A stretch of DNA of 38,128 nt from a virus. Positions within the stretch are counted from its first letter, which is position 1, and every line of letters starts with the position of its first letter. The translations under genes and the position numbers were made by a program. The stretch covers positions 1 to 38,128 of the IMG/VR virus record IMGVR_UViG_3300029448_000130; one strand, given 5' to 3'. Below the pieces are notes generated by a model. The model was not told where the DNA came from and did not search any database. It saw only the letters and a program-made list of their open reading frames with translations. This document shows positions 1-38,128 of this stretch, piece after piece.

Positions 1-87
1 CAACGTTCAGGCAATCCACGGGGTGGTATTGTTGCCACCGAAGAAAGAAGTGGTAATAGAAGGGTAGCTCAATGGCAAAATTACTAA
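1..87 (+). CDS. Partial 3' end of an upstream gene (frame uncertain)
   Basis: Two plus-strand frames are open from the left edge. Frame 1 ends with a TAA at 85-87, overlapping the next start by 16 bases. Frame 2 ends with a TAG at 65-67, five bases before the next start at 72. Either could be the tail of an upstream gene; neither fragment (28 and 21 residues) is recognisable. Its position just before the terminase region would suit a small terminase subunit or another packaging gene, but that is only positional inference. Confidence 0.25.
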   Translation, partial: QRSGNPRGGIVATEERSGNRRVAQWQNY

Positions 88-596
88 AAGGAAGTTTAAA
101 GCCTCGTACAAAGGGTACAAAGGATAATCCTCTGACCGCATACGAGAAACAGCTTCTCAAGAAAAAAGAAGAAAAGAAACAGACAACTGAAGATGCGGTC
201 TTTAAAGTTAGGGCAGGCAGGTTTGGTGAGGACAGTGACACGCTAAGTGATATCGCAGACGCATTGAACGTAACTCTCAAGTCTTTAGAAAAAGAAAACC
301 CACAGATAAAAGACTTGAATAAAATAAGAGAGAATCAAGTAATAAATATTCCCCTACGTAAACAGACTTTCTTTGAAAAATATATAGCAGGCAAGAAGAC
401 AAAGCCTCCAACAAGGAGAGTGCAGTCAGTCGATGGTACGGCAGCTAATCTAGCTGTAAAGAAGGGTGCTGAAGGTGAAGTGTATGAGGGCATGTCTAAG
501 AGGGACATGGCAAAAATAACACTAGAAAAGAAAAAGGGTGGCATGATAAATCATAGAGGCAGACCCGCATCACGTTCGGTAGAGAAAAATAACTGA
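72..596 (+). CDS. LysM-like domain protein next to terminase
   Basis: A 174-residue protein with a Lys-rich N-terminus (residues 1-40), then a segment at about 43-96 that reads as a LysM fold: a VFKVRAG strand, a DTLSDIADALNVT helix, a second helix ending in NPQIKDLNKI, and the closing strand QVINIPLRK. LysM domains bind N-acetylglucosamine polymers such as peptidoglycan. The rest is basic and ends in a GGMINHRGRP tail, a Gly/Met/Lys style seen in other small proteins here. There is no signal peptide, so a virion or intracellular role fits better than secretion. It sits 13 bases before the terminase gene. The LysM call rests on pattern recognition; the exact job is unknown. Confidence 0.7.
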   Translation: MAKLLKGSLKPRTKGTKDNPLTAYEKQLLKKKEEKKQTTEDAVFKVRAGRFGEDSDTLSDIADALNVTLKSLEKENPQIKDLNKIRENQVINIPLRKQTFFEKYIAGKKTKPPTRRVQSVDGTAANLAVKKGAEGEVYEGMSKRDMAKITLEKKKGGMINHRGRPASRSVEKNN

Positions 597-609
597 GTGG
601 CCCAGAGAG

Positions 610-2298
610 ATGCCTGAAGAAAAAAGACCACGGGGCAGACCCAAGAAAGACCCTGAAGCTCCCAAGGCAGTATACAACCTGTCTAGGAAAGAACGAGCTA
701 GACGCGCTCTACAGGCACGCGTTCGCAAGGCAGAGAGTTCTAAGAAGAAACTACAGAAGAAGTCAAAACAGAAGGCTGAATATGCACGGGTGCTGAAGAA
801 GAGTGCAAAGAAAGTAGAATCAGCCTTGAACCAGAAGGGTACGCGTGTTATAGACATGGACGACGTATCCAACTTACCTTCTACTGTGAAAGAAATAATC
901 GATGATGCACCCATTATATTCAAGCCGAACGAAGGCCCTCAGGAAGAGTTTCTATCTGCGCCAGAGCAGGATGTTCTTTACGGTGGCGCGGCAGGGGGCG
1001 GCAAAAGCTTCGCTCTACTGGCTGACCCTCTCAGGTATTGCCACAACCCTAACCATCGCGGGTTACTACTCCGTCGTACTCTTGATGAACTAACAGAACT
1101 TATAGACAAAGCCAAACAGCTATACCCCAAGGCGTTCCCCGGAGCGACCTTCCGAGAGTCGAAGTCAACGTGGGTCTTCCCGTCTGGGGCAACCATGTGG
1201 TTCACCTATCTCGACAGAGATAAGGACGTAACACGTTTCCAAGGACAGGCTTTCAACTGGATAGGCATAGACGAGATAACCCAGTATCCTACCAGCTACG
1301 TCTGGGACTATCTAAGGTCACGTCTTCGTAGTACAGACCAAGAGCTACAGAAGAACCTCTGTATGCGTTGCACAGCAAACCCCGGTGGTGTTGGTGGCTG
1401 GTGGGTCAAGAAAATGTATATAGATATAGCGGAACACAACAAAGCGTTTCCCGCTGCAGATTTAGAAACAGGCAAACCATTCCTATGGCCTAAGGGGCAT
1501 GAGAGAGAAGGGCAAGCCTTGTTCTATAGAAAATTCGTACCTGCCCGTCTCACAGATAACCCCTATCTGATGGCAGATGGACAGTACGAGGCGATGCTCC
1601 GTTCTCTACCCGACGTTGAGCGTCGTCGACTATTAGAAGGAGATTGGGACGTTGCAGAGGGTGCGGCATTCCCAGAGTTTTCAAGGAGCAAACACGTTGT
1701 CGAACCATTTGATTTACCCACTAACTGGCCTCGAATACGCGCAGCAGATTATGGTTATGCGTCGCCTTCGTGCGTTCTGTGGGGTGCTATTGATTGGGAC
1801 AATAATATTTGGCTATATCGCGAATTATATGTAAAGCACTTGACAGCGGAACAGCTAGCCGATAAAATATTAGAAATGGAGGAGTTAGACCCTCTACCTC
1901 ACTATAATGTCCTAGACTCCTCATGCTGGAACAGGACAGGCTTCGGACCTTCGATTGCAGAGACTATGATGCGTGCTGGTGTTAGATGGACACCATCAGA
2001 CAGAAACAGACTGCAAGGCAAAATGGAATTACACAGAAGACTAGCGGAAGACCCCTATACCAAAGAACCACGTTTACGCATCTTCTCCACTTGTAAACAT
2101 AGCGTCGCACAGATGTCAGGCATTCCGCTGTCCAAAACCAATAGTGAAGACGTTGATACAAAAGCTGAAGACCACGCATACGATGCACTCCGATATATGG
2201 TTATGACACGCACAAGTGGTTATACATCCATACACAAAACTTTGCAAGGTATAAAAGACCAAGCATTTCAACCCTTTGATGCTACTTTCGGATACTAG
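610..2298 (+). CDS. terL: Terminase large subunit (packaging ATPase/nuclease)
   Basis: The DNA-packaging motor protein, 562 residues. The Walker A motif is GGAAGGGKS at 125-133, Walker B with the catalytic acid is WIGIDEI at 217-223, and the coupling motif TANPGG is near 255-260. The C-terminal RNase H-like nuclease shows the expected acids: D380 in AADYGY, D436 in VLDSS, and D521/D525 in EDHAYDALRY. A roughly 100-residue Lys/Arg-rich N-terminal extension precedes the ATPase; its start (RPRGRPKKD, residues 6-14) looks like an AT-hook and the rest is probably a charged helix. The ATG at 610 follows an AGAGAG stretch. The stop at 2296-2298 directly abuts the next ATG, suggesting translational coupling. 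The family assignment is very secure. Confidence 0.97.
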   Translation: MPEEKRPRGRPKKDPEAPKAVYNLSRKERARRALQARVRKAESSKKKLQKKSKQKAEYARVLKKSAKKVESALNQKGTRVIDMDDVSNLPSTVKEIIDDAPIIFKPNEGPQEEFLSAPEQDVLYGGAAGGGKSFALLADPLRYCHNPNHRGLLLRRTLDELTELIDKAKQLYPKAFPGATFRESKSTWVFPSGATMWFTYLDRDKDVTRFQGQAFNWIGIDEITQYPTSYVWDYLRSRLRSTDQELQKNLCMRCTANPGGVGGWWVKKMYIDIAEHNKAFPAADLETGKPFLWPKGHEREGQALFYRKFVPARLTDNPYLMADGQYEAMLRSLPDVERRRLLEGDWDVAEGAAFPEFSRSKHVVEPFDLPTNWPRIRAADYGYASPSCVLWGAIDWDNNIWLYRELYVKHLTAEQLADKILEMEELDPLPHYNVLDSSCWNRTGFGPSIAETMMRAGVRWTPSDRNRLQGKMELHRRLAEDPYTKEPRLRIFSTCKHSVAQMSGIPLSKTNSEDVDTKAEDHAYDALRYMVMTRTSGYTSIHKTLQGIKDQAFQPFDATFGY

Positions 2299-4113
2299 AT
2301 GGCACTTACAGACATAGAATTAGCTCAGAAAGCAAAAAATGGTACGTTCACTTTTGGTGAGGCGATAGAGTTTGCTAAATCAAAGGGTACTAAACTTCAA
2401 AGAACGAGAGCTAATGCTCTGATATCTGGTTCTAAAATAATGGGTATATCCTTAGATACCCCATACAAAGATTTAAGAAAAGACGACATAATAAAACTGT
2501 TTACAGTTGATGGTAGCCCTGATGCTAGCAGTCGTTCATATAATCTTCAACAGGTAGAAAATGTAGTTCGTCCTATTCTGGAACGGTATGGTGCTACAGG
2601 AACTATGGAGAATGTAGCAGAGGGTATTGAAGAGGCTATGTATCCTCGACTTGCGGGGGCTGAAGGTTTAGCAGGAACACAAAGAACTGGACTTGCTGGT
2701 GAACGTCCTATGCGAGGACTTTTACCAAAAGAAGAATTAGATAAGATTTACGCAGAAGCTATTCCTACGGTTGAGAAAGAGTACGGAAAAGCTACTGCAG
2801 ATTTATTAGATTATCACAAAACTACAGCTAACAGACCTGAACAATTATTGGGATTAAAAAAATCTGATGTAAAAATAGCTGGTGACACAATAACAGTGAA
2901 GGGTAAACTAGTTACAAAGAAAGACCATAAAGGTCGCCCTGAACTTTCTTACAATATAAACTCTAGGCTTGGAAGCTTATTAAAGTCGAACTACGATACT
3001 TCTACTTCTGAATATTTGTTTGATGTTACAGACGCAGAATTTACGGAAGCGTTTAACAAGCATGTTAGTCCTAGATTAGAACCTTTTGCTGACGTATTAC
3101 CAGCAAAAGAAAACAAAGTTAGAGGAATTGATGGTGAAACAATTCGTACCTATGAGCCTGTAACAACACCCTCTGCAATTAGGTCTATTATTCCCCGTTA
3201 TATGACAGAACAGCTTAGTATAAATGAAAATTTTGTAGAGGGCATGATGGGTCACGTCAATCCTTCTACATTAAAAAAGTATTACACAGGTTTTGTACCA
3301 CACAAAGATTTAGTTAAGTTAATTGAAAATCCTATAGATTTTGCTGGGGGTGAGTTTAGTAAGTCTAACACATCTCAAGTAAACCTTGACTTAATGACCC
3401 CCGAACAGAAAACACAGATAGCTGAAGAGCAATCAACTACTATTATAGCTGAAGAAAGAGCTAAACAAAGTACAGCTGCTAACATAGAGGCAACGAATAC
3501 TGCAGAACGCACCGCTACTCTAGCGGCTATCACCCCAGAACAAATTCAAGAAGCAAGAGATAACGAAAGGGCTTTGGAAGAAGCTAAGATTGAAGGTAAA
3601 AAAGAGGCTAGACAGAAAACAGTAGCACAACCTGACCCCACATCTGTAGAAGATTTATCTCCAGAATTACAGGAGAAACTAAACAAAGGCGGTTTTGACT
3701 TTAGTAAGTTTATAGGGGACATAGGTAAAACAATCAAACAAGTTGCTTTACCAGTTAGTGTGGCAACAGCCACAGCGGCAAAAAGTATGCTTCCCACACC
3801 TGTTGAGAGTGCAGTAATGGGAATAATTGACCAAGAAAGCATGAAGAAAGCAGGGGAAATAGGCAAAAATATAGGACGAAATATTAGCGGTCAACAGGAA
3901 GGTATAATCCCTGCTTTTGCGGAAGTAATGGGAGTTGGTACAGAGATGGTTACAGGTGCAGTCGCTGATGGAGGAGAAGGTAATCTACAGACTGCAAGTT
4001 TTCTAACAAATCCCGGACTAGGTGTAGCATCAGCTACCATAAGGGCTATCAGAGGGGATAAGGAAACCCCCCCTGCTGATGATATGTACAGAGGTGGTTT
4101 CCTATCTAACTAA
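2299..4113 (+). CDS. Tyrosine recombinase-like protein within the packaging/head module
   Basis: A 604-residue protein whose residues about 25-345 read like a phage integrase. A helical region (25-100) resembles a core-binding domain. The catalytic-like domain has a box I equivalent TANRPEQLLGLKKSDV (R179), a lysine-rich beta hairpin (201-213), a box II-like PSAIRS (R295, with Ser where His is usual), GMMGHVNPSTLKKYYT with H319, and Tyr 328/329 in the nucleophile position. Thus R, K, R, H and Y can be placed but the first box II His is missing. Residues 350-604 are Ala/Glu-rich, then hydrophobic and Gly/Ala-rich near 480-585, unlike an integrase. The gene abuts terL and is more AT-rich than terL and portal. 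It may be a recombinase, or a virion protein built on that fold. The fold call is fairly strong; activity is unproven. Confidence 0.68.
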   Translation: MALTDIELAQKAKNGTFTFGEAIEFAKSKGTKLQRTRANALISGSKIMGISLDTPYKDLRKDDIIKLFTVDGSPDASSRSYNLQQVENVVRPILERYGATGTMENVAEGIEEAMYPRLAGAEGLAGTQRTGLAGERPMRGLLPKEELDKIYAEAIPTVEKEYGKATADLLDYHKTTANRPEQLLGLKKSDVKIAGDTITVKGKLVTKKDHKGRPELSYNINSRLGSLLKSNYDTSTSEYLFDVTDAEFTEAFNKHVSPRLEPFADVLPAKENKVRGIDGETIRTYEPVTTPSAIRSIIPRYMTEQLSINENFVEGMMGHVNPSTLKKYYTGFVPHKDLVKLIENPIDFAGGEFSKSNTSQVNLDLMTPEQKTQIAEEQSTTIIAEERAKQSTAANIEATNTAERTATLAAITPEQIQEARDNERALEEAKIEGKKEARQKTVAQPDPTSVEDLSPELQEKLNKGGFDFSKFIGDIGKTIKQVALPVSVATATAAKSMLPTPVESAVMGIIDQESMKKAGEIGKNIGRNISGQQEGIIPAFAEVMGVGTEMVTGAVADGGEGNLQTASFLTNPGLGVASATIRAIRGDKETPPADDMYRGGFLSN

Positions 4114-4123
4114 GGAGAATAAC

Positions 4124-4342
4124 ATGCCGGGCAATAATTATAACTACGGTGCTTCTTACATCATGGGTGCAGACAAGACTTCAGTCGATGCAAACATGGG
4201 TGAAACTCAACTAACTCGTCAGGGTTTAGAGTTTGATACTCGTGCTAAGACTGACGTTCTAACTGAGGACATGCCGAAGCAACAAACCAAGACTACCGTA
4301 GACCCATCCGTTATGAACATGGCTGAAGAACGCGATTACTAG
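4124..4342 (+). CDS. Small acidic/polar hypothetical protein
   Basis: A 72-residue protein beginning MPGNNYNYGASYIMG and ending MAEERDY. I chose the ATG at 4124, not the upstream one at 4079, because a strong TAAGGAGA ribosome site lies just before it and the upstream start would overlap the preceding gene by 35 bases in another frame. It is polar, has no membrane segment or cysteine, and no motif I recognise. It lies between the recombinase-like gene and another tiny gene before the portal, so a head or packaging accessory role is possible by position only. Confidence 0.75.
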   Translation: MPGNNYNYGASYIMGADKTSVDANMGETQLTRQGLEFDTRAKTDVLTEDMPKQQTKTTVDPSVMNMAEERDY

Positions 4343-4351
4343 GAGAAAACT

Positions 4352-4519
4352 ATGACTAAAAAGATGTCTGCAGATGAGATGATTTCTCGCATCTATAACA
4401 TGACTAGAGGTATGGTTTCACCTAGTTTTGTAAAGGCTGAAATGAAAACTCGTAAATCTAGTGGCGGTGTCACCAATAGAAAAATGGGTGGTAAAATACC
4501 TGCTAAGAAAAAGAAGTAA
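4352..4519 (+). CDS. Tiny basic protein with KMGGKIPAKKKK-type tail
   Basis: A 55-residue ORF: it starts MTKKMSADEMISRIYNMTRG and ends in a GGKIPAKKKK tail. An AGGAG ribosome site at 4341-4345, partly formed by the stop codon of the previous gene, precedes the ATG at 4352. The next gene (portal) starts two bases after its stop. The Met/Gly/Lys-rich tail resembles those of the proteins at 72-596 and 36536-36874. There is no known domain. The tight spacing and ribosome site argue that it is real; function unknown, possibly nucleic-acid or virion binding through the basic tail. Confidence 0.72.
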   Translation: MTKKMSADEMISRIYNMTRGMVSPSFVKAEMKTRKSSGGVTNRKMGGKIPAKKKK

Positions 4520-4521
4520 AT

Positions 4522-6633
4522 ATGTCAGAAGATAACTTCCTTCAACCTGAAGACGATACCACCATCTCTCTTGTAAATCCTGAAGAGCAGTTTCCCGGAC
4601 TTGCGGGGTATGTTCAGGCTAAGTACAAAGAGGCTGAGACAGGACGGTATGCTCACGAGCAACGTTGGCTACAGGCATACAAGAACTTCCGTGGTATCTA
4701 CGACTCTTCCACACAGTATAGAGAGTCGGAAAAGTCTAAGGTGTTCGTCAGGATAACCAAGACTAAGGTTCTTGCCGCCTACGGACAGATTGTAGACATA
4801 TTGTTTGCAAACAAAAAGTTTCCGCTAGTGGTGCAACCAACTCCTGTGCCTGAGGGCATAGCAGAGTTTGCCCACATGGAAACACCCCTAGACCAAGCAC
4901 CACCTCAAGACCCTTTTGGTTTTGCTGGGGATGGTCGGCAACTTCCCCCCGGAGCGTTGCAGGCAGATTTTCTAGGTGGATTGAAGGAAGAATACGCTGG
5001 TCTACCACTAGCTGAAGGTCCATCCAAACTTGGAGAACCTCAGATAAGCCCAGCACAGAAGGCTGCGTTGCGAATGGAGAAAACTATCCATGACCAGCTT
5101 CTTGACACAAATGCGGTAAACGTCTTTCGTAAGACTATATTTGAGTCAGCACTCTTAGGCACAGGTATTATCAAAGGTCCTATGAATTTTTACAAGCGCA
5201 TCCACCAGTGGAAGCGTAGTGAGGAAGGGCAACGAGAATACTCCCCCTATGAGAAGACTGTTCCACGAGTAGAAATGGTATCTGCGTGGGACTTTCATCC
5301 TGACCCATCTGCTACAAGCATAGATGACTGTGAGTACGTCATAGAACGTCACAGGTTTAACAGACAACAGCTACGTGCGCTTATAAAGCGACCCTACTTT
5401 AGGGCAGAAGCGATTGAAGAGACACTAGCTAAAGGTCCTAACTATGAGGATAAGTATTATGAAGATGCTATCCGCGAGGACGAAACAGAAGCGTATGCCT
5501 CTGAGAATAGATATGAAGTTCTAGAATACTGGGGAGTCTTGGACTATTATCTAGCCAAGGAAGCAGGCTTCAAAGAAGCAGATACAATGTCAGAGTTCGA
5601 TGAACTACAGGTGAACATCTGGGTTTGTGGCAACATGATATTACGCTGTGTTCTTAACCCATTTACTCCAGCACGTATCCCGTACCATGTGTTTCCCTAC
5701 GAGGTAAACCCCTATCAGCTATGGGGTGTTGGTGTTGCAGAGAACATGGAAGATGCACAGAAGCTAATGAATGGTCACGTTCGTATGGCGATTGATAACT
5801 TAGCTCTTGCGGGTAACTTGGTGTTCGACGTAGACGAAGCAAGCCTTGTCCCCGGTCAGAACATGGACATATTCCCCGGAAAAATCTTCCGAAGACAGTC
5901 GGGGGTTACTGGTACGGCTATCAACGGTTTGAAGTTTCCAAACACTGCAGGCGAGAACTTGCAGATGTATCAGATTAGTAGACAGCTAGCTGACGAAGAG
6001 ACAGGCATACCGTCCATTATACACGGACAGACAGGCGTTACAGGCACAGGACGCACTGCGGCAGGACTATCCATGCTAATGGGGTCTGCAGGGCTTTCTA
6101 TGAAGACTGTAATAAAGAATATAGACGACATGTTACTGAAACCACTAGGAGAGGCTTATTTTCAATGGAACATGCAATTCAACGACGATGCTCCCGATAT
6201 TGTGGGGGACTTGGAGATAAAACCGAGGGGTGTTGCTGCTGTAATGCAGAAGGAAGTGCGGAGTCAGAGGCTTACAACCCTCCTGCAGACTGTCGCAAAC
6301 CCGATGCTTGCGCCCTTTATCAAGATACCTAACTTAATGCGAGAACTTGCTATCTCTCAGGACATAGACCCTGATAGTTTAGTTAATGATGCCAACGAAG
6401 CGCAACTATACGCTAAGATGTTACAAGGAATGATGGCAAATGCTCAACAAGAAGCAAGCGCAGAAGCTAGCCCCGCTGGTGCAGGGCAAGGAATGGGAAC
6501 TCCTGAGGGAGTACCTGATGGACCTCAGGGAACTGACGATTCAGGGCGTGGTAACGGCACAATCGGAGTCGGAACTTCTCCGAGCGCAGGGGAAGCTGGG
6601 TTTACTGGAAATGCTCCTCAAACTCAAGAGTAG
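4522..6633 (+). CDS. Portal protein (head-tail connector)
   Basis: The dodecameric portal through which DNA enters and leaves the head, 703 residues, close to P22-type portals (about 725). Features expected of the family are an N-terminal helical segment with AHEQRWLQAYKNFRGIYD, a VFVRITKTKVLAAYGQIVDILF stretch, a wing/stem region, and the conserved TGIPSIIHGQTGVTGTGRTAAG loop that precedes a long helix (ALSM-like, near residues 510-540). The C-terminal 60 or so residues are Gly/Pro/Ser/Ala-rich and probably disordered; that part overlaps another gene in a different frame. Its position after terminase and before the scaffold gene fits. Base composition is noticeably higher in GC than the flanking accessory genes. 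Confidence 0.92.
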   Translation: MSEDNFLQPEDDTTISLVNPEEQFPGLAGYVQAKYKEAETGRYAHEQRWLQAYKNFRGIYDSSTQYRESEKSKVFVRITKTKVLAAYGQIVDILFANKKFPLVVQPTPVPEGIAEFAHMETPLDQAPPQDPFGFAGDGRQLPPGALQADFLGGLKEEYAGLPLAEGPSKLGEPQISPAQKAALRMEKTIHDQLLDTNAVNVFRKTIFESALLGTGIIKGPMNFYKRIHQWKRSEEGQREYSPYEKTVPRVEMVSAWDFHPDPSATSIDDCEYVIERHRFNRQQLRALIKRPYFRAEAIEETLAKGPNYEDKYYEDAIREDETEAYASENRYEVLEYWGVLDYYLAKEAGFKEADTMSEFDELQVNIWVCGNMILRCVLNPFTPARIPYHVFPYEVNPYQLWGVGVAENMEDAQKLMNGHVRMAIDNLALAGNLVFDVDEASLVPGQNMDIFPGKIFRRQSGVTGTAINGLKFPNTAGENLQMYQISRQLADEETGIPSIIHGQTGVTGTGRTAAGLSMLMGSAGLSMKTVIKNIDDMLLKPLGEAYFQWNMQFNDDAPDIVGDLEIKPRGVAAVMQKEVRSQRLTTLLQTVANPMLAPFIKIPNLMRELAISQDIDPDSLVNDANEAQLYAKMLQGMMANAQQEASAEASPAGAGQGMGTPEGVPDGPQGTDDSGRGNGTIGVGTSPSAGEAGFTGNAPQTQE

Positions 6634-6688
6634 CCATGAGGCTGTAGTACAAAATCAAAGGGAAGATGATACCTTCATCTATGAGTAA
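6440..6688 (+). CDS. Small helical protein overprinted on the portal 3' end
   Basis: An 82-residue ORF in the +1 shifted frame overlapping the last 194 bases of the portal gene and running on for 55 bases. Its protein looks real: GKEWELLREYLMDLRELTIQ followed by SESELLRAQGKLGLLEMLLKL gives two amphipathic helices, similar in style to the short helical proteins that follow portal genes in other phages. The portal frame over the same DNA is low-complexity Gly/Pro/Ser. AAGGA at 6425-6429 could serve the ATG at 6440. The stop overlaps the next start (TAATG, 6686-6690), as expected for a coupled gene. A function in head assembly is inferred from position only. Confidence 0.75.
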   Translation: MLNKKQAQKLAPLVQGKEWELLREYLMDLRELTIQGVVTAQSESELLRAQGKLGLLEMLLKLKSSHEAVVQNQREDDTFIYE

Positions 6689-9234
6689 TGATAGCAGATA
6701 GAATTAGTATACCACGAATAGGTCTACCAAGGGCTGAACCTACTACGTTTACATACACAGGAGCTACTGCTCTTACTCCTGAGCAGTATCAATCTCAGTT
6801 TGTAAACTATGCTAATCAATACGTAGGTTTGCCGTCCTTAGAAAAAGAAACAGGAATATCTGTAACAGCACCTACTGTTGAAGAAGTTCAAACGGGTAGG
6901 ATGGTAAAGGATGACGATGATAACACAGACCCATTTATAAAGGCAGGATTAGCTACTGAAGATATAAGTTTTGGTATTGACAGCCTAGTTAATACTGACA
7001 CAGGTTTTGAGTTTAAGAACAAGGGTAACTTTAGCACATATGCAGACTATCTAAAGGGAACAGGAAAAGCTGACCGTGTAGATATTGTAGAAAACTTATA
7101 TTCTCCTATTATGGAAGGTAATTTTAAAGACATAAATTTATCTGAGGCAGATTTATTTTCAAGCTTAAGAGATGCGCCTAAAGAACTTAGGGAAGATGTT
7201 AAGGGTCTTTCTAAGACTTTTAATGAACAGGGAGTAAAAGGAGTAGTTGAAAAGTACGGTGAACCTGTTGCTAAAAAGGTTTTATCTACGGCTACTGGGG
7301 TTATGATGGGGCCACTCGCGGGGGCAGGACTGTCAGGTATTCTTGGGGGAGAAGCAGAAACAAGTGTAGTAACAGGCAAACCTTCTTTTCGTCCAACGGG
7401 TATTTTAGGAGCTTTCTATGATTTAAATGCTACTAGACAATTTCAAGATGTGCTTCATATTCGTGCCGTAGAAGAGGCAAGCTTACAAGCTGGGAATTAT
7501 TTTGATACTGACGTAGGTTTTGCTGTGGGAATAGGAAACTTTGGAATTACGCGTCGTCCCGGAGCAAATACGTATACAGGTAACAGAAGAGGTATGTCTC
7601 ATAAACAGATAAAAGACCTTGAGGCAATATCTAAGGGTTATCTTCCAGAGTCGTACAGATTTACTCACGATAAGGACGGGCAGGATAGCTTTTTCTTGTC
7701 TGGGGGTACAAAAATAAATCAACGTATATCTGATGATGGGGGTTTGATGGTAGACCCTGATGACCCTATGGCGGGTTTTTATAAGGGAGACGGAACATTC
7801 TACAGTCCTAGATTTGGTTATTCTAAGTACGGAATGAGAAAGGATATCCAAAATCTTGCTGATAAGTATGGTATTAATACTACCCTAGCAGAACAGGCAC
7901 TAGAAGATGCAAGGGCAGGTAAGGGTACACTAGCAGGTAATATATTTAAGATTAAACGAGATAGTGCTGATAAAGATGAGAAGGGTGACTCAAGTTTTGT
8001 GCCTACCCCTAGACCTCCCGTTCCTCAAGAACCCTTCAAAGGCTCTAGGGTTCAGAAGTCTATTCAAGATGATAAAGAAGCTAAAAGTAAAAAGATAGAT
8101 AAGGCAATACAAGAAGCTGCCTCTGATTATGCTCTTGGCATAGCTAAAGGCGGTTTCATAGGCATGAACAATGGTGGTTCAGTGCCTTCTGAATCAGGTT
8201 TTGTAGATGGTGTACCCCCTAGTCAGACCACAGACGCGCAAGAGGTAGCAGATGACAGACCAACCCAACTACCTGAGGGGGCATTTGTATTAAATGCGTC
8301 ATCTGTAGAGTTTGCAGGAGAGCAGGACATATCCAAGATGCTCTTCGATGCTCACGAGGAAGCACTTCGCAGAGGAGTAGTATCACAGGGTACGTCAGGA
8401 GAAGCTACTCGTAAGATGATTGACGTTGCGGTGTCTCGTGGTGAAGTTGTTGTAGCTCCCTATATGGTAAAAATTATTGGTCTTGACCGCTTAGAAAAAA
8501 TAAACAAGCGAGGCATTAGGGATACTGAGCGTAAGATACAGGAGAATGGTCAACAACCTCAGGGAGCGGCAAAAGGTGAACTCATAACCGTTTATAGAGG
8601 AGAACCCCTAGACCCTGATGCGTTAAAATACAAAACTAACTATGGGTATGGGGAAGAAGATGTAGGAAAGTTTCATACTCCTAACATTAATAAGGCAAAA
8701 ATATATTCAAGAGGTAGTCCGTTAGACGGGACAGAAGTAGAAAAAGGTAATAGAGTAATTAAGAGTAGAATAGTCACTATAGACGAGTTGTTTGACGGTG
8801 TCAAAGATGCATGGAGAACACATGCTAAAGCGAAATCAGATTACTTTGCAAAAATGCCAAAATCAGAATTACAAAGAAATTTGGATTATGTTGATGCTCT
8901 AAGAGCAGAAGTTAAAAGTAATAAAGTTGGTCGTCGTTCTATGGAAGACTTAGTATTTTTTCTTCAAGAACAAGTATTTCACGATGATAAATCCAAGATA
9001 AATTTTATAGAAACATTTAAAAACGACCCAAAAACTGCATTTAAGTTAGCAGCTAGAGCTATGACTAAAATAGCTACTAAAATAACACCACCAGTTGCTA
9101 TTTTAGAAATAGCACTAGGAGCATTTGATGCCACCCCTGTTGCGGATGCAACTCTAAAATCTACATACCGTTCTACGCAGGGAGATGAGGAAATATCGAA
9201 GCTCATACAGGATGAATCGTTTTTAACACGATGA
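6688..9234 (+). CDS. Large protein with recurrent PEGAFVLN motif and possible ADP-ribosyltransferase-like segment
   Basis: An 848-residue protein between portal and scaffold. Residues 1-450 are polar with a Gly/Ala-rich stretch near 200-222 (TGVMMGPLAGAGLSGILGG). A Gly-rich linker (GGFIGMNNGGS) leads into a block from about 525 to 610: LPEGAFVLNASSVEFAG, then GEVVVAPYMVKIIG and LEKINKRG. I recognise this block as recurrent in marine phage proteins but not with an assigned function. From about 630 to 700, ITVYRGEPL, KFHTPNINKAKIYS and RVIKSRIVTIDELF resemble the R and S strands of ADP-ribosyltransferases carried by virion proteins; the ExE catalytic motif is not evident. A hydrophobic helix lies near 795-815. 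Possibly an injected multidomain protein; enzymatic activity is uncertain. Confidence 0.6.
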   Translation: MIADRISIPRIGLPRAEPTTFTYTGATALTPEQYQSQFVNYANQYVGLPSLEKETGISVTAPTVEEVQTGRMVKDDDDNTDPFIKAGLATEDISFGIDSLVNTDTGFEFKNKGNFSTYADYLKGTGKADRVDIVENLYSPIMEGNFKDINLSEADLFSSLRDAPKELREDVKGLSKTFNEQGVKGVVEKYGEPVAKKVLSTATGVMMGPLAGAGLSGILGGEAETSVVTGKPSFRPTGILGAFYDLNATRQFQDVLHIRAVEEASLQAGNYFDTDVGFAVGIGNFGITRRPGANTYTGNRRGMSHKQIKDLEAISKGYLPESYRFTHDKDGQDSFFLSGGTKINQRISDDGGLMVDPDDPMAGFYKGDGTFYSPRFGYSKYGMRKDIQNLADKYGINTTLAEQALEDARAGKGTLAGNIFKIKRDSADKDEKGDSSFVPTPRPPVPQEPFKGSRVQKSIQDDKEAKSKKIDKAIQEAASDYALGIAKGGFIGMNNGGSVPSESGFVDGVPPSQTTDAQEVADDRPTQLPEGAFVLNASSVEFAGEQDISKMLFDAHEEALRRGVVSQGTSGEATRKMIDVAVSRGEVVVAPYMVKIIGLDRLEKINKRGIRDTERKIQENGQQPQGAAKGELITVYRGEPLDPDALKYKTNYGYGEEDVGKFHTPNINKAKIYSRGSPLDGTEVEKGNRVIKSRIVTIDELFDGVKDAWRTHAKAKSDYFAKMPKSELQRNLDYVDALRAEVKSNKVGRRSMEDLVFFLQEQVFHDDKSKINFIETFKNDPKTAFKLAARAMTKIATKITPPVAILEIALGAFDATPVADATLKSTYRSTQGDEEISKLIQDESFLTR

Positions 9235-9238
9235 ATTA

Positions 9239-9302
9239 GTCAGCTACCCGTAATACGGCCCTGACATAACCGAAGCGGCTACCTACAGCCAAGTAGCCCC
9301 GC
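9239..9302 (+). promoter_or_regulatory. Two consecutive stem-loops in the leader of the scaffold gene
   Basis: The 85 bases between the stop at 9234 and the ATG at 9320 can fold into two hairpins. The first pairs GTCAG (9239-9243) with CTGAC (9261-9265), with an inner CCG/CGG pairing around TAATA. The second pairs GGCTAC (9277-9282) with GTAGCC (9293-9298), extended by GC/GC past a two-base bulge. A GAGG ribosome site follows at 9308-9311. The density of pairing in an otherwise gapless region suggests a structured mRNA leader or processing site controlling scaffold and coat expression. Confidence 0.5.
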
Positions 9303-9319
9303 ATGATGAGGTAAATCAA

Positions 9320-10228
9320 ATGGCAAAACCAAAAGGCTACAGAGCCAATAAAGCTAACGACTCTTTCGGAGTTGTAAACAACGAGAACTTATACCGTGGA
9401 AAATATAGGGACGAAGTATATAAGGATGAAGAAGATAATTCAGAAAATGTTGAAGCTTCCACAGACGATACTCAACCTGACCCTGCACCAGTTGCAGCTA
9501 CTCAGGATGCAAATAGCTTTGTCACTAAGTCAGAGCCTACAGAGCCTGAACACGACTATAAGAAACGGTACGACGACCTTAAAAAGCATTATGACACGAA
9601 ACTGTCGGAGCATAAAGAAGAGCTTACGTCTCTTCGTAAAGCGATGCAGGAGCGTGCTGTCGAAATGCCGAGGGGAGTAACCCCACCAAGAACTCAAGAA
9701 GAACTCGACGAGTTTAAGGAACGTTACCCTGACGTTTTCGACGTGGTGCAAACGGTTGCGTCTATGCAGACGGAATCACAGGTGTCCAAGCTTCGTGACG
9801 AGATAGGCACTATCAAGGAACGGGAGAAGGAGTTGGAAAAGCAGAAAGCCTACGAGGAACTGCTACGACTACACCCAGACTTTGATGAGCTTAAATCAAC
9901 TAAGGAGTTTCTAGGCTGGCTTGAAGAGCAACCCGCGACTATCGCTGAAGGTATTTATAAAAACAATACCGACGCAAAGTGGGCTTCTCGTGTAGTAGAC
10001 CTTTACAAGGCTGATACTGGTCTTGCAAAACCTAAAAAGAAGCGGCAGGAGAGTGCGGCAGATGCCGTAACAAGAACACCTGCTAGAGAAGTACAAACGA
10101 ACCCTGATGCAGGGAAACGCGTATTTAAGGCTTCGCAAATCGCCAAGATGAAACCTTGGGAGTTTGAAAAGATGGAAACTGAAATCGACTCTGCAAGGGC
10201 TGAAGGGCGAATAGACTTTAACTCATAA
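9320..10228 (+). CDS. Scaffolding protein
   Basis: A 302-residue, highly charged, mostly helical protein immediately upstream of the coat gene, the usual place of the scaffold that templates procapsid assembly and is then lost. The N-terminal third is acidic and disordered-looking; residues about 75-185 form a coiled-coil-like region rich in E, K, R and Q (for example KRYDDLKKHYDTKLSEHKEE and KEREKELEKQKAYEELL). The C-terminus has ASQIAKMKPWEFEKMETEID followed by ARAEGRIDF, the pattern of the coat-binding helix in podovirus scaffolds. Start at 9320 has GAGG eight bases upstream. It is preceded by a structured leader. Confidence 0.85.
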   Translation: MAKPKGYRANKANDSFGVVNNENLYRGKYRDEVYKDEEDNSENVEASTDDTQPDPAPVAATQDANSFVTKSEPTEPEHDYKKRYDDLKKHYDTKLSEHKEELTSLRKAMQERAVEMPRGVTPPRTQEELDEFKERYPDVFDVVQTVASMQTESQVSKLRDEIGTIKEREKELEKQKAYEELLRLHPDFDELKSTKEFLGWLEEQPATIAEGIYKNNTDAKWASRVVDLYKADTGLAKPKKKRQESAADAVTRTPAREVQTNPDAGKRVFKASQIAKMKPWEFEKMETEIDSARAEGRIDFNS

Positions 10229-10251
10229 CCTCAAAAAGGAAGGTATGAACT

Positions 10252-11226
10252 ATGGCTTTTGATAGAGCATCAGGTTATAATAACCTGCCTTCTGGCAATT
10301 TTACGCCAGAAATTTTCAGCCAAAAAGTTCTCAAGTTCTTCCGTCGTGCTTCGGTTGTAGAAGATATAACTAATACCGATTACGCTGGTGAAATTGATAA
10401 CTTTGGTGATACGGTTCGTATTATTAAAGAACCAACAATTACTGTGTCAAGCTACTCGCGTGGCTCAGTGGTTAACCCACAAGATTTGGCTGACGACCAG
10501 ATTACTATGGTTGTCGACCAAGCAAATGCTTTTGCGTTTAAGATTGACGACATCGAAGAGCGTCAGTCACACGTAAACTTTGAAGCGTTAGCAACCTCTT
10601 CAGGTGCTTTCTCTCTGAAGCGTAAGTACGACGCAAACGTTCTAGACCTAATGGCTACTAGTGCTGGTCTAACTGGTGAATCAGCGGCACCAACTTCTCA
10701 GATTTCCAGCATAGGAACTCTGGGTTCTGCCCTTGATATTGGAGGAAACTCTTCTCCGGGCGACCTTGCAGTCAATACCATGCTGGTAATGGCTCAGGCT
10801 CTAGACGACCAATCAGTGCCAGAAGAAAATCGTTGGTTTATTGCACCCCCAGCTTTCTATAAGCACCTGTTCTCAGCAGGCGCAAAGTTCGCTGAAGTGC
10901 AAGTAACAGGCGATGCGTCTTCTCCATTACGTAATGGTCTTGTGTCTCTTGGCAATATTGCTGGATTTACTTGTTACAAGACTACTGCTTTCAACTCAAG
11001 CGGTGGAACTGACCAAGTAACTATATCTGGTCTTGCTACAGACGGCACAGAGAATGTCATCCTTGGTGGGCATATCTCATCGACTTCAACTGCTTCGCAC
11101 ATTGCGAAAACTGAAGTTGTTCGTTCAACCGAAACTTTCAGCGACATTGTTCGTGGTCTTCATGTGTTCGGACGTAAAGTCCTCCGCCCAGAAGCACTCG
11201 TTCGTGGCGTTGTTAGCTTAGATTAG
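10252..11226 (+). CDS. Major capsid protein
   Basis: A 324-residue coat protein following the scaffold gene, with an AAGGAAGG ribosome site before the ATG, consistent with very high expression. It begins with an N-arm (YNNLPSGNFTPEIFSQKVLKFF), then a beta-rich P-loop-like segment (DTVRIIKEPTITVSSYSRG), the long helix region around NFEALATSSGAFSLKRKYDANVLDLM, the conserved VPEENRWFIAPPAFYKHLF region and a C-terminal ADIV-like strand region ending in RPEALVRGVVSLD. This pattern matches T7/P22-like coats of the HK97 fold. Length and place both fit. Confidence 0.9.
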   Translation: MAFDRASGYNNLPSGNFTPEIFSQKVLKFFRRASVVEDITNTDYAGEIDNFGDTVRIIKEPTITVSSYSRGSVVNPQDLADDQITMVVDQANAFAFKIDDIEERQSHVNFEALATSSGAFSLKRKYDANVLDLMATSAGLTGESAAPTSQISSIGTLGSALDIGGNSSPGDLAVNTMLVMAQALDDQSVPEENRWFIAPPAFYKHLFSAGAKFAEVQVTGDASSPLRNGLVSLGNIAGFTCYKTTAFNSSGGTDQVTISGLATDGTENVILGGHISSTSTASHIAKTEVVRSTETFSDIVRGLHVFGRKVLRPEALVRGVVSLD

Positions 11227-11242
11227 TAGAAAGGACTAGATA

Positions 11243-11674
11243 ATGGCTACTTTTAGTATCACTGGTGCTGGTTCTAGCGGTTACCCCGCTAACTACCCAA
11301 ACGTCAAAGTAATGCGACAAGTTATAGACTTTACTAAGTTTACTGTTGCTTCTGGTGACGTTATAAATGTCTTCTCCTTTCCTGCAGGTACAATGCTACT
11401 TGGTACTGGTTATGAAATATTAACCGTAGGTACTGGTAGTGGTACACTTGAGTTAGGAGATGGGGGCGACCCTAATCGTTTTGTTGATACAGTTAATCAA
11501 CAGGCGGCAGGTCAGAAAACTGCGTTAATCGCAGCTATGCCACACTTCTATGCAAGTGCAGACACACTTGACCTTGTAGTTGCAACCGCAACTGTAAATT
11601 CAAAAATCAATGTGTGGGCAATTGTAGCTGACTGTAATAACGTTGAGAGTGAGCAGTTCGTCACTTTTGCGTAA
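11243..11674 (+). CDS. Putative head decoration or head-completion protein
   Basis: A 143-residue, Gly/Val/Thr-rich, beta-predicted protein directly after the coat gene (16-base gap with an AAAGGA site). It has no charge clusters, signal peptide or membrane segment. The sequence alternates short strands (VINVFSFPAGTMLLGTGYEI, TLELGDGG, DTLDLVVATATVN), suggesting a compact beta-barrel. In many phages this slot holds a capsid-stabilising decoration protein; I do not recognise the family, so the role is by position. A hairpin follows the gene, grouping it with scaffold and coat as a highly expressed head unit. Confidence 0.6.
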   Translation: MATFSITGAGSSGYPANYPNVKVMRQVIDFTKFTVASGDVINVFSFPAGTMLLGTGYEILTVGTGSGTLELGDGGDPNRFVDTVNQQAAGQKTALIAAMPHFYASADTLDLVVATATVNSKINVWAIVADCNNVESEQFVTFA

Positions 11675-11684
11675 TAATCGTACT

Positions 11685-11710
11685 CAGGGGGCAGGGCAAC
11701 TTGCCCTCTG
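11685..11710 (+). terminator. Hairpin after the head genes (attenuator or partial terminator)
   Basis: CAGGGGGC (11685-11692) can pair over eight positions, including one G-T pair, with GCCCTCTG (11703-11710) around a 10-base loop; an alternative is AGGGC/GCCCT around AACTT. It lies 11 bases past the stop of the preceding gene. The following ACATTTAAG has no real run of T, so it is not a textbook intrinsic terminator and more likely attenuates transcription or protects the upstream mRNA. Confidence 0.6.
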
Positions 11711-11730
11711 ACATTTAAGAGGATTTTACT

Positions 11731-11883
11731 ATGACTAAACGTAAGGGTCTATATGCCAATATTGCGGCTAAACGTAACCGTATTAAGGCAGGCAGTGGAG
11801 AGAAGATGCGTAAGGCGGGTAGCAGTGGCGCACCATCTAAAGCTAACTTCAAGCGTGCGGCACAAACAGCAAGGAAGAAGTAG
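11731..11883 (+). CDS. Small basic phage protein (KGLYANI...IKAGSGEKMRK type)
   Basis: A 50-residue ORF with start MTKRKGLYANIAAKRNRIKA and the motif AGSGEKMRKAGSSGAPS. An AAGAGG ribosome site precedes the ATG at 11731, and the stop overlaps the GTG start of the next gene. Very similar short proteins recur in T4-like and T7-like marine phages (recollection of the family pattern). It is strongly basic with no acidic patch, compatible with nucleic-acid binding, but the function is not established. Confidence 0.8.
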   Translation: MTKRKGLYANIAAKRNRIKAGSGEKMRKAGSSGAPSKANFKRAAQTARKK

Positions 11884-12167
11884 TGGCACGTAAACCAGAC
11901 AACATGCCCAAGCGAAACAAGAAGAACTTCCGACCAACCAAGTCGGGAGCAGGCATGACTGAGGCTGGTGTTAAGGCATATCGTAAGAAAAACCCCGGAA
12001 GTAAGCTGAAGACGGCTGTTACGGGTAAAGTTAAGGCAGGAAGCAAGGATGCAAAACGTCGTAAGTCATTCTGTGCTAGGTCTGCAGGACAAATGAAAAA
12101 GTTTCCTAAGGCGGCTAAAGACCCGAATAGTCGTCTGCGTCAAGCACGTAAGAGGTGGAAATGTTAA
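11883..12167 (+). CDS. Small basic phage protein with SFCARSAGQ motif
   Basis: A 94-residue very basic protein. It starts with GTG at 11883 (sharing bases with the previous stop, TAGTG); ATG 11904 is an alternative start. The central part reads MTEAGVKAYRKKNPGSKLK, then VKAGSKDAKRRKSFCARSAG and a C-terminal RLRQARKRWKC. The motif order (AG-x-KAYRKKNPG, KSFCAR, and a final RKRWKC with two cysteines in all) is a recognisable short phage family of unknown function. Its C-terminal codons overlap the start of the holin gene. Basic composition suggests association with DNA or packaged nucleoprotein; that is inference. Confidence 0.8.
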   Translation: MARKPDNMPKRNKKNFRPTKSGAGMTEAGVKAYRKKNPGSKLKTAVTGKVKAGSKDAKRRKSFCARSAGQMKKFPKAAKDPNSRLRQARKRWKC

Positions 12168-12544
12168 ACATGTTGATAGGACCTGTAGCTGATTTAGCAG
12201 GTACATGGTTAAATGGTAAGGTAGAAGAGAAGAAGGCTCAGTCAGCAACCAAGGTAGCTAGGGCGCAAGCAGAAGCTGTAGTAATGCAGAAGAAAGCTAC
12301 TGGAGAAATTGATTGGGATTTGGAAATGGCGAAGGGTAGCCAATCCTCGTGGAAAGACGAGTGGTTGGTAATTTTGTTTTCAATACCCTTAATATTAGCC
12401 TTCATCCCCGGAATGGAAGAGGTTGTAGCAAATGGGTTTGCCCAGTTGGAATCAATGCCACAATGGTATCAGTATAGTCTTGGCGTTATCGTTGCTGCTA
12501 GTTTCGGTGTTCGTTCTGCTACAAAGTTGTTCGGGAAAAAATAA
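12161..12544 (+). CDS. Holin of the 3-TM gene-transfer-agent type
   Basis: A 127-residue membrane protein. A hydrophobic N-terminal segment (MLIGPVADLAGTWL) is followed by a Lys/Ala-rich helix and an acidic WDLEMAKGSQSSWKDEW stretch, then two clear membrane segments (WLVILFSIPLILAFIPG and YQYSLGVIVAASFGV). This order and the SWKDEW motif fit the GTA_holin_3TM family. Holins permeabilise the inner membrane to release the endolysin. I chose ATG 12161 (AGAGG five bases upstream) rather than GTG 12155. A lysozyme lies two genes downstream, supporting a lysis role. The last base overlaps the next ATG (TAATG). Confidence 0.78.
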   Translation: MLNMLIGPVADLAGTWLNGKVEEKKAQSATKVARAQAEAVVMQKKATGEIDWDLEMAKGSQSSWKDEWLVILFSIPLILAFIPGMEEVVANGFAQLESMPQWYQYSLGVIVAASFGVRSATKLFGKK

Positions 12545-12744
12545 TGGCGGCAGAAACGATATTAAAATACAAGATAGTACCACGCTTGATGATGCTTGTG
12601 ATGACAGTGATGTATATAAGAGTTATCGAGTGGGGGATGTCCTTAGAAGACTTGAGTACACAGCAGAGTGCAATGATAAGCGTCGTCTCAGGTGCAATGA
12701 CGGGGGCGTTTGCAGTGTGGTTAGGGTCGGAGACTAAGAAATGA
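12544..12744 (+). CDS. Small two-helix membrane protein in the lysis cassette
   Basis: A 66-residue protein with a first hydrophobic segment around PRLMMLVMTVMYIRVIEW and a second in MISVVSGAMTGAFAVWLG, separated by an SLEDLSTQQS loop. The start overlaps the holin stop and the stop overlaps the lysozyme start (ATGA), so it is translated in the same cassette. It could be a second holin, an antiholin or a holin-associated factor. The sequence does not distinguish these options. Confidence 0.75.
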   Translation: MAAETILKYKIVPRLMMLVMTVMYIRVIEWGMSLEDLSTQQSAMISVVSGAMTGAFAVWLGSETKK

Positions 12745-13193
12745 ACCTAGATAAACTGAGAGAAGAACTGGCTGAAGACGAAGGCTGTAAGTATGAGATA
12801 TACCTTGACCATTTAGGATTGCCTACATTCGGGATAGGACATTTAATAACAAAAGATGACCCTGAATACGGCAAGGATGTAGGCACTGTCATAGAACAGG
12901 GTCGTGTGCAGTCTGCATTTAATCTTGATATCACTGTTACAATAGAAGACTGCCACAGGCTCTATAAGAACTTTGATGAGTTACCTGAAGAAGTACAACT
13001 AATTGTTGCGAACATGATGTTCAATCTTGGTTATCCACGTCTGTCCAAGTTCAAGGGTATGAAGGCAGGAGTTGATGCTAAAAGCTGGTCTTCTGCAGCC
13101 GATGAGATGGTCGACTCGCGTTGGTATACGCAAGTACCCAACCGCGCACGACGTTTGGTAGACAGGATGAGACAAGTAGGTAGAGATGGCTAA
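12741..13193 (+). CDS. Endolysin: T4-type lysozyme (glycoside hydrolase 24)
   Basis: A 150-residue muramidase that cleaves the N-acetylmuramic acid to N-acetylglucosamine bond of peptidoglycan. The active-site layout of T4 lysozyme is intact: E14 in EDEG, D23 in YLDHLG, and T29 in PTFGIGHLITK, followed later by NMMFNLGYPRLSKFKGM and WYTQVPNRARRLVDRMR near the C-terminus. Length is close to T4 lysozyme (164). There is no signal peptide or anchor, so it needs the holin to reach the periplasm. It overlaps the preceding gene by four bases and the next gene by eight. Confidence 0.95.
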   Translation: MNLDKLREELAEDEGCKYEIYLDHLGLPTFGIGHLITKDDPEYGKDVGTVIEQGRVQSAFNLDITVTIEDCHRLYKNFDELPEEVQLIVANMMFNLGYPRLSKFKGMKAGVDAKSWSSAADEMVDSRWYTQVPNRARRLVDRMRQVGRDG

Positions 13194-13371
13194 AGCTAAA
13201 GCAAAGAGTAAAGTTAATGAAGCTGGTAACTATACCAAGCCCACAATGAGAAAAAGATTGTTTAATAAGATAAAAGCTGGAAGCAAAGGTGGTAAGCCGG
13301 GGCAATGGTCAGCAAGAAAAGCACAGTTGCTTGCTAGTGAATATAAGAAAGCAGGTGGCGGTTACAAATAG
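13186..13371 (+). CDS. Small basic protein with GQWSARKAQLLA motif
   Basis: A 61-residue Lys/Ala/Gly-rich protein starting inside the lysozyme 3' end. Its core NYTKPTMRKRLFNKIKAG, then GKPGQWSARKAQLLASEYKK and a GGGYK ending, is a short family I recall from marine phages and some other large DNA viruses; its function is unknown. The predicted structure is helical with a strongly positive surface. Together with the genes at 11731, 11883 and 14106 it forms a set of tiny basic proteins interleaved with the lysis genes. Confidence 0.8.
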   Translation: MAKAKAKSKVNEAGNYTKPTMRKRLFNKIKAGSKGGKPGQWSARKAQLLASEYKKAGGGYK

Positions 13372-13396
13372 TTATTTGAATTTGGGAGGAATTTAA

Positions 13397-13858
13397 ATGA
13401 TAGCAGAAACGATGGCGGGTATTGCCCTTGTTAAGGCAAGTGTAGACGGAATAAAAAAAGCCATCACAACTTGCAATGATATTGGCGATATAGCAAAATA
13501 TATAGACGGCTTGTTTGATGGCGAACAGCAGATACAAAAGAAAAGAAGTAAAGCCCAGAAAGACCCTTTTGCTGTAAATTCAATTGCTGAAGAAACCATA
13601 AATGCCAAACTTGCACAAGAACATATGCAAGAAATGAAGAATCTAATTAATATAAGATTTGGCCCCGGTGTCTGGGAGGGCATTATTGCCGAACGTGCTA
13701 GGAGAATACACGAGCAGAAGGAAGCGGAGAGGCAGGAACGCGTAGAAAAAAGACGTAGACATAAAGAGTTTGTACACAACGTAGAAATAGGTGGGCTAGT
13801 AGTAGCAGGAGGTTGTGTGGCTGTTGCGGTTATAGTTGCACTAGTAATGTTTTTATAA
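13397..13858 (+). CDS. C-terminally anchored membrane protein (spanin-like candidate)
   Basis: A 153-residue protein with a strong GGAGGAA ribosome site. Residues 1-35 are mildly hydrophobic and helical (TMAGIALVKASVDGIKKAI), the middle holds an IDGLFDGEQQIQKKRSKAQ region and the motif RFGPGVWEGIIAERARRI, followed by a long charged helix rich in E, K and R (residues 96-127) and one C-terminal membrane segment (GGLVVAGGCVAVAVIVALVMFL). The layout recurs as a conserved hypothetical in marine phages. A coiled coil plus membrane anchor within a lysis cassette could suit an inner-membrane spanin, although the orientation is reversed from the usual type. Confidence 0.7.
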   Translation: MIAETMAGIALVKASVDGIKKAITTCNDIGDIAKYIDGLFDGEQQIQKKRSKAQKDPFAVNSIAEETINAKLAQEHMQEMKNLINIRFGPGVWEGIIAERARRIHEQKEAERQERVEKRRRHKEFVHNVEIGGLVVAGGCVAVAVIVALVMFL

Positions 13859-13863
13859 AGAGC

Positions 13864-13892
13864 TTGCTTAATTTACCTAGAACTTGTATACT
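13864..13892 (+). promoter_or_regulatory. Candidate sigma70-type promoter with overlapping palindrome
   Basis: TTGCTT at 13864-13869 and TATACT at 13887-13892 are separated by 17 bases, matching bacterial housekeeping promoter spacing; the -10 box matches five of six positions and the -35 box three of six. A perfect inverted repeat, ATACT-AG-AGTAT (13888-13899), overlaps the -10 box and could be an operator. The site lies in one of the few gaps, 54 bases long, before the gene at 13913. Moderate support only. Confidence 0.4.
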
Positions 13893-13912
13893 AGAGTATT
13901 TAGGAGTCTACA

Positions 13913-14188
13913 ATGAATTTTGTCTTGGATACCCTTAGATACAGGTATAAACACACTGCAGAAAAATCCCTACAAAGAGTCAAAGAACTTATAGTTCAAA
14001 AACCAACAGTTTGGGATGATATAGACGACGCTCTAGATAAACTGCAGAGAGACGAATCTCGCGAACAAACTTATCAGTACGTTCTTAAAATCATGGAGAA
14101 GGAAGATGGCGTTAAAGAAAAGCCAACGCTCTTTGAAGAACTGGACGAAGCAGAAGTGGAGGACGAAGAGTGGCAAACCGTCCAGTAA
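13913..14188 (+). CDS. Small acidic hypothetical protein
   Basis: A 91-residue protein with a helical, mixed-charge N-terminal half (DTLRYRYKHTAEKSLQRVKE) and a strongly acidic end (LFEELDEAEVEDEEW). TAGGAG precedes the ATG at 13913. Its last 83 bases overlap the start of the next gene in a different frame. There is no recognised domain and no membrane segment. The acidic tail, encoded over DNA that also encodes a basic conserved N-terminus, suggests the two products might interact, but that is speculation. Confidence 0.7.
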   Translation: MNFVLDTLRYRYKHTAEKSLQRVKELIVQKPTVWDDIDDALDKLQRDESREQTYQYVLKIMEKEDGVKEKPTLFEELDEAEVEDEEWQTVQ

Positions 14189-14348
14189 AACTGGAGAACG
14201 GTATCTACCGTCAGCAGCTATCAAGAGCCTCTCGTCGAAGGAGTACGCAGCCACCACGCGTGCTAAACGAAAAGCAACTAAAGCTGGTAAGCAGTTCTCC
14301 AAACAGCCTAAAAAGATACGTGATAAAACAAGAAAATACAGAAAATAA
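14106..14348 (+). CDS. Small basic phage protein (SLKNWTKQKWRTKSGKPS type)
   Basis: An 80-residue, Lys/Arg/Ser-rich protein starting MALKKSQRSLKNWTKQKWRT, then the core GERYLPSAAIKSLSSKEYAATTRAK and a Lys-rich tail. I recognise this as a widely conserved short phage family of unknown role, which also supports the start at 14106 despite the 83-base overlap with the preceding gene. A GAGAAGGA ribosome site lies at 14095-14102, inside that gene. It is followed 18 bases later by the tail adaptor gene. Confidence 0.85.
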   Translation: MALKKSQRSLKNWTKQKWRTKSGKPSSKTGERYLPSAAIKSLSSKEYAATTRAKRKATKAGKQFSKQPKKIRDKTRKYRK

Positions 14349-14366
14349 TGAATAGTGGAATAGTAC

Positions 14367-15431
14367 ATGGCTAGCACGTTTCTTAATTTAGTAAATGATG
14401 TCCTACGAGACATGAACGAAGTAGAGCTAACAAGTTCTAACTTTGGTACATCTCGCGGTGTTCAAACTACAGTTAAAGATTACATTAATCGTTCTATAGC
14501 TGACATCATTAATTCAGAATTAAACTGGCCTTTTACACGTTCGGAAGGCTCTACAGATGTTATTGCTGGCAAAGCTTTGTACAGCTACACGTCAATTAGC
14601 TCCACTCTAAAATACGTTGATTACGACAACGTCTTCTTACAACCTAAGAACTATATAACTAACGGAACTTTTGAAATAGCAGGTTCGGCAAGCATAACAA
14701 ACTGGACTACTGTAAGTGGTAGCCCTGCGGCTAGTTCTAAATTTGGAAACACATTACTCCTAACAAATGCAGAAGCTTCTCAAGAAGTATCTGACCTTAT
14801 AGTAGGACGTAGTTATACAATCTTGGCTCAGACTAGTGGTGGCACTCTAACCCTAGAGGTAGGAACGTCGTCGGGAGGTTCTCAAACTTCATCTTCTACA
14901 CTAACTGTCAGTAATGCTAATGAAGTATTAATATCAAAGGTAACTTTTACAGCTACAGCTATAACACACTACGTTAGTTTTACAGAGGCTTCAGGCAATG
15001 CCGCATACGTAAAAGTAGTTGAGTTGAGTGAAGATGAACAGGCTATACCCCTAAAGTACATATCCTATGAAGAGTACACAGAAAGATTTAGAGAGCGTGA
15101 TGCTAGGCTTAGTACTGATAAGTTTGGCGACCCTGAGTACGTGTACACGTCTTATAACAACGAACTGGGCTTAACGCCTATCCCTAAGGATAGCAACAAA
15201 ACACTATCCTTCGATTTCTACGTAACTAATACAGAGCTATCAGGCTCTACCGATACCTCTATTATACCCACAAGGTTTGAACCCGTTATTATTGCTCGTG
15301 CTAAGTATCACACTTACACGTTTCGCGGGGATGTTCAGACAGCGCAGTTTGCACTAAAAGAGTATGAGGACGGCATAAAACGAATGCGCGTAGAACTACT
15401 CAACAGAAAAGATTATATGAGAGCAGTATAG
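14367..15431 (+). CDS. Tail adaptor (T7 gp11-like tail tubular protein A) with an inserted beta-sandwich domain
   Basis: A 354-residue ring protein that joins portal to tail nozzle. The N-terminal helical part (TFLNLVNDVLRDMNEVEL and VQTTVKDYINRSIADIINSELNWPF split around a short loop) and the C-terminal part (LKYISYEEYTERF, IIARAKYHTYTFRGD, AQFALKEYEDGIKRM) match gp11-type adaptors. Residues about 97-222 are an insertion: NGTFEIAG, ITNWTTVSGSP, LTLEVGTSSGG, ITHYVSFTEASG read as a jelly-roll or carbohydrate-binding-type beta sandwich. T7 gp11 is only about 196 residues. The insertion would decorate the outside of the neck. The next gene starts directly after the stop. Confidence 0.82.
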   Translation: MASTFLNLVNDVLRDMNEVELTSSNFGTSRGVQTTVKDYINRSIADIINSELNWPFTRSEGSTDVIAGKALYSYTSISSTLKYVDYDNVFLQPKNYITNGTFEIAGSASITNWTTVSGSPAASSKFGNTLLLTNAEASQEVSDLIVGRSYTILAQTSGGTLTLEVGTSSGGSQTSSSTLTVSNANEVLISKVTFTATAITHYVSFTEASGNAAYVKVVELSEDEQAIPLKYISYEEYTERFRERDARLSTDKFGDPEYVYTSYNNELGLTPIPKDSNKTLSFDFYVTNTELSGSTDTSIIPTRFEPVIIARAKYHTYTFRGDVQTAQFALKEYEDGIKRMRVELLNRKDYMRAV

Positions 15432-16946
15432 ATGGCAGATTTAAGTGGTGTTACTCCTGTAGGCTTTAATTGTCAGGGCGGTCTTGTTTTAAATCGTTCA
15501 ACTTTTATGATGCAACCGGGGGAAGCCATAGAATTAGAAAACTTTGAGCCTGATGTTACGGGTGGTTACAGAAGAATATCAGGGTTTTCAAAGTACGTTT
15601 CTGCTATAGTTCCTGCAACTTCCTCCGCTTCAGAAAAAGTTCTTATGGTAGCTACCTTTGGAAGCAAGGTTTTAGCCGCGAGAGGCACTAGTATTTTTAG
15701 TGCTGACCCTGCTGGCTCATCTTGGACTAGTATAGATAGTGGTAGAACAGGTGCATTAAAGTACAGTTTTGAAAGATTTAATTTTGACGGCACAGATAAA
15801 ATAATTGTTGTTGATGCCGTAAACGCGCCAACAGTGTTTAACTCTAGTCTATCTGCAACAGACGTAAGTGAAAGCTCAGTAGCAGGCTCTAAATTTGTTG
15901 TGTCTTTTAAGAACCATATGTTCTATGCAGGAAAGTCTACTAGTAAACAGGAAGTAGTATTTAGTGAACCCTTCGATGAGGATGGTTTTAACTCTGGAAA
16001 TGGTGCTGGTAGTATTAAAGTTGACGATACTATAACTGGTATAAAAGTTTTCCGTGATGATTTATTTATATTTTGTGAGACTAGAATATTTAAGTTAAGC
16101 GGAAGTTCTCTTTCTAACTTTGCTGTGTCTGATGTTACTAGGGACATTGGATGTATAAACGGGGACACAATACAAGAATTTGCAGGTGACTTAATTTTCC
16201 TAGGCCCTGACGGTTTGAGAACCATTGCTGGTACTGCTCGTATTGGTGACGTGGAACTAGGCACTATAAGTTCTAATGTACAGACTATTTTTAATGAAAA
16301 TATAGCGAGTGGTTCAGAATTTGATAGTGTAGTAATACCAGATAAAACTCAATACAGGATATTCTTTACAAAAGCTAACGAAGATGAGAGCGCAAGTAAG
16401 GGTATTATATGTTCTAGAAGAGAGAAATCGTTTGAGTTTGCGGAATTGCGGGGAATAAAACCTGCGTCTACAGACCAATTTGTATTATCTGGAGATGTTA
16501 TAGTTTTACATGGTGCGTACTCTGGGGGGTACGTATACAGACAGGAATCAGGAATTGATTTTGATGGAGCCGCTGTACTTGGTAAGTATAGAGGTCCTGA
16601 TTTAACATTTAATGACCCCGGCATACGAAAACATATGCAGAAGATTATTGTAAATTATAAACCTGAGTCAAGCATTGATGCAGACTTATTTGTAAGATAC
16701 GATTATGAATCTGTAAACTCAGCCCGACCTGCCGCTTACCCCTTAGACTCTACAGACATCGTATCTATATATGGTGTGTCAGCTTACGGAGGACCTACAT
16801 ACGGAGGCGTATCACAGCCCTTATTTAGGCAGGCTGTAGAGGGGTCAGGGTTTGCTATAGCCCTCAGGATAAATGATGGTGGTACGACTGCCCCATATTC
16901 CTTAAAAGGATTTCAACTAGAATACAAACTTGGAGCAAGAAGATAA
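15432..16946 (+). CDS. Tail nozzle/hub protein (T7 gp12- or P22 gp10-like)
   Basis: A 504-residue, beta-rich protein directly downstream of the adaptor. It opens with GGLVLNRSTFMMQPGEAIELENFEPDVTGGYRRISG, a pattern (split here as one stretch at residues 16-51) typical of podoviral tail tube B or hub proteins, and continues with repeated strands such as VLMVATFGSKVLAARG, FDGTDKIIVVDAVNAPTVF, FKNHMFYAG and DDLFIFCETRIFKLSG, indicating a beta-propeller. It is closer in length to P22 gp10 (472) than to T7 gp12 (794). It would extend the DNA channel from adaptor to fibres. The assignment rests on pattern and order. Confidence 0.75.
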   Translation: MADLSGVTPVGFNCQGGLVLNRSTFMMQPGEAIELENFEPDVTGGYRRISGFSKYVSAIVPATSSASEKVLMVATFGSKVLAARGTSIFSADPAGSSWTSIDSGRTGALKYSFERFNFDGTDKIIVVDAVNAPTVFNSSLSATDVSESSVAGSKFVVSFKNHMFYAGKSTSKQEVVFSEPFDEDGFNSGNGAGSIKVDDTITGIKVFRDDLFIFCETRIFKLSGSSLSNFAVSDVTRDIGCINGDTIQEFAGDLIFLGPDGLRTIAGTARIGDVELGTISSNVQTIFNENIASGSEFDSVVIPDKTQYRIFFTKANEDESASKGIICSRREKSFEFAELRGIKPASTDQFVLSGDVIVLHGAYSGGYVYRQESGIDFDGAAVLGKYRGPDLTFNDPGIRKHMQKIIVNYKPESSIDADLFVRYDYESVNSARPAAYPLDSTDIVSIYGVSAYGGPTYGGVSQPLFRQAVEGSGFAIALRINDGGTTAPYSLKGFQLEYKLGARR

Positions 16947-19900
16947 ATGGGAGCTACATATACTAGACAATCTTCGTATACTGATGGCGATACTATCACT
17001 GCCGCACATACTAATGATGAGTTTAATCAGTTATTAGCGGCCTTTGCCGCAAGCACAGGGCATACTCACGATGGCACTGCGGGTGAGGGAGGTTCTGTCA
17101 CTACACTACTAGGTAATACCCTTTCGTTTGGTGATGGTACTACTGACGCAGACATAGTTATTACATTTAATGCTAATAATAATGATGGTGTTCTATCGTG
17201 GAAAGAAGATGAAGATTATTTTGAATTTTCTGATGACATACTTCTTGCTACTGCAGAAAAATTACAATTCCGTGATACCGCAATATACATTAACTCAAGC
17301 ACGGATGGACAATTAGACCTCGTAGCGGATAGTGAAATACAGTTAGCCGCCACAACTATAGACATCAATGGTAACGTAGATATTTCTGGTACACTAACTA
17401 TAGGTGGTGCAGGTATATCTGAAGCTGAACTTGAGGTACTAGATGGCGCAACAGTAACTACTGCTGAATTAAATATCATGGATGGTGACACATCCGCATC
17501 TGCTACTACTGTAGTTGACGCAGACCGTGTTGTATTCAACGATGATGGAACTATGAAACAGGTGGCGGTCACTGACTTAGCCGCCTATTTTGATGACGAG
17601 ATTACGGCTATGCCTAATCTTGTTACTACTGCAGCCACCACTGTAGGGGCATTAAACTCTGGTTCTATCACATCTGGCTTTGGAACTATCGATACTGGCT
17701 CATCTACAATTACAACTACAGGGCTAATATCTGGTGGCTCACTTGATATTGATGACGTACTCATTAACGGTGCAACGATTGGACATACAGACGATACAGA
17801 TTTGATTACACTAGCCAATGGTGTTGTTACGGTGGCTGGAGAAATATCTGTCACTACTCTAGACATAGGTGGCACGAACGTAACAGCCACTGCCGCAGAA
17901 CTTAACATACTTGATGGCGTAACATCTACAGCGGCAGAACTTAACATACTAGATGGTGTAACATCTACTACTGCGGAGCTAAACATACTGGATGGTGTAA
18001 CGTCTACTACTGCGGAGCTAAACATACTGGATGGTGTAACGTCTACAGCAACAGAACTAAGCATCGTAGACGGGGACACAAGTGCAACATCTACTACTGT
18101 AGTGGATGCAGATAGAGTTGTACTTAACGATAACGGAACTATGGTACAGGTGGCAGTTACAGACTTAGCTGCTTATTTTGATGATGAAATTACGGCTATG
18201 CCTAATCTTGTCACAACAGCGGCCACTACTGTAGGCGCGTTAAACTCTGGTTCTATCACGTCTGGCTTTGGTACGATTGACACTGGCTCATCAACAATTA
18301 CAACCACTGGATTAATATCTGGTGGTTCACTTGATATTGATAACGTACTTATTAACGGTACAACTATAGGTCATACAGATGATACAGATTTAATCACCCT
18401 AGCTGATGGTCTTGTCACTGTAGCTGGAGAGATATCTGTCACTACTCTAGATATAGGTGGCACAAACGTAACAGCTACTGGTGCTGAATTAAACATACTA
18501 GATGGTGTAACGTCTACTGCCGCAGAGCTAAACATATTAGATGGTGTAACATCTACTACTGCGGAGCTAAACATACTAGACGGTGTAACGTCTACTGCCG
18601 CAGAGCTAAACATACTTGATGGTGTAACATCTACTACTGCGGAGCTAAACATATTAGATGGTGTAACATCTACTACTGCGGAGCTAAACATACTAGACGG
18701 TGTAACGTCTACTGCCGCAGAGCTAAACATACTAGATGGTGTAACATCTACTACTGCGGAGCTAAACATACTAGATGGGGCTACCGTTGTTGTAGGTGAA
18801 ATAAACGCTTTAGATTTAGGTTCAACAGCAGTTGGAACTGCTATAGCGTCTAAAGCGATGATACTTGATTCTAACAAAGACTATACAGGAGTTAGAAACT
18901 TTACACTAAGTGGTGAGTTAGACGCAGGCAGTTTAGATGTATCAGGAAATGCTGACATTGACGGTACGCTTGAAGCTGATGCTATCACTGTCAATGGCAC
19001 TGCTCTTAACACAGTTATTGCAGGGGTAACAGTAGCTAATGCTACTCTAGCGGCAACTACTACTGTCACAAACAGCACAGCCAACACAAACTTTCCTGTT
19101 GTGTTCCACGACGAATCTGACGCTCTATTAGATGACACAGGCGCACTTAGGTATAATCCAAGCACAGGGACGTTACTTGTGCCTAACCTATCTGTAGCAG
19201 GTACAACCACAACGGTTGATACTGTCACAATGCAAGCGGCTAACGCTATTATATTTGAGGGTGCTACTGCGGATGCTAACGAAACGACGTTATCAATTGT
19301 CGACCCGACAGACGATAGAACAATTAATTTACCGAATCAGTCAGGAACATTGCCCGTACTAGCAGTTGCTAGTAACACAGCGATTACATCTACACCAGAA
19401 GAACTTAATACCCTAGACGGCATTACTGCTGTAGTAGGTGAGCTTAATGCTCTTGATTTGGGTTCTACGGCTGTAGGTACAGCTATAGCGTCTAAAGCGA
19501 TGATACTTGATTCTAACAAAGACTATACAGGAGTTAGAAACTTTACATTAAGCGGTGAGCTAGATGCAGGAAGTCTAGATATATCAGGAAACGCAGATAT
19601 CGATGGTACACTAGAAGCTGATGCCATCACGGTTAATGGAACAGCACTAGCTACCGTCATTGCGGGAACAACAGTAACTAACGCTACAAACTCTGCCCAC
19701 GTACTAGTGACTGACAATGAAAGTACAAACGAAGAAAACTTAATTGCCTTTGTAGAGGGTGCTACGTCAACCACAGGCAACGTAGGCTTGGAGATGGATG
19801 GCACTCTAACTTACAATCCAAGTTCAGGAACAGTTACTGCCACCGTATTTAAAGGCAATATTGATGCTGTAGATGGTGACTTCGATGGTACTCTAGAAGC

Positions 19901-22900
19901 CGACGCTATTAGCATTGGTGGAACTACTATTACTTCTACAGCGGCAGAACTTAACATACTTGATGGCGTAACATCTACAACGGCAGAACTTAATATACTT
20001 GATGGCGTAACATCTACAACGGCAGAACTTAACATACTTGATGGCGTAACATCTACAGCGGCAGAACTTAACATACTAGATGGTGTAACATCTACAGCGG
20101 CAGAACTTAATATACTTGATGGCGTAACATCTACAGCGGCAGAACTTAACATACTAGATGGTGTAACATCTACAGCGGCAGAACTTAATATACTTGATGG
20201 CGTAACATCTACAACGGCAGAACTTAATGCACTTGATGGCATTACTGCTGTAGTAGGTGAACTAAACGCTCTTGATTTAGGCTCAACAGCAGTTGGTACA
20301 GCCATAGCTTCTAAGGCAATGGTACTTGATTCCAATAAGGATTACACAGGAGTTAGAAACTTTACACTTAGCGGTGAGTTAGATGCAGGCTCATTAGATA
20401 TTTCTGGTGATGTAGATGTTGATGGCACACTAGAAACTGATGCGTTATCCATAGCAGGTACAGCAGTGTCAGCCACAGCCGCAGAATTAAATATTCTAGA
20501 TGGTGTTACGACTACTGCCGCTGAAATAAACTTAATAGATGGAGGTACAGCTAGAGGCACAACTGCAGTAGCAGATGGCGATGGCGTGCTTATAAATGAC
20601 GCAGGAACAATGCGTATGACTAAAGTAGATACGCTTTCCACCTATATGTCAGGTAAGAGTGTTGGCGGTTCAAATATAGTTACTACAGGTGCATTAAACA
20701 GCGGAAGCATAACATCTGGTTTTGGAGCTATAAATAATGGTGAATCTGCGATTACAACAACAGGCACTATAACTTTTGGCAGTATATCTGATGGCACAAT
20801 TACTGCCACAGCCTTTGTAGACGAAGATAATATGGCTTCTGATTCAGCTACGCTTATACCCACACAACAGTCTGTTAAGGCTTACGTTGATGCCAATGTC
20901 GCTAGTGGTGCTATGACTAGCTTTCAACTTGAGGATGACGATGGCACTGAAGTAACAATCAATAATGCTAAAGAATTAAAAATTATCGGTTCTGGTGTTA
21001 CAACAAACTTCACAGATACGTCCACAGGTTCTAATGCCGACCCATTTGATTTAACTATAACGGTGGATGCGGCACAGACAGGTATAACATCTGTGAAGAA
21101 TGCTAGTCTTGCTATTGGTAGAGACAACGATAACCTTATTAAATTTAGTACTGATAATCAGATTATATTTGAGGTAGCAGGTGGTGACAACGTAATATTT
21201 AAAGCTAGTGGTGAGATTGAAGCAAGTAGCCTAGATATTAGTGGCGATGTAGATGTTGACGGCACACTAGAAACAGATGCCATTAGTATTGCTGGTACAG
21301 CTATTACGTCAACTGCCGCAGAACTTAACATACTTGATGGCGTAACATCTACAGCGGCAGAACTTAATATACTTGACGGTGTAACATCTACAGCGGCAGA
21401 ACTTAACATACTTGATGGTGTAACATCTACAGCGGCAGAACTTAACATACTTGATGGCGTAACATCTACAGCGGCAGAACTTAATGTGCTAGATGGTATT
21501 ACTGCTGTAGTAGGTGAGCTTAATGCGCTTGATTTAGGCTCAACAGCAGTTGGCACTGCGATAGCATCTAAAGCTATGATACTTGATTCCAATAAAGACT
21601 ACACAGGTGTAAGAAACTTTACATTGAGTGGTGAGCTAGATGCAGGAAGTTTAGATGTATCGGGCAACGCTGATATAGATGGTACACTTGAAGCCGATGC
21701 TATTACTGTTAATGGTACTGCTCTTAACACGGTTATCGCAGGTGTAACAGTTACTAACGCTACAAACTCTGCTCACGTCTTAGTAACCGATAATGAAAAT
21801 ACAAACGAAGAAAACTTAATTACTTTTGTAGAGGGTGCAACTTCTAGCACAGGCAATGTTGGCTTAGAAATGGATGGCAACTTTGCCTACAACCCAAGCA
21901 CAGGTACAGTTACTGCTACCATATTCAAGGGTAACATAGATGCTGTAGACGGGGATTTTGACGGTACGTTAGAAGCAGATGCTATTAGTATTGGTGGTAC
22001 AACTATTACGTCAACTGCGGCAGAACTCAATGCCCTCGACGGTATTACGGCTGTAGTAGGCGAACTCAACGCTCTTGATTTAGGTTCAACAGCAGTTGGC
22101 ACAGCCATAGCTTCTAAGGCAATGATACTTGATTCTAATAAAGACTACACAGGGGTCAGGAACTTTACACTAAGCGGTGAACTTGATGCAGGCTCATTAG
22201 ATATTTCTGGAAATGCCGATATTGACGGCACTTTAGAAACTGATGCGCTTTCAATAAACGGCACTGCAGTCACTTCAACAGCCGCAGAACTGAATATCTT
22301 AGATGGCGTTACTAGCACAACAGCAGAACTAAATATCTTAGACGGTGTAACATCTACAGCAGCAGAACTTAATATATTAGATGGTGTAACATCCACAGCA
22401 GCAGAGTTAAATATTTTAGATGGCGTTACTAGCACAACAGCAGAACTAAATGTCCTTGATGGTATTACTGCTGTGGTCGGAGAGCTTAACGCTCTTGACT
22501 TAGGTTCAACAGCAGTTGGAACTGCTATAGCATCTAAGGCTATGATACTTGATTCTAATAAAGACTATACAGGGGTTAGGAACTTTACACTTAGTGGTGA
22601 GTTAGACGCAGGTTCTTTAGATATATCTGGTGATGCTGATATAGATGGCACGTTAGAAGCTGATGCTATTACAGTCAACGGCACTACATTAGCTGAAGTT
22701 ATTGCTGATACAACTGGTGCGATGTTCTCTAGCAACACAGAAACGGGTATTACCGTTACTTATCAGGATGCAGACAATACAATAGACGTAGCTATAAACG
22801 CGGCACAAACTACTATAACATCACTCCTTGCCGCTGATATTAAAATTGGTGAAGATGACCAAACTAAAATTGATTTTGAGACAGCAGATGAGATACACTT

Positions 22901-23375
22901 TTATGCGGCAAACGTAGAGCAGGTTTATCTTGGAGATAATATTTTTGGGCCTCAATCTGACAGTGATGTGGACTTGGGCAGTAATAGCGTACGTTGGAAG
23001 GATGCATACGTTGATAGTGCGACTGTTACTGGTGATGTAGCAGTAGGGGACGATATTACTGTGGCAGGTAGAGCATCTGGTCATGTAACGGCAGATAACG
23101 ATGGTAGTTTTGATTTAGCTGTAGGTAATGATTTTAAATGCACACCTACTGGTAACTTCACCCTAACATTTACTAATCCTACCGCTGGGCAATCAGGTAA
23201 CGTAATGCTTGTTAACTCAGGGGGTCACACTGTTTCGGCACACGCTTCTGTAGCAATAAATGCAACAATACTAACAGCCCTAACAACAGCAGGTACGTAT
23301 CACCTTGCCTACTATTGTAGTGCAGATAGTGGTAATGACACAATTCTAGTATCGGCATCAGCCGCCCTATCATAA
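16947..23375 (+). CDS. Giant repeat-rich tail fibre protein
   Basis: A 2142-residue acidic, Thr/Ala/Asp/Gly-rich protein with no long hydrophobic segment. The N-terminus has DGDTITAAHTNDEFNQLL and a GHTHDGTAGEGG motif, common at the virion-proximal end of marine phage fibres. Most of it is built of 13-residue repeats (AELNILDGVTST with variants) in five main blocks, alternating with larger modules: six copies of a roughly 75-residue unit (GELNALDLGSTAVGTAIASK, then DSNKDYTGVRNFTLSGELDA, then ADIDGTLEADAITVNG) and duplicated longer spacers. The last 80 residues (NDFKCTPTGNFTLTFTNPT onwards) form a beta-rich cap with few repeats. It likely forms a long trimeric fibre for host contact. The receptor is unknown. 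Confidence 0.85.
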   Translation: MGATYTRQSSYTDGDTITAAHTNDEFNQLLAAFAASTGHTHDGTAGEGGSVTTLLGNTLSFGDGTTDADIVITFNANNNDGVLSWKEDEDYFEFSDDILLATAEKLQFRDTAIYINSSTDGQLDLVADSEIQLAATTIDINGNVDISGTLTIGGAGISEAELEVLDGATVTTAELNIMDGDTSASATTVVDADRVVFNDDGTMKQVAVTDLAAYFDDEITAMPNLVTTAATTVGALNSGSITSGFGTIDTGSSTITTTGLISGGSLDIDDVLINGATIGHTDDTDLITLANGVVTVAGEISVTTLDIGGTNVTATAAELNILDGVTSTAAELNILDGVTSTTAELNILDGVTSTTAELNILDGVTSTATELSIVDGDTSATSTTVVDADRVVLNDNGTMVQVAVTDLAAYFDDEITAMPNLVTTAATTVGALNSGSITSGFGTIDTGSSTITTTGLISGGSLDIDNVLINGTTIGHTDDTDLITLADGLVTVAGEISVTTLDIGGTNVTATGAELNILDGVTSTAAELNILDGVTSTTAELNILDGVTSTAAELNILDGVTSTTAELNILDGVTSTTAELNILDGVTSTAAELNILDGVTSTTAELNILDGATVVVGEINALDLGSTAVGTAIASKAMILDSNKDYTGVRNFTLSGELDAGSLDVSGNADIDGTLEADAITVNGTALNTVIAGVTVANATLAATTTVTNSTANTNFPVVFHDESDALLDDTGALRYNPSTGTLLVPNLSVAGTTTTVDTVTMQAANAIIFEGATADANETTLSIVDPTDDRTINLPNQSGTLPVLAVASNTAITSTPEELNTLDGITAVVGELNALDLGSTAVGTAIASKAMILDSNKDYTGVRNFTLSGELDAGSLDISGNADIDGTLEADAITVNGTALATVIAGTTVTNATNSAHVLVTDNESTNEENLIAFVEGATSTTGNVGLEMDGTLTYNPSSGTVTATVFKGNIDAVDGDFDGTLEADAISIGGTTITSTAAELNILDGVTSTTAELNILDGVTSTTAELNILDGVTSTAAELNILDGVTSTAAELNILDGVTSTAAELNILDGVTSTAAELNILDGVTSTTAELNALDGITAVVGELNALDLGSTAVGTAIASKAMVLDSNKDYTGVRNFTLSGELDAGSLDISGDVDVDGTLETDALSIAGTAVSATAAELNILDGVTTTAAEINLIDGGTARGTTAVADGDGVLINDAGTMRMTKVDTLSTYMSGKSVGGSNIVTTGALNSGSITSGFGAINNGESAITTTGTITFGSISDGTITATAFVDEDNMASDSATLIPTQQSVKAYVDANVASGAMTSFQLEDDDGTEVTINNAKELKIIGSGVTTNFTDTSTGSNADPFDLTITVDAAQTGITSVKNASLAIGRDNDNLIKFSTDNQIIFEVAGGDNVIFKASGEIEASSLDISGDVDVDGTLETDAISIAGTAITSTAAELNILDGVTSTAAELNILDGVTSTAAELNILDGVTSTAAELNILDGVTSTAAELNVLDGITAVVGELNALDLGSTAVGTAIASKAMILDSNKDYTGVRNFTLSGELDAGSLDVSGNADIDGTLEADAITVNGTALNTVIAGVTVTNATNSAHVLVTDNENTNEENLITFVEGATSSTGNVGLEMDGNFAYNPSTGTVTATIFKGNIDAVDGDFDGTLEADAISIGGTTITSTAAELNALDGITAVVGELNALDLGSTAVGTAIASKAMILDSNKDYTGVRNFTLSGELDAGSLDISGNADIDGTLETDALSINGTAVTSTAAELNILDGVTSTTAELNILDGVTSTAAELNILDGVTSTAAELNILDGVTSTTAELNVLDGITAVVGELNALDLGSTAVGTAIASKAMILDSNKDYTGVRNFTLSGELDAGSLDISGDADIDGTLEADAITVNGTTLAEVIADTTGAMFSSNTETGITVTYQDADNTIDVAINAAQTTITSLLAADIKIGEDDQTKIDFETADEIHFYAANVEQVYLGDNIFGPQSDSDVDLGSNSVRWKDAYVDSATVTGDVAVGDDITVAGRASGHVTADNDGSFDLAVGNDFKCTPTGNFTLTFTNPTAGQSGNVMLVNSGGHTVSAHASVAINATILTALTTAGTYHLAYYCSADSGNDTILVSASAALS
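17889..18075 (+). repeat. 39-bp tandem repeat block 1 in the fibre gene
   Basis: Four AELNILDGV units followed by a divergent TATELSIVDGD unit. The unit is 39 bases. Neighbouring copies differ mainly at synonymous positions, two of them being almost identical at the DNA level. Confidence 0.9.
18477..18782 (+). repeat. 39-bp tandem repeat block 2 in the fibre gene
   Basis: Eight AELNILDG units, the longest uninterrupted block. Copies here share GCGGAGCTAAACATA or GCAGAGCTAAACATA spellings, unlike block 3, and alternate TST-T and TST-A links. Confidence 0.92.
19932..20241 (+). repeat. 39-bp tandem repeat block 3 in the fibre gene
   Basis: Seven AELNILDGV units plus a final AELNALDG unit. Spelling is GCAGAACTTAACATA or GCAGAACTTAATATA. 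The middle copies alternate CTTGATGGC and CTAGATGGT, giving a 78-base higher-order dimer. Confidence 0.92.
21306..21501 (+). repeat. 39-bp tandem repeat block 4 in the fibre gene
   Basis: Four AELNILDGV units and a terminal AELNVLDG unit, spelled like block 3 (GCGGCAGAACTTAACATAC), all with TSTA links. Confidence 0.9.
22272..22464 (+). repeat. 39-bp tandem repeat block 5 in the fibre gene
   Basis: Four AELNILDGV units and a terminal AELNVLDG unit, with yet another spelling (GCAGAACTAAATATCTTAGA, GCAGAGTTAAATATTTTAGA). The protein sequence matches the other blocks closely while the DNA does not. Confidence 0.9.
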
Positions 23376-23383
23376 GGTATAAT

Positions 23384-25840
23384 ATGAGTATTATAAAAGC
23401 AAATGGTGCAGGCGAAGTAAGCACGGGGTTCTATGGTTTTGAGATAGAAAACTCTTTGCGGTTTGATGACGAAAGTTCTCCTGTTCTAACAAGAGCTTCA
23501 AGTAACGGAAATAGAGATATTTTTAATTTTAGTGCTTGGGTTAAACGTGGAGACTTGAGTGGTTCTAGTCAAATTATTTGGGAAAGTAGAATAGACAACG
23601 ATAATCGTATTGATATACGTTTTAATTCAGATAATAAAATTGAATTATTTTGTGAAATAAGTAACTCGACAAAAGTTCAAAAAATAACCAGTCAAGTTTT
23701 TAGAGATACTTCTAGTTGGTATCATCTACTTTTTGTAGGTGATACTTCAGAAGGAACACAAGCGGATAGAATTAAATTATATGTAAATGGAAGTGAAATA
23801 ACAAGTTTTTCAACAAACACTAATAGTCTTACCTCAAACCAAGACTTACCTGTAAATGTCTCAACTGCTGATATAGGCGTAGGTGCAAATGCAATTGGCA
23901 CAGCAGAGCATGATGGGTATTTAGCTGACGTTAATTATATTGATGGCACTGCACTAACTCCCAGTAGTTTTGGAGAAACAAAATCAGGCGTTTGGATACC
24001 AAAAGATACAAGTGGTTTAACATTTGGAACAAATGGATTTAGGCTTGAGTTTAAACAAACTGGAACGGGTACAGCGTCTTCATCCACAATAGGGGCAGAT
24101 ACAAGCGGTAACGATAGTCACTACACCTCAACTAATTTAGGTGCATTTGATGTAATGCCAGATAGCCCCACAAATAATTTTGCTGTTATGAATCCGTTAG
24201 TAGGTAGAGGTGCAGGAGGGGGTGCTTATTTAGACCCCCGCCACGGAAACTTAGAAATGGATACTACTAATGGTGGTAGGGGTACAACCTTTAGCACACT
24301 AGCTATGTCACCCGGAACAGGTGAAAAATACTACGCTGAATATAGGTATAGAGCAGATAGTGGACACATGCGTGTTGGTGTTATAACAGTTGATGATGCA
24401 GCAGATTATCGTGAAACAAGCACTTTTGACGATGGTACTGTATCGTCATCATACGTCAGTGTAACTGGTGAAATTTTTGTTGATGGTACAGAAGTGTATG
24501 ACAATGTAACTTATACAACAGGTAATGTAATTGGAATAGCTTTAGACTTAGAAAACGGTTCTATAGAATATTTTAAGGACGGTACTTCGATACATAGCGA
24601 AAGTAATTCTATTTTTAGTAGTAATAGCTTCTTGTTTGCTGCTGGTGATAGTTCAAATAGTCAAGATATAAGATATTCAGCAAATTTTGGTCAGGATAGT
24701 ACTTTTGCAAATGATGAAACTGCCGCAACAAATGCAGATACAAATGGCATAGGGGCATTTCATACTGCAGTACCATCTGGCTTTAAGGCTCTGTGTACAG
24801 CCAATCTACCAGAACCGCCCATCACACCGTTAAACGATGATTTGCCAGAAGATTATTTTGAAGCAAACTTATGGACAGGAAATGGCTCAAGTCAAAGTAT
24901 ATCTAGTTATGAATTTGCGCCAGATTGGGTTTGGATAAAAGAGAGAAACAGCACATCAAGTCATTATGTCGTGGATACAGTAAGAGGAGCAAGTCTGTTT
25001 ATGCAGACTAATTCAACTGTAGCAGATACCTCCAATACAGTTAACGTAACAAGTTTTGATAGCAATGGTTTTAGTCTTGGAGATGGTGGCACAACAAATG
25101 AGAACAATAAAACTTATGTAGGGTGGGCTTGGCTTGCAGGGACAGCGTTCAGCAACGATGCTTCAGCAACAAGCGTTGGCACGATTGATAGTTCTGGTCA
25201 GGTCAATACAAAGGCTGGGTTTAGTATTATAAGTTATACTGGCGCGGGTTCAACTGAAACTGTGGCTCACGGCTTATCCTCTGCGCCAGAAATAGTTCTC
25301 CACAAGAATAGAACTGATGCCGCCGATTGGGAATTTATTACAACAGTAATTGATGGTAGTGTTGATTTTCTAAGATTTACAACTGCCGATAAGGGCGACT
25401 CTTCAAGAACTGCGTCAACTTCTACTGTGTTTGAAGTTGGCTCTGGTGCAAATCAAGGTGCTAGTGGTAAAGATTATATCGCCTACTGCTTCCACTCCGT
25501 TGAAGGCTACTCTAAGATGGGTGCTTACACTGGAAATGGGAATACTGAGGGACAGTATATCTACACAGGTTTTAGACCAGCTTTTGTTTTAATAAAACAA
25601 TCAAGCTCGAGTGGTAATAACTGGAACGTACACGACAACAAAAGAGATGTTGATAATGTTGTTAATGCACGATTATTACCAAGTCTGGACAATAACACTG
25701 AAACTACGTTTACGGCATTAGACTTTTTGTCAAATGGTTTTAAATTAAGAACTACTGGTACATCATACAATGGTAACGGCAGTAAATACATCTATATGGC
25801 ATTTGCAGAAATGCCAACAAAATATGCGAATGCAAGATAG
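23384..25840 (+). CDS. LamG/SPRY-like tail protein, probable receptor-binding protein
   Basis: An 818-residue protein downstream of the fibre. Residues about 20-235 read as a LamG/concanavalin-like jelly roll (LRFDDESSPVLTRA, FSAWVKRGDLSGSSQIIW, SSWYHLLFVGD, DRIKLYVNGSEI, GYLADVNYIDGTAL). Residues about 305-450 resemble a SPRY domain (KYYAEYRYRADSGHMRVGV, VIGIALDLENGSIEYFKDG, FSSNSFLFAAGD). The C-terminal 330 residues hold two related beta domains, each with a PDWVWIKERN- or PAFVLIKQSS-type strand and a YVGWAWLAG- or YIYMAFAEMP-type strand. Such modular lectin-like proteins bind cell-surface glycans. Host receptor and attachment point on the virion are not visible. Confidence 0.78.
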   Translation: MSIIKANGAGEVSTGFYGFEIENSLRFDDESSPVLTRASSNGNRDIFNFSAWVKRGDLSGSSQIIWESRIDNDNRIDIRFNSDNKIELFCEISNSTKVQKITSQVFRDTSSWYHLLFVGDTSEGTQADRIKLYVNGSEITSFSTNTNSLTSNQDLPVNVSTADIGVGANAIGTAEHDGYLADVNYIDGTALTPSSFGETKSGVWIPKDTSGLTFGTNGFRLEFKQTGTGTASSSTIGADTSGNDSHYTSTNLGAFDVMPDSPTNNFAVMNPLVGRGAGGGAYLDPRHGNLEMDTTNGGRGTTFSTLAMSPGTGEKYYAEYRYRADSGHMRVGVITVDDAADYRETSTFDDGTVSSSYVSVTGEIFVDGTEVYDNVTYTTGNVIGIALDLENGSIEYFKDGTSIHSESNSIFSSNSFLFAAGDSSNSQDIRYSANFGQDSTFANDETAATNADTNGIGAFHTAVPSGFKALCTANLPEPPITPLNDDLPEDYFEANLWTGNGSSQSISSYEFAPDWVWIKERNSTSSHYVVDTVRGASLFMQTNSTVADTSNTVNVTSFDSNGFSLGDGGTTNENNKTYVGWAWLAGTAFSNDASATSVGTIDSSGQVNTKAGFSIISYTGAGSTETVAHGLSSAPEIVLHKNRTDAADWEFITTVIDGSVDFLRFTTADKGDSSRTASTSTVFEVGSGANQGASGKDYIAYCFHSVEGYSKMGAYTGNGNTEGQYIYTGFRPAFVLIKQSSSSGNNWNVHDNKRDVDNVVNARLLPSLDNNTETTFTALDFLSNGFKLRTTGTSYNGNGSKYIYMAFAEMPTKYANAR

Positions 25841-25849
25841 GAGACAATA

Positions 25850-26419
25850 ATGCCTTGGAAATACAATGGTGCTACACTTAGAGTTGGTAGGGGGTTTGTA
25901 GGCACAGATGGCACTAAGTATCCTCAAGTTTGGATGAGATACAGCACTACTGAGAAAGCAAACATTGGCATCACATGGGAAGACCCACCTGCATCTGAAG
26001 CTACCTTTGATGATAGATTTTATTCTGGCAGGCAAACAGATGGTACACTTATACCTAGAAGCCTAACAGATATAAACGATGTAGATGACAATGGTAACGC
26101 TATCCTAGATGAAGATGGTAATCAGTCAGTAACACTAGGATTAAAGTCTGTATGGAAGAACAATACTAAAAGTTCGGCAGGGTCAATGCTAGAACGTACA
26201 GATTGGTATGTAGTACGCAAAGCAGAAGCGGGAACAGCCATACCGTCTACTATAGCAACCTATCGTGCGGCTGTTAGGACAGCTAGCGGTAACATAGAAA
26301 CAGCAATAGATAATGCTTCAGACCTTACTGCGTTTATGGCACTCTGGACTGAGCCAGTAGATAGTGACGGTGAGCCTACAGGTAAAGCACCTATATATAA
26401 CTGGCCTGATGAGTTGTAG
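25850..26419 (+). CDS. Fibre-associated protein (possible fibre assembly factor)
   Basis: A 189-residue polar protein with an AGGAG site. The N-terminal half is Gly/Thr-rich with a DVDDNGNAILDEDGN acidic turn. The second half carries ERTDWYVVRKAEAGTAIP, STIATYRAAVRTASGNIETA and NASDLTAFMALW, ending in YNWPDEL. The DWYVVRKAE...IP and YRAAVR pattern is common in small proteins at the end of fibre operons, some annotated as fibre assembly or chaperone-like (DUF4376-type). It has no membrane segment. An alternative is a minor fibre component. Confidence 0.6.
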   Translation: MPWKYNGATLRVGRGFVGTDGTKYPQVWMRYSTTEKANIGITWEDPPASEATFDDRFYSGRQTDGTLIPRSLTDINDVDDNGNAILDEDGNQSVTLGLKSVWKNNTKSSAGSMLERTDWYVVRKAEAGTAIPSTIATYRAAVRTASGNIETAIDNASDLTAFMALWTEPVDSDGEPTGKAPIYNWPDEL

Positions 26420-26421
26420 AA

Positions 26422-26652
26422 ATGGAAATAGACCCTATGTTATTTTGGAATATTGTTCTTACTATGGTAATTGCACCAGTGTTCTGGGCATTCCGTCAGA
26501 TGTTTACAGAGGTTAAAAGACTGCAAATTTTATTAAACAAAACAAGAGAAGACTACGCGACCAAGATAGAGCTACGTAGTGACGTAGACAGAGTTATGGA
26601 AGCATGTCACAGAATAGAAGATAAACTAGACAGAGTATTGAGTAAGGCTTAG
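26422..26652 (+). CDS. Small membrane protein with C-terminal coiled coil
   Basis: A 76-residue protein with one N-terminal membrane segment (MLFWNIVLTMVIAPVFWAF) followed by a charged helix with heptad-like spacing (VKRLQILLNKTREDY to RIEDKLDRVL). It starts two bases after the previous stop and ends two bases before the next ATG. The topology could suit an i-spanin-like, holin-like or membrane-docking protein. I recognise the pattern as recurrent in marine phages but no function is established. Confidence 0.7.
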   Translation: MEIDPMLFWNIVLTMVIAPVFWAFRQMFTEVKRLQILLNKTREDYATKIELRSDVDRVMEACHRIEDKLDRVLSKA

Positions 26653-26654
26653 AT

Positions 26655-28001
26655 ATGGCACAAGATGGCGTAATTAATACTGATAAAGAACTAACAGACC
26701 AAGTTGCGGGGATGGCATCTACGGGAGTTCCCCCTCTAGACCCTGTTTTACAACAGGTTCAGGAGAACGAAAAACTTACTACAGAAGGTTCGACTTTATC
26801 TGACGCTCCTGAAGTAACTGAAGACCAAGCGTCTATGGATAACCTAATAGTAAATACCCCTGTTGCAACTACAGATTTAGGACAAGTAGATGCTATAACG
26901 TCAGTAAGTCCAGACTTAAATACTGTTTCTCTAGAGTCTGCTACCTTAGACCGTCCCGACGCATACATGATTGCCCCCCAAGGGCAAGTATCAGCGGAGT
27001 CCCTATCAATTGCCGCAACCGAAGAGCTAGATGAACGTGGAACAGTTCAATATCAGCTTGGACAACTGATGTCCTCTCTAGAAGAGGGTAAGCCCATGCC
27101 ACCGTGGGCATCCCCGCAAGTTCGCAAGGTAAATGCCATCATGCAACAGAGAGGTCTAGGAGCATCTAGCATGGCTTCTGCGGCTATTACTCAAGCTCTT
27201 ATGGAGTCTGGTGTGCAAATAGCATCTGCAGACGCAAACAAATATTCTGCTATACAACTTCAAAACCTCACTAACAAACAGGCATCTGCTCTTCAAAATG
27301 CGGCAACATACGCGGCTATGGATAGAGCAAATCTTAATGCTCGTCTTCAGGGTGCTGTTACGAACGCACAAGCGTTCCTATCTGTAGACTTAAAAGAATT
27401 GGATAACGAACAGAAGTCTAACACCCTAACGTATCAAACCCTAACTGCGGGGTTGTTTAAGGATGCCGCTGAAGATAATGCTCGTAAGGAGTTTAATGCG
27501 AAGAATGAGCTACAAGTAGAAGAGTTTTTTGCAGAACTAACTGTCCAGACAGAGACAGCGAATGCGAACAGAGAGGCTTCTATGAGGCAGTATAACACGT
27601 CTGAGTCGAACGCTATGAAGCAATATAATGCGACCTTAAAAGATTCGCGGGCTAAATTTAATGCTAATATGAGTTTTGCAGTTGACCAGAGTAACGTTGT
27701 TTGGAGGAGAGCAGTTAATACTGCGAATACAGCACTTCAAAATGAAACTAACCGTATTGATGTTCAGAACACGTTTACTGCATCTCAAACCGCTTTAAAT
27801 TCTCTTTGGCAAAGCTATAGAGACAATGCTTCTTGGAATTTTCAGAAAGGCGAAAATCAACTGCAGAGAGAACACGCTATAGGTCTAGCGGCTCTTGAGT
27901 TCGCAAATACAAAAGAGTTATTTGATATGGAAAACCAACAAGAATACGCGCAATCAATTGGTGAGTTTATTTTTAATTTGTTTAACACTGACGAAGAGTA
28001 A
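26655..28001 (+). CDS. Putative internal virion protein (helical, Ala/Asn/Gln-rich)
   Basis: A 448-residue protein. Residues 1-130 are acidic and disordered-looking; the rest is almost entirely helical with many A, N, Q and E residues. A segment AIMQQRGLGASSMASAAITQ near residues 160-180 is a motif I associate with a family found near the internal or ejection proteins of marine podoviruses. It begins the run of five genes that fill the slot of the T7 core proteins gp14 to gp16. There are no cysteines or clear membrane helices. The role as a DNA-ejection or core component is inferred from composition and order. Confidence 0.62.
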   Translation: MAQDGVINTDKELTDQVAGMASTGVPPLDPVLQQVQENEKLTTEGSTLSDAPEVTEDQASMDNLIVNTPVATTDLGQVDAITSVSPDLNTVSLESATLDRPDAYMIAPQGQVSAESLSIAATEELDERGTVQYQLGQLMSSLEEGKPMPPWASPQVRKVNAIMQQRGLGASSMASAAITQALMESGVQIASADANKYSAIQLQNLTNKQASALQNAATYAAMDRANLNARLQGAVTNAQAFLSVDLKELDNEQKSNTLTYQTLTAGLFKDAAEDNARKEFNAKNELQVEEFFAELTVQTETANANREASMRQYNTSESNAMKQYNATLKDSRAKFNANMSFAVDQSNVVWRRAVNTANTALQNETNRIDVQNTFTASQTALNSLWQSYRDNASWNFQKGENQLQREHAIGLAALEFANTKELFDMENQQEYAQSIGEFIFNLFNTDEE

Positions 28002-28014
28002 TGGATAGAGTATT

Positions 28015-28482
28015 ATGGGATTTAATTTTGTAACAGCAGTTACTAGCACACTAGTAAGAGGGCTTGAGAAGAGTGTAGATGTAGGAACAGCAGTTGTAAA
28101 GAAAGCTGATTCTTTTCTTGATAACCCTCTGGGTAAGAAGATTATGTCATCTGCAGGTGCTAGTTTCTTTGGGGATGCTACAGGGGAGCAACAACAACAA
28201 GGTCGTCGGCAGTTTGCATCACTAGACTATGAGCCGGGACAAACTCAGGCCGTAGGGCAAATGACCCCCCTTGAGAATGCTAGGTTTCTACGGGCAGTAG
28301 AAGGTTTAACTAGTCGTCCTATAAACACGGATGTTAAATTACAACGCATTTTAGATAACAATACAGTTCGACCAACAGCCAGAAGGAGGGCGGCCGCGTC
28401 TCCCGGAAGTGCTTCTGTGAAAGGAAGAACATTAGCTCCTAAAGCTATGTCAACTACAGCTACAACAACAAGAACAGTCTGA
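28015..28482 (+). CDS. Small putative virion protein, basic C-terminus
   Basis: A 155-residue protein. The N-terminal 50 residues are amphipathic (FVTAVTSTLVRGLEKSVDVG), then SSAGASFFGDATGEQQQQG, a SLDYEPGQTQAVGQMTPLEN central region, and a Thr/Ala/Arg-rich disordered tail. ATG 28015 was chosen because the ATG at 28001 opens an 10-codon frame only. It sits between two putative internal virion genes. No family recognised beyond that context. Confidence 0.6.
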   Translation: MGFNFVTAVTSTLVRGLEKSVDVGTAVVKKADSFLDNPLGKKIMSSAGASFFGDATGEQQQQGRRQFASLDYEPGQTQAVGQMTPLENARFLRAVEGLTSRPINTDVKLQRILDNNTVRPTARRRAAASPGSASVKGRTLAPKAMSTTATTTRTV

Positions 28483-28493
28483 GGAGTATACCT

Positions 28494-29018
28494 GTGGCAA
28501 GATTTAACGTAGACCCATTTAGCGCACCACCTGCAGGGCATTCCCTGACAGAGGACAACACCAAGTGGCCTTGGGGTAATCCACCACGAATGGTAGACCC
28601 TAATCAAGTCTTGGATATGCTTGTGGATAAGTTTGAAGGTCCTAAGCGTAGACAAGAATTATTTAAGATGATGTTGGTTGGTGTTTCTATAGAGACAATT
28701 GTTGAAGGGGTTATATATCAGGGGTTTGCAGATGGGGCTTTTAGTCCCGACGTAGGCTTGTTAATCAAAGGACCTCTTGGGATAATACTAGCAAACATGG
28801 CTGAGGAGGAGGATATTCCGTATCGCCTGTTTGAAAATGAGGATGTCCTAGAAGAGGGTACTATGGACGATAAGACCTTTATGAACCTTATGAAGAGCAA
28901 CAATCCACAGATGTTTGGATTTATTAGAGAAGCTCTCAACAAAAGTATACGGGAGGGGTCTAACAAGAAACCTCAAGAAGATAATTTCTTAGATACAGAT
29001 AGGGAGACTGACAAATGA
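28494..29018 (+). CDS. Conserved phage protein (PPAGHSLT...WPWGNPP type)
   Basis: A 174-residue protein starting with GTG after a GAGGAG site. The N-terminal signature APPAGHSLTEDNTKWPWGNP is one I recall in a protein that accompanies structural genes in many cyanophages and marine phages. The middle is helical and partly hydrophobic (MMLVGVSIETIVEGVIYQGF and VGLLIKGPLGIILANMAEE), the end polar and acidic. Its stop overlaps the next ATG (ATGA). The function is unknown; the context suggests a virion or virion-assembly role. Confidence 0.7.
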   Translation: MARFNVDPFSAPPAGHSLTEDNTKWPWGNPPRMVDPNQVLDMLVDKFEGPKRRQELFKMMLVGVSIETIVEGVIYQGFADGAFSPDVGLLIKGPLGIILANMAEEEDIPYRLFENEDVLEEGTMDDKTFMNLMKSNNPQMFGFIREALNKSIREGSNKKPQEDNFLDTDRETDK

Positions 29019-31528
29019 GTTTTCTTCAGGGTGTTGCTATGGGCATGGTTAAAAGGGCTAATGCTGTTAGCAGGCAGAGGGCTATAGACAACAGAGACAA
29101 AAGAATAAGAGACGAGGAGAATCGCAATCAAATAGGGCTGTCTTTAGCGAATGGGGTTATAGCTGGTGATGTTCGACCAGAAACCTATAATCTATTTATA
29201 GGTTCAAATGCTAAATTTGAAGATATTGTTCCAAATCTAGCTGACGACAGAAAATACTTCGATGAATTAGTGAAACAAAAAGAACATAAAGAGGCTGGCT
29301 TTAAATATTTACAAACTCTTGCTGAAGCGGGAATAGTTCCTGCTGAAGTACTAGGTAACGCCATCGATGAGGATTGGGGTATAGATAAGTACTATGATAC
29401 AGCTACAAAATATGTAACTATAGATAATAGCACAGAAGCGTACGAAGCAAATGTAGAAGCGAAGACAGAGATGTTTGCGAATAAAGATATAAGAGAGGCA
29501 TATCAAGGACCTGACCCAGCCATAGTTATAGCTGACATGGAATTTACACGTGCGGATATTTTATCTATGAGTATGAATATGAGTGAGCAGGAGAATATTA
29601 TATCCATCAATGCTCAAGGGAGTGTGCTGGAACTTCCTATAGCTGATGACGATTCAGATATAGACAAAAGAACTGAAAATCAAATGGCTAATTTGAATCA
29701 GTACCTGTTTAATGATAGGAACTATGATACTCTTATACAACAAGCCACTGCAAATAGTGCGCTAGCAGAAAGTACGTTAGAATTTATAGACGGACAGTTA
29801 AACGCTATAAAAACTTCTTCATTTACTAAAAGCAAAATACAAATGGCTAGAGAAGGAGGTTCAGGAGAAGGTATTGTACGTAACTTTACGGAATTTAGCA
29901 AGCTTTTAAGCTTTAAAAAAGACCTTGAGACTATCGTAAATAAACCAGCATCGTCGCAAGCAAGTCAAGTAGAAACTATGACACCCCAAAGGCAAGTTGG
30001 AGATTTTGTATTTACTCAAAGCGCAACAAGCGATGGTAATAGTGTTATAGGAAAAGTTAATTTTACTTCTGACCAAACAACATCAATTCAGAGCATGTCT
30101 GGTGCTATGGGAATGAACTCGAAGGATTTTATAGAAAATGTTGCAGTAAACGGTTTGCATTCTAATCAAGGAGATAGAAACGTTGACTTGTTTAAGCGAG
30201 ATAGTATTCCCTTGTACAAGTTAACTAATGGAAAAGTTTTAGATATTTTTACAGGTGGTGGTGACGAAGCTACTAGACAGATGGTTATAAAATATTTAAA
30301 TGAAAAGGCAGGTGACGACACAACTAGAAAATTAGAAATTCTAATGCCGTTTATTCCTAGGAATGATGCAATTAGGGGATTGTCCGAAGATATTGCAATA
30401 GAAGAACCTGACATTACTATGACTGCAAAAGAAGCTTTTGAAGGGCAGGACGTTGACCTTGCAAAAGTAAGGGAGAAGAATGAATTTTCTAAAAAGGCTG
30501 TCGGCTTGTTTGATATTATAATAGAAAACATGGGATTCACAGAAGACAAGGGTGATTATGTAAAAGTAGGTGGGGCAGGTGCGCTACAAAGGCTTAATGT
30601 TGGCTTACTAGGAGAGGGAAGCCAGCTAGACCTTATATTTGGAGGACTTAGTAGCGACGATTTAACACCGAACGATGATGGTACAATAACAACCATTGCC
30701 AGTTTACAGGATGCGGCAATGGAAGTTTTTAATGATAATAACATAGACGTAACACTAACACAGAAGTTAGGCGAGGTTGAAGTATCTGTTATTCAACTCG
30801 CATACGCTTTAGCTCGTGCCGAAGATAGCAATGGACGACTATCTGATGCGGATTTTAAAATCCAACTAGACCAATTAATAGGTCAAGGGTTATTTGCTAA
30901 CCAGAACGTTATCTTGTCTAAGTTAAGAACCCGACGAACACAAATGGCTAATCTCTCGGCTGAAACAGAATATTTTACTAAGTTTGCAGGAAGAAGAGTA
31001 GGTCCTAGAGAACTTAGACAGATTGATGGGTATAATCGAATTGTATCTGAATCAAATAAGATTCACAGGACTAGTGCAAACATCAGAAATAAGAAGAAAA
31101 GTGCAAGTAGTACGTCCGATAGTTTTGCGGCACTTGTACAAAAAGGATACTTGGAAAAAATACCTTCATTTCAACAGAAGGGTTACGAATTTTATCAGGA
31201 CAAGAATAGTATGCGTCTTCTTAGACGCGATATTACTGATGATAGCCTAGTGAACATTCAAGGCATTACAGCTTACAGAAAAGAAAATCCTGACTTTCAA
31301 TCTACGTCACTACGTAACGTTTCGTCAAACCTTCCCCCTAAACCAAAAGACCCTCCAGAACCCGTTGAAGATGTTCCACAAACAATCACAGGAAGACAGC
31401 TAACGGCTCAAGGAATAAGCCTTTCAAATAGAATTACGATAGGCGATAATACATATGAAAGAGGTCTGTTTACAGGCGGTGATTACACTTACACCCTCAT
31501 TCCTGACAATAGCACTAATCAACAATAG
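29015..31528 (+). CDS. Large putative internal/ejection protein
   Basis: An 837-residue protein overlapping the preceding gene by four bases. It starts MSFLQGVAMGMVKRANAVSR, then charged helical stretches; the middle is mixed alpha/beta (for example DSIPLYKLTNGKVLDIFTGG), and the end is Pro-rich and then beta (NNTYERGLFTGGDY-like, just before the stop). I see no lysozyme, transglycosylase or protease signature. Its size and place before the largest gene suggest a T7 gp15-like role in the ejectosome, but no homology can be claimed by eye. Base composition is AT-rich. Confidence 0.55.
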   Translation: MSFLQGVAMGMVKRANAVSRQRAIDNRDKRIRDEENRNQIGLSLANGVIAGDVRPETYNLFIGSNAKFEDIVPNLADDRKYFDELVKQKEHKEAGFKYLQTLAEAGIVPAEVLGNAIDEDWGIDKYYDTATKYVTIDNSTEAYEANVEAKTEMFANKDIREAYQGPDPAIVIADMEFTRADILSMSMNMSEQENIISINAQGSVLELPIADDDSDIDKRTENQMANLNQYLFNDRNYDTLIQQATANSALAESTLEFIDGQLNAIKTSSFTKSKIQMAREGGSGEGIVRNFTEFSKLLSFKKDLETIVNKPASSQASQVETMTPQRQVGDFVFTQSATSDGNSVIGKVNFTSDQTTSIQSMSGAMGMNSKDFIENVAVNGLHSNQGDRNVDLFKRDSIPLYKLTNGKVLDIFTGGGDEATRQMVIKYLNEKAGDDTTRKLEILMPFIPRNDAIRGLSEDIAIEEPDITMTAKEAFEGQDVDLAKVREKNEFSKKAVGLFDIIIENMGFTEDKGDYVKVGGAGALQRLNVGLLGEGSQLDLIFGGLSSDDLTPNDDGTITTIASLQDAAMEVFNDNNIDVTLTQKLGEVEVSVIQLAYALARAEDSNGRLSDADFKIQLDQLIGQGLFANQNVILSKLRTRRTQMANLSAETEYFTKFAGRRVGPRELRQIDGYNRIVSESNKIHRTSANIRNKKKSASSTSDSFAALVQKGYLEKIPSFQQKGYEFYQDKNSMRLLRRDITDDSLVNIQGITAYRKENPDFQSTSLRNVSSNLPPKPKDPPEPVEDVPQTITGRQLTAQGISLSNRITIGDNTYERGLFTGGDYTYTLIPDNSTNQQ

Positions 31529-31537
31529 GAAAAAATA

Positions 31538-34500
31538 ATGGCACTAGCTCCTGTAATACTGGACGATAACAATGAAGAGACTACAGTTCCTGAGACTACA
31601 GTTCCTGAGGCTACAGTTCCTGAGGCTACAGTTCCTGAGGCTACGGTTTCTAAAGAATCTCCTATTCAAAAACGTAAGTCACAGAGACTTAGCACTGCAA
31701 AAACTATACTAAAATCTCTAGAAGATAAGGATATTGCTCAACAGAGAGGACAAGTTCCTACCCTATCTAGGGATGATGCTTTTAGACAGTTGTTAAACGC
31801 AACCACACAGGAAGAAATAGATGCTACTGGGTTTTCTACCCTAAATGGTAAGGCTATGCACCCTTTTCTTTTAGATACAATTAAACGCGACGCTACGGGA
31901 GAAAAAGAAGCTGAACTATACTTTGATTTTATAAAAGAATTTAAAGAACTTGAGACAATCCCTGAGGGTGAGTTAGCTGTACCATTTTCTACTCGTGAAG
32001 GCGATGTTCGCCTACCCTTAGAGGCGATGGCTTACTCTCCTAAAACACAACAAAGAATGGAACAAATATTAGAAAATACTATACAGGTTGGTAAAGTTCT
32101 TAAAAATTCAAAACTTCCCTTGAGAGGGCAAGAAGTTTTACTAGATAATTTTGAAAATGGTAATTTTATTGTAGAGACAGCGCGTATGTTTAGGGACTTA
32201 CCCTCTGATTTTACTCAAACTCTACCGACACTAGCCTTAACAGGTGTTAACGCTGTAGGAGGTTTAACAGGGGCTATCTTAGAATCAATAGGTTTTGTAG
32301 ATAGACCGGGGACAGAATATGACACGTTTGGACAAAGGTTTGACAGAATATATTCTAATAACCAAGGAAAAACTATCGATTTTCTTCGTAATAGTTTATA
32401 CGAAGGGGCTGATGCTACTGTTATTCTTAGGAGTGGTATTCAACGTTTTAATCAATTCTACAAGAAAAAATTTATAGAAAGCTATTCTACACAGGAGGCA
32501 GGTGAAAAAGCATGGAGCGAAACTCATCAGAAACCTGTTGTAAAACAAACTTTTAACGATATAGGAAATCCTACAGGTGTAGAATATGAGCTAGATGATA
32601 AGGGTAATCCTGTTATGGAGGACGATTTTAGCTTGATAGAACCTGTTGCTGCAGAGCTTTTAGACCAATCCTTCCGACAATTAAGCAGTCCAGAAAAAGC
32701 ACTTACGTATGCGTTTAACATACTTCCTTTATCACAACTTGCTGTGGCTCTAAACATAAAAAAAGGAACTAGTATGTTTGATACAGTTTCTGAGGCTAAG
32801 AGAATAAACCCTACCAAATATGCCAATGTAGATGACTACACAGTATTTAAACAAGTCAGTAAAGAGAATAGTTTTGGACAATTCGACGCGGCTCGTAAGA
32901 CTATAAAGTTTGTTAGCTTGGGTACTATAGGAGGTAGCAAAGGTACATTAATCAGAGGTAAGGTAGTCAAGGAACATCTATCTAACATAGAACAGTATGA
33001 AGACACTATAGATGCTCTGAAGAAAGACATTGCAGAAACACAAGAAAATCTAAAGGGTTTAACAAGAAAAGACCCTACCTATTCAACTATTAAAGGGGAG
33101 TTAAAAGACCAAGAGAACTTATTAAATTTTCAACAACAAAGTTTTTCAATATATAAATCAAAAGCAGGAAACGGTAAGTATATTAATCCTTACTCTAGGA
33201 AAACACTTATAGACGACACTATAATAAGTGCGGCACTAGGATACTCAGATGTTTTAGAACCAGTTATGAGTGCTATTGGATTACCCGATGGAAGTTCGGC
33301 ACTTCTAGTAGCTCTAGCAGGACCTATCGTTGCACCCCCTGCAGCCAGAACAGCTAAGGACGTAACAGTAGGACTTGCAAAACGTGTCCCCCCCTTTAGC
33401 TACGGGGTAGAAAGCGTAAAATCAGTCGCAAACATGCTAGAAAACTCTGATTTATTTAGTATTATAACTCCGGGAATGTTAATTGGTGGCGATATAAATG
33501 CAATAAAAAGAGCAGGAGAGGCTGCGGGAGTACCTGTAAGCGAGGAAACTATATTAGCTGTTAAAGACTTTGCTAGGATTATTCGTTCTGCAGACACTGG
33601 TGCAGTATTTAGTGCAGGTGGTAAACCCATAAATATGCAACAAAGAATGTACAATAGTTTAGTAAACTATAGTGTGATGATGAAAGAAACAAAAGACTCT
33701 ATGCGTAATACCAGAGGACGTGACGGTTCAGTTGTATTTTCTGAAGAAGAGATTACAGCAAACATGAGTGCGCTTCATCTTAGTATAGCACACGCGTCTG
33801 GTTTAGCTCCCCTAATTGCCCTGCAAGCACAGAATGTTAAACTATCAAGCAGAGATTTAACCAGTGCGTCTGGTGGAAAAAAATTACAGGATGCTTTTAT
33901 GGCTTTGGCTGAAGAAGAAAAAGTTATTAATGGCATGGACATTCAGGTAAACATATTAAAAAGAAAATTTGAGGCAGAGGGTGTAGACTTAAATACTAAT
34001 AGTTCTCTACAACAAACTATAAGTATGCTAGAGGGTGTAAGCTTATCTAACAAAGACCAAATTAGTTATAAGAAACAAGAGTTTAATAAATTATTAGATA
34101 TATACATTGGGTCTGTGGAAGAAGTGACTCCTGATATGTTGGATGAACTTGTTAAATTAAAAACAATAGCCCTAGATATAGAGCCTTCAGATGCTGTAGC
34201 ACAAGCAAGAATAATTGATGAAACAGCAGGATTACTGTTAGGTAGGCTTGCAAACACAAATGCTAACCTTCAAACTTTTTCTAGAAATCTATCAGAGAGA
34301 GAAGTTATAGAAGCAATACAAACGAATGCAGACCAATTTTTTAATATTGTATCTGCTAGAATAGAAAGTAAAAAAGCTGTAGGTTACAATAAAGTAGATA
34401 CCTACGCTAACGAGAACAATATAAAGATAGACGTAGGGGGAGTATTTACCAAGCTTGTAGGTTTAGTAGATGACCTAAAGAATAACCCTATAGAGACATT

Positions 34501-36532
34501 CTTTCTAAAGAAAGATGCTTACCTTAGGAATGAAGGCAGAACAGTAAAATCAACCTTTGATGCTATGGCAGAAAGAGGTTTGAAAAAAACAATGTCAGAA
34601 AATGATTTGAAAGCTCTCATGGATATTAATGTAGAACTAGGAAATATAGAAAACACAGCAGATTTTTCAGGCATGGCTTTCCTAATGAACAAAGACTCCA
34701 ACACTCCCTTTGAGTTTTTTGATGCTACTATAAAAGAAACAGAAACTATACGTCGTCACTTTAGTCTTAAACAACACAGAAACAATCAACAGAACCCTGT
34801 TCAGAAAGCACAGGCTGTTATAGACCAAGAGTTTATGAGCGTAGTTGATGATGCTGTTGCTACAGCAGATAGTAGCGGGGAACTAAGTAAAAGAATGTTT
34901 GCAGCTAGAAAAGTATATCAACAGACAGAGGGGGAATCATTTGCTCCGGGGACTTATGGGGGTATTGTCAAGGGAAACACCGTAAGAGAAACAATAATAT
35001 TTCCAGAAGAGAAGGCACTATCAGAGGGTTTAGATGAGGCTGATGTTTCAAAAGGAGTGGCTATTACGAAAAGAGATGCTAATAGTGCTGTCTATCCTTT
35101 TAAAAGCATACGAGCTAACATCAGAAAAGCTCTTGAAGCAAAGACCCCTGAAGAAAAAGACATTGCAATGTTACAAATACAAGAAGATATGGGTGTGCTA
35201 CTACAGTTTTCGGGTAGACAACAAAACCCTAACAACAATCAAGCAGTGTATGCCATAGAGCTTTCTGATGAAGTAGACCAACAAGTTGCTACATCTTTAC
35301 AAGAAATTTTGGGGACTATTCTAAAACATGAATCAGAAGTGTTCTTATATAAATCCATTGGTAAGTCTAGAACGCCTACCCCTGATTTACCTGAAAATTT
35401 AACGGCTGGTGAAAAATCTAGAATTAAACAGATGCAAGACGCTGAAGAAAAAATGAGAAAGTTAGGCGGGGAAATGGATTTTGAGAAAGCCAACACGCTC
35501 CTAGAATTAGAGTCAACTCTTTCAATTCCCGTAGTAGAAAATGTAGGGGATGCTGTTACTTATAGAAGACACAACCTTACAGACTATGGAGATGAGTTTA
35601 GGAACATAGACAAGTTGTTAGCAGATAAAAAAGAATGGGCAGATAGTTACAATGCTATACAAAAAAATGTTAATAACACGGAGAGTCCACTACGTATTGC
35701 CGCAAACAAAGCACTAGAAGAAGAGACTGATGTGTTGGGTAAAGTAACCGCATTGGAAATAGATGCGGGAAGACCCGATTTATTTTTCGATAGCTTTTTT
35801 GAGGTAGCTACCCCTAAAAGCATATCAACTCTTAAGAAGAGATTTAAAGCTGGAGGTATGAATGATGATGAAGTAGATATCGCTCTCAGAACTTTATATA
35901 TGAAGGGTATTCTTTCTAAATCAGACACTCGTATTACTAAACAAGCAGGATTAACTGACGCAAAACAAACTGTAGCTGACATTGATACCTTGATACAGTA
36001 CACAGAGAGTCCGGGAAACTACGCTGTTATGGAAGCCATCCTAGGTAAGGAACACGCCAAGAGTGTTAAACTATTTGCTGATTGGGCAGTTACAGCAAAG
36101 GGTGACGGTATGAACTTTAGAAAGATACCTGAGACTAGAGGCATGTCCGTAGAAAGTATTATATCTAGGGCATTCAATTATGCAAGGGGTCTTGTTAGTC
36201 TTGAATACATAACTGCAGAAGTTGGAGTTCGACTGCTTGTTGCTAATGGTTCAAGTGCAGTTGAGATGATTCTGAGAGATAAGAGTGCGGCAGGAGCATT
36301 GGGCAATATCTTACAAACCCCAACAATTAAATCACCTAAGGAAATAAAAACACTAGCACAACGCATACAATTTCATCTGCTATTTGGTGGTGAAGGAGTA
36401 CTAAGAAATGAAGGGGAGATACCAGCACTAGAAACATTCTTAGGTTCTGGTACAATACAAGAGCAGACTGTTTCATCTAGAGAGAGAGAACAAGACGCAT
36501 TAGCAAGAGCTGCGAGAGCAGGATTGGAGTAA
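31538..36532 (+). CDS. Giant putative internal/ejection protein
   Basis: A 1664-residue protein, the last large gene of the plus-strand block, in the place where T7-like phages carry the largest ejection protein (gp16, 1318 residues). It begins with a pentapeptide repeat (ETTVP/EATVP, residues 14-38), then a charged helix. Moderately hydrophobic Gly/Ala/Leu stretches occur near residues 230-250 (LALTGVNAVGGLTGAILESI) and 585-608 (GSSALLVALAGPIVAPPAA), possible membrane-inserting parts. Most of the remainder is charged helix. No transglycosylase active-site motif is visible, unlike T7 gp16. It probably travels in the virion; function inferred from size and order. Confidence 0.58.
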   Translation: MALAPVILDDNNEETTVPETTVPEATVPEATVPEATVSKESPIQKRKSQRLSTAKTILKSLEDKDIAQQRGQVPTLSRDDAFRQLLNATTQEEIDATGFSTLNGKAMHPFLLDTIKRDATGEKEAELYFDFIKEFKELETIPEGELAVPFSTREGDVRLPLEAMAYSPKTQQRMEQILENTIQVGKVLKNSKLPLRGQEVLLDNFENGNFIVETARMFRDLPSDFTQTLPTLALTGVNAVGGLTGAILESIGFVDRPGTEYDTFGQRFDRIYSNNQGKTIDFLRNSLYEGADATVILRSGIQRFNQFYKKKFIESYSTQEAGEKAWSETHQKPVVKQTFNDIGNPTGVEYELDDKGNPVMEDDFSLIEPVAAELLDQSFRQLSSPEKALTYAFNILPLSQLAVALNIKKGTSMFDTVSEAKRINPTKYANVDDYTVFKQVSKENSFGQFDAARKTIKFVSLGTIGGSKGTLIRGKVVKEHLSNIEQYEDTIDALKKDIAETQENLKGLTRKDPTYSTIKGELKDQENLLNFQQQSFSIYKSKAGNGKYINPYSRKTLIDDTIISAALGYSDVLEPVMSAIGLPDGSSALLVALAGPIVAPPAARTAKDVTVGLAKRVPPFSYGVESVKSVANMLENSDLFSIITPGMLIGGDINAIKRAGEAAGVPVSEETILAVKDFARIIRSADTGAVFSAGGKPINMQQRMYNSLVNYSVMMKETKDSMRNTRGRDGSVVFSEEEITANMSALHLSIAHASGLAPLIALQAQNVKLSSRDLTSASGGKKLQDAFMALAEEEKVINGMDIQVNILKRKFEAEGVDLNTNSSLQQTISMLEGVSLSNKDQISYKKQEFNKLLDIYIGSVEEVTPDMLDELVKLKTIALDIEPSDAVAQARIIDETAGLLLGRLANTNANLQTFSRNLSEREVIEAIQTNADQFFNIVSARIESKKAVGYNKVDTYANENNIKIDVGGVFTKLVGLVDDLKNNPIETFFLKKDAYLRNEGRTVKSTFDAMAERGLKKTMSENDLKALMDINVELGNIENTADFSGMAFLMNKDSNTPFEFFDATIKETETIRRHFSLKQHRNNQQNPVQKAQAVIDQEFMSVVDDAVATADSSGELSKRMFAARKVYQQTEGESFAPGTYGGIVKGNTVRETIIFPEEKALSEGLDEADVSKGVAITKRDANSAVYPFKSIRANIRKALEAKTPEEKDIAMLQIQEDMGVLLQFSGRQQNPNNNQAVYAIELSDEVDQQVATSLQEILGTILKHESEVFLYKSIGKSRTPTPDLPENLTAGEKSRIKQMQDAEEKMRKLGGEMDFEKANTLLELESTLSIPVVENVGDAVTYRRHNLTDYGDEFRNIDKLLADKKEWADSYNAIQKNVNNTESPLRIAANKALEEETDVLGKVTALEIDAGRPDLFFDSFFEVATPKSISTLKKRFKAGGMNDDEVDIALRTLYMKGILSKSDTRITKQAGLTDAKQTVADIDTLIQYTESPGNYAVMEAILGKEHAKSVKLFADWAVTAKGDGMNFRKIPETRGMSVESIISRAFNYARGLVSLEYITAEVGVRLLVANGSSAVEMILRDKSAAGALGNILQTPTIKSPKEIKTLAQRIQFHLLFGGEGVLRNEGEIPALETFLGSGTIQEQTVSSREREQDALARAARAGLE
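31577..31651 (+). repeat. Five tandem 15-bp repeats encoding E(T/A)TVP
   Basis: Consecutive in-frame units: two GAGACTACAGTTCCT, two GAGGCTACAGTTCCT and a final GAGGCTACGGTTTCT. The near identity at DNA level implies recent slippage expansion at the 5' end of the largest gene. Confidence 0.9.
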
Positions 36533-36535
36533 AAA

Positions 36536-36874
36536 ATGAGTAAGGGCGACCTAAATAAGGACGGCAGAATGTCTGACTATGAGAACGCTAGGCAGACTGC
36601 CATAGAAAAAAACATGAAAAAGGAGAAGAAGATGGCAGGCGGTGGAATGATGAAACCCATGACTAAGATGGGTCACGGTGGCGAAATGAAGAAGATGGGC
36701 AAGGGCGGTAACATGATGAAAACCTACGCTTACGGTTCTATGGTTCGCAAACCCATGCAGATGGGAGGTATGTCAATGTCAGCTAACCCTATGGCCCCTC
36801 GTGAGCAGAAGGGTATGGCAGGCGGTATGTCTGGTATGATGTATGGTGGCATGATGAAGAAGAAGAAGTCTTAG
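36536..36874 (+). CDS. Met/Gly/Lys-rich protein with an EF-hand-like loop
   Basis: A 112-residue protein. Residues 5-16 (DLNKDGRMSDYE) match a canonical 12-residue EF-hand or dockerin calcium loop: D5, N7, D9, G10, hydrophobic M12, S13, E16. A lysine-rich helix follows, then a low-complexity region with repeated GGxM, MGxGG and KMGKGG-like words ending in KKKKS; more than 20 methionines are present. It starts three bases after the stop of the giant gene and is the last plus-strand gene. The Gly/Met/Lys tail resembles those at 72-596 and 4352-4519. It might bind calcium or nucleic acid; neither is shown. Confidence 0.72.
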   Translation: MSKGDLNKDGRMSDYENARQTAIEKNMKKEKKMAGGGMMKPMTKMGHGGEMKKMGKGGNMMKTYAYGSMVRKPMQMGGMSMSANPMAPREQKGMAGGMSGMMYGGMMKKKKS

Positions 36875-37086
36875 ATACTTCTATCTGTCTCAACACACTT
36901 GTACTGAAATGAATGGGGAATACCTGACGGTTCTACTAGGTGTATAATCAGGTCTTCCCTCATTTTTTGTGCGCGGATTATGCACTCTTCTTCTGTATAG
37001 TAAGGACCGTATGAGTCTTCAAACTCTGTACATCTCATATCTTGCCCGACCATCAAGGCACATGCTACTACGTACGTGGTGAACAT
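36871..37086 (-). CDS. Small secreted or membrane-anchored cysteine-containing protein
   Basis: A 71-residue protein on the minus strand. The N-terminus (MFTTYVVACALMVGQDMRC) is hydrophobic and could be a signal or anchor. The rest has a TEEECIIRAQKMREDLI helix and ends FQYKCVETDRSI; four cysteines (C9, C19, C36, C64) could form disulfides in the periplasm. It is the last gene of a leftward set; its stop overlaps that of the rightward gene by four bases, and its start shares one base with the stop of the gene upstream. Unknown function; envelope modification is a guess. Confidence 0.68.
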   Translation of the reverse strand: MFTTYVVACALMVGQDMRCTEFEDSYGPYYTEEECIIRAQKMREDLIIHLVEPSGIPHSFQYKCVETDRSI

Positions 37087-37307
37087 TACACGTACCTTCC
37101 TGAGTTATTCATAACTTCATCTCCAGTTTGTCTTAGATAGCGTATGAGCGACGATACCTTAAATGTACCTTCGTACTGGGGAAACTTATTCTCCATCTCC
37201 CTAGCAAAATCGTCGGGGTTCACAGAGTTATACTCTAACTCCACGTTCCCGTCAGTATTAAGTTTGCAGGTAAGACTAAACAAGTCTGCTCTAGGTTTCT
37301 TTGGCAT
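37086..37307 (-). CDS. Small hypothetical protein
   Basis: A 73-residue protein: MPKKPRADLFSLTCKLNTDG, a strand-rich NVELEYNSVNPDDFAREMEN, and a helical end (FKVSSLIRYLRQTGDEV). It starts inside the 3' end of the nuclease-like gene (17-base overlap) and its stop shares one base with the next start (TAATG). It has an alpha/beta appearance and no recognised motif. Tight coupling to the nuclease-like gene suggests co-translation. Confidence 0.7.
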   Translation of the reverse strand: MPKKPRADLFSLTCKLNTDGNVELEYNSVNPDDFAREMENKFPQYEGTFKVSSLIRYLRQTGDEVMNNSGRYV

Positions 37308-37710
37308 TCTTATAAGCCTTTATAACATCTGAAGAAAACAACTTCTGCAGATTAACAAGATACATTCTAGACGCACCGTTGTCCCCGCCTGACACGGTGC
37401 GTTTTTCGTCTAGGTTGTCTATGATACGTTTGAGGGACGGCACATCAAAGACGAGTGTTGCAAACGTATCATCTCCTACGCACAGGTTGTGAAACCAGTA
37501 GTCTGATTCTGTAGACGATATACCAGAGGGTTTGCCATAGCATTCATACTCTATAGCAATGTTACCTGTTCTAGCCCACATGTTTCGTTCTGACTTAACT
37601 TCTATCTTCTTGTCTTGCAACATGTCGGCAACTCGCTGTTCACGAACTTTACCGTAAGATAAATCTAGGTCAAACTTCTTTCTATCCTGTATTTTCGGCT
37701 GTAGGTTCAA
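37291..37710 (-). CDS. Probable PD-(D/E)XK-type nuclease
   Basis: A 139-residue protein with the small phage nuclease pattern: FDLDLSYGKVREQRVADML, then the core IEVKSERNMWARTGNIAIEY in which E37-V-K39 would be the ExK pair, then GKPSGISSTESDYWFHNLC, matching the usual substrate-side strand and helix. The first acidic motif is compressed (D33, or E24 in the first helix), so the loop before EVK is shorter than usual. Such enzymes process phage DNA ends or junctions, or degrade host DNA. It sits in the leftward gene set. The fold call is moderate to good; activity untested. Confidence 0.62.
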   Translation of the reverse strand: MNLQPKIQDRKKFDLDLSYGKVREQRVADMLQDKKIEVKSERNMWARTGNIAIEYECYGKPSGISSTESDYWFHNLCVGDDTFATLVFDVPSLKRIIDNLDEKRTVSGGDNGASRMYLVNLQKLFSSDVIKAYKNAKET

Positions 37711-37891
37711 CTTCTGTATCCTCCGTAGATTTTATTAGTTTAGCAATAAACACCTCTTTGGCTACTCGTACCTGAGCTATTTTTAAATTTAATTTATTCT
37801 CATCATCCTGCAAAAGCCTTACCTGTGTAGCAAAATATTTCTGCTCTTCAGTAAGGGAGTCTTGGTCATACTCTTGTCCGTTTATTTTCAT
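37682..37891 (-). CDS. Small conserved protein (MKINGQEYD type, DUF6447-like)
   Basis: A 69-residue protein opening MKINGQEYDQDSLTEEQKYF and continuing as a helix (LLQDDENKLNLKIAQVRVAK) with an acidic disordered tail. The KINGxEYDxDxL start and the following long helix resemble a short family common in cyanophages and marine phages (DUF6447 by recollection). Its last 29 bases overlap the nuclease-like gene; its first 26 overlap the gene upstream. Function is unknown. Confidence 0.72.
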   Translation of the reverse strand: MKINGQEYDQDSLTEEQKYFATQVRLLQDDENKLNLKIAQVRVAKEVFIAKLIKSTEDTEVEPTAENTG

Positions 37892-38003
37892 CTTTACCTC
37901 TAAATCTGTGTCTAAAAAATACTATTAAGTTAATGACGGTGTTGACGCTGATAGCTGTAATCATACCAACTTCCCACCAGTTTGGTGTATAGTCTATAAT
38001 CAT
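37866..38003 (-). CDS. Tiny single-pass membrane protein
   Basis: A 45-residue ORF below usual length cut-offs. It starts MIIDYTPNWWEVGMITAISV, followed by NTVINLIVFF and a positively charged end (RHRFRGKDENKRTRV), giving one membrane segment with a cytoplasmic positive tail. The ATG overlaps the stop of the upstream gene by four bases (ATGA at 38000-38003), and the 3' end overlaps the next gene by 26 bases, containing its ribosome site (GAGGTAAAG). Junction type and protein character support a real gene. Role unknown. Confidence 0.7.
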   Translation of the reverse strand: MIIDYTPNWWEVGMITAISVNTVINLIVFFRHRFRGKDENKRTRV

Positions 38004-38128
38004 CCTGCGTTTAAGTCAACCACTTCACATACTCCTGCAGTACATGCCAACTCTCGCGAACCAGACGTGTTGTCTTCCTTCTCAAATTCCGTAAGCTTCT
38101 CCCAATCAATTTTGATATCCTTGTAGGC
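38000..38128 (-). CDS. Partial hypothetical protein (C-terminal 42 residues)
   Basis: The minus-strand frame is open from the right edge to a TGA at 38000-38002. The visible part reads YKDIKIDWEKLTEFEKEDN and, after a short linker, ELACTAGVCEVVDLNAG. The start lies outside the window. The coupled ATGA junction with the 45-residue gene supports it. No family recognised. Confidence 0.6.
   Translation of the reverse strand, partial: AYKDIKIDWEKLTEFEKEDNTSGSRELACTAGVCEVVDLNAG

Follow-up and report, generated by a model that had tools for sequence, protein, structure and literature searches.

The slot directly behind the terminase large subunit gene (terL) in a clade of common uncultured marine phages is a hypervariable allelic cassette, found throughout the clade and exchanged between near-identical phages, and the proteins it encodes form a real, conserved and, as judged from their sequences, very probably catalytic family of tyrosine recombinases. 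This clade-wide character of the slot is the main point of the present analysis and goes beyond a sequence-only reading of a single ORF (2299-4113), which had described a tyrosine recombinase fold with a long C-terminal extension placed between terminase and portal. That observation is confirmed, and its interpretation, which offered a packaging-linked resolvase, an injected recombinase or an exapted structural protein, is partly supported.

The window, that is, the whole stretch of 38,128 bp analysed here, has a GC content of 41.5% and represents part of the genome of an uncultured phage. Its TerL is ∼48–58% identical to the TerL of HMO-2011-type podoviruses (CRP-9, HTVC115P, HMO-2011), and the source phage is an uncultured relative of that group. 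Genes in the window follow one another in the order TerL, slot gene, two small ORFs, SU10-type portal and large post-portal protein, and then a protein at the scaffold position, the major head protein, and tail and fibre genes (Table 1). The ATG of the slot gene begins on the base directly 3' of the terL stop codon, which bears out the odd position, abutting terL inside the morphogenesis block, that the sequence-only reading had pointed out. On the other side of terL, directly 5' of it, lies a LysM protein gene (72-596), in a region without match in the nearest 36-kb relative of the window. Elsewhere, a phage lysozyme domain (PF00959) is encoded at 12741-13193, a 2142-aa fibre-like protein at 16947-23375 contains TAELNILDGVTST-type repeats by the dozen, and a 1664-aa protein at 31538-36532, of a size compatible with an internal protein of the virion, gave no significant PHROG match.

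Table 1. Positions in the window of the slot gene, its parts and candidate catalytic residues, and the neighbouring genes
Feature	Position	Strand	Evidence or remark
Terminase large subunit (TerL)	610..2298	+	PF03237 E=3.5e-8; PHROG_979 E=1.1e-63
Slot gene, 604-aa putative tyrosine recombinase with C-terminal linker and tail	2299..4113	+	
Core-binding and catalytic domains, ~residues 1-348	2299..3342	+	Part swapped between phages
Arg-I, R179	2833..2835	+	Invariant in 82/82 members and 27/27 held-out HMM matches
Box II first residue, Ser292	3172-3174	+	In place of His
Arg-II, R295	3181..3183	+	Invariant in 82/82 members and 27/27 held-out
Box III residue, H319	3253..3255	+	H 40 / R 42 among 82
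Candidate Tyr nucleophile, Y329	3283..3285	+	Invariant in 68-member alignment
Long helical linker, residues 368-442	3400..3624	+	AF2 secondary structure, pLDDT mostly 78-94
C-terminal tail, residues 446-604	3634..4110	+	Common to different recombinase types
Terminal tag GGFLSN	4093..4110	+	Sister-phage DNA homology restarts at G600 (4096)
Two small ORFs	4124-4342, 4352-4519		Both between recombinase and portal
Portal protein, SU10-like	4522..6633	+	PF23899 E=7.9e-29
Post-portal protein	6688..9234	+	Constant middle ~481-640 with GGFI motif, variable ends

Profile matches of the slot protein to integrase models are weak, both to Pfam PF00589 (Phage_integrase; E=1.2e-4, under its gathering score) and to PHROG_1 (E=3.9e-5), and on their own 25/68 and 38/68 family members, respectively, match the Pfam and PHROG models; a sequence search of solved structures returned chance matches only. 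Nevertheless, the integrase match is not due to chance, since all of 82 diverse representatives, the set on which the residue counts given here are based, have R179 and R295 together with either His or Arg at position 319. In a second alignment of 68 members, with a mean identity of 15%, R179, R295 and Y329 were the sole invariant columns. The held-out set consisted of 37 non-redundant proteins that were <80% identical to those used for training; default HMMER filters let 27 of them match, all with both arginines kept, and the other 10 matched at E 5e-11 or better when the filters were switched off, several of these divergent proteins showing R, R, H and Y in order when read. The arginines and the histidine named by the sequence-only reading stand as described, whereas of its two adjacent tyrosines Y329 is the conserved one and Y328 is replaced by Asn in close relatives. 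The first alignment placed Tyr in the Y329 column in 69/82 members, and the remaining 13, with Phe or Met at that column, might have been taken for a subclade that had lost the nucleophile; this was rejected, as each of them keeps a Tyr four residues upstream and realignment makes the column invariant, the spacing between box III and the Tyr being different among types. The reading had named the lack of any profile or structure match, and random substitution at R179, R295 and Y328/329, as grounds against a recombinase, and neither was seen.

The catalytic set is atypical in one respect, since the replacement of the box II histidine by Ser, already noticed in the window protein, extends to the entire family: the first residue of box II is S in 40 members, Y in 15, K in 8, A in 7 and others in the rest, with His in 0/82. 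The absence of this histidine is not strictly disqualifying, because KxxR and YxxR integrase variants are known from archaea (PMC8371274), though the mechanism could be weakened or altered, given that it is missing family-wide. With regard to the lysine of the β-hairpin, the candidate K203 lies 24 residues after R179, and a K-G-R stretch is invariant within one type, the alignment of the hairpin across types being poor; the β-hairpin Lys of XerD occurs at the same 24-residue spacing from Arg-I. Within types, the recombinase part had a median ω of 0.08, which indicates strongly purifying selection, and the tail one of 0.34.

In the AF2 model of the window protein, residues 1-475 were for the most part predicted confidently, and 477-604 without any confidence. 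Foldseek and VIA-align comparisons of residues 9-363 matched XerH, archaeal Xer (XerA), lambda Int, SSV1 Int and type IB topoisomerases, with Foldseek E values down to 7e-5 and VIA Z scores ranging overall from 9 to 11.6 (10–11.6 for Xer and lambda Int and 9.8 for SSV1 Int). A second recombinase type, modelled separately and with less confidence (mean pLDDT 62.6), matched Tn1549 Int, lambda Int, Brujita Int and XerH, and its structural matches also included the phage regulators MrpR and SroF, which have recombinase folds. According to these models, the catalytic domain is predicted to have the fold of the tyrosine recombinase superfamily, in agreement with what had been proposed from the sequence. 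When profiles of the window type and type A4 were compared, the tails aligned and the catalytic parts did not, so that a common fold for both types is suggested by the separate models and the catalytic residues. The models also refine the description of the C-terminal region: the 250 residues that had been noticed are present, and they appear to comprise a helical linker (368-442) followed by a disordered tail (477-604), the region as a whole being only mildly rich in Ala (12.2%) and Gly (9.1%) where an Ala/Gly-rich tail had been described.

The slot gene is obligate in one fixed position across the clade. IMG/VR loci were gathered with TerL, portal or slot protein as query, cultured phages being left out, and all 94 distinct TerL–portal gaps contained one gene of 530–790 aa right behind terL. 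By their N-terminal part these proteins fell into one cluster in BLASTP comparisons (94/94), and iterative HMM searches recovered 92/94. Fishing by one recombinase type, without TerL, yielded 69 further loci, 67 of which have a clade TerL immediately upstream, the remaining two being contigs without TerL. A further set of 138 TerL loci gave a complete slot ORF in 111, the rest being without portal match, and none of the 138 had TerL and portal but no slot ORF. Among cultured relatives, HMO-2011 and CRP-9 are without slot gene at the same position, HTVC115P has small ORFs only, and unrelated genes occupy the position in phiM6, a more distant phage. Several types were also used as tblastn queries, and none revealed a relative of the slot protein in cultured phages. 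We found no description of a tyrosine recombinase between TerL and portal in the literature searched, which covered subscription journals to a small extent.

Despite its fixed position, the content of the slot is extremely variable. The median pairwise identity was 81% for TerL and 79% for the portal versus 17% for the N-terminal part of the slot protein, and slot sequences formed 15 types at 40% identity and 45 at 70%. In 86% of the pairs with TerL ≥97% identical (n=37), the slot domains were <35% identical, and five pairs with 100% identical TerL carried recombinase domains of 14–25% identity. Flanking DNA in the closest sister pairs was up to 99.7% identical. This homology broke off close to the start codon of the slot gene, in most cases at +6 to +8, and picked up again within the tail, sometimes not before the last GFLSN codons. 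When the window was compared with its 36-kb relative, homology ended at 2303 and restarted at the G600 codon, with 95% identity along 4096-4341. The converse case also occurs, with domains >90% identical joined to tails ∼40% identical. Besides, the GC content of the recombinase part was below that of TerL in 73/73 loci (median −6.7 points).

What the types have in common is the C-terminal tail. Profile comparison with a nearer type aligned the whole length (E=7e-26), and between types hhalign matched residues 446-604 at 95% probability (E=4.5e-8) and 546-604 at 96.8% (E=2.3e-10). A GF, SF or NF tag occurs within the last 12 aa in 71/82 members versus 11 expected. The tail contains no strong transmembrane segment and no packaging signal recognisable by homology; a resemblance to the N-terminal capsid-targeting sequence of T4, which belongs to another phage group, would not be expected. 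A similar motif, GGF[LIVM], appears in 50/67 relatives of the post-portal protein versus 5 in shuffles. The post-portal gene is a second polymorphic gene in the block, with a constant middle and variable N- and C-terminal modules, and 2/10 of the relatives scanned had Pesticin/lysozyme-like or Hydrolase_2 (cell-wall hydrolase) domains, as would be expected for virion proteins acting on entry. A homologous tail common to recombinase and post-portal proteins was considered and rejected, as they share the short GGF motif with no convincing alignable homology; the motif is at most a suggestive connection between both genes.

The fold of the predicted models, the conservation of catalytic residues, the fixed position, the swapping of alleles and the common tail are directly supported by the data. 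Taken together with them, the explanation we favour, to which we would give about an even chance, is that of a modular tyrosine recombinase, catalytically competent and probably carried in the virion, whose DNA specificities are interchangeable, rare or new ones being favoured by selection. We infer its enzymatic activity, its late expression, its packaging, its time of action and its target. The protein would be a site-specific recombinase probably made late along with the packaging genes, and built from an exchangeable N-terminal part, which binds DNA and catalyses the reaction, joined to a common linker and a GF-tagged tail. Tail and tag might put the recombinase into the virion, from which it would enter the cell together with the phage DNA and, early in infection, cleave and rejoin a specific DNA site, the candidate targets being the incoming phage genome (e.g. 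for circularisation) or the DNA of a host or competitor. Many unrelated versions could then be kept in circulation among near-identical phages, as selection would favour specificities that are rare or new. Virion carriage is suggested by the position in the packaging block, the common terminal tag and a likeness to the internal-protein hotspot of T4; late expression fits a late-acting enzyme as well, and core-site-like palindromes, which occur at chance level (see below), speak against the favoured explanation too. More tentatively, and with less than even confidence, the packaging-block slot of the clade may be viewed as carrying interchangeable virion-delivered recombinases that amount to a polymorphic set of DNA-targeting internal proteins. 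Diversifying selection would maintain this set, and its members would act early, on DNA of the phage, its host or a competitor. Among the three functions put forward by the sequence-only reading, the injected recombinase, as a candidate, fits best.

The lack of a second integrase in the clade records searched, mostly fragments, and the Pfam and PHROG matches would also suit an ordinary lysogeny integrase shifted into the late block, whose allele diversity would reflect host attachment sites and whose attP would lie inside the cassette. Two near-complete clade genomes, one of 56,796 bp and one of 54,901 bp that ends in 91-bp direct repeats, have one PF00589 match each, the slot gene, and no other integrase, and in the other records any PF00589 match agrees with the slot ORF in its location or in the length of its frame. 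Furthermore, the wider group can be temperate, as HMO-2011 has a canonical integrase of its own at another locus (302-aa open frame, PF00589 E=1.2e-21), in line with published data (PMC9038755, PMC6918029), and CRP-3 integrates at tRNA-Met (PMC6918029). However, HMO-2011 subgroups without canonical int are considered probably lytic (PMC9038755), the slot gene sits in the packaging block, and the window has no tRNA genes, tRNA T-arm pattern or Rfam families, nor any tRNA-like stretch. Likewise, a scan of 84,980 species genomes of bacteria and archaea, with only two short patterns each time, detected no relative of the recombinase or of TerL, and we regard a lysogeny role as unlikely. The complete-looking 54,901-bp genome has genes for DNA polymerase A, ribonucleotide reductase and a DnaB-like helicase as well as DUF932/DUF7178 genes, with no lysogeny gene among ten proteins scanned. 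Annotation pipelines could miscall such phages as temperate from the slot gene.

The remaining alternatives appear weaker. A late-acting resolvase clearing genome multimers or branched DNA ahead of packaging by the adjacent terminase, the packaging-linked function of the sequence-only reading, is possible and would agree with the predicted Xer-like fold and the location directly behind terL in every member, but it leaves allele swapping unexplained: a housekeeping enzyme for the own genome should track its phage, and the alleles of phages whose TerL is identical are unrelated. Packaging in close cultured relatives proceeds in the absence of the slot gene. The search for a candidate site gave none, core-site palindromes (11-bp arms, spacer 5–9) being rejected at chance level with 2 found versus 0–5 in shuffles; we consider such a function quite improbable. 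Sharp replacement boundaries and the lower GC in all 73 loci might instead evoke a selfish cassette that recombines itself into the slot and is carried for its own spread. Yet flanking homologous recombination of non-homologous cassettes gives sharp edges anyway, so that site-specific exchange is not proven, the presence in 94/94 loci is unlike that of homing elements, and no direct or site-like repeats mark the cassette boundaries in the window, the direct or inverted repeats around the slot amounting to weak two-copy matches at most. We consider a selfish cassette slightly less probable still. Finally, because the second type matched MrpR and SroF in structure, we also weighed exaptation of the recombinase fold for a structural or DNA-binding role without catalysis, of the kind known from these SPbeta/phi3T regulators, for which the 13 members with a displaced Tyr in the first alignment could likewise speak. 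All 13 keep a Tyr one helical turn earlier, and the exapted structural protein of the sequence-only reading seems hardly credible, since invariance is confined to the positions of the catalytic Arg and Tyr residues and purifying selection within types is strong.

Tyrosine recombinases are usually regarded as enzymes of lysogeny or chromosome maintenance, and here one constitutes an obligate, hypervariable member of the structural block in common uncultured marine phages. If delivered with the DNA, it would represent a new class of injected enzyme, and either way at least 15 natural types (45 at 70% identity) on a common tail would supply new DNA specificities.

Several known systems share part of these features. 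Simple tyrosine recombinases such as Xer and archaeal XerA, composed of core-binding (CB) and catalytic (CAT) domains, have the same two-domain fold with Arg-I, Arg-II, His/Arg and Tyr, but unlike them the slot family is devoid of the box II His, bears ∼250 extra C-terminal residues and is hypervariable at one locus. Archaeal integrases of the SSV1 (R..KxxR..Y) and pNOB8 (R..YxxR..Y) types have the box II His replaced likewise (PMC8371274), and these archaeal-style boxes occur in 8 (KxxR) and 15 (YxxR) slot proteins; in contrast to both types, about half of the slot family has SxxR, and its members appear in a bacterial podovirus context with no integration evidence. The HMO-2011/CRP integrase offers a parallel as a tyrosine integrase of the wider phage group, but it is encoded upstream of the replication module, gives a strong canonical PF00589 match and has no tail. 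A parallel in genetic organisation is offered by the T4 internal proteins Ip1-Ip3, which are injected and whose hotspot alleles have the packaging leader alone in common (PMC12373910). Both systems combine divergent bodies in one hotspot with a common terminal segment, although in the slot family that segment is C-terminal and the bodies, here proposed to be packaged, are all recombinases.
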